Part shown: one piece after another, positions 1-64,000 of the stretch
Numbering within the stretch: position 1 is the first letter of the stretch
How the letters are laid out: each line of letters begins with the position of its first letter
Origin: Arcuatula senhousia
Taxonomy: Eukaryota; Mollusca; Bivalvia; Mytilida; Mytilidae
Length of the DNA: 64,000 nucleotides
Assembly (NCBI GenBank): GCA_963971305.1
Contig: OZ020316.1
Location: 15,518,745-15,582,744 of the forward strand
Direction of reading: 5' to 3'
Notes under the pieces: generated by a model
Told to the model about the DNA's origin: nothing
Seen by the model: the letters and a program-made list of their open reading frames with translations, nothing else
Database searches by the model: none
Position numbers and translations under genes: made by a program

Positions 1-30
1 GCGGGGGACCCAGGAATTCCGTTCTAGTTA
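1..30. repeat. edge fragment of an interspersed repeat
   Basis: The first bases (GCGGGGGACCCAGGAATTCC) are the reverse complement of the start of the repeat at 49781 and 57041 (GAACAGATTCCAGGTCCCCC type). Only the terminus lies in the window. Confidence 0.4.
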
Positions 31-63
31 AAACTTGTGGTGATGTATGCAGATAAAGAAGGT

Positions 64-310
64 ACAGCATCTAAAGCATGCATTTAGCTTATGAACCAAA
101 GGTACACCTGCCATACCAATATGGTTGATGTGACAATTGTCTGTAAGGCGTAATGGACTTTAACCATTATTTATGGTCATTCATATGGAAGAAGTTGGTC
201 ACACCAAGCTTCCAAGGCATGCAAACTAGGTGCACCTACAGAACCATACAAGTATGGTTGATGTGACACTTGTCAGTATACAGGAATAGACTTAAACCAT
301 TCTTCTTTAA
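64..310. repeat. two-copy tandem repeat, about 133-bp unit
   Basis: The phrase TATGGTTGATGTGACA occurs near 120 and again near 253, each followed by a similar TGGACTTTAACCATT / AGACTTAAACCATT stretch. This indicates a diverged tandem duplication. No coding potential seen. Confidence 0.5.
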
Positions 311-439
311 CTGGAATCGGACACAGATGTGGTGGCCATCACATAAGCCCCCCTCATTTTCTCAGATGAGGTAAAAAGTACGTTTCTTTGGGTCTCAAGA
401 ATTTTTTTTTGAAGCTCACAAAAGGATATCCTCAGCTTC

Positions 440-660
440 ATAATTGGACTATAAATTGCCCCAAAAAAAATCCTAAATCCAACTATCTCTTTTGAAAGAT
501 GTTAATTTCTTCATGCACATCTCCATATGGTGTACATTGTAATACCTTCATGTAAAGTTTCATCAAAATCTAACAAGGATCAATTGTGCTTACAAGGTAT
601 GTGGACAGACAGCCAGTGATCCTAAAGATTTCCAAAACTTTGTGGTGGGTATCTTGGTGC
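440..660. repeat. interspersed repeat (GTTTCATCAAAATC...GTGGACAGAC family)
   Basis: Same element as at 22890-23125 and 60050-60290: an AACTATCTC-like start, then AAAGTTTCATCAAAATC, an AAGATATGTGGACAGA-like stretch, and a GACAGACAG tract at the end. The flanking sequence, 310-440 and 660-1010, shows nothing recognisable beyond AT-rich DNA. Confidence 0.55.
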
Positions 661-1012
661 TCAGGAAGGGTAATTACTTCCTGGAGTTCCTGCTTGTTGC
701 AACACATCTGTCACATTGCAGAAGATTCTTTAAGTGTGCATCAAAATTGGTATACTTAGTACATATTGTACCAGGACAATATTATACTAAAGCTCTATGA
801 CAAACGCACATCTGTAATGGTCTGAGAGACAGATATACCGGTAAGTCTTTAAGCTTTTCTTATGTGAAGACAACAAAAGATGATCCTGTTTTCGCTAATT
901 TTGTGTCAGACGTGAGACTCTATCAAGGAAAAAAAGGATTTCTTAACTATCCAAAAAAAAAAAGATTATAATAATATTCACAGCCAAGAAAAACAATGCA
1001 ATATCTAAAATC

Positions 1013-1018
1013 TTTATT
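1013..1018 (-). terminator. candidate AATAAA poly(A) signal, minus strand
   Basis: AATAAA on the minus strand lies 4 nt after the TGA stop of the candidate exon at 1023-1165. This would give a 3'UTR of only a few tens of bases. Confidence 0.35.
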
Positions 1019-1022
1019 TTTG

Positions 1023-1165
1023 TCATGATCCTTGCGCTATGCCAATCAATAGGTTATTTTTTGGGGTACATGTCAGAGGGTTTAATGAACACAATGTCAC
1101 ATGGTATCTATGTTCCCTGGCCAATGCTGCTCGATCTGTATCCACCAGGTTAGCACAGTAGTAAC
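1023..1165 (-). CDS. candidate terminal coding exon of an unidentified minus-strand gene
   Basis: On the minus strand a strong acceptor (pyrimidine tract TATCTTCTCTTTCAG) precedes an open stretch of 46 complete codons ending in TGA, with AATAAA 4 nt after the stop. The peptide begins around YYCANLVDTDRAALAREH and ends LLIGIAQGS. The composition is protein-like, not repeat-like, and no other copy is visible in the window. The exon would start with two bases of a split codon (GGT if the donor supplies G). I do not recognise the protein, and no upstream exon was found. It could be a chance open frame; the acceptor, stop and poly(A) signal together are the reason to list it. Confidence 0.4.
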
Positions 1166-1732
1166 CTGAAAGAGAAGATATCAATTGATCATGGTCAAAA
1201 AGGAAAATGTGATTGATCACTCACTTGTCATGCCCCCTCTTGTCATTTAATTTTCTTCGATCACATGTCAATCAAACATTATGTAATTTTTTTTCAATTT
1301 CTTGACTCTCGACTTAATATATTATATATGTGTACATGTACATGTAAAAACTATAACATGTATAAGGAATTGTAACATGTGTAAATGTATGTGTTTTAAT
1401 TTGTGATACATATATGTACCAATGGACCCTAGGACTGTAAAAGATGAGGGAGGTCTGGTGCCATAAAACCTGGTCCAACCAACCAACCATTTCTTTTGAA
1501 CAGACTGTACCAAGTCAGAACCATTGTAATCTTTGATATTGATATCTCTTTGATTTGTCTTTGTTTTCTTCTTGGACATTTGAGATTAACCATCCCAGTT
1601 TGGTAGTTTTGTTATTACATGTTCATTTATTCAACATTATGAAAAAGTGGATTTTCAATTTGTTGAATATCAACTTGAAAAGACTTGTAAAAGCTGTAAA
1701 GATTTATAGCATTCATGCAGAAAATATACATG
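1166..1732. other. non-coding, repeat-like sequence
   Basis: Contains TACATGTACATGTA microsatellite (about 1330-1345) and a stretch at 1430-1520 (ACCTGGTCCAACCAACCAACC) that looks repeat-derived. The open frames here run through these repeats and are not supported as genes. Confidence 0.4.
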
Positions 1733-2245
1733 TAGGTCAACCGTCAAGGTGACCTTATTTTAACATGGATGCCACTAATCCAATATCATACATGTATCTT
1801 GTAGTTGCTGAGATGTGGACCTCAACCAAAACTTTAACCTGAATCATTCAACTGGAAAATTTAGGTCAAGGTGACCCAATTTTGGTACGGAAGTTGGTTA
1901 TTATAATGTACCCACTGACCCAATATCATTTCTCTATCACTTGCATATTGAGATATGGACCTTAACCAAAACTTGAACCGGAGTCATTCATGCGGATAAT
2001 GAGTCATTATGCAGAAAATATAGGTCAAGGTGACCTAATTTTGGTACAGATGCTGGTTACTATCCAATATGTACCCACTGACCCAATATCACCTCTTTAT
2101 GACTAGCGCCTGCAGTTCCTAGAATATGGACCTTAACCAAAACTTTAACCAGTCATTCATGAGGAAAATATAGGTCAAGGTCCTTAATCTTGGTACTGTT
2201 GCTGACTTGCATCAAAGATGTACCCATTGACCAAATATCATCTCT
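1733..2245. repeat. tandem repeat, about 4 diverged copies of about 150 bp
   Basis: Each copy carries AGGTCAAGGTGACC, TTTTGGTAC, a TACCCACTGACCCAATATCA phrase and a GATATGGACCTTAACCAAAACTT phrase. The last copy ends near 2245. The AGGTCAAGGTGACC palindrome resembles a nuclear-receptor half-site pair but is simply part of the repeat. Confidence 0.65.
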
Positions 2246-2937
2246 CTATGATGTTTAGTTCCCAAGTTATTGACAAAACAAAAACCATTATGTACATGTA
2301 CATGTACCAACCAAACGCTACAAAATGTACATGATGTACATGTACATGTATATCCCCTCCCCAACTCAGGGATAATAACCTAAACTTATATTTTAAATGT
2401 CCATGAAATGAAATAAAATTCCATTTTTTGGCAAAAGATAAGAATGAAGTATAATTTATTACCTTGTACAACATAAGTGCACATTTTAAAATAGAAGCAT
2501 GTACATTAAGAAAAGATATCTGCTTAAACCAGTGATAGAGGTTGTCCTTAACTTGCATAGAGGTGTTAACAGTTGCTTCACATTAGATGCCTCAGTGATT
2601 CCAGTATGGATAGCAACAATAAAACCATGTTTACTCCATATTCTTCTTTTTTATGGCTGTTTAAATGATCAAACCTTCAATCATTTTTTTAATAGCGAGC
2701 ACAGCTCCTAGCGGGCACCTACATGTATGCTGTGCTCGCAGTTAGGCTATGCCTATTTCATATTATTCTTTATCTTGACATGTAATAACCTAACATTTTA
2801 ATACATATTGAGTGAACAAAGACTTGGTCAAAGTTTCAAACAGAATCCTTTTACCTAAATTCCATTTCATCTTCATTGATTTTTCCATCAATCCATCTTC
2901 CACATCAAAGGTTATCTTCTATTCTTGGACATCAAAT
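2246..2937. other. no supported gene
   Basis: TACATGTACATGTA tracts at 2290-2350, otherwise AT-rich unique-looking DNA. A GC-rich dyad around 2690-2745 (GCGAGCACAGCTCCTAGCGGGC ... TGTGCTCGC) may be a small hairpin element. Confidence 0.35.
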
Positions 2938-3045
2938 TTAGTGTCCTGCTGCCTGTTGAATTCTGGGTAGACTGGTCATGTGATCAAACCATGGCATCTT
3001 TTCTAAATGTTTTTGAAGGCTGCCTATGTGAAATTCTATACTTTC
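2938..3045 (-). CDS. candidate short terminal exon, unidentified
   Basis: Minus strand: acceptor TTTTTTTGTTTAG, then 35 codons and TAA in phase 0. The peptide runs ESIEFHIGSL ... MPWFDHMTSLPRIQQ and ends AAGH. It is rich in informative residues (W, H, M) and not repetitive. No partner exon or clear poly(A) signal was found, and the protein family is not recognised, so this is tentative. It is in the same orientation as the candidate exon at 1023-1165 but has its own stop, so the two cannot be consecutive coding exons of one transcript. Confidence 0.28.
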   Translation of the reverse strand, partial: ESIEFHIGSLQKHLEKMPWFDHMTSLPRIQQAAGH

Positions 3046-4030
3046 CTAAACAAAAAAATTAACTAATTAAATAAATTTGATGTCACATGCCATAATAAGT
3101 CATAAAACAGAACATAATGAGATGTGAAATTTTAAGGGAACAAAACACAGTCTACACACATCAATCTTACCCCTCTAAGATACATGTATGATTCAAAACT
3201 AGCCCTAAAATTCTTTAAAAAAGAAAGACCCTTCTGGAGACTTTTTAGAAGACATGAATACAATTTTTACTGTGAAAAACACAAACACGAAAGTATAAAG
3301 ATGAATACAAACTTGAAATTGTGTCTATGAGAAGAAGTACTAGTGTACAAAAAAAAAATTACATGCAAACTGGTAGCTCGTAATATCGTGGTATGTGGCT
3401 ACGTAGAAACGGTGACATCACAGTTGAATGTTTGGTTGAAATGAACGTAATTACCATGGTACAATGGAACCCACGATATAATGAGAACGTACATGTACAT
3501 GTACAATGTAGTTTAACCCTCCCCTACTGCATAATTCCTAATAGTACAAATGTATGGTTGGACCAGATCTCAACCATGCATGAACTAAACCAAAATGTGA
3601 TGGATGGACACTACATGTTCATGTACATGTATATAGGGATAACTGTATGTTCAACCACAAATATACATACATGTACATGTAGTTCACCATAAAAAAATGG
3701 GGCTCTGCTTTTTTCCCCATATCTACCAAAAATTCAATAACTCTACCGTTACTTTAAAACTTTACTTACCATGAGATGATAGACAAATGTAAACAATACT
3801 GAATATAAGATCAGCTAGTAGAATTTGTATTGGTTAGCCCTTCCGAGTAAAGATGGCAGAATTCTAAACTTTCTACATGTAGTTTTCTACGGAATCACTG
3901 TCATAACCACGACTCGCAGACTGTTTTAAATGTTCATATAGTTTAATTTCTAGACAAATTACAAAATTGTATAGGATAGATCAAGAACAGTGAACTGTGC
4001 TTGAAAAGTTCTGTCAACTCAAATTATACC
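3046..4030. other. no supported gene; microsatellite-rich
   Basis: Several ACATGTACATGT tracts (3488-3505, 3616-3636, 3667-3682). The 99-aa open frame at 3393-3692 translates these tracts (VHVHVQ, YMFMYMYI) and is not credible. Confidence 0.4.
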
Positions 4031-4034
4031 GGAA

Positions 4035-4560
4035 GTTTTCATGGATGTAACTTTTGAAACAAAGTCGGAAAAAATATTATTTTTCCGCCAAGATTGTCGT
4101 CTCCGCAGCCATGCAGAACGGAGACGACGTCATCATGAATGATATTTTCCACCAAGATTGTCGTCTCCGCAGTCAAGCAGAACGGAGACGACATCATATT
4201 GATGGGGCAAGGTAATTCGTAGAACATGATCGGATTACTTTAAAATCCATTTAGGGTGATGTCGTCTCCGCCGGAAAAAATTGTTATGATTGTCGTCGCG
4301 GTATGTAAAAATTCGACGACATCACAATAATGAATTGGTGTCGTCTCCGAGAGAGACCAAAAACTCGACGATAATAATAATGAGTGTTATGATTGTCGTC
4401 TCGGTTAGAAAAATTCGACGATAATAAAAGAAGTTATGATTGACGTCTCCGTAAGGAAAAATTTGACGATGATAATGATGTCGTCTCCGCTCAATAAAAA
4501 ATCGGCGATGTTAATGATGTCGTCTCCGAAAAAATCGACGACGATCATAAGTTACATTTT
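4035..4560. repeat. GTCGTCTCCG / ATTCGACGAT short tandem array
   Basis: Two longer copies (around 4080-4140 and 4150-4205) pair GTCGTCTCCGCAG with AACGGAGACGAC as an inverted repeat. From 4258 to 4555 a shorter degenerate unit of roughly 45-60 bp repeats: GTCGTCTCCG, a spacer, AAAAATTCGACGAT, then AATAATGA. At least eight GTCGTCTC-like cores are visible. It lies about 1.1 kb upstream of the peptide-precursor exon. Confidence 0.7.
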
Positions 4561-5420
4561 ATATAGAAATTATGTATTGACGTCGATGGGTTCACAGCGG
4601 CTTTCCATAATTAATAGAATTAAAACCACATTACGTCCGTCAAAACCATGGGTTTTCTTAAATTTCAATTTAAATTGTCACAGGAATTTAGATAACATGA
4701 TGGGTTAAGCACAGATTATAGCGATTTTAGCAAGTGAAGCAGCACGAGTAAATTAAACTATTAAATTAATATGTCCGTTAGTCGTTACCGTAATATACTG
4801 AGTTCTACATATAGGGATCAAGGATTTTTTTCTGCTAATAAGAATACTCACAACCGCACAACAATCTTACCTTAATGCAGTTTTGACTGTTCTCTTAAAA
4901 TAACAATCGAAAATCGAAATCATCAAAATAACTACATAAAAATCAAAACAAACGAACGAAAAGGTAAGCTTAAACTACATCAAAAATTTAAAAAGAGTAA
5001 TTTTTAAGCAGCTTAACTACAGATCATCTGAACCACAATAAAGAAAATTGAGGAAGCTTATGTGCCAAATATCAAGAAGATGTGACACGTAGTTACCAGG
5101 AAAACTGTGACAGAATTTTTTTGACGCCGCAGAACGCAAGACGACGGAACCAAAGTCACTCTTGCTCCTTTCTATATGTCGCTTTTCAACATGTTACAGG
5201 CGACATTGTAAATGGTGAACCATAACTTATTCAAATAAAACTTAATTGTGGACGACGCCGCCGGAATCACTATACTTAAGTCTCGCCTTTGTCGCAGGCA
5301 AGACAAAAACGAGGGATACAAATAAAACAAACACCAATCGTAGCATTAAAAATTCACTGCAATCTATTCTACATTTTTTTACTACAAACTATGAAACAGG
5401 GACAACTTGATAAAATCTAG
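4561..5420. other. no supported gene
   Basis: AT-rich DNA with remnants of repeat families: a GGCGACATTGTAAATGG stretch near 5200 and a TCTCGCCTTTGTCGCAGGCAAGACAAA tail at 5281-5308, which matches the right end of the pearl-like elements. No signal-peptide exon for the downstream precursor could be identified. Confidence 0.35.
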
Positions 5421-5421
5421 T

Positions 5422-5630
5422 AATGTTTTGATTCTAATGCTACCGATGAGAGGTTACTCCTTGAAAAATACGACATAACCAAGTGAACCGTTTTATTAAT
5501 ACTTTGATACTTTGTATTTTAGATGACTGGCCCAGTGCATGGGTGTATAACCGCTGCTTGGGGAGGGGAAGTAAATCCCAAGTTGTCGGTCCGTCTCTTA
5601 CGAACTTAACCTATTTGCATGAAACTCTGT
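5422..5630 (-). repeat. diverged copy of the 386-bp unit found at 32968-33866, inverted
   Basis: AATGTTTTGATTCTAATGC and GATGAGAGGTTACTCCTTGA at 5422-5465 match the reverse complement of 33018-33069. About 100 bp on, ATAACCGCTGCTTGG (about 5548) matches the reverse complement of the unit's CCACCAGCAGCGGTTAT. Order and orientation agree, so this is a dispersed element or ancient duplication lying directly upstream of the precursor exon. Confidence 0.5.
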
Positions 5631-5683
5631 TGCAAGTTTTTCCCCCACAAAACTGTACATCTTATACGCCTAATTTTACTTAG

Positions 5684-6168
5684 TTTTCCCTTTGAAGGTA
5701 ATTTCTGCAACAAGTGATCAGCACGACGACGTCATCAAAGAAACCAGTGATGAGACGCGTGATAAAAGACACGTGGGACGTTGGAAGAACTTCAGATACC
5801 GACTGTCATCGGCAGCACAAGACGGCAGAGACGAACACATCACGGACATTAAAAGACATATTGGCAGATGGAAAAATTTCAACTGGAAACTAAGTTCAAA
5901 AACAGATAGTGACAATATGGGGAAACGATTTTTCGGGCGTTTGATGAACTTGCAGAATCACATTTACAACACTAATATGCAGCGAAGATATGGTTTGAAT
6001 ATTCCGGAAAAGAGATTTTTCGGGCGTTGGAAGAATTTTAACTATTTGGCCAGTGGTGGAGAAGATGACAAACGTCAACACAAGTTCTATCCCTTTAATC
6101 TTGATACGTTGTCCATCGACAAAGATTTAATGCTAGAAATCGGGGATATCAATAACATGGGAAAATGA
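5684..6168 (+). CDS. last exon of a probable multi-peptide neuropeptide/peptide-hormone precursor
   Basis: A 3' splice site TTTTACTTAG ends at 5683 (an alternative AG ends at 5697); the frame is open from 5674 to a TGA at 6166. No ATG or signal peptide lies in this exon, so it is the 3' part of a gene whose first exon was not found. About 155 residues contain KR or RR sites near residues 25, 54, 78, 98, 107 and 127 (counting from the TTG at 5692). Four predicted products start after KR with a repeated module: HVGRWKNF, HIGRWKNF, FFGRLMNL and FFGRWKNF, each followed by a variable acidic tail. Two segments end in NMGK (one before R, one at the C-terminus), giving potential Met-amides. No cysteines. 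The layout of dibasic sites and repeated cores is that of secreted neuropeptide precursors (established knowledge). I do not recognise this family; the conservation is N-terminal within each product. Confidence 0.72.
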
Positions 6169-6263
6169 TTTTCACAAATGGATTGATTTGAATAACAAAA
6201 ATTGTAAAAAAAATGTAAAAACCGTCGCTTGTTTTGTAATTAAAATCCAAAGTTATGCAACAA

Positions 6264-6269
6264 AATAAA
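6264..6269 (+). terminator. AATAAA poly(A) signal of the peptide precursor
   Basis: AATAAA about 95 bp after the stop at 6168, in AT-rich sequence. A suitable 3' end signal for the precursor gene. Confidence 0.6.
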
Positions 6270-6430
6270 TCGAATTATAAAAACTTGTTTTTTTACAATG
6301 AACTATAACATTTCAAGAAGTTGATGAGGTTTGTCGATTAATTTGAAAACTGTAACACACATTGACATGTTTTCTTGAAAAAGTTTATCCAATAAATTGG
6401 TTTCTTCTTTAGCATGCAGGATTTTTATAA

Positions 6431-7000
6431 ACAAGAGTTAACACTAAAGTATATCTCGCCTACATTGCAGCAAGCACCATCAGAATCAATTATTCTTTCT
6501 TACTTCCACTATATTTTGAATTTACATGGATTTTCAGTTTCTGAGATCAAAAGATGTTTATAGAACTTATAAATTGCAAATATATGCAATAAAAATAATC
6601 AAAGTCACTCAACCGGAAAATCAAGGTCAAATGATGAGGCTGTAACTGTGCTAAGCTACTACTGGGACATATGCATACCAAGTTTCATCAACCTAGGACC
6701 TATAGTTCTTGAGATATGGAGGTCCTCGCAAAACTTCTCCATTGCTATTATATTTATTGAAAATTGTCAAAGTCAATCAACCGAAAAATCAAGGTCAAGG
6801 TCAAAAGATGGGGATGCAACAGTGCTAAGCTACTACTGGGGCATATGCATACCAAGTTTCATCAACCTAGGACCTATAGTTCTTGAGATATGGAGGTGCT
6901 CATAAAACTTTTCCAAAAAGTTAACGCCGCCGTCACCGCCGCCGCCGCCGCCGCCGGTAAAGTAACACCTATGTCCCGCTCTGCTTCGCAGGCGAGACAA
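6431..7000 (+). mobile_element. pearl-like element, copy A (2 core repeats)
   Basis: Starts ACAAGAGTTAACACTAAAGT and ends with CCTATGTCCCGCTCTGCTTCGCAGGCGAGACAA. Between lie two tandem cores of about 174 bp (TCAAGGTCAA, AGATGGGGATGCAAC, CATATGCATACCAAGTTTCA, TTGAGATATGGAGG), then a (GCC)n tract. A left end, a variable number of core repeats and a right end match the published organisation of bivalve pearl elements (family assignment inferred). The 85-aa frame across it is a translation of the cores. Confidence 0.7.
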
Positions 7001-7644
7001 ATATCAAATACAACAAATTGTAGAATTTCAATTGATCGCCAATATAAGTAAAATCATTTTAGGTATAAAAAAGAGACATTCCGTGCTCCGAAAGAGTTGA
7101 TATCAGAGCTGTGGAATGATTTTACGCGACACAACCTACAATACAAACGGCAACTTCATATTTGGATTTTTTTTCAAAGAAGACCCCAGTAAATATGTGT
7201 ACTCTCTACACTAAAAAGCATATAAAGATAAAAAAAAGTCAATGACTTTGAGATCATTGAATGGTAAAAATCTGTCCTATTTATATTAGATTGGAAAAGT
7301 AAATTACGCTGATAGCAAACGTGTTATATTGCATTTTAATTAAAGAAAATACACTTTTGTCACATAAAACTGCAACCTTACATCTCACTTTTCCGCTTTA
7401 AGTCTCTGAAATTATGTCTTTAATTAAACAAAGATGACAAGGATTGCTTATAAGCCCGAGCTTAACTACTTTTTTCCGTGGTTAAAGGAATTCTAAAACA
7501 ATTAAGAATTTATTGTAGAGTACCGTTGTCGTGTCATTCAAAATGTCAATAGGAAAAACTTAATTTTAAACGGAATTTCAATTTCCTACTAGTTTTTGTC
7601 GGGACATATTGTAATTTACAAGGCATCAATAAATATTATTGACC
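7001..7644. other. no supported gene
   Basis: AT-rich sequence between the pearl-like copy and the foldback element. No open frame, RNA gene or repeat recognised. Confidence 0.4.
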
Positions 7645-10600
7645 TTAAGTAAAGTGAGACTGATATTCGATGTTCGATATTCGATATTCAATTTTTTTGA
7701 ATATCAAACTGAATATCAAACGGTAAATTTTACCGTTTGATATTCATTCGATATTCATTTATCGTTTTTTCTTGGTACAAATATGTAATGAATATCAAAA
7801 TGAATATCAAACGGTAAATTTTAAAGTTCGATATTCATTTGACATTCATTTTCGGTCTAGGTATGTTATGTGAATATCAAATGAATATCAAATGAATATC
7901 AAATGAATATCAAATCAAAGTTTTCTTCTGTTTGATATTCATTTGACATTCGTTTCCGGTGTAAATTTGTATTGTGAATATCAAATGAATATCAAACCAA
8001 GATAAATTATGTTCGATATTCATTTGACATTCGTTTCTGGTGTTAATTTGTATTGTGAATATCAAATGAATATCGAACAAATATCAAACCAAAGTTTATT
8101 TACGTTCGATATTCATTTGACGTTCGTTTTAGGTCTAGTTTTGTTTTGTGAATATCAAATGAATATCAAACCAAAGTTTTATTCTGTTTGATATTCATTT
8201 GACATTCGTTTTCGGTGTAAATTTGTAGCGTGAATATAAAATGAATATCAAACCAAAGATAAATTCTGTTCGATATTCATTTGACATTCGTTTCTGGTGT
8301 TTATTTGTATTGTGAATATCAAATGAATATCGAATGAATATCAAACTAAAGTACGTTCGATATTCATTTGACGTTCGTTTCCGGTGTAAATTTGTAGCGT
8401 GAATATAAAATGAATATCAAACCAAAGATAAATTCTGTTCGATATTCATTTGACATTCGTTCCTGGTGTTTATTTGTATTGTGAATATCAAATGAATATC
8501 GAATGAATATCAAACCTAAGTACGTTCGTTATTCATTTGACGTTCGTTTTAGGTCTAGTTTTGTTTTGTGAATATAAAATGAATATCAAACCAAAGTTTT
8601 CTTCTGTTTGATATTCATTTGACATTCGATTCCGGTGTTAATTTGTCTTGTGAATATCAAATGAATATCAAACCAAAGATAGATTCTGTTCGATATTCAT
8701 TTGACATTCGTTTCTGGTGTTAATTTGTATTGTTAATATCAAATAAATATCGAATGAATATCAAACTAAAGTTTATTTTACGTTCGATATTCATTTGACG
8801 TTCGTTTTAGGTCTGGTTTTATTTGTGAATATGAAATGAATATCAAACCAAAGTTTTCTTTTGTTTGATATTCATTTGACATTCGTTTCCGATGTAAATT
8901 TATAGCGTGAATATAAAATGAATATCAAACCAAAGATACATTATGTTCGATATTCATTTGACATTCCTTTCTGGTGTTAATATGTATTGTAAATATCAAA
9001 TGAATATCGAATGAATATCAAACCAAAGTTTATTTTACGTTCGATATTCATTTGACGTTCGTTTTAGATCTAGTTTTGTTTTGTGAATATCAAATGAATA
9101 TCAAACCAAAGTTTTCTTCTGTTTGATATTCATTTGTCATTCGTTTCCGGTTTTAATTTGTATTGTGAATATCAAATGAATATCAAACCAAAGAAAAATT
9201 CTGTTCGATATTCATTTGACATTCGTTTCTGGTGTTAATTTGTATTGTGAATATCAAATGAATATCGAATGAATATCAAACCAAAGTACGTTCGATATTC
9301 ATTTGACGTTCGTTTAGGTCTAGTTTTGTTTTGTGAATATGAAATGAATATCAAACCAAAGTTTTCTTCTGTTTGATATTCATTTGACATTCGTTTCCGG
9401 TGTAAAGTAGCGTGAATATAAAATGAATATCAAACCAAAGATAAATTCTGTTCAATATTCATTTGACATTCGTTTCTGGTGTTAATATGTATTGTGAATA
9501 TCAATTGAATAACGAACGAATATCAAACCAAAGTTTATTTACTTTCGATATTCATTTGACGTTCGTTTTAGGTCTAGTTTTGTTTTGTGAATATCAAATG
9601 AATATCAAACCAAAGTTTTCTTCTGTTTGATATTCATTTGACATTCGTTTCCGGTGTAAATTTGTAGCGTGAATATGAAATGAATATCAAACCAAAGATA
9701 AATTATGTTCGATATTCATTTGACATTCGTTTCTGGTGTTAATTTGTATTGTGAAATTCAAATGAATATCAAATGAATATCAAACCAAAGTTTATTTTAC
9801 GTTCGATATTTATTTGACGTTCGTTTTAGGTCTAGTTTGGTTTTGTGAATATCAAATGAATATCAAACCAAAGTTTTCTTCTGTTTGATATTCATTTGAC
9901 ATTCGTTTCCGGTGTAAATTTGTAGCGTGAATATAAAATGAATATCAAACCAAAGATAAATTATGTTCGATATTCATTTGACATTCGTTTCTGGTGTTAA
10001 TTTGTATTGTGAATATCGAATGAATATCGAATGAACATCAAACCAAAGTTTATTTTACGTTCGATATTCATTTGACGTTCGTTTTAGGTCTAGTTTTGTT
10101 TTATATTATCATATGAATATCAAACCAAAGTTTTCTTCTGTTTGATATTCATTTGACATTCGTTTCCGGTTTTAATTTGTATGGTGAATATCAAATGAAT
10201 ATCAAACCAAAGTTTTCTTCTGTTTGATATTTATTTGACATTCGTTTCTGATGTTAATTTGTATTGTGAATATCAAATGAATATCAAACCAAAGTTTTCT
10301 TCTGTTTGATGTTCATTTGACATTCGTTTCCGGCGTTAATTTGTAGCGTGAATATAAAATGAATATCAAACTAAAGATAAATTCTGTTCGATATTCATTT
10401 GACATTCGTTTCTGATGTTAATTTGTATTGTGAATATCAAACGAATATCAAACCAAAGTTTTCTTCTGTTTGATATTCATTTGACATTCGTTTACGGCGT
10501 TAATTTGTAGCGTGAATATAAAATGAATATAAAACTAAAGATAAATTCCATTCGATATTCATTTGACATTCGTTTCTGATGTTTATTTGTATTGTGAATA

Positions 10601-12245
10601 TCAAATGAATATCGAACGAATATCAAACCAAAGTTTATTTACGTTTGATATTCATTTGACGTTCGTTTTAGGTCCAGTTTTGTTTTGTGAATATCAAATG
10701 AATATCAAACCAAAGTTTTTTTTTTCCTGTTTGATATTCATTTGACATTCGTTTCCGGCGTTAATTTGTAGCGTGAATATAAAATGAATATCAAACTAAA
10801 GATAAATTCCGTTCGATATTCATTTGACATTCGTTTCTGATGTTAATTTGTATTGTGAATATCAAATGAATATCGAACGAATATCAAACCAAAGTTTATT
10901 TACGTTTGATATTCATTTGACGTTCGTTTTAGGTCTAGTTTTGATTGGGGAATATCAAATGAATATCAAACCAAAGCTTTCTTCTGTTTGATATTCATTT
11001 GACATTCGTTTCCGGCGTTAATTTGCATTGTGACTATCAAATGAATATCAAACAGAAGAAAACTTTGGTTTGATATTCATTTGATATTCACAAAACAAAA
11101 CTAGACCTAAAACGAACGTCAAATGAATATCGAACGTAAAATAAACTTTGGTTTGATATTCATTCGATATTCATTTGATATTCACAATACAAATTAACAC
11201 CAGAAACGAATTTCAAATGAATATCGAACAGAATCTATCTTTGGTTTGATATTTTTTTATATTCACGCTACAAATTAACGCCGGAAACGAATGTCAAATG
11301 AATATCAAACAGAAGAAAACTTTGGTTTGATATTCATTTGATATTCAGAAAACAAAACTAGACCTAAAACGAACGTCAAATGAATATCGAACGTACTTTG
11401 GTTTGATATTCATTCGATATTCATTAGATATTCACAATACAAATAAACACCAGAAACGAATGTCAAATGAATATCGAACAGAATTTATCTTTGGTTTGAT
11501 ATTCATTTTATATCCACGCTACAAATTTACACCGGAAACGAACGTCAAAAGAATATCGAACGTACTTTAGTTTGATATTCATTCGATATTCATTTGATAT
11601 TCACAATACAAATAAACACCAGAAACGAATGTCAAATGAATATCGAACAGAATTTATCTTTGGTTTGATATTCATTTTATATTCACGCTACAAATTTACA
11701 CCGGAAACGAATGTCAAATGAATATCAAACAGAAGAAAACTTTGGTTTGATATTCATTTGATATTCACAAAACAAAACTAGACCTTAAACGAATGTCAAA
11801 TGAATATCAAACGTAAAATAAACTTTGGTTTGATATTCATTCGATATTCATTTGATATTCACAATACAAATTAACACCAGAAACGAATGTCAAATGAATA
11901 TCGAACAGAATTTATCTTGGTTTGATATTCATTTGATATTAACAATAAAATTTACACCGGAAACGAATGTCAAATGAATATCAAACAGAAGAAAACTTTG
12001 GTTTGATATTCATTTGATATTCACATAACACACCTTGACCGAAAATGAATGTCAAATGAATATCAAACTTTAAAATTTACCGTTTGAGATTCATTTTGAT
12101 ATTCATTACATATTTAGAAAGAAAAACGATAAATGAATATCGAATGAATATCAAACGGTAAAATTTACCGTTTGATATTCAGTTTGATATTAAAAAAAAT
12201 GAATATCGAATATCGAACATCGAATATCAGTCTCACTTTACTTAG
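7645..12245. mobile_element. 4.6-kb foldback-like element: long palindrome built of tandem monomers
   Basis: Both termini carry the same sequence inverted: TAAGTAAAGTGAGACTGATA on the left and its complement TATCAGTCTCACTTTACTTA on the right. At least 230 bp of terminal sequence is mirrored, including the AAACGGTAAATTTTACCG palindrome. The interior is a tandem array of 80-95 bp monomers made of GAATATCAAATGAATATCAAACC, AAAGTTTTCTTCTG or AAAGATAAATTCTG, TTTGATATTCATTTGACATTCG and a short spacer. Orientation flips near 11020-11050, where AACCAAAGTTTTCTTCTG becomes CAGAAGAAAACTTTGGTT. This gives a left arm of about 3.4 kb and a right arm of about 1.2 kb. No transposase frame is present; open frames inside are repeat translations. 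Confidence 0.8.
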
Positions 12246-13180
12246 GTAAATATTGAATGTTTTTTGTTTTACGGATTATAGCCGGTGAATTTTTATTAGG
12301 AAAAATATTATAGTATCATTAGTTACTATTATAGTAATACAGACAGATACTTGTGTAAGAAAAAGAAGTATTCCATATAAGCATATCTGTTTTCCATTGT
12401 GATTTTTTAAATTGCCGTTTCTTTGTAGGTTGTGTCGCGTACACTTATTCCACTTCTCTTTATCTACTATATATATGAGCACGAATTATCGAAATAAACC
12501 ATTTAGTGTCCAAACGACGCTTTCCGTCTATTTTCTCAAGGTAAAGTGGGATGAACAAAATGTAGAAGGGTATAAAAATCAGATTGTTCAGCGAACATGT
12601 TGCCCCAGGATTCCATGACTTCCACTGTCGTAAAAGAATCTAAACAAGACTCTTTCCAGGCCTTTTAAATACCACATTAAAATACATCAGTTAAATCTGA
12701 ATATGTATTTACAAATGGCTTAACCGAAGAATAGTTAAGACATCAGCAAAACGGTATCAATAAAAGATTTGAATATATGTTTACAAATGACCTTTTTGAC
12801 ACAATGATTTGATCGCTATGCTAGATAATGTTATAAAAATTTGCTACAGAAATATCAAAATACACTGAAATGGGGGATAATTTCTTTGTTTATGGAAGAT
12901 AATGATAAGATGGGATATCGTAATTGATATTTGGCGTGAAACTAATGGAGTTTTATCAATGGTGATGAGATCTAAGTATCTGTCTGATGGCTTCTATAGG
13001 CATCCATAGAAAGATTATGGAACCACTTATTACTGCCAAAGTCTGAATAATATTGTATTAATGTGAGAGAGAGAGAGAAAAAACTACCGTGACTTACACT
13101 AATGTCTTTAAATTTAGAATTATTATAAGGAATATGGAGGAGCAAAATTCATAACATTTGAAATAAGTAAATCTGTGATC
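12246..13180. other. no supported gene
   Basis: AT-rich. Contains a near-duplicated phrase, GAATATATGTTTACAAATG / GAATATGTATTTACAAATG (12700-12790), and a short GAGAGAGAGAG run at 13065. The open frames at 12276-12618 have no support. Confidence 0.35.
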
Positions 13181-13558
13181 TTGTTCTCATGAGTGATACA
13201 CCCGCTCCCAAAACCTAAGTAAACAGCAAGAAGATGACCTTGGAGCTTAAAATCGGTATTCACCATATTGTATCTATCTCATGTAGTTGCTTAGAAAACT
13301 GTGACGAAAATATTGCATGAATGTCCATTATGTGTAAAAACCTATAGGTATTCGGTAAACAGGAAGTAGACTACCTAGGAGAATAAAATCAGTATATACC
13401 ATATGGTACTTTAGGATAAAGCTGTATATAAAATATCAGACCTCTATCTCATGTAGTTGCTTAGAAAACTTCGACGGAAGTTTTGTTACGGACGAACAAA
13501 CGGACGGACGGACAAGGGTAAAACATATACTCCCCTCTTATTCGAAGCGGGGGTATAA
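13181..13558 (-). repeat. CCCCGCTTCGAA-ended element, short copy
   Basis: Two diverged core repeats (TATCTCATGTAGTTGCTTAGAAAACT twice, 13274 and 13443) followed by GACGGACGGAC and the terminus CCCCTCTTATTCGAAGCGGGGGTATA. The same family is at 40279-41030 in the opposite orientation. Confidence 0.6.
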
Positions 13559-14590
13559 AACACATTTTGTAAGTTTTCTCCGAAAAACATTTCTTAAAGA
13601 AAACTGTTTATCCTTTATCTGTTAGATTAAATTTTCAGCTTCATGAGCATAAAAATCTAAAACTGCAGTTATACCAGTTTGACATTTGTTGAATATCTGA
13701 AAAGCGGAAAATTAGATAATTTCTTTAATTTTGTCACAGAAAAACACTTTAAATTGTCTTTTATCAAACAATGTTATCTAAATGTAATTAAGAATTTCAT
13801 TCATGTGAATTTTAAAGTAATGACAAGTCAAATTGTAAATAACTTAAGTTTAAACATATTTTTATATGAAAATAATTTCAATAGGGAATACTGTGAAACC
13901 AATAGCGGCCCTCTTTTGCAAAGAAACTAACTTTCTGCATCAAATTACATTACGAGAAGGAAATCTAAATTTTGTGAGCTAAACCCTTCTAGGCGTCTTC
14001 TATCATAACCTTCAATTTTTGCATCTTCGATTGACAAGCTGTTTTGTGAATTTTGTGAATGGTGAAACCTCTTGACAACGCCACTGCAGAAATCATTGGA
14101 ATTAACCTGTATCACAATGTTAGGGTAACTTATACCAGTGCCCCATTTCAAAAACATCTCAAATTTGAAGATTTCCTTAACTCCAAATCTCTCTAAAAAT
14201 CCCTCTATTGATTTGAAGAAATCTCAATTTTTGATGAAATACTTGTTAAAGATTTTTTTTAATACAACCCAGGTCAGGTATTATTATATGGACATCATCA
14301 CCTAGGGTTAATTTTGTCTTGCAACAAAAATGTCCCTGATCTTTTATCATATATTTTCACTAGGAGTTCAAGGTACAATTCGATGATGATCATGTCATTG
14401 TTCTTAAGCTTCAGAGGTTCTTTAAAACTCTAATTTTGCTTTTAGGGACTGACGATCACCAGGACAGGAACTGTGAAATTAACAGCTAACTATTTGACAA
14501 ACCCCTACAGGCCACTAATATTTTTTTGTCAACTCTTGAAAAAGCAGGAGACTATACATAAAAGCTGGAGAACCAGAGATGGGTAAAGAA
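13559..14590. other. no supported gene
   Basis: AT-rich. A minus-strand open stretch (about 13945-14238) reads SIEGFLERFGVKEIFKFE and continues to a TAA. The segment around 14165-14225 alternates AAATCTC/GAGATTT motifs and looks repeat-derived. No splice or poly(A) context supports a gene. Confidence 0.3.
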
Positions 14591-14795
14591 GTCAGGGATT
14601 AAAGTATCCCAAATTATGGGACCCCACGATGATGCTGAATATCAAATATAAAGGGGCAATGATAAGAACTTGCTGAGAAAACTGTTACAAAAATATTCTT
14701 CCCAAATGCCCAACCATCCACCATCGGCCTGACATTCACCATTTTAAAACCCAGATTATTCACTTTATGAAATCTGGCCAAATATGGGTCAAACA
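14591..14795. repeat. interspersed 200-230 bp repeat, copy 1
   Basis: Family hallmark order: TTATGGGACC, GATGCTG, CAAATATCAA, GTTGCTGAGAAAACTGTTAC, GACATTCACCATTTTA, AACCCAGATT, TCACT(T/C)(T/G)(A/G)TGAAAT. Other copies are at 16040, 25455, 48890, 50530 and 52450, all in the same orientation. Confidence 0.6.
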
Positions 14796-15425
14796 TGTAG
14801 CTAGCAAATACAGAAATGACCTGTTATTGTTTAACAGGAAGTAAGTGAGCAACATACCTGAAATAAAATCCTACAACATTGAACCACATGCTTGTTCTGC
14901 CTACCAAATTTAAAAAGGCTGTGGTAATTAGCTAGCTAGTGGGAAACCTGTTTTGAAAGCATTTTACCCAACTGCAACCAGCCAGCAGTCATCATATTTT
15001 AACCTAGATATTTGTGAAACTGTTCTAGCTACTCAACACATTTTAAAATAGACAAAATTACATAAATTCTTTGTATTTTCTGTTAAAAATTGACATTTCA
15101 CTTTATTGGGTCATTCAGTTTATTGCATAAATTTCCTGGACAAATTATTTATGCTAATAAGAGGAATACCACTTTAATAAAAACATGCAAAGTGAAGAGA
15201 AACATATATTTATTTCAAATTTTCTAATTGCCCTAAAAAATGTAAATTAACAATCATTTAAAACCCTGAATTTCATCAAGTTCAGGATCAGCATCTTGTA
15301 ACAAACATGTATTAACTTTTGAATTTTGAATTTTTATTTTTTTAGAAATCTTTTGTTTCAGAAGAACTAATTTTTTTTTTCAGAAAACAAATTTTACAAA
15401 TGAATATGTAAGTTTTGTTAGCAAA

Positions 15426-15637
15426 TACTGTGGTTTCGTTATTATTCGTGGGGTATCAATTTTCGTGGTTTTCTTGGGTAGCCTTCATCCTCCAAATTTG
15501 ATACCCAACGAATAGGAAATTTAACATTGATCCATATGTTGGAGACATCAGAACCACGAAATTAAGAATCCACAAACTGGTGCTCTTTCAACAAACCAAG
15601 AAAATTGATACCGACGAAAATAAATGAATCCACAGTA
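15426..15637. mobile_element. palindromic MITE (TACTGTGG termini)
   Basis: Left TACTGTGGTTTCGTTATTATTCG...GGTATCAATTTTCGTGG is mirrored on the right by AAAATTGATACC...ACGAAAATAAATGAATCCACAGTA. About 210 bp with an internal near-palindrome and no coding capacity. Confidence 0.72.
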
Positions 15638-16880
15638 CTCAAGAAATATGATTGCCAAAAGGTCTGAGTGAATTTAGGATTTACTCGATTATATTGAATA
15701 GGACCAGTTTTCAATCCTCATGGAAGTGTTGTCGACTAAGGGTTATGTTATCATATCTATAACACTATATTCTGCTTTAAACATTTAATAAAAAAAACAA
15801 TGAAAGAACATATCAACACTGAACATACATTATAATGGACAGTGACTTTCATAACGCCTTTTCAATGAAAATACATCAAAATAACTTTTCAGAATGATGG
15901 ACTAATCAAAAATGAATCTTACAATCAACTAAACAAATGTTTTATAAATGCTAGTTATAAAAGTACAAAAAAGGTTTTATAATATCAATAAATATAAATC
16001 TAATGCCCAAGCAATTTAGAAAAAAAACTAACAAACCTGTACTGAAAATGGCTGGGTTTTTAAAAACAGAAAGTAGGTGTATCCCACTGTATATATAGAG
16101 CCCCTTGCTGATGCTGCATACCAAATACCACAGGGCTGTGATAAGTAGTTGCCGAGAAATGGTTATGAAATTTTCCATCTCCCCCCATTCACCAATTTTC
16201 CACTCTATGAATAATCATGTGCTGTACATAGAACTTTCAGTATGACTTCTCTAAAACATATACATCCTCTGATTTGGACATGAAAAGACAGCCATAACCG
16301 ATTAAGCAGCAGTCTGAATTTAGACTGATCTTAAGCTTGTAAATAAATATGAACAGATTCATATTTAAACATAAATGCTTGGAATCGTTGTATATGAATA
16401 CTAGTAGTTTTTTTTTTACTTTATAAAAGAACTGTACCATAAGAATGTGGGATAATCAGTAAAATAATGTCAAGGTTTTCAGTATATGAGATTCCTCCAT
16501 TTTCTTAACCAAGATTTATTGAAATATTTTGTTTCATTAAACTTTGTGAAAAGACTGATAATATAATATTTGTTTGTTTGAACGTTGTATTACAATTATT
16601 AATGTCATATATGTCATTGCCCCCTGTGGGTCCATGATTGGTCAAATAAAAATGTTTCTATTTCTGTTTAACTTTCAAAAAACAAAAACCTACCTTTTAG
16701 CAGGAAATTTTCCCTTTATTTGCAAGGTCTTAGGAATCACTAAAATTTAAGATTGCTAAATTTTAGCAATAACAAAGTATTATAAATTTACACACTCTTG
16801 ATCATGAAAATTCGAAAATTTAAGACCACCCCCAAATTGCAAAATTTGCAACTCTGTTACTGCTAGTAAAGGACTATAAT
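15638..16880. other. no supported gene; contains interspersed repeat copy 2
   Basis: The 200-230 bp family recurs at about 16040-16215 (GATGCTGCATACCAAATACC ... GTTGCCGAGAAATGGTTA). The remainder is AT-rich. The minus-strand frames at 15951-16440 are not credible. Confidence 0.4.
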
Positions 16881-16884
16881 CCCC

Positions 16885-18005
16885 GTGTTTATATTGGTAC
16901 TCCTCAATGAAATTAGGTAAACTACAACTTAATCCCTCTATTGAAATTTGCAACAATGGAAGATGATTACCGTGATCAGTTAAATTGACATCTATACAGA
17001 GGAGATTAACTTGTTATGGGTATGAATTTTTTTGCTTGAAGGAAAAAAACTCCTACACTAAGGAAAAAAACTCCTACACTGTAGGAAGAAAACTCCTACT
17101 CTGAAGGAAGAAAACTCCTACATCAAAGATGGTAATATGACCATCAATTTGATAGTTTTTACTTTTCAAATCAAAATCTGTTTAATATAATGTTACACTA
17201 AGGACAAAATCTTTTTACTTATGCATCATTTACATTTTACACCATCAAAGACCATATCATTTGATTCACATAGAATTGAAAATACATGTATAACATGAAG
17301 CAAATATGGAAACAGCTTCTGCTCATATTTTATTTATGGGAAATTTCAATCCTGATATGGGATATTGGCAAACACTTTTTTTCGGAAATGGAATATTTGA
17401 TAAAAGATTTTTTTTTTTTGGGGGGGGGGGGGGGGGTATTGGTACCCCTTCTAAACGAGCCCAGAAACTGTATATACAGATAGACACTTAAACAGTCAAT
17501 GTAATCTAAAGTCATTAAACAATATACTCGTTTATAAGAATGACCTCGTTTATGACTACAAATGTATAAAAAATCTGAATAATCAGTAATATCAGATATT
17601 TCAGATAAATCTGAGGACAAACTATGATGAATAGAGTTGTAAAAGCCATAAAAAAAACTTGATTATTAAAGCATTTCATAAAAAAAATATTTTTAATATT
17701 CTAAAAGTACATTGATATAAAAAATAGTTTTTAATAACAAGTATTTCCTAAAAAACCATGTAACCTACTACAGGTACTCTGTATAGTATTTCATTAGTTC
17801 AGTTCGTACTATTCAATTTCTACAGGTAACTTTTTCAAACAGGTAAAATTTTCATATAGGTAAATTTCTCTTTCCTAAAACAAGATAATCTTGTTTGTAT
17901 AGCTGTTAATTTAACTAATCAAAGAGATCAAGTTCCATTGTTGCAAATTTCAACAGAGAGATTAATCTCAAGTTTACCAGAGTTCACAGGGGTCATGCAA
18001 CCCAA
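16885..18005. mobile_element. non-autonomous element with about 115-bp terminal inverted repeats
   Basis: 16905-17010 (TGAAATTTGCAACAATGGAA ... CAGTTAAATTGACA) is inverted at 17885-17985 (TTCCATTGTTGCAAATTTCA). Between the arms are a run of four 20-22 bp repeats (GGAAAAAAACTCCTACACT, 17039-17121), a 20-nt G tract at 17420-17437 and AT-rich filler. No transposase frame. Confidence 0.6.
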
Positions 18006-18671
18006 GGTCGTGGATTGTTAGACTTTACTTGCTATAAATAACCTGTCATACGGTTATTTCTGATTTAAAAAAATATTCTCCAAAGTATGTCTGCTAGTCA
18101 ATGTTTGAAAATTTTGCCAGGTTATTATTACCATTTTAATATCAAGTTTCTACACATCACTTATCACCTAAATGAAAAAGCCCAATGCAAACATAGAATA
18201 AGGGACAGAGGGATTCAACCTGTGTTTTGTTGGGTAATTTTGAAAAATCGCCAAAAGATGACTTAAACACCCCCCCCCTGGATGTTTATGGAAAAAAATT
18301 GATGAAATAGCTGGGGTTGTCACTATTTTGTTGTTGCAAAATTCAAGGGTTTTCCAGGACTTTTCAAGGGTATTTAAGTCATTTTCAAGGATGAAAACAG
18401 TCAACTCAACAAAGTTTCAGTCCCCAATTAAATTTTCTGTAAAACAGTTCAATCATGAACCTTTGATTGTGGAACTATCAAATTCCAGGGTTTTTCAAGG
18501 ATATTTTAATTTTTTTTCAAAATTCAAGGTTTTTCCAGGACCTTGAACTGACAAATAAAATTCAAGGGTTTTTCCAGGTTTCAAGGATGCGTGGCAAGCC
18601 TGTGAAGCTGTTCCTATTTCATAATAAACTGTGAAAACTAGTACAATGTATATCCACAGGATATATCACAA
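18006..18671. other. FBXO42 downstream region with a small repeat
   Basis: 18335-18590 repeats TTCAAGGGTTTTTCCAGGAC-like phrases four times, a dispersed repeat. No unambiguous minus-strand AATAAA was found close to the FBXO42 stop, so its 3'UTR end is undetermined. Confidence 0.4.
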
Positions 18672-19559
18672 CTATACAGTTTGTTTTAATGGAGACAGAA
18701 TATACAACGTATTACTAACAAGACTAGTTTCATTAGACTGTAAATCAACTCCTCGTAACATTGACTGAATCTCCCGCTGTATTCCTCCAAACATGATTAA
18801 CTCCCCTCTCCCTTCTGCCAGTGAATAAAATGTTGTTTCATCAGGGGCTTCAACTGAAAAACTATGGTGAATAGGTTGCCATGACACAAGACCTTGAACA
18901 ACCTCAGAAATGTCAAGGACATGTAATTGCATTTGATTATATGGGTCTCTGTGTCTAGTAGGAAAGGGTTTAAATTTAGATGGTTCATTATGTTGTTCTT
19001 GCTGTGGTTGTTTTTGTTTTCCCATGCTTTCTCTTAATCTTTCCTCCATTCTCCTTAAAGCCTCTAACTGTTTTTGTCTATTGTTCATAGCATTTGGACG
19101 TATTGACGGACATCCTGGACGAACACTTGCAGTTGCTTCTGTCATTTCCTTCTTATAATCGACATATTTCCTTAACATTGCACTAATTCTTCTTGCATGA
19201 TCTTCATCTGATGATTCTAACCTTGATTGACCTTGACTAGATTGTTGTCTAGACGATTGACGATTTTGATCACATGACTGTCTTGCCTCATGTCTATTTT
19301 TAGATACATGATTTCCACAACCATCTTCATCACTTTCTGTACTAGAGCTGGCATATCCATCTCTGTGTTCACCCAAGCGTGGAGCACCACTCTGTTGCAT
19401 TCTGGGATTTGATCCACTAGGACCTTGTTCTTCAACTGTTCCCGATTCTACAGGAGGGACCCAGACTTTACCACTGGGTTTGGCAATGTTTACCATGGAC
19501 TGATCCTCTTGTTTGGATTGTTTGGTTGGCTTACACAGGACAACAACCTTGTCATTCAC
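18672..19559 (-). CDS. FBXO42: FBXO42 exon 8: linker and C-terminus
   Basis: Starts [11 protein letters not shown] after acceptor ATTCTTAAG. A long polar region follows, with S/E/D clusters, Q-rich stretches and a charged helix ([13 protein letters not shown]). It ends with MQLHVLDIS ... [10 protein letters not shown] ... NTLYILSPL and TAG at 18672-18674. Confidence 0.93.
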   Translation of the reverse strand: MNDKVVVLCKPTKQSKQEDQSMVNIAKPSGKVWVPPVESGTVEEQGPSGSNPRMQQSGAPRLGEHRDGYASSSTESDEDGCGNHVSKNRHEARQSCDQNRQSSRQQSSQGQSRLESSDEDHARRISAMLRKYVDYKKEMTEATASVRPGCPSIRPNAMNNRQKQLEALRRMEERLRESMGKQKQPQQEQHNEPSKFKPFPTRHRDPYNQMQLHVLDISEVVQGLVSWQPIHHSFSVEAPDETTFYSLAEGRGELIMFGGIQREIQSMLRGVDLQSNETSLVSNTLYILSPLKQTV

Positions 19560-22500
19560 CTTAAGAATAACAATAAAAATATTTAAGAATTATTTTTTCT
19601 TAATCATTAAGAGGTTTTGCTTTGTTTTAGTTTTGTAAGAAAAATTAAGGCATGACATGCTCCTATACTCTAAGTGTTTATATTTATCCTTATAAAGAGA
19701 AAGATGAATCTCTTTTTGGTAAAATAATTTCACATATAGAAAATCAACCAATAATCAATTTCAATATGACAACCAAGTCCGTGCTGTTTTAAACTAGTCT
19801 ATGCAAAGGGAAAACTTTTTGTTGTTGTTGAGAATACAAATTACAAGAGTTAACACGAAAGTCTCCCCAGCCGGCACCATCAGAAACAATTATTCTTTCT
19901 TACTTCCACTATATTTTGAATTTACATGGATTTTCAGTTTCTGAGATCAAACATTGTCAAAAGATGTTTATAATACTTAAACATTGCTAAAATATGCAAT
20001 AAAAATAATCAAAGTCACTCAACCAAAAAATCAAGGTCAAGGTCAAAAGATGGGGATGCAACTGTGCTAAGCTATTACTAGGGCATATGCATATCAAGTT
20101 TCATCAATCAGGACCATTAATACTTGAGATATGGAGGTGTTTGCAAAACCTTTACATTGGTATTACATGTATACATGTATGTATTGAAAATTGTCAAAGC
20201 CACTCAACCAAAAAATCAAGGTCAAGGTCTAAAGATGGGGATGTAACTGTGCTAAGCTATTACTGGGGCATATGCATACCAAGTTCCATCAACCTAGGAC
20301 TTATAGTTCTTGAGATATGGAGGAGCTCACAAAACTTTTCCATTGCTATCATATGTATTGAAAATTGTCAAAGTCACTCAACTGGAAAATCAAGGTCAAG
20401 GTCAAAAGATGGGGATGTTACTGTGCTGAGCTACTTCTGGGTCATATGCATACCAAGTTTCATCACCCTTGGAATTAAAGTTCTTGAGATATGGGGGTGC
20501 TTGCAAAACTTTTCCATTGCTATTATATATATTGAAAATTGTCAAAGTCACTCAACAGGACATTCAAGGTCAAGGTAAAAAAATGGGTATGCAATTTTGC
20601 TAAGCTACTACTGGGGCATATGCATACCAAGTTTCACCAACCTAGGACCTTTAGTTCTTGAGATATGGAGGTGCTTGCAAAACTTTTCCGTTGCTATTAT
20701 GTATTGAAAATTGTCAAAGTCACTCAACTGGAAAATCAAGGTCATGGTAAAAAAATGGGGATGCAACTGTGCTAAAATACTACTGGGGCCTATGCATACC
20801 AAGTTTCATCAACCCAGGACTTATAGTTCTTGAGATATGGAGGTGCTCATAAAACTTTTCCAAAAAGTTAATACTGTTGACGTCACTGCCACCGGTAAAG
20901 TATCACCTTTGTCCCGCTCTGCTTCGCAGGCAAGACAAAAAGTAAAATTGACCTTTGATAATTCAAAGCTTTGTTGTTGTTTTAATCTTACCTTACAAGA
21001 CTGGTGACACCAGAGCTGTGGTGCAGCATGGTCTACATTATCAACCTTGACCTCAGTCCATTCCCAAGGTTCCTTGTTCAGGGATAGTAACCACATGTCA
21101 TTGAATATCTAAAAAGTATTAAAATATTTCAGTTTACAAATATTAAAGGGGAGCTTTAGACAGGGTGGTCTTGAATCCCCATCCCTCTGACCATTGCTTC
21201 CATCTTTCAGATCTTTTGAAAATATTTTTCTGTGCTGTTCCCTGCCCCCTGCTTCTGCCACATAATTGCCTCCTTCATCATTTTTAAAATTTGGTAGTGT
21301 CTTATAGACTTAGCATGTAATTTAAATTTGAAGAATGTCTAATCTTAAATCAAATGAGAGATGACTTGAAACCTACAGTATCTAGGACTGCAAACATCAA
21401 AGATATATCTTATTTATATATTGTTGAGGTTTCATAACCCTTTATTGTATCTACATTAGAAGTTTAAGGAGAGTATAAGGTTCTTTAGCTTAAGTGACCC
21501 CCCCCTGAAAATACGTCGCTGCAGACCTATATATAGGTATAGTCACGACGTTAAACTCCCCAGTCAGTCAGCCCTGAAAATAACCTGCTTTGATAAAATA
21601 TCTTGCAACATTAACTGTTGATAGGTACATGTTGTTTGCTTAGGGCTGTTTCATTTTAACTTATGTGGGACGGGGGATGCAATTATTTTATTTTTCTGTT
21701 GGTGGGAGTTTGAAATGCATTTTTTGGTGGATGTGTAATGAGTTTTTTTTACATTGGTGGGGGGGGGGGGTTGAACAAAGTGTGTCCCCCCTTCCCCACA
21801 TCAGTATACCTGATTAGGACCACCACAACCTCCAATGACTAGAATGTGTTCATCATCTATTGTCACCTGCATAAAGAAGTAAACAGTATGTAAGTATTAT
21901 AATTCAATGGACACTGAATACATAGTGTATAGTGTTATCATAATGCCTGTCATGTAAAATAAAATATAATGTATAACAGAATTACCGAATTGAGATGACC
22001 AATCTCAAATGAGCAAGAAGAAAGTCTTGACATGGTACAGGCATTTAAAAAAAGATAAAACAGGTGAAATTTATCGTTAACTTTTTATTGTGGGGAGGGC
22101 TATCAAGTGTTGCAGCTGTATAGAAGTAAAATCTTAATTTTAATATGAGTACATTAGTTTTGACTTTAGAAATTAAGACAACTGATATAATAAATAAATA
22201 GTATTTTTTGCTTGAAGCCTGCGTGCTCTGTTTTAAGACTAACCCCTTCTTAACTCAGCATGCAATGGTTCCAATGACCAAAGTCAATATAGATAGAATA
22301 CATGTAAATTCCTACCTGTGTGTGGGCAAATCTAGGGCTTGGTCTCTTATTCTCTGTGATAATTTTCTGCCATGTCGCATCAACAAAGTTAAACAGCCAT
22401 AAATCATTTGTTCTGTAAAAGTATAAGAGAGATAGTTCAATTACCGGCTACTATACAATAAAAAAATGGTGTTTTAAGTGATAAAGTTTGTGTTTTTTAA

Positions 22501-25500
22501 CATTTGTATATCAAATGTAGGGATAAATATATGTTGTTGTATTCAAATTTGACATAAATGGAAAATTCATAAAGATAAAATATTTAAAATCAAAATGAAA
22601 ACTAAGAATCAGATTAAAAATTTTAAATTGTGCCCAACCAACATTTTGGTCTGTAAAAACTTCATAAGAGACACCCAAACACCAAAATAGAATTGAAGAG
22701 CCAAGTAAGATACCTTATTTTAAATTGAAAAAAAAAACCCAACTTATGTTCAATTAATTCCCCTGAATCATGAGAATGATTTCTAAAAGCAGTATTTGGG
22801 AAAGTTGAAAATTCTTGCCTGACCAATAACAAAGGTCTGCAGGACCGATTGAATATTTTAATTGTAAATTTGACCAAATTCACCAGACTGAAGGCTAATT
22901 TGTAAATTTTTCATCGGACAGGTCCAACGGTCCGCCACATTTCGTGAAGACTGGAAAGCAATATACTTTTCATGCAAATCTTCATATGATTTAGTTCCCT
23001 TGTGTTAAGTTTCATCAAAATCCATCCAGCAGTTTAAGATAAGATGTGCTTAAGAGATATGTGGACAGAACGACCAACAGACAGACAGACAGACAGGCAG
23101 AGTGATTTCTACATTCCCCCAATTTTTGTATGACAAAGACTCACCCAGTCCCAGGTACTCTAGACCCACCAAATATAATCATGGTGTCTTTTATAATTGA
23201 AGCTGAATGCCCAGCAACTTTAGGAGGGTTCTGTCGTGAAATACTAGAAATCAGATACCATCGGTTATCCTCGGGTTTGTACATGTGTAGTTCAGAGAAA
23301 AATCCTGCAGCCTAAAAATAAAAGAAAAGGAGTTTACTGGATGCATGATTGATAAATAAAAAATCCCCCAAAAGTGGTACTGTACAATGTACAACTGAAA
23401 AAGATAAAGTGGCACGATATTGCACATTTAAAATGCTGAAATAGTCCTTCTTTAAAATTAGTGCATCATAAAATTTCAATATTCGAAAAGGATTTTTTAA
23501 GTTCAAAAGATTTTAATAAAACAATCTATATTGTTATATATCTGATTAGCTTAAGAGTTTTGACATTAAGAAAATGAATACCAAAAGTAATATATGCAAA
23601 AAATGGAAAGCAAATAACAAGATAAAAACAAAGAAAGCTCATGTGATTTTTTTCTTTTTTTCTCACAAACTATACAGTAAGAAAATTAATATTTGTCAAA
23701 GCAAAAATGGAGGCATGCTGATCCAAAGACAAAAGCCACAGACCTACAATTATGCATACATGTGATTCTGCCGCTTGGAGACTTTTTGACCCAACGCCAG
23801 TTCTCCCAATTTATAGCGTTATCTCCAACTTTTCTAAGACTTGAGTATTTTTTAGGTTTATCAAGTTCCTAATAGGTAGACTTCAAAATCTCAGGTCAAA
23901 GTGTGAATTGCAGTTCTTCAACTAATGTTTTTATAAGCAGTGGGAAATTAATCAGTTAGCCGGGTTTCTTCAGGGGTATTTACAGTACATGTACATGCTA
24001 GTGCCCTCATATCAATTAACATTAAAAATCTATTTGTCAATGCAATGAGTTAAAAATATCCCTTTCCAAATTCCAAATCTCCAGCCTTGTTGCAAAGGAT
24101 TTGTCACTAACAGTCACATGTATGATAATGGGACCCCATGCAGATTCTGAAAACCCAATACATGCATCATTGAGTGAGTGAGTGAGTTGGTGTTTTACGC
24201 CCGTGCAACGCTATATAGGTTATTTACAGGCAATGAACATGAAAAGGATGATACAATGAACATGAAATGATGATGATAAATGAAATATGGGATGGGGTGG
24301 GAAACACAGGGATGGTAAATTTTGAAGAACCACAGGAAAAGGGGAGAAGTGGGTAGGGGCGAAAAATTTAGCCTATGTGGTGCACTACTTGGCGGTCCAC
24401 AAAGGGGTCTTTTACGTGCATGAAGCATGGCATTCTCCACACACGTTGGCCCACTATGGTCGGCGGTCAGGGTTTCCGTATTATAGACCTGACAACCCCC
24501 GCGGACAAGGGCTACCCTATTCAGCCACCTAGGGTACACACTTTGTTGCTCTGTGGGCTGAGCACTGTCCCGACGTAAGAATCCCTATACCCATAGTCCC
24601 CTCTTACGACAAGCTAGGATCTGCTGCGGGCCTATTCCCCGCCCAGGCCCCGCACAGGACTTTACATAATGAAACTGGTCAATAAAATAACTACAAAACA
24701 AACCTGATGTAGAGGGTAGGGTGTGGGATGACTCCAGCCTCCAAACAAAACAAGACTATCTTTGTATACCAGCATACTGGAACATGCTTTAGGTGAAGGG
24801 TAGGTTCCTGAAATTTAAAATGTACACAGCTAACACCATTACTTTAATGAAAATCAATTAGGTTATTTTACAAACCAACATTTCAATTAAAGAATTCACT
24901 TTTTAAATGTTAAAAATATTTGATATGTATATCATTTTAAAAAAAATTTGTAGACTACAATTAGGAGTTGGAGCAATAAGATTTTTTTTATTCTTGAAGA
25001 AAGCATGTACACTATTATGTCTGCTAAATTTATTATTTACTACAATTAATAATTTTAAGGATCACATAGTAAGCAGATATTTGTTTCAAAATTTTTAAAA
25101 TTTGGTTAACTATTTGGTATTTCTTAATCTTATCAGTTTATCATGTATAAGTACCTGTGGCAAGTGGTCTTATCCATTCTCTTCTAGCTAGATCAAACCT
25201 CCAAAGGTCATTGAAGGTCGTGTTGGTGGAGGTACACCCTCCAAACACATACAGAGATCTGTCATAATAGCAAGCACAGTGTGAGTAACGCTCTGTAATG
25301 TGGGTTCCCATGTCGGGGCAAATCTTCGTCCACTCTATCTTACTATCATTTATTGAAGTGATAAAAGATTGTTTCTTCTTTCTTATTACACCTACAATTA
25401 AAAAGAAAAGGATTCAGAGGTTATACTTTACAGGATATCTAGAAAATGTGTCAAAAACAAAAATGGCCCAATTTGGTTCAACAGGAAAAAGATGAGCCAC

Positions 25501-28500
25501 AGGCCTGAAATCGAATCCCACATTATGGGACCCACCCTGAAGCTGTATTCCAAATATCAAATGGCTGTGATAAGTAGTTGCTGAGAAAAGTATTACGAAA
25601 ATTTCTTTCCTGTCCGCCTGCTTCCCGACATTCACCATTTTATAACCCGGATTTTTCACTCTGTGAAATCGGCCAAAAACTACAATTCAGTATTCGAAGT
25701 CATTCTTATTTATCAATGTTTATTAAATGGTTTAAGGTGGGATGTTGCTTACATTAAAAACAACATTACGATAAAAAAATGTACATGTACACTGAAAAAT
25801 CTTTCTGAACATTATATATTGTGTCAGATTCTATTGCTTTTTTGAGTATATTAAGAGGCAATGTTAACAAGACTGTATCTTTAAAACAAAATCTGCAACA
25901 TATCCTTTATTTTACATCAATGCATTGCAAATATTTCAAGGAATAGTTAGTTTTTGGTCATTATTTGGAAATCTAAAGTCCTTTTGTGTGTAGAAAAGTA
26001 AAAGTAAATTTTCCTATAAGCCTTTGTTACTTTCCTGCAAAAACTGCTGTTTTCAAATGCATATATGGATAAAACAAAAGTCCCTAACCCCCATTGTTCA
26101 GGTGTAGGTAATCATCGAATTTGAGTCAAAGTTAGAGTTTCAAGTTAAAGTTTGAGTTACGACTTGAGTTCGAGTTAAAGTTTGAGTTACGACTTGAGTT
26201 CGAGTTAAAGTTTGAGTTACACAAAAGGAGTTGGATATTTATTTTAAGCTGAATTACATATTAATGTTGTCAAACATAACTTGAAACTGTTTAAATAAAT
26301 ATTACTATATATGATTAAAAACAAATAAATAATTGCTATGAAAATCACTATTTCGAGTTAGCTCAAATCTTAACTTGAACCAGAAAAATAACTCAAACTT
26401 TAACATGTTTAACTTGAACTCGAATCTTAACTCCAACTATAACTTTAATTGTAACTCAAACTTTAACTCATACTCTAACTCTGACTCCAACTCGATGATT
26501 AACTACACCCATTTTTCCCCAAACAGGAAATACTGTCAATACACATACTTTTTTATTTGACTTATAATGAATAAGAATAAGAATGGCTTTATTTCCAATC
26601 AGAGACCCTGAAGGGGCGAAAAATCAGATACAATGATTATGACAGTGTTCTCCTCGGAAATTTTCAATAGCATCCTGATATTTTCAGATTTCACAATAGT
26701 ATTTTTAGCTTTGAAATTATAGCATCACATTTCTTAAGAAATGTATTAAAGAAGATTTCAGATTCATGTAGCATCACATTTGAACTAGATAGCATCACAT
26801 TGCCAGGATGCTAAAAGAACCTTGGGAAACACTGTATGATAATTATACAATATACATGTGAAAAAATGCATGTAATAATAGAATCTTACCAAATTGAAGT
26901 TGCATTCACAACATTCTGATGTATTTGTCTGTACAGGTAAATTTTTTGTGTAATTTTGTTTTTAATTATCATAATCTTGCTCAGATTCTTCACAGTTGGA
27001 AATAAGAACCCTACCACCAGCCAGAGACTTTTTGGCAGGGATGGCTAAAACTCATGAGAATTTGACTGGTTGTATAGTAAAAACAGAAAAAATATCAATT
27101 CAGGGTTGGTTACTTTTTCAGTGAATTTTCTACCCGGTCAGCTTACATGTACATCTCAAGAAGAATTAATACATGTATGTATAGCATCCAAACTAATTAT
27201 CATGGGTAGGACATTCATTGAAAAAGTAACCAGCCCTGAATTGAAATTCTACCTGTTTTTACTTCATATAACATGTCAAAATTGTGATATGAACAAGGTA
27301 CATGTACATGTAGGAGATGAACTCCATTATCTGTTGGAATGTCCCAAAGTACAGGCTAAAACTACACTCTTTTTAAAATCATTATTATGGGAGCGTAGCG
27401 AAGCTCACTATTGTAGAGAGTCTGCCAAATTGCACGAGACTCAAAATACTATGGAAGAAAAATCGTTCTCACCGGAAACATTCGATTTTCGGAACTTTTC
27501 AAAAATGTCTGCGCATGCTGAAAAATTGCGGGAAATAGTAATACATCGTCCCAAATTATCACGTCCCAGGCATTATTCGAAATTATCAATGGAATAGATT
27601 ATATTTTTGTATATACGCGAGCTTTTAACCCTTCAGCTGCCAACATAATTTCTATTGTTTTATTATGTAATGCTGAATAAAAAATATCATAATTGACTAA
27701 ATGTGTTACTTGATTCAATTGATCATATCTCTGTTATTTTTTATCATAGACCAATAAAAGTTATATGTATGTGTATTGTTGGATTCTCTAGTTTTCATTT
27801 TTCTTGTATGTTGGTGTTTACGAGCAAGTTTTACCTGTACAGGTGCAAATAAAGGTGAAAATATATAAGGTTTTATAATTGAATGGTTTAAACCATTGAA
27901 CAAGAATAAAAATTTGTAACAATGTTACTTTAGCCATTATTAATCTTCAGAAAAAAATTTTATGCTAAAAAAGTTCATAAAAATCCCAGGTATATCTACA
28001 GGTAAGGCACAGGTATGTCAAAAACTCGTTAACTGTGAAAATGGTAAAACTGGTCGAAAAAATAATAACTTTTTAGTTGAAACATCATAATAACACATGT
28101 TATGACTATATATTTGTTCAATCTGATTCAGGTTGTTCATTTTCAACATCAGGTAAAAAAAACTGCCCTGTAATTGTACATGGTGTTATCCAATCAAAGC
28201 ATTTTGGCATGCACAGAGGATCATAGAGCAAAACTGCAGTCTAAACACATTAGGACCAATAAAATTATGTCACATCTCTTCTAATTAGGAAATATGGGTG
28301 TCCACTACTTCAAACATTGACCAATATTGCTGAAAACATTCTTTTTCCAGTAGTCCCATAGCAAAAGTCAATCCCAGAAAGACCTACGTAGTTTTTTCAG
28401 TCCAACATTTTTCAGAATTTTTTACGAGAAAAAGCGTCCTGTCTGCTTCATTGACTAAAATATTTATCATATATCGTTTTAATCAGTCCAACGGTCGTCC

Positions 28501-31294
28501 TTTCTGCCGAACATCTTTTGTTTCACGGCTGAACAGGGCATTGAAAACATCAGTCATCTCAGAGAGATCAAATTATTTCGAGAAAAAAAAATTGAACATC
28601 GTCTGGAAAATCCCTGCCAGTATTTGGCAAAAAATCACTCAAGGATAAAGTTACAAATAATTTTCGATTGTTAATCATCAAATCTTCAGATTTAAATCCT
28701 GTAAAAACCCTCTTTGACATCACAACCGTTCATAAAATTGATGACTTCTTCGTCATCACTCTAATTTACATCCGCCATTTTGAGACATTTTTCAATCACA
28801 TTTATTTACTTTTTATTTTTCATGATAAACAGTAAAAACACCCGAGAAACCCGAAAATAATTGAAATTTTATCCAATCACAACCGTTAAAAGAATTAACA
28901 TACGTCATTTCCGATAAGGATTTCCCTTTGTTGCTTAGAAACTACGATAAACATGTGGGTCCGAGAAACGACAATAGTCGCGCGTAGCAATGCCAGTTTG
29001 AATAATCAGAACGACAATTGTCGCGCGTAGCAGGCTAAGGGTTAAGGCAATGTCTTTCTCATATTATGACAAGTATCCAAATCTCAGGACTTTAAACAAT
29101 GAACAACTTTTTATATGGATCATGTCAAATGAAGAAACCACTTTTGTTGACTCTCTTTGCTCTTTATTAGAATCTAGTGATCTAATTTCTAAAAAAAGTC
29201 TGTGCATGTGTTAAAAAACAGTCGGAATTAAATTACAATGTAGAGTACTCTATAGCATATTGTCACTAATCAGTCAGGGGCGTAACTTAAATAAGTTATT
29301 ACAGAAAAATAACAGTCATGTGTTATTAGAGGCGTTTTTTTTAGTTGTCTTCTCTTGATTATGTATAATTTTCTTAATCTCTAATAACATGTGGCTGTTA
29401 TTTTTTTAAGCAACCATTTCATTTTCTGTTTGAATTAGACTCTGTAGATCTCTAAACCTCTTTGCGCAGTGACTTAATTGATAGAATTTACTAATGGCTT
29501 ATCAATGAGGTAAACATATTTATATGCGAGCGAAGCGAAGCTCTCTATTGTACAGAGTCTGCCAAATTGCACGAGACTCAAAATACGATGGTTGAAAATA
29601 AATTCTGTCTCGCTACTCGGAATGCATCTGGAATTTACGAAAATACCGGGTCTCGCGTTAGCGAGACCCTTTATTTTCGCTTATTTATTTACAAACGGTA
29701 ACAAAACAAAACCTTTTCTTGTTGTTAATGACAATAACTTTCTCAATAAAAAATAACTTTCTAACGAACAAACACTAGTTGTTTTGTTTTTACAGAAATA
29801 TGGCTTTCTCTCGCGAGATCGAATTCGTGACCTTTTACCCATAGTGCATAGTCATGCGCAGAAAAATTGTGGGAGTTTCGGAACTTTTCATAACACAGAT
29901 TCATTAAAATAAAGTGATCAGCAACTGTTTTTCTACATATGTAAGATAATTTGGTCCTACCTGATCTGAAAATAAAATCCTAATCCATCCTTATCCTATG
30001 TGGTCCCTCAAACTGACAAAGTTAAATGATCATTTGGATACGTCGTCATTTTCCACCAGGTTTCTAAATCAATTTTTTGCAGACAGTACTTGGCAATTAT
30101 AGATACGGGTATACAAAAAATATAACAAAACCTGGCAGACTGAGAGCGGTGACATTTTGATGTCGTCTGCTTGTCGAATGATATCATGTGACTGAAGGAT
30201 CGATTAAGTTATGGATGATGATGTCCCGGCCGCAAACCATATTTTGGCGTTTTTACGGATAATACATTTTTTTCAAATAAATTATTAAATTTTTATCCAA
30301 AAGTGGACCCTCTTAGCTATTGATTCTGCCGAGGGTATTTTGACATTTTTTCCAGATCCAATTAAGGTTAATTCAACCTAGTTTTGGTTGCACCTATTAT
30401 ATTGATTTTGTATCTTCGCGAGCTTTTGGGGCAGAGCCATTATCATATTAATGAACCATACCAAATCAATGATACAAGGCTTTTAGTGATGCCTCTTGAC
30501 TGTAATAACAATCATTTGTTATTATGTGTAAGATAAGATAATATAAGATAAGATAATATTTATTTAAAGTCGATATAGGTTAATAACATTTTGTTTTCTA
30601 ATAACTATGGCCTGTTATTACAGATAACAGTGAACACTTTAAACCCCATGTCATTGATTTGGTATGATTCATTGTAAATGTGGTTATTAGATTGAGAAAC
30701 AATTGGTTAAATCTATCAATTAAGTCACTGCGCAAAGATGTAGAGAGATCCAAAGAGGCTAATTCAAGCATAAAATGGAATGATTGCTTCAAAAATTAAC
30801 CACCACATGTTATTACAGATTCAGAAAATTACACATAATCAAGATAAGACAACTAAAAAAACCACCTCTAATAACACATGACTGTTATTTTTCTGTAATA
30901 ACTTATTTAAGTTCATATAGGGCATGAAATGTGCACCCAATTGAGACCCTCCTAATTTGTAACCCCCATTAACTCTTTGGTTACACCTGGTTACATTGGT
31001 AACATTAGTTTCTGGAACTAGAAATCATGTACAAGACCCATAAAAATATACAGTAGTCAACTGCAAATAAAACAAATTCATAACCCGGTTCAACAAATGT
31101 TCAAAAATTATGTACTACTGTGTACAGCTTTCAATCAAATAAATACCAGTGACAAGACGATGCCATCGATGACAAACCATCATCGACGACTTGAGATCAC
31201 GATAAGGAGACAAATTAGATAAAATGTACTCCAAGATCTCCTCTGGTAACTCATTTATGTTCATGTTTGTTTTTTCTTCAACATCCATTTCCAT
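18672..31294 (-). CDS. FBXO42: FBXO42: F-box and Kelch-repeat SCF ubiquitin ligase adaptor, 8 coding exons
   Basis: Coding exons in transcript order: 31294-31147, 25391-25155, 24807-24704, 23311-23145, 22412-22316, 21866-21810, 21108-20992, 19559-18672. All junctions are GT..AG with consistent phases and sum to 1815 nt (604 aa plus TAG; human FBXO42 is 717 aa). Residues 13-50 are an F-box ([16 protein letters not shown]); four Kelch blades follow with FGG/IGG cores ([33 protein letters not shown]). A Ser/Gln-rich low-complexity linker precedes a conserved C-terminal strand ([10 protein letters not shown]). Family knowledge: the F-box binds SKP1 and the Kelch propeller recruits substrates to the CUL1 ligase; in humans p53 has been reported as a target. 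I chose ATG 31294 (ACAAAATGG context); ATG 31288 is also possible, and an upstream in-frame ATG at 31393 seems less likely. The first intron (5.8 kb) is full of transposon debris. Confidence 0.93.
19560..20991. other. FBXO42 intron 7, mostly a pearl-like insertion
   Basis: Bounded by the exon 7 donor and exon 8 acceptor. The 19843-20939 part is a mobile element (separate entry); the rest is AT-rich intron. Confidence 0.7.
19843..20939 (+). mobile_element. pearl-like element, copy B (5 core repeats)
   Basis: Same left end (ACAAGAGTTAACACGAAAGT) and right end (GTCCCGCTCTGCTTCGCAGGC) as copy A. Five cores are spaced 172-185 bp apart, judged by the ATGCATACC landmark at 20087, 20272, 20446, 20620 and 20792. 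The 163-aa frame is a repeat translation. Confidence 0.75.
20992..21108 (-). CDS. FBXO42: FBXO42 exon 7: end of blade 4
   Basis: [17 protein letters not shown] ... [13 protein letters not shown], 39 codons, phase 0 at both ends. Donor GTAAGA. Confidence 0.92.
21109..21809. other. FBXO42 intron 6
   Basis: Contains a fragment GACGTTAAACTCCCCAGTCAGTCAG (around 21545), typical of dispersed repeat tails, and a G-rich tract at 21759-21771. No other feature. Confidence 0.5.
21810..21866 (-). CDS. FBXO42: FBXO42 exon 6: start of blade 4
   Basis: A 57-bp microexon-like unit of 19 codons, [19 protein letters not shown], phase 0 at both ends. Acceptor TTATGCAG, donor GTATAC. Confidence 0.92.
21867..23144. 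other. FBXO42 introns 4 and 5 sequence (exon 5 lies within)
   Basis: Mostly plain AT-rich intron. 22890-23125 is a copy of the GTTTCATCAAAATC...GTGGACAGA repeat also found at 440 and 60050, ending in a (CAGA)n tract. Confidence 0.5.
22316..22412 (-). CDS. FBXO42: FBXO42 exon 5: end of blade 3
   Basis: [17 protein letters not shown] then [10 protein letters not shown]. Acceptor ACTTTTACAG, donor GTAGGA. Confidence 0.92.
23145..23311 (-). CDS. FBXO42: FBXO42 exon 4: end of blade 2, start of blade 3
   Basis: [18 protein letters not shown] ... [21 protein letters not shown], ending in a split Gly (phase 2). Acceptor TTATTTTTAG, donor GTGAGT. Confidence 0.92.
24172..24660. repeat. interspersed repeat in FBXO42 intron 3 (GAGTGAGTGAGT...TTACGACAAGC)
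   Basis: Begins with a (GAGT)n tract and GTGTTTTACGCCC. It ends with ATAGTCCCCTCTTACGACAAGC and a GC-rich tail, clearly more GC-rich than its surroundings. It resembles mollusc SINE-like families (recollection, not verified). Open frames on both strands here are element translations. The rest of the intron (23312-24703) has no other feature. Confidence 0.5.
24704..24807 (-). CDS. FBXO42: FBXO42 exon 3: second Kelch blade
   Basis: [16 protein letters not shown] then [17 protein letters not shown]. Acceptor AAATTTCAG, donor GTTTGTT. Confidence 0.92.
25155..25391 (-). CDS. FBXO42: FBXO42 exon 2: linker and first Kelch blade
   Basis: Acceptor TACAATTGTAG's AG (TTGTAG), donor GTACTT. Contains [29 protein letters not shown] and [10 protein letters not shown], closely matching vertebrate FBXO42. 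Confidence 0.92.
25455..25680. repeat. interspersed 200-230 bp repeat, copy 3
   Basis: Carries the family order CAAAAATGGCCC, ACAGGAAAAAGATGAGCC, TTATGGGACC, CAAATATCAAATGGCTGTGA, GTTGCTGAGAAA, GACATTCACCATTTTATAAC, TCACTCTGTGAAAT. Lies in FBXO42 intron 1. Confidence 0.65.
26095..26520. mobile_element. palindromic element made of GAGTT/AACTC repeats
   Basis: The left arm 26098-26225 (GTGTAGGTAATCATCGAATT, then repeated GAGTTCGAGTTAAAGTTTGAG) is mirrored by 26355-26512 (AACTTTAAC...AACTCGATGATTAACTACAC). A related single arm is at 36064-36250. A likely hairpin-forming MITE in FBXO42 intron 1. Confidence 0.65.
26568..26640 (-). repeat. LINE-like 3' tail, minus strand
   Basis: Read on the minus strand, GCCCCTTCAGGGTCTCTG is followed by GGAAATAAAGCC and (ATTCTT)n. 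The same arrangement occurs on the plus strand at 58377-58430. It looks like a retroposon 3' end with its simple-sequence tail. Confidence 0.45.
27098..27243. mobile_element. 145-bp hairpin MITE
   Basis: AATTCAGGGTTGGTTACTTTTTCA at the left is matched by TGAAAAAGTAACCAGCCCTGAATT at the right. It is inserted within the open stretch 27070-27597 and accounts for the first third of that frame. Confidence 0.65.
27244..27388 (+). pseudogene. retrotransposon (LINE-type) fragment, C-terminal CCHC-like region
   Basis: Translates as [19 protein letters not shown] then [15 protein letters not shown] and LFLKSLL. The Cys-X2-Cys, His and Cys spacing followed by ECP is typical of the C-terminus of mollusc non-LTR retrotransposon polyproteins. 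A microsatellite (ACATGTACATGTA) sits inside. The continuation may be at 29045-29205 (YYDKYPNL...[10 protein letters not shown]), interrupted by about 1.65 kb. Family-level assignment is inferred. Confidence 0.4.
27389..29040. mobile_element. probable insertion splitting the LINE fragment
   Basis: Begins GGGAGCGTAGCGAAGCTCAC followed by TCTGCCAAATTGCACGAGAC. The same start recurs at 29527-29590 inside another element. CGCGAGCTTTT occurs at 27616 and at 30417. Near the right end, ACGACAAT(A/T)GTCGCGCGTAGCA occurs twice (28969-29030). No coding frame recognised in the middle (27600-28950). Confidence 0.4.
29045..29210 (+). pseudogene. possible continuation of the LINE fragment
   Basis: Reads [19 protein letters not shown] then [19 protein letters not shown], which resembles the last ~50 residues of mollusc LINE ORF2 proteins. 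A stop follows after SLCMC. Confidence 0.35.
29284..30915. mobile_element. 1.6-kb element with about 220-bp terminal inverted repeats
   Basis: Left arm 29284-29500 (AACTTAAATAAGTTATTACA, GTCATGTGTTATTAGAGG, TTTGCGCAGTGACTTAATTG) is inverted at 30690-30915. The arms are rich in TAATAACA motifs. The inside holds a copy of the GAGCGAAGCGAAGCTCTC sequence also found at 27389. No transposase frame. Lies in FBXO42 intron 1. Confidence 0.72.
31147..31294 (-). CDS. FBXO42: FBXO42 exon 1: start and F-box
   Basis: Encodes MEMDVEEK, then the F-box ending HRWHRLVTG. Donor GTATTTATTTG in phase 1; the split Gly codon is completed by GT of the next exon. Confidence 0.88.
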
Positions 31295-32690
31295 TTTGTT
31301 GGTGTAGGGAAAAATCTTAAGATAATCCGAATAGAATTTTTGGGGGCATGCCAAAAACATGATGTGGATCATCTTTTTTTTTTTTAATAACATTTTTCCT
31401 GGGTATTAACCATGTTTTACGACAAAATATTTAGTTAACATGAACAAATGAGATATTTTTTAATATCTTATATCGTAAAACTAGAGTTAGGCCTTATAAA
31501 GTAGTTTTTTTTTTGTTCGTTTTTCGGGATTGAATGATATAATTTAGCACCACGTGATTTTCGTTCGGAATTCTTTTGATTTTTTCTTCCAAAATTTCAA
31601 GTTTCATGCTTTTAACAGTTTAATTGAAAAAGTTACTAACAGATCACAGAATAGAAAAGGTTGTACCAGCAGCTGCACACAATCTTATCACACATTAAAA
31701 TCTTAATCTGACATACATTATGAATAATTTCCCCCTATGAGTATGACTTTCTTGCTACTCTTGTTGCCTGTTGGACTGAGCAAAGCTGAGCAGAGCAGTG
31801 CAGTGTAAATGTGCTGTTAGTCTTTAGGGCTCCCACTGGATCAAAGACAACCTTCAGTCTTCCCGAAATGTACCTTTCCGCTGGACCTGACTGGCAAAAA
31901 ATAGGAAAATTTCACTGTGGTCAAGTCTGGCATATTTGAGGGGGCTGATGAGTTTATTTCGTTCTCCGTTACTGGTAATTTTTATTTTCCATGAATTGTG
32001 ATTTGCTGAAATTTTTTTCTGTGCATTGTGAAAGGATATTGCACGTGAACGGTTCTCAGCAAAGAATTTTGACCATATTTCTGTGTTTCGTTATTTCCAT
32101 TTTTTATTCTTTGTGATTTGTGATCAGGACCCCCATATTTGTTAAATAATTTTACAAAAGAAATACGAAGTCGATCCAGCAGTACATGTATTTGTTTATA
32201 TGTAGGTTCAACAAGCCAAAATCAATTTTGGCAATGACTGAAACTTGTAATCTGAAGACTTATAACGAGCAACTTTCCAAAACTATTTTGTGAACAACCA
32301 TTGATTTCCTTGAAGATTTGTTGAAAACGATCTGGGTCCTCAATGAGGGAAGCCGCTACAATTCAAGGGTTGCACTATATATCCGTTCCGGATTTGATTT
32401 GTCATTTAGACAAGGTCTAAGGGGTCACAGGGAGGAAAATAGACGTCATTCAACAAGGGACAAAGGGAACGGCATTTTCTATCAACGATTCTTCTGTAAT
32501 TATTCAACGTATAGGGTAAATATAATTTGTAACTGACAAATAAACCAACCATCAACATTTCCAACCCATAAAAAATCAATCTTGAATGAAAATAAAGAAA
32601 TTACTTTGTCCATGTTGTCCATTAGTAATTTTTTTACCAGTTTCTCCTCATTTGGCTAAAATAGTGACCGATCCAGCAAATGCACAACCA
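31295..32690. promoter_or_regulatory. FBXO42 upstream region (promoter presumed here)
   Basis: No TATA box or CpG-rich block is evident. Sequence is AT-rich, with GCTGAGCAGAGCAGTGCAGTG at 31785-31805. The 5'UTR and start site cannot be placed from sequence. The 72-aa frame at 32318-32536 has no support. Confidence 0.25.
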
Positions 32691-32694
32691 GTGT

Positions 32695-35455
32695 ATGTTA
32701 AAGGGAATATGTGTAATTAGGGATAATGTGTAATCCTTAGAAATTCAGGGATTACATGTAATCTCTAAATCGCATGGGGATTACGTGAAATCCCTAGATT
32801 TAACCAGGGATTACATGAAATCCCTAATTTTATCAACTTTTTAACATGTTTTCCCTGACCCTCAAAAAGACTTCAAAATGAATCTTTCTCTTAACCATTC
32901 TATTGTTAAATAGCATAATTGCAAACAAAAATCTATAATTCAATGTTCCTTATCATTTTGTTTCATATTACAAATACCAAAAAGCGGGTATAAACAGTTA
33001 ATTTGGGTATGCTATATATCGATATTTCAAGGAGTAACCTCTCATCAGTAGCATTTAAACCAAAACATTGGAAGGTCAAAATCCAAAACAGTTGATTGAA
33101 AGCGAAAAGTACTCAAAACCAAAACGTTCGAACAAGGAAGCCAAATCCAGCACCGAGGATATCGACCATGTGCATTACAAGGAAAGAAACCTGGTGTTTT
33201 CATCAATTTTGAATTTAACAATCGGAAATTTTAGCGACAAAATATTAGACATTTTATGGTAATTCGTGTCAGACAAGTCTGACTACCAGGCTTGTGATTA
33301 CCCTCGGGGACCTATGGTCCACCAGCAGCGGTTATCGCCCAGTGGTTTCAAAATTACAAATACCAAAAAGCGGGTATAAACAGTTAATTTGGGTATGCTA
33401 TATATCGATATTTCAAGGAGTAACCTCTCATCAGTAGCATTTAAACCAAAACATTGGAAGGTCAAAATCCAAAACAGTTGATTGAAAGCGAAAAGTACTC
33501 AAAACCAAAACGTTCGAACAAGGAAGCCAAATCCAGCACCGAGGATATCGACCATGTGCATTACAAGGAAAGAAACCTGGTGTTTTCATCAATTTTGAAT
33601 TTAACAATCGGAAATTTTAGCGACAAAATATTAGACATTTTATGGTAATTCGTGTCAGACAAGTCTGACTACCAGGCTTGTGATTACCCTCGGGGACCTA
33701 TGGTCCACCAGCAGCGGTTATCGCCCAGTGGTTTCAAAATTACAAATACCAAAAAGCGGGTATAAACAGTTAATTTGGGTATGCTATATATCGATATTTC
33801 AAGGAGTAACCTCTCATCAGTAGCATTTAAACCAAAACATTGGAAGGTCAAAATCCAAAACAGTTTATTATATCTTATAATTTCTTCTGATGTATTTTTA
33901 TCATTTCAGTATACATTTATTTTAATAGGAAAGATATAAAGTTGAATAGATGAAGTACCGGTATATAAGATTAATTTTTCTCATCTTAATCTGCTTTACC
34001 AAAAGTGGGACAAATTTTTGAAATGGCAATAATATTCACAGAGATGCAGATAATTATTTTATTCTGTCAGACATTGGGTCCTTCAAGATAGTTAAATTTG
34101 CGGGACCCTTAAAAGGTTTTGCCAGACCTTTTAACTTAAAGTCTAACTTTTTCAAAACTTTTGAGTTTCCTTGTAGCTTCACTTTTAAATTTCTATATGT
34201 TAAAATATTTAGTTTGTTTATTTAATTTTCATACCATTTAAATAAAAATGATGGTTATTTTTTCATGTAAGATTTTTCTGTTTTATTTTGATCACATAAA
34301 TCCTCCCTTCTCTTAGGAAAAAATCAGGGTTCCAGTGTGAAAACCTTATGATATTCTCTGAACTGCTTGTGTGAAAATTAACACATGTATTTAAAACATG
34401 CGTAATAAATCTAATGGACCAGAACAAATAACATTTACATAAAAAGAATTAAGATTCAAAACAATATTCATGATATTGTTGAATGGAAAAGGGAACATAG
34501 AATAATTATAAAACATAAGGAAAAAAATCCCCAAAATGTCCTTAGATTGTAATGCCTGATGAAAAAATAAAAGTCAGGTTTATAATTTTGTTGGATTCTA
34601 TTTCTTGTTCCAAGATTAAGGAAGGTCGCTCTTGTTTCTTATACTTAAAGAACTCAACATTTTCAGGACATTAAAGCTTCAAATTCATGCCAATTTCAAC
34701 GTTAAGGGACCGACCATTTTACTTGAAGGTGTGTTCTTATTGTTTTCTTAAAAAATACTCTTAAGCTGACTTGTGATGAATAAAATATTGTGACATAATG
34801 AGAAAAATGTTTTGTCATGACACGGTTAAAAATATTTTTTTGGATCTTTGTGTGGAAAAACATTTTCTATAATCACATGAAAAAACCCGTTTTCAAGTTA
34901 AATATCGGTACTAAGAAACCAGAAATGATGTTCACCTAACTTGATTCATCTAAATAAGTACATTTGTAAACCGAAAAAAGGCAAAAATTTCAAAGAACTT
35001 TTATTACCTCAACTTGAAGAATGCGCTAATAACAGCAATAATGCTGTAATTTCCAGGAAGCAAATGAAAATAACAGTAATAAGTCAGAAAAAACACTTTG
35101 ATAGGACTTATTGAAAGTTAGATTCCAGATTCATGAAATGATCTTTTATATAATGCATAACATGAAATATTATATATTAACTGCAGTTTCATATTGCAGA
35201 ATGGAAGAATAATTTTTTGGTTGTTTAATAAATAAATCCAATAGTTATGAAGTGTTAATCCTTCAAAAAGCAGGAAAACATATTATTGATATTCACGTGT
35301 AAAAATTTCAAAAAATTTCAGGGATCACGTGTAATCCCCAGAAATTTCAGGGAATACATGTATTCCCTGAAATGGTTAGTGATTTCATGAAATCCCTAAT
35401 TTCTTTAAGGGAGTACACGTAATCCCTTATTAAACAAATTCCCTGTAACATTATC
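32695..35455. mobile_element. segment bounded by clusters of GGGATTACATGTAATCCC palindromes
   Basis: The left cluster 32703-32830 and right cluster 35318-35450 each contain several imperfect palindromes of the type AGGGATTACATGTAATCCC (variants GGGGATTACGTGAAATCCC, GGGAATACATGTATTCCC). Between them lie 2.5 kb holding the 386-bp triplication and AT-rich DNA. Repeated palindromes at both ends suggest one mobile element with subterminal repeats (inference); no enzyme gene is visible. Confidence 0.45.
32968..33866. repeat. tandem triplication, 386-bp unit, 2.3 near-identical copies
   Basis: Copies start at about 32968, 33354 and 33740; the last is truncated near 33866. The landmark AAAAAGCGGGTATAAACAG is spaced exactly 386 bp twice. 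No differences were noticed over the copied length. Each full copy carries an open stretch reading LIESEKYSKPKRSNKEAKSS ... FSSILNLTIGNFSD, preceded by AAAACAG and followed by ATGGTAATTC, which could act as acceptor and donor. There is no ATG, so it is not called a gene. Confidence 0.85.
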
Positions 35456-36063
35456 ATTTACATGTTACTTGGCTACAAGTAACAATAATAATTTTTTATT
35501 GTTACTCGGATGACTAAAAAGGGAACATATTCCAGAAACAGCACCCTTTTAGTCTGGAATCTTCTGAGTAGCATTAAGCATGATTAGAAATGAAATGAGG
35601 ATTACTCAGCAGCTTATTGTTACTAACAAAATGAAAAAAGAAAGAAAATGTAGCAGGAAAACATTTGATTAAAATGTATTATAAACATGATAGATAATGT
35701 GTTACATACATGTATTCAGAAATGGACAATCTACTTTAAATAATATGTTTTGGATACTAGTATTCCTAAACAGACAATAAATACATTTGTACAGTTGTCA
35801 TGTTTGTACATTTTGATATCTGAAAGGGGTGCCAGACCAATTTTGCCAGAAATCTACAAGAAAATCAAAAATTAATACTTGAAGATGTTTTATGCTTCAC
35901 AACCAATGACTGCTTTTTGTGTCATGCACTTCAAACATGATTTCATTCCATATGCTGTCACACACAATTGGCAAATAAATATGCACCTTTCCACAGAGCT
36001 ACATATTCCAGTGACTGTGATCTTTTTTCTTTGATGCTTTTGCTTACAGGGCAAGCCAAGGGG

Positions 36064-36250
36064 TACGTGTAGGTAATCATTGAGTTGGAGTTCAAGTTCA
36101 AGTTTGACTTACGACTGGAGTTGGAGTTCAAGTTCAAGTTTGACTTACGACTTGAGATGGAGTTCAAGTTCAAGCTAAAACTTCACCTAACTCAAAACAG
36201 TGATTTTCATGGCAATAATCGAGTTTAAGATAAGAGTTAGAGTTGCAATT
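36064..36250. repeat. single arm of the GAGTT palindromic element
   Basis: GTGTAGGTAATCATTGAGTT followed by GGAGTTCAAGTTCAAGTTTGAC repeats, related to 26098-26225. The flanks (35456-36063) show nothing else recognisable. Confidence 0.5.
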
Positions 36251-36617
36251 CTTATATGGAGATGTCTGTATGATCCAGAGTCAATAAAAATTTTGTATTA
36301 AGTCTAACTTGTTTAGTCACAAAATCCATACACATGTACATTTGTGAAGAATGTATTGGAATAGTTCTATAAACAATGTTAGATCAACACATCCAGAATC
36401 AACATTTATATATTCTACCAGTTTTCCCAGATTTCTTCTCCTAGCGTGTCTGATGAAGGTTAATCCAGAAAAGACTTCACATGCAGTGAAATTTTGCTTA
36501 GTGCATTTCAATATGTGGATGGTGTCTTTCTGGCACATATTCCATATTCTTTCGTTTTAATATTTGTGTTTGCACTGTTATCTATACATGTATTTTTATA
36601 ATTTTTTCCTCTTTTTC

Positions 36618-36620
36618 AGA
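36618..36620 (+). other. 3' splice acceptor of a probable CCDC115 5'UTR intron
   Basis: TTTTTTCCTCTTTTTCAG ends at about 36620, eight bases before the ATG pair at 36628. This implies a non-coding first exon upstream, which was not located. Confidence 0.6.
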
Positions 36621-36627
36621 CTGCCAA

Positions 36628-37236
36628 ATGATGTCTGAGGTTAACAATGATGATGACAGTAAGCAGGATTCTGAAAGTATGGAAAATCTGAACCAAAAGC
36701 TTGACTCAGTCCTCATAGAGTTTTTCGAATGTCTTGGAGAGTTGTATAAAGAACAAGCCAATTTAGAAAATTGTATGAAAAATGGATATCTGATGATGTC
36801 AAGAGCTCGATACAGCATGGGAGCAAAATCTGTAGGGGTATCACAGTACAATGAAAATAAAATGAAGGCTTCTAAAGTTGTGTTAGTGGGAATCGATAAT
36901 GAAAATGACAAGCCATTTAAGTTAGTAAACTCAAAAGACAATCCCTTAGTAATGGACAACATTGATGGCGAAGGAATTAGACAGAGGAAAAAAGGAAATG
37001 TTGAAACGTTAGGACCACAAAGCGAGAGCAAAGAAAAAACACATTCCAAGACCACAGATGGTAATGACCCCTTGAAATGGTTTGGGGTTTTAGTACCTCA
37101 AAGTTTACGCCAGTCACAAACATTTTTTCAGCAATCCATAGATCAAACTATTATTGTTTCTAATTTGAAATCAAGGATTATCTCCCTTAGAGACCAATAT
37201 AAAAGTTTGAAGAAAGAAAAGCATCTATTAGCATGA
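36628..37236 (+). CDS. CCDC115: CCDC115: V-ATPase assembly factor (Vma22 homolog)
   Basis: One coding exon, 202 aa (human about 180 aa). Two conserved blocks identify it: residues 21-75, a helical region ending SRARYSMGAKSVGVSQY, and residues 147-202, DPLKWFGVLVPQSLRQSQ followed by a basic coiled coil. The middle is an acidic/basic low-conservation linker with RQRKK. Family knowledge: CCDC115 with TMEM199 and VMA21 helps assemble the V0 sector of the vacuolar proton pump in the ER-Golgi, and loss disturbs Golgi acidification and glycosylation. No signal peptide or membrane segment. Start chosen at the first of two adjacent ATGs; ATG 36631 is equally possible. A strong acceptor lies just upstream, so the coding region is uninterrupted but the gene is probably spliced in its 5'UTR. 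It is divergent from FBXO42, 5.3 kb away. The reverse-strand frame here is a shadow. Confidence 0.92.
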   Translation: MMSEVNNDDDSKQDSESMENLNQKLDSVLIEFFECLGELYKEQANLENCMKNGYLMMSRARYSMGAKSVGVSQYNENKMKASKVVLVGIDNENDKPFKLVNSKDNPLVMDNIDGEGIRQRKKGNVETLGPQSESKEKTHSKTTDGNDPLKWFGVLVPQSLRQSQTFFQQSIDQTIIVSNLKSRIISLRDQYKSLKKEKHLLA

Positions 37237-37478
37237 CAAAAACGAAATACTTCTGAAGAGATATTGATGTATCCAAGATCAATCAGAAAATAACTAGAAG
37301 TTAAATGGATGTAGAACATATTTGGTCTTTTTTGCTAGTCAAGAATATTTTAAAATGCAATTTTTTTCATTTAAAATTTTCAAGTGTTATCATGAATAAT
37401 TTCAAATATATACATGTATATATAACACAAATATATAATTTATTTATTGTGTTAATCCATGTTTACATGTATACAGAT

Positions 37479-37484
37479 AATAAA
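37479..37484 (+). terminator. AATAAA poly(A) signal for CCDC115
   Basis: AATAAA 243 bp past the stop, within an AT-rich 3'UTR that also contains a TACATGTATATATA tract. Confidence 0.55.
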
Positions 37485-37549
37485 AAATCAAAAAAACATT
37501 TTTTTATTTGATAGAAAATAATCTATGCATTTTTACACCCTGTTAAAAT

Positions 37550-37810
37550 CCTAAAATGTGTCAGGTGAGCTAAAAAAGTAGCGTATTTGGCCCCTTTTTG
37601 CCCATAATTTCTAAAGGAAAAATGGGGGACCCCAAAATCAATCCCATCCATCCTATTATGTTAAGGAACATCATTGTCAAATTTCATAGCAATCGGATAA
37701 CTAGAACTCAAGTTATCGTGGGAACACTTAAGTTAACAGACAGCAACAACGAGAGCATCATACCATAATACGTAACGTCTGCAAATTTTTTGCAGCCATA
37801 TAAAAAGAGA
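37550..37810. repeat. interspersed repeat ending TGCAAATTTTTTGCAGCCATATAAAAA
   Basis: Shares GGGGGACCCCAAAATCAATCCC, AAGGAACATCATTGTCAAATTTCA, AACTAGAACT(C/A)AAGTTATCGTGG and a terminal GTC(T/C)GCAAATTTTTTGC(A/G)G dyad with 44390-44785 and 59640-59835. Confidence 0.6.
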
Positions 37811-38673
37811 GTAGATGACTGACCAACCTGAAGGCATACTACACGGTACACCTATCCTTTCTTAAGGGGGTACAGAACACCTAAGGTAGATAACTCTTAA
37901 AAATCATTTGAACATTTTAGTGAATTACAATTTTATTAAAGAAATAAAGGTTCTCAGTGATCAAAATAGGAAATGTTGAAACTCCATTATGTTCAACAAA
38001 AAGTTTCTGAGAAACCTATGGTTCGAATTTCTTAAGATTATGTGATTGATTTTATTTATTCAAAGTGAATATTTTTGTAAGTTTTTAGGAAAATTAAACG
38101 ACACAATTTTATTTTAGCCTAAGTGTTGGGTACCCCCTTAAACAGCATACAAGTTAGAAATCAATGTCTTGTAGTAGCAGAGAAATTGTACCAAAATGTT
38201 CCATTATATCAGATAATTAAATAAAAGTTTCATCAAAATCAATAGAGTGACTAGGGACTCATGGGTAATAGTTGGATAGTTGGGTACAAATACCCTCTTG
38301 TGTAAGAGATGGACACCTTTATTATCGTATAAACAAAACTTTTAAAGCAGGGTGTATAGAAATATGACAAAACATGTAATACCCTACAATTAGTTTGATC
38401 CCTAAAGGTGGAAGTTGTATGATGAACCTTAATTGGAGATTTGCCTCAGGATTCATTCCATCTGTCATTGAGATCAGGGGGGGGGGGCGATTCAGGCTCC
38501 TGGTAGCCTCTTGTTGTTTGTTCCCACAATAACATTTGTTCTGTTTAACAAAATGCTGTTGAATTTTACTGTAATGATTTATACCATAAAAGGATGAATT
38601 GGATTGATTTCAGGGGTCCTTCCTTTATTTGTTTAGAAATTATATTAGGGGCCCCAAAAGGGCAAAAAATTCA
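37811..38673. other. no supported gene; repeat debris
   Basis: Contains GGGGGTACAGAACACCTAAGG near 37865 and GGGTACCCCC near 38130 (possibly ends of one small element), then CCTAAAGGTGGAAG-type sequence and a G9 tract at 38477. No coding signal. Confidence 0.35.
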
Positions 38674-39876
38674 TTTTTAGCTCACCTGGTCCATGTGAGC
38701 TATTACCATCACTTGGCATCCGTCGTCGTCGTCTGTCGTCGTCGTCGTCTGTCGTCGTCGTCGTCTGTTAACAATTTTTCAAAAATCTTCTCCTCTGAAA
38801 CTACCAAACAGAATTTAATGAAACTTGGTATGAATGATCCTTAGGGTGTCCTGCACCAAACTTGTGTTTTGATTTTTAATCCGTTAAAAAACATGGCCGC
38901 CGTTACTAAAAATAGACTAGGGGGGTCAGACTACTGTTTTTGGCTTATAAATCAAAAAGGATAAGAGATAGAGGAAATCTGAGGCCACGCTACTGATTCA
39001 GCATCAAAAGCTCTACAAAAGTCTCCATTTGGTCAAAGTTGTCAGATGACCCCTTATAGGGGTTACGGCCCCTTACAGGTGAAAAATAGCATTTTTTCAT
39101 GTTTTTGGCCTACAGAATGAAAACTATTGCAGATAGAGATTAGCTGTTGCTTGCTTAAATGTTCAGCTCATTTAGCTTTACAAAATTCTCCATAGGGTTG
39201 AAGTTGTCAGATGATCCCTTATAGGGGTTACGGCCCCTGAAAAATAGCCATTTTTTCATGTTTTTGGCCTACAGAATGAAAACTATTGCACATAGAGATT
39301 AGCTGTTGCTTGCTTAAATGTTCAGCTCATTGAGGTCTACAAAATTCTCCATAGGGTCGAAGTTGGCAGATGACCCCTTATAGGGGCTACGGCCCCTGAA
39401 AAATAGCGATTTTTCATGTTTTTGGCCTACAGAATGAAAACTATTGCAGATAGAGATTAGCTGTTGCTTGCTTAAATGTTCAGCTCATTTAGCTTTACAA
39501 AATTCTCCATAGGGTTGAAGTTGTCAGATGATCCCTTATAGGGGTTACGGCCCCTGAAAAATAGCCATTTTTCATGTTTTTGGCCTACAGAATGAAAACT
39601 ATTGCAGATAGAGATTAGCTGTTGGTTGCTTAAATGTTCAGCTCATTTAGCTCTACAAAAGTCTTCATAGGGTCGAAGTTGTCAGATGACTCCTTATAGG
39701 GGTTATGGCCCCTTATAGGTGAAAAATGGTGTTTTTGGCCTATAGAATGAAAACTATTGCAGGTAGAGAAAAGCTGTTGCTTGCTTAAATGTTCAGCTCA
39801 TTTAGCTCTACAAAAGTATAGGGTCAACATCAAGACCAGGTGAGCGATTCAGGCTCCTGGGAGCCTCTTGTTTTTT
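38674..39876 (+). mobile_element. tandem-core element (TTTTTAGCTCACCTGG ... GGGAGCCTCTTGTTTT), copy 1
   Basis: Left end TTTTTAGCTCACCTGGTCC, then (GTC)n GTCGTCGTCTGTCGTCG. Several cores of about 160-175 bp follow (GAATGAAAACTATTGCAGATAGAG, AGCTGTTGCTTGCTTAAATG, TTCAGCTCATTTAGC, CCCCTTATAGGGGTTACGGCCCC). Right end AGGTGAGCGATTCAGGCTCCTGGGAGCCTCTTG, which has internal symmetry (GGCTCCTGGGAGCC). Confidence 0.75.
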
Positions 39877-40278
39877 ATTTGTTTGCACAATAACTTTGGT
39901 TCTGGTTGGCCAATTGCTATGAAATTTGACAATGATATGCCTTACCATAAAGCCATAAATGGGAGCAATTTTGGGTCCCCCTTTTTTGATTTATAAATAA
40001 GGGGCAAAAAATGCAACTATTTTATTTCTGGTCTGATTTTGTAATTTTTTTGCAGGTTAAGTCTTGTCAAGTAGTGGATACAAAATGGGGGATAAAATTT
40101 TGCAATCCCCCCTTTTTTCATTATAAAATAAGGGGCCAAAATCAAAACTCTTTTGTTTATTGTCTGATTTCAAAGTTTAGATGTTGCTATAATTAGGGCC
40201 CTGCCACATAGCATGCATAGTGGCGATCTCCCTATAGTAATCAGTCTGTCCGTAACAAATCAGTATAACAAACATTTT
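39877..40278. other. no supported gene; diverged repeat
   Basis: Phrases such as TTTATTTGTTTGCACAATAACTTTGGTTCTG and AATAAGGGGC(C/A)AAAA recur at 43960-44280 and 38520. This is part of a GGGGCCAAAA repeat family. Confidence 0.35.
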
Positions 40279-41030
40279 TATACCCCCGCTTCGAAGAAGA
40301 GGGGGGTATACTGTTTTACCCTTGTCCGTCCGTCTATCCGTTCGTCTGTTCGTCCGTCCGTCCGTAACAAAACTTCTGTCGCAGTTTTCTAAGTAACTAC
40401 ATGAGATAGAGGTCTGATATTTTGTATACAGCTTTATCCTACATGTATAATGCCATATGGTGTATACCGATTTTATGCTCCTAGGTAGTTTACCTCCTGT
40501 TTACCGAATACTTAGGTTTTTACACATAATGGACATAAATGCAAAACTTCCTTCGCAGTTTTCTAAGTAACTTCATGAGATAGAGGTCTGATATTTTGTA
40601 TACAGCTTTATCTTATAGTGCCATATGGTGTATACCGATTTTATGCTCCTAAGTAGTCTTCTTCATGTTTACCGAATACTTAGGTTTTTACACATAATGG
40701 ACATAAATGCAAAATTTCCGTCAAAGTTTCCCAAGCATCTACATGAGATAGGGGTCTGATATTTTGTATACAGCTTTATCCTATAGTGCCATACGGTGCC
40801 ACGGTATACTGATTTTATGCTCCTAGGTAGTCTACTTCCTGTTAACCGAATACTTAGGTTTTTACACATAATGGACATAAATGCTAAATTTCTGTCACTA
40901 TTTCCCAAGCAACTACATGAGATAGAGGTCTGATATTTTGTATACAGCTTTATCCTATAGTCCCATATAGTGTATAGCAATTTTATGTTCATAGGTCAAC
41001 CACTTCCTGTTTACCAAGTATTTAAACTTG
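40279..41030 (+). mobile_element. CCCCGCTTCGAA-ended element, long copy (4 cores)
   Basis: Starts TACCCCCGCTTCGAAGAAGA, then a CCGTCCGTCCG tract. Four cores follow carrying AAGTAACTACATGAGATAGA, GATATTTTGTATACAGCTTTATC and CCGAATACTTAGGTTTTTACAC. The 107-aa minus-strand frame at 40669-40992 is a repeat translation. Confidence 0.7.
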
Positions 41031-41069
41031 TATGCATGGCCTAGTTTCAGGAGCGGGTGTATCACTAAT

Positions 41070-41705
41070 GAGCATTAGCTCACAGATTTACTTGTTTCAT
41101 ATATGCTTTCAGATATTGGGATTATATTTTGTATGTGAGTCAAGTATAATGAGTTACAGATCGAGTTTACATTTCGTTCCTGTTTGCAAATTTTCATGGG
41201 AGTTACATGTATGGCCCTTTGAACTTTGAAAATTCATTGAAATTTTAGTTTTCCAGACTTTTTTTTTCATACCTTTTCAGATATTGTGCTGATATTTTGT
41301 ATGTGAGTCAAGTATTATGAGTTACAGATCGAGTTTAAGTTTCATTCCTGTTTGCAAATTTTCATGGGAGTTACATGTATGGCCCTATGAACTTTGAAAA
41401 TTCATTGAAATTTTAGTATTCCATACATTTTTTTTCCATATGCTTTCAGATATTGGGCTAATATTTTGTATGTGAGTCAAGTATAATGAGTTACAGATCG
41501 AGTTTACATTTGGTTCCTGTCTGCAAACTTTCATGGGAGTTATGGCCCTTTGAACTTTGAAAATTCATTGAAATTTTAGTTTTTCAGACTTTTTTTTCAT
41601 ATTTTGTATGTGAGTCTAGTATGAGGAGTTATAGATCGACTTTAAGTGTCATTCTGGTCTGCAAATTTTTATGAGAGTTATGGCCCTTTGAACATTGAAA
41701 TAGGT
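41070..41705 (+). repeat. tandem repeat, about 170 bp x about 3.7
   Basis: GATATT ... ATATTTTGTATGTGAGTCAAG at about 41110, 41282, 41450 and a shortened copy at 41600, each followed by GAGTTACAGATCGA(G/C)TTTA, GCAAATTTTCATGGGAGTTA and GAACTTTGAAAATTCATTGAAATTTTAG. Confidence 0.7.
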
Positions 41706-42048
41706 GGCCGGTTGGGGACTTTGTATTGTTTTGCAATACTCGCAAAATGCTTGTAAGAACAAGTCTTTATAGTCCATCCTCCATTGACCACATGTGTTAA
41801 AGAGAAAAACCAAGTCCATTTTGGTCTCTGAAGTACAGGGTTCAACTAGTGGAGCCCTTAGAGATGGCTTTCATCTCCGTGATATCTATAGTTATAATTC
41901 TTGTCAAATAGTGAAGTTAAAAAAATTTGATTTGGCTCCTCTTTATTGCTGTTGGGGGCAAAATGAAAGTTTGCTGATATCCTTAATAAGGGGCCAAAAA
42001 GGGTAATGTTTTTGTTCAACTGTAATTTATTTATGGTCTGCTTTTGAA

Positions 42049-43407
42049 AACAAGAGGCTCCCAGGAGCCTGAATCGCTCACCTGGTCTTGATGTTGACCC
42101 TATACTTTTGTAGAGCTAAATGAGCTGAACATTTAAGCAAGCAACAGCTTTTCTCTACCTGCAATAGTTTTCATTCTATAGGCCAAAAACACCATTTTTC
42201 ACCTATAAGGGGCCATAACCCCTATAAGGAGTCATCTGACAACTTTGACCCTATGGAGACTTTTGTAGAGCTATATGAGCTGAACATTTAAGCAAGCAAC
42301 AACTACCGTAATCTCTATCTGCAATAGTTTTCATTCTGTAGGCCAAAAACATTAAAAATCGCTTTTTTCAGGGGCCGTAACCCCTATAAGGGGTCATCTG
42401 ACAACTTCGACCCTATGGAGAATTTTGTACAGCTAAATGAGCTGAACATTTAAGCAAGCAACAGCTAATCTCTATCTGCAATAGTTTTCATTCTGTAGGC
42501 CAAAAACATGAAAAATCAAATCGCTATTTTTCATGGACCGTAACCCCTATAAGGGTTCATCTGACAACTTGGACCCTATGGAGAATTTTGTAGAGCTAAA
42601 TGAGCTGAACATTTAAGCAAGCAACAGCTAATCTCTATGTGCAATAGTTTCCATTCTGTAGGACAAAAACATGAAAAAACGCTATTTTTCAAGGGCCGTA
42701 ACCCCTATAAGGGGTCATCTGACAACTTCGACCCTATGGAGACTTTCGTAGAGCTAAATGAGCTTAACATTTAAGCAAGCAACAGCTAATCTATATCTGC
42801 AATAGTTTTCATTCTGTAGGCCAAAAACATGAAAAGTGGCTATTTTTCACCTTTAAGGGGCCGTAACCCCTATAAGGGGTCATCTGACAACTTCGACCCT
42901 ATGGAGACTTTCGTAGAGCAAAATGAGCTAAACATTTAAGCAAGCAACAGCTAATCTCTATCTGCAATAGTTTTCATTCTGTAGGCCAAAAACATGAAAA
43001 AATGCTATTTTTCACCTTTAAGGGGCCGTAACCCCTATAAGGGGTCATCTGACAACTTTGACCAAATGGAGACTTTTGTAGAGCTTTTGATGCTGAATCA
43101 GTAGCGTGGCCTCAGATTTCCTCTATCTCTTATACTTTTTGATTTATAAGCCAAAAACAGTCGTCTGACCCCCCTAGTCTATTTTTAGCAACGGCGGCCA
43201 TGTTTTTTATCAAAGCATTTCAAAATGAGGATCGTTTGTTGCCAACATGTCATATATCATTCCTGCCAAGTTTCTGTTAAATTGGTTCAGTGGTTTCAGA
43301 GGAGAAGATTTTTGAAATTGTTAACGGACGACAGACGACGACGGACGACGACGGACGCATAGTGATGGCATAAGCTCACATGGCCTTTGGCCAGGTGAGC
43401 TAAAAAT
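42049..43407 (-). mobile_element. tandem-core element (TTTTTAGCTCACCTGG type), copy 2, inverted to copy 1
   Basis: Begins AACAAGAGGCTCCCAGGAGCCTGAATCGC, carries about seven cores (CCCTATAAGGGGTCATCTGACAAC, AGCTGAACATTTAAGCAAGC) and ends ACGACGGACG ... CCAGGTGAGCTAAAAA. Together with 38674-39876 it forms a large inverted pair separated by about 2.2 kb. Confidence 0.75.
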
Positions 43408-43520
43408 GAATTCCTTGTGAAATGTGGGAAGAAAATCCACCAAAGGCTGCATGTGGCAAAAAACTTTGTAAGTCTACATAATGGGCGTCATGTGACTTTC
43501 TATATTAGGCCTAAAACATA

Positions 43521-43791
43521 CAGGGTTAGTCATGTTGCGGTCATATCATGCTGTGCTTGGGGAAGCTTTTGTAATTTCAGTTTGTAAAAAATGGTAAAGT
43601 TAAGCATGGTTTATTGGTTGAGTAAGGGTTTACTGAGTACATTAATAATATTGCCTTTATAGGATGATGCACAAATACTGCAAAAGTACATGTAACAGGA
43701 GAAAAGACATTTGGTGCCTTGCATTGTTTACAACAGTAATAAAAAGCTTCGCCGAGCGCAGCATGATACGACTGCAACGTGTTGAACCCTG
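43521..43791. mobile_element. 270-bp MITE with about 45-bp terminal inverted repeats
   Basis: Left CAGGGTTAGTCATGTTGCGG...TCATGCTGTGCTTGGGGAAGCTTTT is mirrored by AAAAAGCTTCGCCGAGCGCAGCATGA...GCAACGTGTTGAACCCTG. One-sided relatives occur at 60436-60480 and 55200-55255. Confidence 0.7.
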
Positions 43792-44389
43792 TACTTTTTA
43801 GGCCAAATATGGATAGTCAATTGCTCTGGACACATACAGCCCATGGTGGACTGACAAAGGTTTTTCACACATGCAGCTTTTGGTGGACTTTCCACTTACA
43901 ATTTAAAAGGAATTTTTTTTTTCAAAAGGAGATCAAAATTAGACCACAAATTTTCCATTTTGGCCCTAATTACATAATAGGGGGAAAAAGGGGGGTTGCA
44001 AAAATTAATTCTCAATTTTGTATTCACTAATTGACAATTGAACAAACATGCCAAAAAAAGTTTCAAAATCCGATCAAAAGTTAAAAAGTTTCGATTTTGG
44101 TACCTTTTGGCCCCTCACTACATAATAAGGGGTAAAAAGGGGGGGGTCGCAAAAATTGATTATCAATTTTGTATTGCTATTTGACAAGAACAAACATGCA
44201 AAAAAAATAATTTCAAAATCGGACCACTAATATAAAAGTTTCAATTTTGGCCCCTTGTGGTCCCTAATTACATAATGGTGGGGGGGGGGAAGGGGGTTGC
44301 AAAAGTTCATCAGGTTCATTCTTTTAATGTAAGAAACATTCTTCACAAATTTCACAGCAATAAGCTAGTTAGAAACAAAGTTATGGTGG
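43792..44389. repeat. diverged tandem GGGG-rich repeat, about 3 copies
   Basis: CATAATAGGGGGAAAAAGG, CATAATAAGGGGTAAAAAGG and CATAATGGTGGGGG each precede GTTGCAAAA or GTCGCAAAA and an AACAAACATGCCAAAAA phrase. Confidence 0.5.
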
Positions 44390-44790
44390 AAACAATAAAA
44401 TATTTGAATTTTTTGCCCCTTTTGGGCCCCTAATTTCGAAACAAAATACGGGGGTACCCCAAAATCAATCCCATTCACCCTTTTATGTCAAGGAACATTA
44501 ATGCCAAAGTACAAAGCAATAGGATGACTAGAACTAAAGTTATCGTGGCAACAAACATAAAAGTAGCATTTTTGGCCCCTAAATTTGAAACCTAAACAGG
44601 TGGGACCCTGAAAATCAATCCCATTCATCCTTTAATAGTAAGGAATATCATTGTGAAATTTCATTGCATTGGGATTACTAGAACTAAAATTATCGTGTAT
44701 ACACTAAAGTTAACAAACGACGACGACAACGACGACGACAGCGTCGTACCATTATACGTCCGCAAATTTTTTGCGGTCGTATAGAAACTA
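44390..44790. repeat. interspersed repeat ending CGCAAATTTTTTGCGGTCGTAT
   Basis: Two diverged cores (AAATCAATCCCATTCA(C/T)CC twice), then (GAC)n ACGACGACAACGACGACGACAG and the terminal CCGCAAATTTTTTGCGG palindrome. Same family as 37550-37810 and 59640-59835. Confidence 0.6.
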
Positions 44791-44944
44791 GTAAGTGCAT
44801 TGAAGCATTTTAAACATAAGTAATCTATTGGTAACAAACCTCACATAGTTAAACAACATTGTCATTCAGCCAGAATGGAATAGAAAATGGTGAGATTTGG
44901 AATAAGTGTATGGGACACAGCTCACATAAGCAGTAATTTTAGAA

Positions 44945-45600
44945 TAAGAGTTAGCACTAAAGTATGTTTTGCCTACTGGCACAATCAAAATCAATAATTC
45001 TTCCTTACTTCCACTTTATTTTCATAAATGTATAAGGATTTTCAGCTTCTGAGATTAAAAGGTGTTTATAAAACTTAAACATTGCTAATATATGCAATAA
45101 CAATTATCAGAGTTACTCAACCAGATAATAAAGGTCAAGAGATGGGGATGCAACTGGGGCATTGGCATACCAGGTTTCATTAACTTAGGACCTATAGTTT
45201 TTGAGATATAGAGGTGCTCAATAAACCTCAACACTGCTTTTATATGTATTGTCAAAAGTCACTCAACCATAAATCAAGGTCAAGAGATGGGGATGCAACT
45301 GTGCTAAGCTATTATTGGGGCATATGCATACCAATTTTCATGAACCTACGAGGTGCTCATAAAACCTTAAAACTGCTATTATCTGTATTGAAAATTGTCA
45401 AACTCACTCAACTCAACTGGAAAATCATTGTTGAGGTCAAAAGATTGGGATGCAACTGTGCTAAGCTACTACTGGAGCATTTGTATACCAAGTGTCATCA
45501 AGCTAAGACCAATGGTTCTTGAGATATGAAGGTGCTCATAAAACTGCAACACAAAAGTTTATAACACCTATGTACCCCACTGCTTCATGGGCCAGACAAA
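44945..45600 (+). mobile_element. pearl-like element, copy C (diverged)
   Basis: Left end AGAGTTAGCACTAAAGTATG, three diverged cores (AGATGGGGATGCAAC, ATGCATACCA, TTGAGATAT) and right end CCTATGTACCCCACTGCTTCATGGGCCAGACAAA. The 102-aa frame is a repeat translation. Confidence 0.65.
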
Positions 45601-46127
45601 CACCAGCTTGGAAAGTAGTTATTTAATTACATTCCTAGACAGTCATGAAAATTAGCATAGGATGAACAGCCTGCAACCTGTAAAAAAAATGTTTCGACCT
45701 GCAAATTTTGTAACACAATCTAAAATGAAATATTTCAAAATCCTGTAAATCCCAAATCCTTAATTATATGACTGCTTAGGTAAACCTTCCATAACAATAT
45801 GATTGATTCAGCACTTTTCAGTAGATGGAATAGGACTTCAATGCTGATGCCAGGGTATCACATAAGACCCACTACTTAAAAGAAGTATGCAGATGTCTTT
45901 CTACCAAATTTCACTGATTTATGTTGAACAGACTGGAGAGATTTAAGTTATGGAAATTTATTAATTCAATATCATTTGCTTCATTTTTGGCCCTTTATTT
46001 GGAAAACTAAGCCCCCACTATCTTCCCAATAAGAGGGATGCATAACTCTACATAGACGACAACAAAAAGACGAGGTTATTCTTACAAGTTCAGGAAAGTA
46101 TATTCTCACTGAAGGAAGTACATAAAA
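45601..46127. other. no supported gene
   Basis: AT-rich. A plausible repeat phrase (AGTATGCAGATGTCTTTCTACCAAATTTCA) sits at 45885-45915. Nothing else recognised. Confidence 0.35.
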
Positions 46128-46129
46128 CT

Positions 46130-47539
46130 TTTATTTCCAGTTTATTCACATGTTCCTGGTTAACACACACAAAACATCAGCACTATTCATCATCATGAGG
46201 AATGTTCTTATTGCACTCTCTGAACATATCAATATGATTATTTACAATGATCTCTCTTGAAAAAAAATATTCATACCGACACAGCTTTACATTTACATTA
46301 ACAAATAGTTTTACATCACATAACACAACAACATTAATTTACAATGCATTTTTAAACTGAATTATTATATAGATATAGATGAAATATCATCTTTTCCTAG
46401 TTCAATAAATATCTAGATATTCACTGAGTGAATTGCAGGATTTATTTAACTTGTGTGCAAATTTATCTTACCCTTGTGAAGGTTATCGTGAAAAATATGT
46501 AACATAGATAAGTATGCAATACACAATTCACAAGTCAAAATTTCATTCTTTTTCTGCATTATTTTGAAAATCTATTAGTACAGTTTATCTATATTATCTA
46601 TAAATTATCTACAATAAATAGTATAACTAATTGCGGTGAAGAATATCATTTAATGTCACTTGTGTCGAATAACACTAGGGGATTAAACTTGTGCACAGAA
46701 CAAAGTTACATGCACTTGTTGAATCTCATTGTTAATCGACCCATGTGACATTAAAATTGATATTTGTTTCCCTTCATTAGGTATGTACAATAAATAAGGC
46801 TGAGTTAAACTTTAATGTTTTCTCCTTAACTGCTATTTAAAGCAAATAGTACATGTAATCTGTTCAATAGGTAATAAATTTTCATGACTCAAATTCAATC
46901 AATCAATCAATCAATCAATCAAGTAGATAGACAAGTTTAAGTCTAAAATATTTTTAGAAAAAAACATTACCCACAGTTTAATAGGACATTTTATGTAAGT
47001 GCTGTATTAAACAGACAAAATATTGAGGTAATAATTAACATACAATATAACAAAGAGCATACATTAGTATATTGAGATTTTTTTTCTCAAAGCTAACTTA
47101 TTTATACATTAACCAGGACATATGTTACTAATTTTCTGCTTACATGTTACTTCAAAAATATTATCAACAATAAATTGTATAGTTTTTCAAAACAATACAT
47201 GTACTGGTCAAAATGTAGCCAATCTGCAAATTATTTTAATCAACACTTAAACTTAAACTATCCTTTAAAAATATTTTGAAAGCCTACTTATTTCAAGACA
47301 TATTAATTTCTTTTTTTTTTATCTTATATGAACATTGCTCACATGTAGTTGGGATTTCACATAATAAAAAGATTGAAAATGATGGCTTATATTGATGTAT
47401 AAAATTGATCATGTAAAAATCTATAATCTGTTTAAAATTTGTTTCTATGTAAAATTCCATGATGAAATCCATAAAATTCAGTAAATTTTATACAATATTA
47501 ACATATTTTAAAATAGAAGATCCTACATTTGTAATATTC
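46130..47539 (-). other. EMC1: EMC1 3'UTR (probable)
   Basis: About 1.4 kb of repeat-poor, AT-rich sequence between the EMC1 stop and two minus-strand AATAAA signals at 46130-46135 and 46141-46146. A (TCAA)n run at 46895-46921 is the only simple repeat. Extent is inferred from the poly(A) signals. Confidence 0.5.
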
Positions 47540-47700
47540 CTATTTCCATGCCTTGTTCAAAGCTTTCCTTGCTGCTAATTTTTGAGTTATAAATGTCACT
47601 AAGAACATGCCTAGCATGACTAATGATATAAAATAAAAGTCAAAGTCTTCCTTTAGTACATCAAACATCTTAGAAGGCTGGACTCTGGTGAAGAATAAAT
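47540..47700 (-). CDS. EMC1: EMC1 terminal exon: membrane anchor
   Basis: Acceptor TATATTTTCAG; (D)[18 protein letters not shown], then a hydrophobic segment ([17 protein letters not shown]) and [17 protein letters not shown] at 47540-47542. Confidence 0.93.
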
Positions 47701-50700
47701 CTGAAAATATACAAAATGACAAGATTTAAAGACTGAAATCTGGTGAAAAATAAGCTAAGAGTATACCCAAAAGACATTATGCCCCATCTCCCAATATTTT
47801 GGATGGATGGACAAACAGACTGAACACTTTATGCCCCTTACTTTCGTTGATGGGGCATAATATTGGAAATATACAAACTGACGAGATTTAAAGACTGAAC
47901 TCTGGTGAAAAATAAAACTGAAAAAAATGTAGTAAGTAGGTTATTCATTAAAAATTTCTGAAAAGCGTCACGTACTTACTTAAACCATTAGCTAGCACCA
48001 ATGATGTAGACTCCAGGCCTGCTGGAGAGGTGTGTATTACTGTTACGTTATATATTTACCTAAACCATAAGCTAGCACCAATGATGTAGACTCCAGGCCT
48101 GCTGGAGAGGTGTGTATTCCTGCTACGTTATATATTTACCTAAACCATAAGCTAGCACCGATGATGTAGACTCCAGGCCTGCTGGAGAGGTGTGTATTCC
48201 TGCTACGTTATATATTTACCTAAACCATAAGCTAGCACCAATGATGTAGACTCCAGGCCTGCTGGAGAGGTGTGTATTCCTGCTACGTTATATATTAACC
48301 TAAACCATAAGCTAGCACCAATGATGTAGACTCCAGGTCTACTGGAGAGGTGTGTATTCCTGCTACGTTATATATTTACCTAAACCATTAGCTAGCACCA
48401 ATGATGTAGACTCCAGGTCTACTGGAGAGGTGTGTATTCCTGCTATGTTATATATTTACCTAAACCATCAGCTAGCACCAATGATGTAGACTCCAGGCCT
48501 GCTGGAGAGGTGCATATTCCTGCTACGTTATATATTTACCTAAAACATTAGCTAGCACCAATGATGTAGACTCCAGGCCTGCTGGAAGGGTGTGTATTCC
48601 TGCTACGTTATATATTTACCTAAACCATTAGCTAGCACCAATGATGTAGACTCCAGGCCTGCTGGAGAGGTGCATATTCCTGCTTTGATATATATTTACC
48701 TAAACCATAAGCTAGCACCAAAGATGTAGACTCCAGGCCTGCTGGAGAGGTGTGTATTCCTGCTACGTTATATATACTTTGGTTATAGTTAATGATAGCC
48801 TCTGTTGATACAGGTAATTCTGGAATATACGGTATTATCCCCTCCTCCCTGAAATCAAAAATTTATATCAAAATAAACCTAAAAAATCTGTCAAAGTCAA
48901 AAATGGCCGGATTCGTTAAACAGGAAGTAGGTGAGACAGACCTAAAATCGGTTCCCACGTTATGGGACCTGTAACACCCTGATGCTGTATACCAAATATC
49001 AAGTGGCTGTGATTAGTAGTTGCTGAGAAAACTGTTACGAAAATTTTTTCCCCTCCTGCCCGCCCGACATATACCATTTTATAACCCAGATTTTTCACTC
49101 GGTGAAATCCGGCCAATAAGGATTAGAAAATATGCCTGACTTTTTTATATTGGTAGATCATTACTTAAAAAATAGTTGTTTCGAGACAGGTTCATTGGAG
49201 AGGAGAACAATTACTTATTATGTGTACATGCTTTATCAATCTAAAACAAGGATTAATTCACTTCTTATTTGACACAATATCCCCGTTATAGATGCTTAAT
49301 ATATTTTGACTGATGTGAAATATTACTGCTATGTTATGGTAATTCTGCAGTGTATTATCTTTTTGTTTTGTTACTTTTTTTAGCTACGTATTTTATTTGA
49401 TAAACTATTATCATAGTATTTTAGGGCATTTATAATAAGAAAGAGTAAGAAATTTCATTCTTATGAAGAATTGGAAAAATCTACTACACATGTACATACA
49501 TAGTTTCTTGAGTTGGTATAACAGGACGTCTAGGATCTAGGAAAGCTTTAGGTAGAGACAGCAACCCTCCATGTACTAGGGCAACTGAAACAAAATAATC
49601 AAACTCATGAAACATGTACATACAAATGTTGGTATGTTGAGACATGCAAACCTTTGCATTTTCCAGCTTTTTAATTTTTTTTATATCAAAATACAGGCTA
49701 AAACACAACCTTTTTTCGATTTAAAAAACAGGAATTTTTTTGTTTCATACATCAATTAGGTTTTATAATTTGAAACAAGAACAGAATTCCTGAGTCCCCC
49801 GCCGATCGTAAAAAATTCTAAGTCCGCTCTCTAAACAGGAAGTAGGTAAGCGACAGACCTGAAAACACACCTGACCATATGACACCCTTACCTAAAACTG
49901 CATACCAAATATCAAAAGCCTAGGATTAATAGAAGCTGAGAAATCTGTTAGGAAATTTTTTCCATTTTTGACCCTTTAAAAAATCTAAGTCAGCTTGTTA
50001 AACAGGAAGTAGGTAAGCGACAGACCTGAAAATGCATCCCACCATATGAGACGCCTAACCTGAAGCTACATACTAAAAATCAAAAGCCTAGGATTAAAAG
50101 TAGCTGAGAAATCTGCTACAAAAAAAAGTGTGACGGATGGACAGATGCACGCACACACGGTTGGACGCCCAGCATTTCTATGAAAAAAACCTAGGGACAA
50201 GTTGTCTCCAAGTACAAATTGTTACATTATCATAATAATGCCCCCCCCCAATATACAAGGTAGATTACTTGTCAAATACTTACATAAAATAGATTTACTA
50301 GTGATCCCTTTCTCTGTAATAGTAGTGGCCATGGTATATATAGGCATGGGCATAATAAAGGAATGCCGCAGGACGAGTGGCTCATGTGGTGCTGTGTGGC
50401 TAGAGAAGGCTGTGGAATTACTCTGCTCTTTCCCCTCAAACATTTCCAGTACAGCAACTTCTTTCCTTCTACTCTTCTGATTGTAGTAATCATACTGTGA
50501 AAATAAAAACATGATATAATCTAATAAAAAGATAAAATGTGTCAAAGTCAAAGATGGGCATATCTTATTTTACAGGAAGAAGGTAAGCCACAGACCTATA
50601 ATCTACTCCCATGGTATGCAACCAGCCACGGAGACTGTTATTACTAGTTGCTGAGAAAACTGTTACCAAAATTATTCCCCGTCAACCCTATCTGCTGCCT

Positions 50701-53700
50701 GACATTCACTATTTTATAACTGCGATCCTGTCAAAAAAGTACTGCTTATGCTAACCTTATGCCTAATACATGTATATGTTTATTATATGTCCATGTATAC
50801 ATGGTCACTTAAGTTTAGAGTACATCTAGCTATAAAGAGTGAATATATTAAACATGAAAACCATGAAAACTGATGCCCCACAAAAAATTAATACTTTCAA
50901 AATAGTCAACATATGGTAACTTATATGAAACAAGTCAAAATATGAGTGACACAATAGGCAATTCATTTAATCTTTTTTTAACCATAATTTCCAGAAACCT
51001 ATGTTGGTCACCAGAAAACATCAAAAATAATGTGAATACAAGGTAAATGTTATCAAGTTTAACATTATGTTTTGGCGTGTGTGTGTGTTGGTGTATAACC
51101 CCCTTTATCGACGCACCCAGGCCATGTAGGGCGGTCAGTTTTAATGGTGAAGGAAACTGGAGTACCCGAAGGAAACCACCGATAATGGGCAGGTAACTGA
51201 CAAACCTAATCACATACAGTTTGGGAAGTCCCTTTTTTGTTAAATACATCATGTTTTTGCAAGCATGTTACTATTGCAATTTTTTCCTGTGTAGGCAAAA
51301 ACTAACATAGGTCCTTAAAAAGGTAATTAATCTCCCTTATTTTTAAATCTTATTTTATAGTACATGTATTGGATAGCTGATCAAAATTTCATCATAATCT
51401 ATCGAAGGGAGTTTCTTTGTAATAATCTGCAAACAGTCTGGGAACACATGGAAAGACAATGAGCAAATAAAGATAATAACAAATTACCGAACTTGGAAGA
51501 TCAATCTCAATGACCAAGAAATAAAACATGGAAGACACATCGGAAAAGTGTCCAAGAAAAAAGACAAAACATTGAGAAATTATAGGTCCTGACTTGATAT
51601 AGAGGCTATAACATATTGCTTCATTACTAAGTGTGATGGGGTATAAAATGTAAATCATTGCTTTTTATTTTAAAGTATCTCTCATAAAACTAATTTCAAA
51701 TGAAAGACTAAAACTGATTCTTTTCTTAACACTTACCACAACCCAGTTTTCACTATGTATGATGTGAACAGGACCTTTAGCTCTTCTGTGATTGCCATGG
51801 AAAACAATGTGACCTTTGACACTGTCAATCAAATAAATATTGACAAAGTTTCCAGGACCTGTAAAATATTACAATAAACATATACAAAGAGATAATGAGA
51901 CGTGGAACATGTCTACACAACACAGCAGAAATTTACATTAACAGTTCTATGTTTGTATATAAAAAATTGTATATATTGTTAGATCCTTGTACTTGTATAT
52001 TAACAGTTTTTTGAGTTTTTCACTGTATTATGTGAGTAGGTTAAACCTTAAGCTAGGTAACAATTCATAATGACCATGTATTCACCACTAGTAATATTTC
52101 AACATGTTGCAGATGACATAAAAATGCTACCTTTCTGTGAAGTTGTAGAGGTGTCTTCTCCTTCAGCTACTACCACGGCCAGATTGGGATTGATGTACTT
52201 ATATAACACACTTCTGTCACCAAGGACACGACCTTGAGAGTGGACATGTTCTGTAAAGACATTCAATGAAGATTTTTATAAATCGTTTACCTTACAACAA
52301 ACAACAATACTAAAAAATACATCATACTGTATTATTTCTAATCCACTACATGTATCTCCTATTCAGTTATGCTATGTAGAAACTGATTGATCACTTTTAA
52401 CAAGCTAAAGTTTACATTATTCATAGTGTAAATCTATAAATCTTAAGAGAAAAAATCTGTCAAAAAGACTGGATTGTTTCAAAGGATGTGAAAGACCGAC
52501 TTGAAATAGAATCTCACCATATGAGACCCCTTTCTGATGCTTCATACAAAATATCAAAAGTCTGTGATTAACAGTTACTTAGAAAACTGTTACCAAATTA
52601 TTTCCCTGTCCCCCGCCAGCTGCCAGACATTCACTATTTTATAACCCAGATTTTTCACTCCTTGAAATTTGGCTTATAAATTAAGCATATAATCAAATTA
52701 AAATGTGATTTAATAAATTCTAATAAATCCATTTTGAATTTGAATGCTTTTATTTGCTTATTTGCTTTTATTTATGTTAAATTTCATTTTTACTGAGAAA
52801 CCTTGTATGAGAAAGATCTCCACCCAAAACCTTTGACGAGTGAAAAGAAGTTAAACTGTTTTGAATTTCCCCTTCTGTCAATCAAAATGATTTACTGACG
52901 ATAAAAATTTGCAGCTTTTGGTCCACCTTATACTACATAGATGTTTTTCCGTTATTTTACAGATAGTTGAAATACACCTAAAATATTTTTTTGTATGTTG
53001 AACTTAGCCACATATTAACAATAATATGTGAATAACAATCTGCTAAGGACTACATGCATAGTTGATCACCTAAATATTCCATTTATATTTCTTTTAAAGA
53101 CTCTCAGGCATGTGTTTTATTGCCAGTCTAAAATTTGCTTTGCCTAATATTACCATTATATCTTTTAAACACAACATCTGTGATTGTCTGTTGTTTTTTC
53201 TGGAGGTTGACATTCCATACTTTCTCTGCTTTTAAATCCTAAAATATTACAGTATCAAAATTTATGAATGAATGAATATATGAACAAATGAATGAATAGT
53301 TGAATGAATATTTACTATGCATCAGCTTATACAAGATTTTGCCTATTGATTTCAGTTTATAAAGACTTGTTAAAAACTTTTAGTTGTCCAAGTTATGAAA
53401 AAACCTAGCTCCACCTTTTAATTACCTAACTCACACGTGATAAGGGTTCTACATAGTAATAGAAAGTGTTTGTAATTAAGATAATTCACTTATATCTAAT
53501 GAAAATGTGTAAAAGATCTAGACCAATTTGGCCGACACAAACAGCATAAAGTGAAATAAAATTCATTTTAAGATTGCTAATGAATCCTACGTACTATAAT
53601 TGAACAAGTAAATAACAAAGAAAATAAAAAAGGAATGTGTCCATGGGACACAGATGCCCCCGCTGGCCCTTAACAGGAACTAGTAGTCCGACAGGTCTGA

Positions 53701-55105
53701 ACGTTTCTAAGGACATAGTTTGTCATACTGAACCATCCTAAACAAGTTTCAAAGTATTCTTGTTCAGGTTCCTGAGAAAAGCTTGACAGAAATTTTCAGT
53801 CATGTTCACATATTTTCACATGGGCCTAAGTACCAAACAGGAAATAGATGTCTAACAGGTCTTAAAATTGCTTAGGAACTACAGTTTGTCATACTGAACC
53901 ATCCTACCAAGTTTCTAATCATTCTCATGTATGGTTCCTGAGAAAAGCTTGAGGGAAATTTTCACAGACATGTTCACATATTTTCACATTTGCCTTAAAG
54001 TCCCAAACAGGAAATAGATGTCTGACAGGTCTTAAAATTGCTTAGGATTACAGTTTGTCAAACTGAACCATCCAACCCAATTTCAAATTATTCTCGTGTG
54101 AGGTTCCTGAGAAAAGCTTGACAGAAATTTTTATAGTCATGTTCACATATTTCCACATCGGCCTAAGTCCCAAACTGGAAGTAGATGTCTGACAGCTCTT
54201 AAAATTGCTTAGGACCTACAGTTTGTCATACTAAACAATCCTACAAAGTTCCAATCATTCTCTTGATTGGTTTCTGAGAAAAGCTTGACGGAAATTCGTT
54301 CGGACAGAAGGACATGAGTTAAACTTAATGCCCCCAATATGTTGTCGGGGGGCATAAAAATACAGCTTAAATAAATACTTTATATATTTTCCACACATCG
54401 AGACATTTGTTTATTGCAAGTCATGTCAATGTTCTGTACATAGTTTTATATTTGTTTGTTTGTTGAATTGATATCTTTTACTTTTTATCTATGTATAGGT
54501 AAGTTAGGTGAGAACCCTCAACTTACCATTTTTTGCATATAAAACCTTACTTTAGATACCCTTAAGCCATTTAACATCCCTGTGTTAACATCAACCACTT
54601 ATAAAACCTTACCTAAGTTACCCTGAAGCCATTTAACATCCCTGTGTTAACATCAACTACTTATAAAACCTTACTTTAGTTACCCTGAAGCCATTTAACA
54701 TCCCTGTGTTAACATCAACCACTTATAAAACCTTACCTAAGTTACTCTGAAACCATTTAACATCCCTGTGTTAACATCAACTACTTATAAAACCTTACTT
54801 TAGTTACCCTGAAGCCATTTAACATCCCTGTGTTAACATCAACTACTTATAAAACCTTACTTTAGTTACCCTGAAGCCATTTAACATCCCTGTGTTAACA
54901 TCAACTACTTATAAAACCTTACTTTAGTAAGTTAGTTACCCTGAAACCATTTAACATCCCTGTGTTAACATCAAAACTTATAAAACCTTACCTTAGTTAC
55001 TCTGAAACCATTCAACATCCCTGTGTTAACATCAACCACCATGACATAAATACTAGAATGTATTCTGCTGACGACAGACTTGTAACTTGGAGGATATACA
55101 TTTAT
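47540..55105 (-). CDS. EMC1: EMC1: ER membrane protein complex subunit 1, C-terminal 8 coding exons (partial at 5' end)
   Basis: Exons in transcript order: 55105-54992, 53238-53154, 52250-52131, 51858-51737, 50494-50284, 49584-49500, 48848-48700, 47700-47540. Each has GT..AG boundaries and the phases chain correctly (1047 nt, 348 aa plus TAG). The protein matches the last ~350 residues of human EMC1 (993 aa) throughout: [76 protein letters not shown], then [11 protein letters not shown], a membrane segment and a basic C-terminal tail. Family knowledge: EMC1 is the large subunit of the ER membrane protein insertase, with luminal beta-propellers anchored by a C-terminal helix. The N-terminal two thirds were not found to the right and must lie past 64000. 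Odd feature: the 3' ends of two exons, with their donors, are amplified in tandem into the following introns. Confidence 0.94.
47701..47980. other. EMC1 last intron, left part
   Basis: Contains a duplication of the segment ACTCTGGTGAA(G/A)AATAAA ... GAAATATACAAA at 47680-47720 and 47865-47925, and a GATGGGGCATAATATT repeat terminus at 47850. Confidence 0.4.
47981..48780 (-). repeat. EMC1: 10 x 80-bp tandem copies of the EMC1 exon (g) 3' end plus splice donor
   Basis: Copies start at 47981, 48061, 48141, 48221, 48301, 48381, 48461, 48541, 48621 and 48701, exactly 80 bp apart with a few substitutions each. On the minus strand a unit is 60 nt of exon (GAATACACACCTCTCC to TATGGTTTAG) plus 20 nt that starts GTAAATA and ends GTAGCAG. 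The rightmost copy is the authentic exon end. Confidence 0.95.
48700..48848 (-). CDS. EMC1: EMC1 exon (g), followed by tandem copies of its own 3' end
   Basis: [48 protein letters not shown], ending in one base of the Asp codon completed by the last exon. Acceptor TTTGATTTCAG. Donor GTAAAT at 48699 is the first of ten equivalent donors; using it gives the conserved protein. Reading through meets a stop (ATA ACG TAG). Confidence 0.9.
48880..49115. repeat. interspersed 200-230 bp repeat, copy 4
   Basis: CAAAAATGGCCGGATTCG, AACAGGAAGTAGGTGAG, TTATGGGACC, GTGATTAGTAGTTGCTGAGAAAACTG, ACCATTTTATAACCCAGA, TCACTCGGTGAAATCCGGCC. The best-preserved copy; in an EMC1 intron. Confidence 0.7.
49500..49584 (-). 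CDS. EMC1: EMC1 exon (f)
   Basis: [20 protein letters not shown] then VIPTQET and a split Met. Acceptor TTTTGTTTCAG, donor GTATGT. Confidence 0.93.
49780..50180. repeat. interspersed repeat with two cores (AACAGGAAGTAGGTAAGCGACAGACCTG)
   Basis: Starts GAACAGAATTCCTGAGTCCCCCGCC, with two cores about 155 bp apart, then ACGGATGGACAGATGCACGC and a ...GGACGCCCAGCATTTCTA end. Related in design to 57041-58022. Confidence 0.6.
50284..50494 (-). CDS. EMC1: EMC1 exon (e)
   Basis: [61 protein letters not shown]. Acceptor TTATTTTCACAG, donor GTAAGT. Overlapping frames on the plus strand and in other minus frames are shadows. Confidence 0.93.
50530..50725. repeat. interspersed 200-230 bp repeat, copy 5
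   Basis: GTCAAAGTCAAAGATGGGC ... TTGCTGAGAAAACTGTTACC ... GACATTCACTATTTTATAAC. In an EMC1 intron. Confidence 0.55.
51075..51235. repeat. interspersed repeat with AAACTGGAGTACCCGAAGGAAACCACCG
   Basis: This GC-richer block reads like a dispersed invertebrate repeat. The intron around it (50726-51736) shows no other feature; the minus-strand frames at 50935-51658 are unsupported. Confidence 0.4.
51737..51858 (-). CDS. EMC1: EMC1 exon (d)
   Basis: [18 protein letters not shown] ... [15 protein letters not shown]. Acceptor ATATTTTACAG, donor GTAAGT. Confidence 0.93.
52131..52250 (-). CDS. EMC1: EMC1 exon (c)
   Basis: [19 protein letters not shown] then [20 protein letters not shown]. Acceptor TGTCTTTACAG, donor GTAGCA. 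Confidence 0.92.
52450..52680. repeat. interspersed 200-230 bp repeat, copy 6
   Basis: AAAATCTGTCAAAAAGACTGG ... ATATGAGACC ... TTAGAAAACTGTTACCAAATT ... GACATTCACTATTTTATAACC ... TCACTCCTTGAAAT. Remaining intron 52681-53153 is plain. Confidence 0.5.
53154..53238 (-). CDS. EMC1: EMC1 exon (b)
   Basis: [13 protein letters not shown] ... TDVVFKRYN then a split Glu (phase 1). Acceptor AATATTTTAG, donor GTAATA. Joins to HVHSQGR of the next exon as in vertebrate EMC1. Confidence 0.86.
53630..54358. mobile_element. tandem-core element, about 4 cores of about 180 bp
   Basis: Starts GGAATGTGTCCATGGGACAC and ends GCCCCCAATATGTTGTCGGGGGGCATAAAA. Cores carry AACAGGAAATAGATGTCT, AGTTTGTCATACTGAACCATCC, TTCCTGAGAAAAGCTTGA and CATGTTCACATATTTTCACAT. 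Confidence 0.65.
54539..55041 (-). repeat. EMC1: 8 x 62-bp tandem copies of the EMC1 exon (a) 3' end plus splice donor
   Basis: The landmark ATAAAACC occurs at 54539, 54601, 54663, 54725, 54787, 54849, 54911 and 54980 (62-bp steps; the last is 69 because of a 7-bp insertion). On the minus strand each unit holds the exon tail GTTGATGTTAACACAGGGATG ... GTAACTAA(G/A) and the donor GTAAGGTTTTATAAG. The rightmost copy merges with the authentic exon. Confidence 0.93.
54992..55105 (-). CDS. EMC1: EMC1 exon (a): propeller strand region
   Basis: [18 protein letters not shown] then [16 protein letters not shown]; 38 codons, phase 0 at both ends, acceptor TTTTTTTTTAG, donor GTAAGG. Its last ~45 coding bases and donor recur seven more times to the left. 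Confidence 0.88.
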
Positions 55106-55329
55106 CTAAAAAAAAACAAATACATTTTATTATATGTTGTGAAAAAAATGTAAGAATGTGTAAATGGGACCAGTACCTTGATATCCTACAGTTGTTTTGA
55201 AAGCTTGGCCAAACACAGGATGCTATGACCAGAACATGTTGAACCCTGTACATTGAAGATATCCATATGTATAAATTTGTCAGGTAGGTAGGTTAATTTA
55301 TGAAATAAAATGCATCTGTTGTGGGATCA

Positions 55330-55450
55330 GAAGTGTGGTAAGTTTATAGACAGCCTTAACCAGCTGAGCTAGGGAAGTACTTCTTTGGCTCAGATGGTTA
55401 GAGCAGTGTCTATAGGAGTTCGATTTGGTATGATTGATTGTGCCAGTCCC
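55330..55450. repeat. tRNA-related SINE remnants, head to head
   Basis: TTTGGCTCAGATGGTTAGAGCAGTG at 55383-55407 resembles a Pol III A box, with GGAGTTCGATTTGG about 10 bp on as a degenerate B box. On the opposite strand, CCTAGCTCAGCTGGTTAAGGCTGT (55350-55373) is a second A-box-like sequence. No full tRNA cloverleaf can be formed, so this is not called a tRNA gene. Confidence 0.45.
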
Positions 55451-55627
55451 AGGCAACAGGGTCACCAAACATCTTACAAGAAAAATGTTTTGTCAAGACA
55501 ATGGACATTTTTGAATTAGTTGGAGATACTGCAAGTTTGATTGAAAAAAATGGGCAGGGATTTGTTCAATGATTCCAATAACAAGGAAATGTGTCAAGAT
55601 GACACTGATGCCCCGCTGGCAAATAAA

Positions 55628-56598
55628 ACAAGAGTTAACACTAAAGTATGTCTCGCCTGCTGGCACCATCAGAAACAATTATTCTTTCTCACTTCCACTA
55701 TATTTTGAATTTACATGGATTTTCAGTTTCTTAGATCAAAAGATGTTTATTGAACTTAAACATTGCCAATATATGCAATAAAAATAATCGAAGTCACTCA
55801 ACTGGAAAATCAAGGTCAAGGTCAAAAGATAAGGATGTCACTGTGCTAAGCTACTATCTAGGACCTATAGTTCTTGAGATATGGAGGTGCTTGAAAACTT
55901 TTCCATTGCTATTATATGTACTGGAAATTGTCAAAGTCACTTAATCAGAAAAAGGTCAAGGTCAAAAGATGTGGATGCAACTGTGCTTAGCTACTACTGG
56001 GGCATATATATACCAAGTTCCATCAGCCAAGGACCTAATAGTTCTTGTGATATGGATGTGCTCACAAAACTTTTCCATTACTATTATATGTATTGAAAAT
56101 TGTCAAAGTCACTCAACCGGAAAATCAAGGTCGAGGTCAAAAGATGGGGATGCAACTAAGCTAAGCTACTACAAAACTTTTCCATTGCTATTATATGTAT
56201 TGAAAATTGTCAAAGTCACTCAACCAGAAAATTTAGGTCAAGGTCAAAAGATGGGGATGCAACTGTGCTAATCTACTACTGTGGCATATGCATACCAAGT
56301 TTCATCAACCTAAGACTTACAGTTCTTGAGATATTGAGGTGCTCGCAAAACTTTACCATTGCTATTATATGTATTGAAAATTGTCAAAGTCACTCAACCA
56401 GAAAATCAAGGTCAAGGTCAAAAGATGTGGATGCAACTGTGCTAAGCTACTACTGGGGCATTTGCATACCAAGTTTCATCAACCTAGGACTTATAGTTCT
56501 GAGATATGGAGGTGCTCATCCAAAAAGTTAACGCCGCCATCGCTGCCGCTGCTGGTAAAGTACCACCTATGTCCCACTCTACTTTGCAGGCGAGAAAA
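55628..56598 (+). mobile_element. pearl-like element, copy D (about 5 cores, some truncated)
   Basis: Left end ACAAGAGTTAACACTAAAGTATG, cores with TCAAGGTCAAGGTCAAAAGATG and TTGAGATATGGAGGTGCT at irregular spacing because of internal deletions, right end CCTATGTCCCACTCTACTTTGCAGGCGAGA. Open frames across it are repeat translations. Confidence 0.7.
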
Positions 56599-56599
56599 T

Positions 56600-57040
56600 A
56601 AAACTGTTATTTTTTACAAAATTTGCTAAATCCACGGGCCGCATTTGAGTTCAAAATCAGTGGACCAGAACGAAACTCAAACTTGACCTGTAAATCATCA
56701 TGGTATACTCACATACTAAAAACCGTAAAAATAAATGCAAAGATGTTGAAAAATGTGCGGAAAACTGTTATTTTTACAAAATTTGCGAAGTCCAAGGGCT
56801 GTAATTTAGGTCAAAATCAGTGGACGAGAACGAAACTCAAACCTGACCTGTAACTCATCATGGTAGACTCACATACCAAAAATCTTATGAATATATGCAA
56901 GGATGTCGAAAAAGTGCAGAAAACTGTTATTTTTAAAAAATTTGCTCAGTCCAAGGGCTGTAATTAAGGTCAAAATCAGTAGACCAGAACCAAACTCAAA
57001 CTTGACCTGTAACTTATCATGGTAGACTCACTTACCAACA
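56600..57040. repeat. tandem repeat, about 3 copies of about 165 bp
   Basis: AAAACTGTTATTTTTACAAAATTTGC ... GTCAAAATCAGTGGACCAGAACGAAACTCAAACTTGACCTG recurs three times. A tail-like fragment (ATATGCAAGGATGTTGAATTTGTGCGGAAAACT) reappears at 58035-58075. Confidence 0.6.
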
Positions 57041-58022
57041 AGAACAGATTCCAGGTCCCCCGCCCGTTGAACGTTATATTGTTGAAGGGGCATAACTCCA
57101 ATAATAATGTGTTCTATGGGAGAAAAAATGACTAAGTCGTTAAACAGGAAGTAGATGTCAGACTGACCTGAAAATCACTTACACCTTGGGGGACCCCTAT
57201 AGGAGTCTGCATACAAAATTTCAGAACCCTAGGATTAGTAGTTACTGAGAAAAGTGTTACGAAAAATTTACCATTGAGCCTATGGGAGAAAAAATGACTA
57301 AGTCGTTAAACAGGAAGTAGATGTCAGACTGACCTGAAAATCACTTACACCTTGGGGGACCCCTATAGGAGTCTGCATATAAAATTTCAGAACCCTAGGA
57401 TTAGTAGTTACTGAGAAAAGTGTTACGAAAAAATTACCATTGAGCCTATGGGAGAAAAAATGACTAAGTCGTTAAACAGGAAGTAGATGTCAGACTGACC
57501 TGAAAATCACTTACACCTTGGGGGACCCCTATAGGAGTCTGCATACAAAATTTCAGAACCCTAGGATTAGTAGTTACTGAGAAAAGTGTTACGAAAAATT
57601 TACCATTGAGCCTATGGGAGAAAAAAATGACTAAGCCGTTAAACAGGAAGTAGATGTCAGACTGACCTGAAAATCACTTACACCTTGGGGGACCCCTATA
57701 GGAGTCTGCATACAAAATTTCAGAACCCTAGGATTAGTAGTTACTGAGAAAAGTGTTACGAAAAATTTACCATTGAGCCTATGGGAGAAAAAATGACTAA
57801 GTCGTTAAACAGGAAGTAGATGTCAGACTGACCTGAAAATCACTTACACCTTAGGGGACCCCTATAGGAGTCTGCATACAAAATTTCAGAACCCTAGGAT
57901 TAGTAGTTACTGAGAAAAGTGTTACGAAAAAAGTGTGACGGACGCACGGACGCACGGACGGACGCACGGACGGACGGACGGACACCGGCATTTCCAAGTC
58001 CCCGCTCCGCGTTGCGGCGGGG
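57041..58022 (+). mobile_element. tandem-core element, 166 bp x 4.8, very homogeneous
   Basis: AGAAAAAATGACTAAG landmarks at 57121, 57287, 57453, 57619 and 57786. Each core has AACAGGAAGTAGATGTCAGAC, CTTGGGGGACCCCTATAGGAG and GGATTAGTAGTTACTGAG. The right end is (GGACGCAC)n followed by CCCCGCTCCGCGTTGCGGCGGGG, a strong GC hairpin. Confidence 0.75.
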
Positions 58023-58376
58023 GACAAAAATCTTTTTAATATATGCAAGGATGTTGAATTTGTGCGGAAAACTAAAGTGTGACGGTTGGAAAGACGGAAG
58101 GACAAACAGACCGAAAAACTATATGCCCCCAACTTTGTTGGCGGGGCATAAAAAAAAAAAATTCATAATTGAAGTATAAACATGGTGATTATAATAAAGT
58201 TCCCTTTATAACGAATAATTATATAATATTTTATATTAACCAAAAAATGAAATTTGACTAGAATATGAAGAGCCACATTTCTGGTGAGGATTTCAATGGA
58301 TTTAAAGAATTGTCATTTGTGTGGGACAAGGCAAGGTGACCCAATTATACATGTAAAATCATTGTATTAAATTATG
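58023..58376. other. repeat tail and AT-rich DNA
   Basis: 58023-58150 ends with GACCGAAAAACTATATGCCCCCAACTTTGTTGGCGGGGCATAAAA, another repeat terminus. No gene. Confidence 0.4.
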
Positions 58377-58620
58377 ATGCCCCTTGAGGGACCTTAATTG
58401 GAATAAACAATCTTATCTTATTATCTTTTACAAGAATGCTGGAAGATAAGAAAACACAATTAAATGTTAATGAATAAATTAGTACCACTGTCATGCCATG
58501 TTAATATTGATATATCTGTAATTATAAAATGTGGACATTTTTTTGCTGATTCTTTGTGCTATAACCATTTAATGTAAATGTGTTTATGCAAATAAATATT
58601 GTCTATTGTCTATTGTCTAT
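58377..58620 (+). repeat. LINE-like 3' tails
   Basis: GCCCCTTGAGGGACC...GGAATAAACAATCTTATCTTATTATCT (58379-58430) and GCAAATAAATATTGTCTATTGTCTATTGTC (58588-58618) both look like retroposon 3' ends with short tandem tails. No coding remnant recognised upstream. Confidence 0.45.
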
Positions 58621-59639
58621 ACATTGTAATAGAGTGGGTTTTTCAAATCAAAGGGGAGGGAAACAACCTCATTGAAGCTTCATGTCTGTCCAAAAGTACA
58701 AATGCTATAGGGCAGGATTTCAATGGTTAACAACAGATCAACTGTTCAGTATATCACTTTTTGTATTCTGTAAACAACTGCTCATGAAGTTTATATTAGA
58801 CAGGTACAATTTTCATACCCTAATGTATAAGTGATTAAACTTTCAGGATGATACAATACTTCCCCTGTTAATCTGAATTGGGATGACAATGGTCAAACCA
58901 ACACACAGGAACTTAGTCTATATGCCCCTCTACTTTCTTAAATGGGGCATAAAAGCTTCATTGACATGCAAATGTTAAGCACAAAAAATGAATTTAAATA
59001 TGATAAAGAGCTTGGAAGATTCTGTAGCTTCAGTCTAAAATATAAGTCTTCAAGATCTTTTCTAAAATATGTTATTACTAAACATAACAACTATAAAAGG
59101 GAGTGACTTTGTTATCACGTAAAATCCCACTAAACATAGAAAACATATAATCTACATGATCTACTATTAAAAATTCTTCAGAACGCAATCCATTTAAAAA
59201 GTTTAAACTTATTATCAAAGTCTCACAATCTGTTTACATACTGGTGTAAATCACCTTTAATAACAACTCTATAAATAGGAAAGGGTATTTCCAAAAAGAA
59301 CAAATCTACCATTTTATCATTTATGTGCATTCCAAAGATGGATCTAGGAACCTTGATTTTTATGTAACTAAACTAATGTAAGTACAAAAATATGAAAGAA
59401 AATATAAATTACAACTATATTCAAATTGGAATGATTCAGGGAAGTTAAATTGTAAATTTCAACTTTCCTTTTCAAGTAATGAGTCAAGTTCTGCTCTCAA
59501 TTAACACAAACACTAAAAATATTGGTCTCTTTTAACATAAACAGTCAATGAAAAACTGGTCGAATATCATTTCACAGAGAATAATTTAGCAACATTGAAT
59601 TCTTTAATATGGGACCACTTGTTGATGCTGCATAGCAAT
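58621..59639. other. no supported gene
   Basis: A GCCCCTCTACTTTCTTAAATGGGGCATAAAA repeat terminus at 58922-58953, otherwise AT-rich. Probably EMC1 intron. Confidence 0.35.
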
Positions 59640-59835
59640 TAAAGGGAAAAAGGGGGGACCTTAAATCAATTGATAGTAAGGAACATCATTGTCAAATTTC
59701 ATAGCAACTGGATAACTAGAACTAAAGTTATCGTGGTATTTAAACACTAAAGTTAATAGACAAGGGGGATGCAGACGATGACCACAACAGCATCATACCA
59801 TTATATGTCCGCATATTTTTTGGCCGTCATATAAA
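59640..59835. repeat. interspersed repeat ending GTCCGCATATTTTTTGGCCGTCATATAAAAA
   Basis: Third copy of the family at 37550 and 44390 (AAGGAACATCATTGTCAAATTTCATAGCAA, AACTAGAACTAAAGTTATCGTGG). Confidence 0.6.
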
Positions 59836-60049
59836 AATCACAATGGAAAACATCTAGCAGTCTTCAACATTACCATAGGTCGCTGCTCGTTTCTTGCCTT
59901 AGCCAAAGACATAAAATACAATACATAAGATTCAAAACAAATCCTTAAATTATCAACAAAAGACCCATTTCTGGACATAAAACAGACAATTAATACTGTC
60001 AGCAAGCTCACAAAAGGATCCCCCGGATTCATATATAAAAAAAAAATCA

Positions 60050-60290
60050 ACTCCCATTAAATACTGTATTTGAAAAGTCTAAGTCCAATTATCTCCCCTG
60101 AATAATATCCGATAGCGATGAAAATTCTTTAAGCATATCTGCATATGATACAATTCCTTCCGTTAAAGTTTCATCAAAATCCATTCAGCAGTTTAGGAGA
60201 AGAAGCGCTTATGAGAAATGTGGACAGATGGATGGACAGACAGACAGACATACAGGGTGATTCCTATATACCACCCGAACCTTTGTTTGT
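60050..60290. repeat. interspersed repeat (GTTTCATCAAAATCCATTCAGCAG)
   Basis: Same family as 440-660 and 22890-23125, ending in GATGGATGGACAGACAGACAGACA. Confidence 0.6.
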
Positions 60291-60479
60291 GTAGTTATAA
60301 AAACAGAAAGATATATGACAGGGACAAACAAAAGCCCTGACAAGGACCCATGGTTTAGGACGGGCATGTATAGAATGTGGCAGGGATAAACAAGGTTTTT
60401 GGGTCCAGCCTTCCCCCTATTGCTAATTGTGTACAAAGCACAATAAAAAGCTACGCGGAGCGCAGCATGATACAACCAC

Positions 60480-62497
60480 AACAAGAGGCTCCCAGGAGCC
60501 TGAATCGCTCACCTGGTCTTGATGTCAACCCTATGAAGAACTATGTAAAGCTAAATAAGCTGAACATTTAAGCAAGCAACAGCTTTTCTCTTCCAGCAAT
60601 AGTTTTCATTTCTTTATCTGCTACAAGTTTCATTATATAAGCCAAAAACATGAAAAAATGTTAATTTAGGGGCTGTAATCCCTATAAGGAGTCATTTGAC
60701 AACTTCAACCCTCCGACGACTTTGGTTGAGCTAAATGAGTTGAACATTTAAGCAAGCAACAGCTTTTCCCTATCTGCAATAGTTTTCATTCTATAGGCCA
60801 AAAACACTATTTTTCGCCTTTAAGGTGCTGTAATCCCTATAAGGGATCATCTGACAACTTCGACCCTATAAATTCTTTTGAAGGGCTAAATGAGCTGAAC
60901 ATTTAAGCAAGCAACAGCTTTTCTCTATCTGCAATAGTTTTCATTCTAGGCAAAAAAACACTATTTTTCGGCTTTATGGGGCTGTAACCCCTATAAGAGT
61001 AGTCTGACAACTTCGAACCTATGAAGACTTTTGTAGAGCTAAATGAGCTGAACATTTAAGCAAGCAACAGCTTTTCTCTATCTGCAATAGTTTTCATTCT
61101 ATGTGCCAAAAACCACTATTTTTCGCCTTAAAAGGGCTGTAACCCCTATAAGGGGTCATCTGACAACTTTGACCCTATGGAGACTTTTGTAGAGCTAAAT
61201 GAGCTCAACATTTAAGCAAGCAACAGCTTTTCTCTATTTACAATAGTTTTCATTCTATTGGCCAAAAACATGTAAAAACGCAATATTTCACCTTTAAGGG
61301 GCTGTAACCCCTATTAGGGATCATCTGACAACTTTGACCTTATGGAGACTTTTAAAGAGCTAAATGAGCTGAACATTTAAGCAAGCATCGGCTTCTCTCT
61401 ATCTGCAATAGTTTTCATTCTATAGGCCAAAAACACTATTTTTCGCTTTTAAGGGGCTGTTACCCCTATAAGGGGTCATCTGACAACTTCAACCCTATGA
61501 ATTCTTTTGTAGGACTAAATGAGCTGAACATTTAAGCAAGCAACAGCTTTTCTCTATTTGCAATAGTTTTCATTCTATAGGCCAAAAACACTATTTTTCG
61601 CTTTTAAGGGGCTTTAACCCCTATAAGAGGTCATCTGACAACTTTGACCAAATGGAGACTTTTGAAGAGCTAAATGAGCTGAACATTTAAGCAAGCAACA
61701 GCTTTTCTTTATCTGCAATAGTCTTCATTCTGTAGGCCAAAAACACGAAAAATCACTATTTTTCACCTTTAAAGGGCCATAACCCCTCTAAGGGGTCATC
61801 TGACAACATCAACCCAATGGAGACTTTTGTTCAGCTCAATGAGCTCAATGAGCTGAACATTTAAGCAAGCAACAGCTTTTCTTTATCTGCAACAGTTTTC
61901 ATTCTATGTGCCAAAAACCACTATTTTTCGCCTTAAAAGGGCTGTAACCCCTATAAGGGGTCATCTGACAACTTTGACCCTATGGAGACTTTTGTAGAGC
62001 TAAATGAGCTCAACATTTAAGCAAGCGACACCTTTTCTGTATCTACAATAGTTTTCATTCTATTGGCCAAAAACATGCAAAAACGCAATTTTTCACCTTT
62101 AAGGGGCTGTAACCCCTATAAGGGATCATCTGACAACTTTGACCTTATGGAGACTTTTAAAGAGCTAAATGAGCTGAACATTTAAGCAAGCATCGGCTTC
62201 TCTCTATCTGCAATAGTTTTCATTCTATAGGCCAAAAACACTATTTTTCGCTTTTAATGGGCTGTAACCCCTATAAGGGGTCATCTGACAAATTCAACCC
62301 TATGAATTCTTTTGTAGGACTAAATGAGCTGAACATTAAAGCAAGCAACAGCTTTTCTCTATCTGCAATATTTTTCATTCTATAGGAGAAAAACACTTTT
62401 TTTTCGGCTTTATGGGGCTGTAACCCCTATAAGGGGTCATCTGACAACTTTGACCCTATGGAGACTTTTGTAGAGCTAAATGAGCTGAACATTTAAA
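60480..62497 (-). mobile_element. tandem-core element (TTTTTAGCTCACCTGG type), copy 3, truncated, about 12 cores
   Basis: Starts ACAAGAGGCTCCCAGGAGCCTGAATCGC, then a long run of 155-185 bp cores (GAGCTGAACATTTAAGCAAGC, CTATCTGCAATAGTTTTCATTCTATAGGCC, TAACCCCTATAAGGGGTCATCTGACAAC). It stops abruptly inside a core at about 62497, without the GTCGTC end. The pairs 61029-61500 and 61879-62340 are especially alike, suggesting a block duplication of several cores. Confidence 0.75.
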
Positions 62498-64000
62498 GGG
62501 TAAGTTCACGATTTTTGACATATGGTCTTAAATTGTTCAGAACAATGTTTTATAGCAGTGTGCAAATTTTTTCTCTCATATCTTAACTTATAACAAAGAT
62601 ATTGGAGATTATTTATTTGAAATAGTCCCCTACTCTACATTAGGGGACTACTTCAGTTAATCAGAATTTCTACTGAGTAGCAAAAAATCACATAAGTTCA
62701 AACGTTTAAGTGATCATGTGGTACGTCCAATAACCAACAAAATAATTAAAATAATCAAAAGTCAACAAGATATTTTCAAATTACTTTCTATATAAAAATC
62801 TTTTCAAAAACGTTTTATTAATCTATTGTCTTTTTCTTTTAAATTGAACTTTATAATCAATTAATTAAAATTTTAATTCTATAATTCAAAAAAATATTAT
62901 TTTTTTATTTATTATTAAGAAAAACATTGTGTATTTAAATGTAAGCCATCATATTTCATTGAAAATAATTGTGATTCAATTATGTAAATTACATGTCATT
63001 CTTTTTCTAATCCCCCACTGGGTTTGCTAAAAGTGTTAATTAATGTGAATTCATTGTCATTGTCTCTCAGCAGGTACCTGTGTAATGATTAGGTAAACAT
63101 AAATGTAATTAGTCACAGCTGACTTGGGGTGAAATAAACAGGAAATTCTAATTATCAATACCTACAGGTGTCAAAACCTAATATACAAACATTCAGAAAC
63201 AAAGTTTATGTACTAGATCATTTTATTTTCATTCTAGCATTTAAAACAAAAAATGTGATTTATATGCAAGATTATCACAACACAACATGACTTAGATAAT
63301 TAAAAATGACCTATTTAAATTGATTTTTATACCAAAAAATCATTATTACTAATTAAAGAATAACTCAATTTTGTTAATTTTGATAAGGATTTATCTATCA
63401 CTTATTTAAAATGCCATAACATAGATGCACACAAAAAATATTATATATTGGCAATTCAATAATTACGTAAATGGTGGGTCACTGTCAAAAAGAGACTTTG
63501 TGGTATTCAGATGTTTTCTGTAATTTAAAATGACAGAAGGCCCGAGACTAGTATTATTTTAGCCCCCTTTTTAATGCATTTTCAATATAGCGTTTTGATG
63601 AATAAAAAAAAAATTAACCATTTGATTTTCCTAAAATTTCTTACAGCTGCATAACAACACAAGACATAAATAATATGTAAATTTAAGAAGATTTTACCGA
63701 TTTTAAAACTTTTGATGCATTTTATGGTCAAGAGACCAAAAATTTTTAATGTCAACAAAAATTAAGATCCAAATTTTGACCCCGCCTATGCCTGGCAAAT
63801 CACCCCTTTTATGCTGATTTAAGTGTTGGTCTTTGTATATACCAAACTTTGGCTTAAGAACTACCAATTAACCCAAACAACTAAAAACAGCACCAAAAAT
63901 TGACCTAGAAATACCTCTGGAAGATATATGGTGTTTTTTAAAGGGACTATATTAAACAACAACGAAAAATAAGGGGCGATAATTGTGGTCTCGTACCTAA
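62498..64000. other. no supported gene; AT-rich, repeat-poor
   Basis: No open frame, poly(A) cluster or known repeat stands out. Probably EMC1 intron or other intergenic sequence; no EMC1 exon was recognised here. Confidence 0.35.

Follow-up and report, generated by a model that had tools for sequence, protein, structure and literature searches.

The minisatellite of human IFI6 (6-16) is reportedly made of a short unit. As far as the cited account describes it, this minisatellite lies at the end of an exon, each unit carries a donor site, and two downstream repeat units act as donors, from which three mRNA species result (Turri, Cuin and Porter 1995, NAR 23:1854, cited in PMC4526556). The same arrangement is found in one of the two copies of EMC1 in the mussel Arcuatula senhousia (copy B), where tandem units span an exon end and each has a donor-like site, and the IFI6 minisatellite, as a supplier of splice donors, is the nearest precedent within the literature cited here. 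The two systems differ in that the downstream donors of IFI6 are used, whereas those of EMC1 are candidate donors whose use would meet a stop codon.

De Grassi and Ciccarelli (2009; PMC2812944) reported 27 intron modifications, with tandem repeats at the exon-intron borders of human segmentally duplicated genes. There, minisatellites likewise expanded across exon-intron borders and paralogues differ in copy number, but those cases are human, come from recent segmental duplications and have transcript support, whereas mussel EMC1 was read from DNA. The dual-specific splice-site array of UBC, whose in-frame units are spliced to a varying number, also consists of tandem repeats with AGGT at the unit borders (9 of 10 in the EMC1 array); it is, on the published description drawn on here, an array in use (PMC10809524), whereas the EMC1 unit is intronic and, at 80 nt, not a multiple of three, so that it cannot be kept or removed without a change of frame. 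Intron gain by tandem duplication of an AGGT-containing segment (PMC3443670, in the part relevant here) resembles the EMC1 case in that the duplicated segment includes AGGT and, in EMC1, runs across an exon-intron border. A first-pass annotation of this DNA had linked the array to this model of intron birth. The link does not hold, because the paralogue (copy A) already has the same intron at the same position, and the intron was lengthened (999 nt in B vs. ~385 nt in A) and not created, unlike in the described intron-gain cases, where a new intron arises (PMC4974935). Nor is the array a tandem exon duplication, since the true acceptor of the exon (48849) lies outside the 80-bp unit and units 2-10 lack coding constraint. 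A literature search that included Mytilus found no paper describing a mussel precedent.

The window analysed here is a stretch of 64,000 nucleotides (C14:15518745-15582744) from a genome of 1,036,387,356 bp. The exon at the array belongs to EMC1, as had been proposed: it matches Pfam EMC1_C (E 1.9e-37), and phmmer, with a typed join of several exons as the query, matched the human EMC1 chains 8eoi and 6ww7 at E 8.5e-76 and 9.2e-76. Among the best 120 of 1629 relatives, the closest were EMC1 of Mytilus californianus and M. edulis (93%). With tblastn of M. edulis EMC1 against 161,256 bp around copy A, as well as the whole genome (47 of 62 candidates scored), copy A was recovered as a full-length EMC1 (C14:15664308-15625451, residues 7-972), and copy B (window 47540-55105 and beyond) as a 5'-truncated duplicate matching residues 366-972 only. 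Copy B starts ~3.6 kb past the stop codon of copy A on the same contig, and the corresponding exon ends at the array are ~58.5 kb apart. Homology between the two extends from the intron ahead of A's exon for residues 333-366 to ~1.6 kb beyond the stop. Judged from this comparison, copy B is a tandem duplicate, and A and B form a natural before-and-after pair, with one donor in the former and a row of near-identical donors in the latter (Table 1).

Table 1. Features of EMC1 copy B in the window (positions are those of the whole window).
Feature	Position	Strand	Basis
80-bp array, ten units, each made of 76 nt of exon end followed by GTAA	47976..48775	-	TRF, unit comparison
Penultimate coding exon, residues 871-919 of Mytilus P0002; unit 1 makes up its final 76 nt	48700..48848	-	tblastn, splice sites
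Donor 1 (GTAAAT), predicted sole donor from which the EMC1 frame stays open through to the last exon	48694..48699	-	donor scoring, read-through stop
Nine more donor-like sites in 80-nt steps, GTAAAT from 48619 to 48059 except GTTAAT at 48299; AA/GTAAGT at 47979 with the old intron flank	47976..48619	-	comparison with paralogue A
Last coding exon, residues 920-972, stop TAG	47540..47700	-	open reading frame, tblastn
Degenerate copy of the last-exon start behind a good acceptor (AG ends at 47918)	47848..47915	-	
Second degenerate copy of the last-exon start, running into the true acceptor	47686..47753	-	
Inverted-repeat (MITE-like) element between the two degenerate copies, 13-nt arms 47776-47788 and 47849-47861	47776..47861	.	
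Second donor array, 7.9 copies of a 62-bp unit, following the exon for 624-661; also in paralogue A	54538..55036	-	TRF, tblastn

TRF resolved the array (48775-47976, minus strand) at period 80 with 10.0 copies, 94% matches, 0% indels and a score of 1418. The first-pass annotation had described ten exact 80-bp copies at 47981..48780. Ten units at exact spacing were indeed recovered, 5 bases away from that interval, but the copies are not exact: they differ from one another at 5.8% of sites on average (maximum 11.25%), and in the 48775 register copies 7 and 9 alone are identical to the consensus. Specifically, GTAGCAG, which had been placed in every copy, is present in 7/10 (copies 2, 5 and 10 keep CAG alone), and the GTAAAT donor recurs at eight of the ten sites, with the two exceptions given in Table 1. 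Unit ends read TTTAG/GT in nine cases and TTTAA/GT in the last, and in copy 1 the 20 nt preceding the 60-nt exon piece are exon and not donor. In copy A the unit is present once, with the donor TTTAG/GTAAGAATGTGAC (GTAAGA), and unit 10 of copy B retains a similar old flank, AA/GTAAGTACGTGAC; together these indicate an amplification in which intron position +4 became linked to a site lying 76 nt within the exon. The only match to the array elsewhere in the genome was the single-copy exon of the paralogue (C14:15625990-15626074; two candidates, both scored), and chance is excluded on that ground.

We consider it likely that the array is a neutral, exon-derived minisatellite that is removed as intron from the first donor. 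On this account, the final 76 nt of the penultimate exon, together with the donor GTAA, would have been duplicated in tandem in copy B and grown to ten units, with every extra unit placed beyond the first donor, in the intron. Splicing would most likely run from donor 1 (48699) to the acceptor that ends at 47701, and the other nine units would leave with the lengthened intron, so that the protein would be unchanged and the extra units would drift. We infer both that donor 1 is the donor in use and that the array lacks a function. The pair of loci would offer a simple test of how the splicing machinery picks among equal donors, and it would illustrate how tandem repeats can expand at the border of an exon while the protein shows no obvious damage.

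Substitution patterns in the exons and in the units are consistent with this account. Over 583 codons, 56 synonymous and 4 nonsynonymous changes separate A from B (dS 0.166, dN 0.003), and 2 of the nonsynonymous ones fall in residues 438-972; the two exons flanking the array (residues 871-972) hold 10 synonymous changes and none that are nonsynonymous. Under drift of copy B from the origin of the array onwards, residues 871-972 should hold ~7 nonsynonymous changes, and the probability of zero is 8e-4, a rough value that takes the mean unit divergence as the age of the array and is conservative if gene conversion acted among the units. These counts show that copy B stayed constrained. The exon beyond the array probably mattered to copy B after the array had formed, and the array is thus probably spliced across correctly. 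By comparison, units 2-10 carry 15 nonsynonymous changes and 1 synonymous change that are unique relative to A's exon (10 and 0 within the 60-nt piece; the sole synonymous change is also found in unit 1); the corresponding counts for the real exons are 4 and 56 (Fisher p 2e-11). The neutral expectation is ~0.70 nonsynonymous, and the observed 15/16 lies slightly above it (P 0.026). We count this slight excess against a neutral minisatellite, together with the equal donor energies at 8/10 sites, the lack of a 5' half in copy B and the counts for B's 85-bp array, all discussed below.

With regard to donor choice, the U1 duplex energy of donor 1 is -6.7 kcal/mol vs. -9.4 for the donor of copy A, the G at +5 being lost in the new array donors, and it falls inside the range covered by 25 scored EMC1 donors of A and B (-1.1 to -10.2 kcal/mol). 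Eight of the ten array donors have equal energies, so that motif strength by itself gives no preference for donor 1. Splicing from donor 1 to the 47701 acceptor yields the normal protein, and any longer exon runs into an in-frame TAG at 48634-48632, which agrees with the read-through stop that had been predicted. It is possible, though in our view unlikely, that donors 2-10 are used to extend the exon past this TAG, which would yield truncated or decayed mRNA and allow the array to lower or tune the output of copy B. The equal energies, the loss of the +5 G and the stop in the read-through would all suit such a role, but both exons flanking the array stayed constrained and the array shows no sign of constraint of its own. 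Moreover, a stop codon too close to the junction usually escapes nonsense-mediated decay, and the stop reached from donor 2 would lie just 13 nt from the junction, too near for decay by that rule. "Decoy donors", as the first-pass annotation had put it, is a fair description of a row of candidate donors, but nothing indicates a function.

More unusual than the array is copy B itself, which by its substitution pattern is constrained though it lacks a 5' half in the assembly searched. Among the 47 of 62 tblastn candidates scored, no 5' half for copy B was found, and the searched genome holds one exon set for residues up to 365 and two for 438-972. By eye, the acceptor is gone from B's exon for 400-440, which also carries deletions, and the exon for 333-366 is truncated in B. 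A plain dead pseudogene, hinted at by the missing 5' part, was rejected for residues 438-972, as neutrality predicts ~101 nonsynonymous changes along the B branch, against the pairwise total of 2. One could also envisage a single EMC1 gene with one 5' half that is joined alternatively to either of two constrained 3' halves (tail A or tail B), where the array would set the frequency of productive tail-B splicing. Such a gene would have no need of B's exons for 333-366 and 400-440; the damage to them and the near-absence of nonsynonymous change at 438-972 point in this direction, and we hold the arrangement to be improbable. Slightly less probable still is an assembly artefact, either a mis-sized array or an unmerged allele placed in tandem as copy B. 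The missing 5' half would be explained in this way, but the units bear distinct substitutions, the 161,256-bp stretch of one contig in which both A and B lie contains zero N, the synonymous divergence is, in our judgement, high for alleles, and the damaged exons of copy B do not fit an allele.

Candidate acceptors in the array were scored with a rough frequency matrix. Scores of those at GTAGCAG or CAG run from -4.4 to -9.6, and in 9/10 copies another AG lies no more than 12 nt upstream, whereas CCAGCAG/GCC, present in 8/10 copies and in phase for a 13-residue insertion, scores 0.5-1.3, between the real EMC1 acceptors at 48849 (-0.8) and 47701 (2.5). The phase arithmetic of the first-pass annotation was confirmed, in that the 60-nt piece is in phase 1 at both ends and has 20 open codons in all ten copies. 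Its proposal of optional modules, with 20 residues inserted in frame by unit-to-unit splicing, appears very unlikely, as does a 13-residue version of it, for although the phase, the open frames and a CCAGCAG that outscores one real acceptor would permit it, units 2-10 show no coding constraint, the GTAGCAG and CAG acceptors are poor, neighbouring units would leave 20 nt as an intron so that at least one unit must be skipped, and none of seven aligned relatives has extra residues at the position of the array.

Further tandem arrays occur at exon edges of this locus. Besides the 62-bp array (Table 1), a 130-bp acceptor array lies ahead of the exon for 568-624 in both A and B, and an 85-bp donor array follows the exon for 366-399 in B only (C14:15620799-15621890); outside the window, the 62-bp and 130-bp arrays lie at C14:15631768-15632268, 15644621-15645218 and 15601085-15601538. 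The 85-bp array of B carries 3 nonsynonymous and 4 synonymous changes, and relaxed constraint is not shown by this array alone. The 62-bp array of A carries 7 and 3, and pooling these two with units 2-10 gives 25 nonsynonymous and 8 synonymous changes. By eye, both B-only donor arrays (80 and 85 bp; two cases) break directly after the donor GTAA; in both, the new donors are without G at +5 and the last unit retains the old flank. Tandem arrays of period 20-150 make up 8.3% of the 161 kb, and exon-edge arrays are no commoner than this density predicts: 5 of 76 edges lie in arrays vs. 6.06 expected (p 0.62, 2000 circular shifts within this locus), a comparison based on 38 exons with edges set by hand and a copy-number rule that missed the 85-bp array. 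With all periods of at least 20, the figures are 5 edges vs. 12.67 expected. Within this locus, the circular shifts thus showed no particular preference of tandem arrays for exon edges.

The last intron of copy B holds two degenerate copies of the last-exon start (47915-47848 and 47753-47686), which are 84% alike over 68 nt. Sequence resembling these copies or the inverted repeat was also noted by eye in the intron of copy A. The stretch 47917-47842 was considered as a cassette exon and rejected, as its 76 nt up to GTAAGG are not a multiple of three and the frame ends in a stop.

Elsewhere in the window, a large satellite-like block at 7780-12191 is composed of ~82-bp units built on TGAATATCAAA; from ~11037 on, the TRF consensus is the reverse complement, so that the block changes orientation. 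A tandem repeat at 32960-33869 (period 386, 2.4 copies, 99% matches; TRF) appears to be very recent. An open frame at 5674-6165 (+) with repeated KR-GRWKNF-like stretches resembles a neuropeptide precursor by eye and had no Pfam match. F-box and Kelch open frames at 31118-31405 (-) and 25144-25413 (-) are possibly exons of one F-box/Kelch gene, and an open frame at 36505-37233 (+) matches Vma22/CCDC115 (PF21730, E 8e-23).
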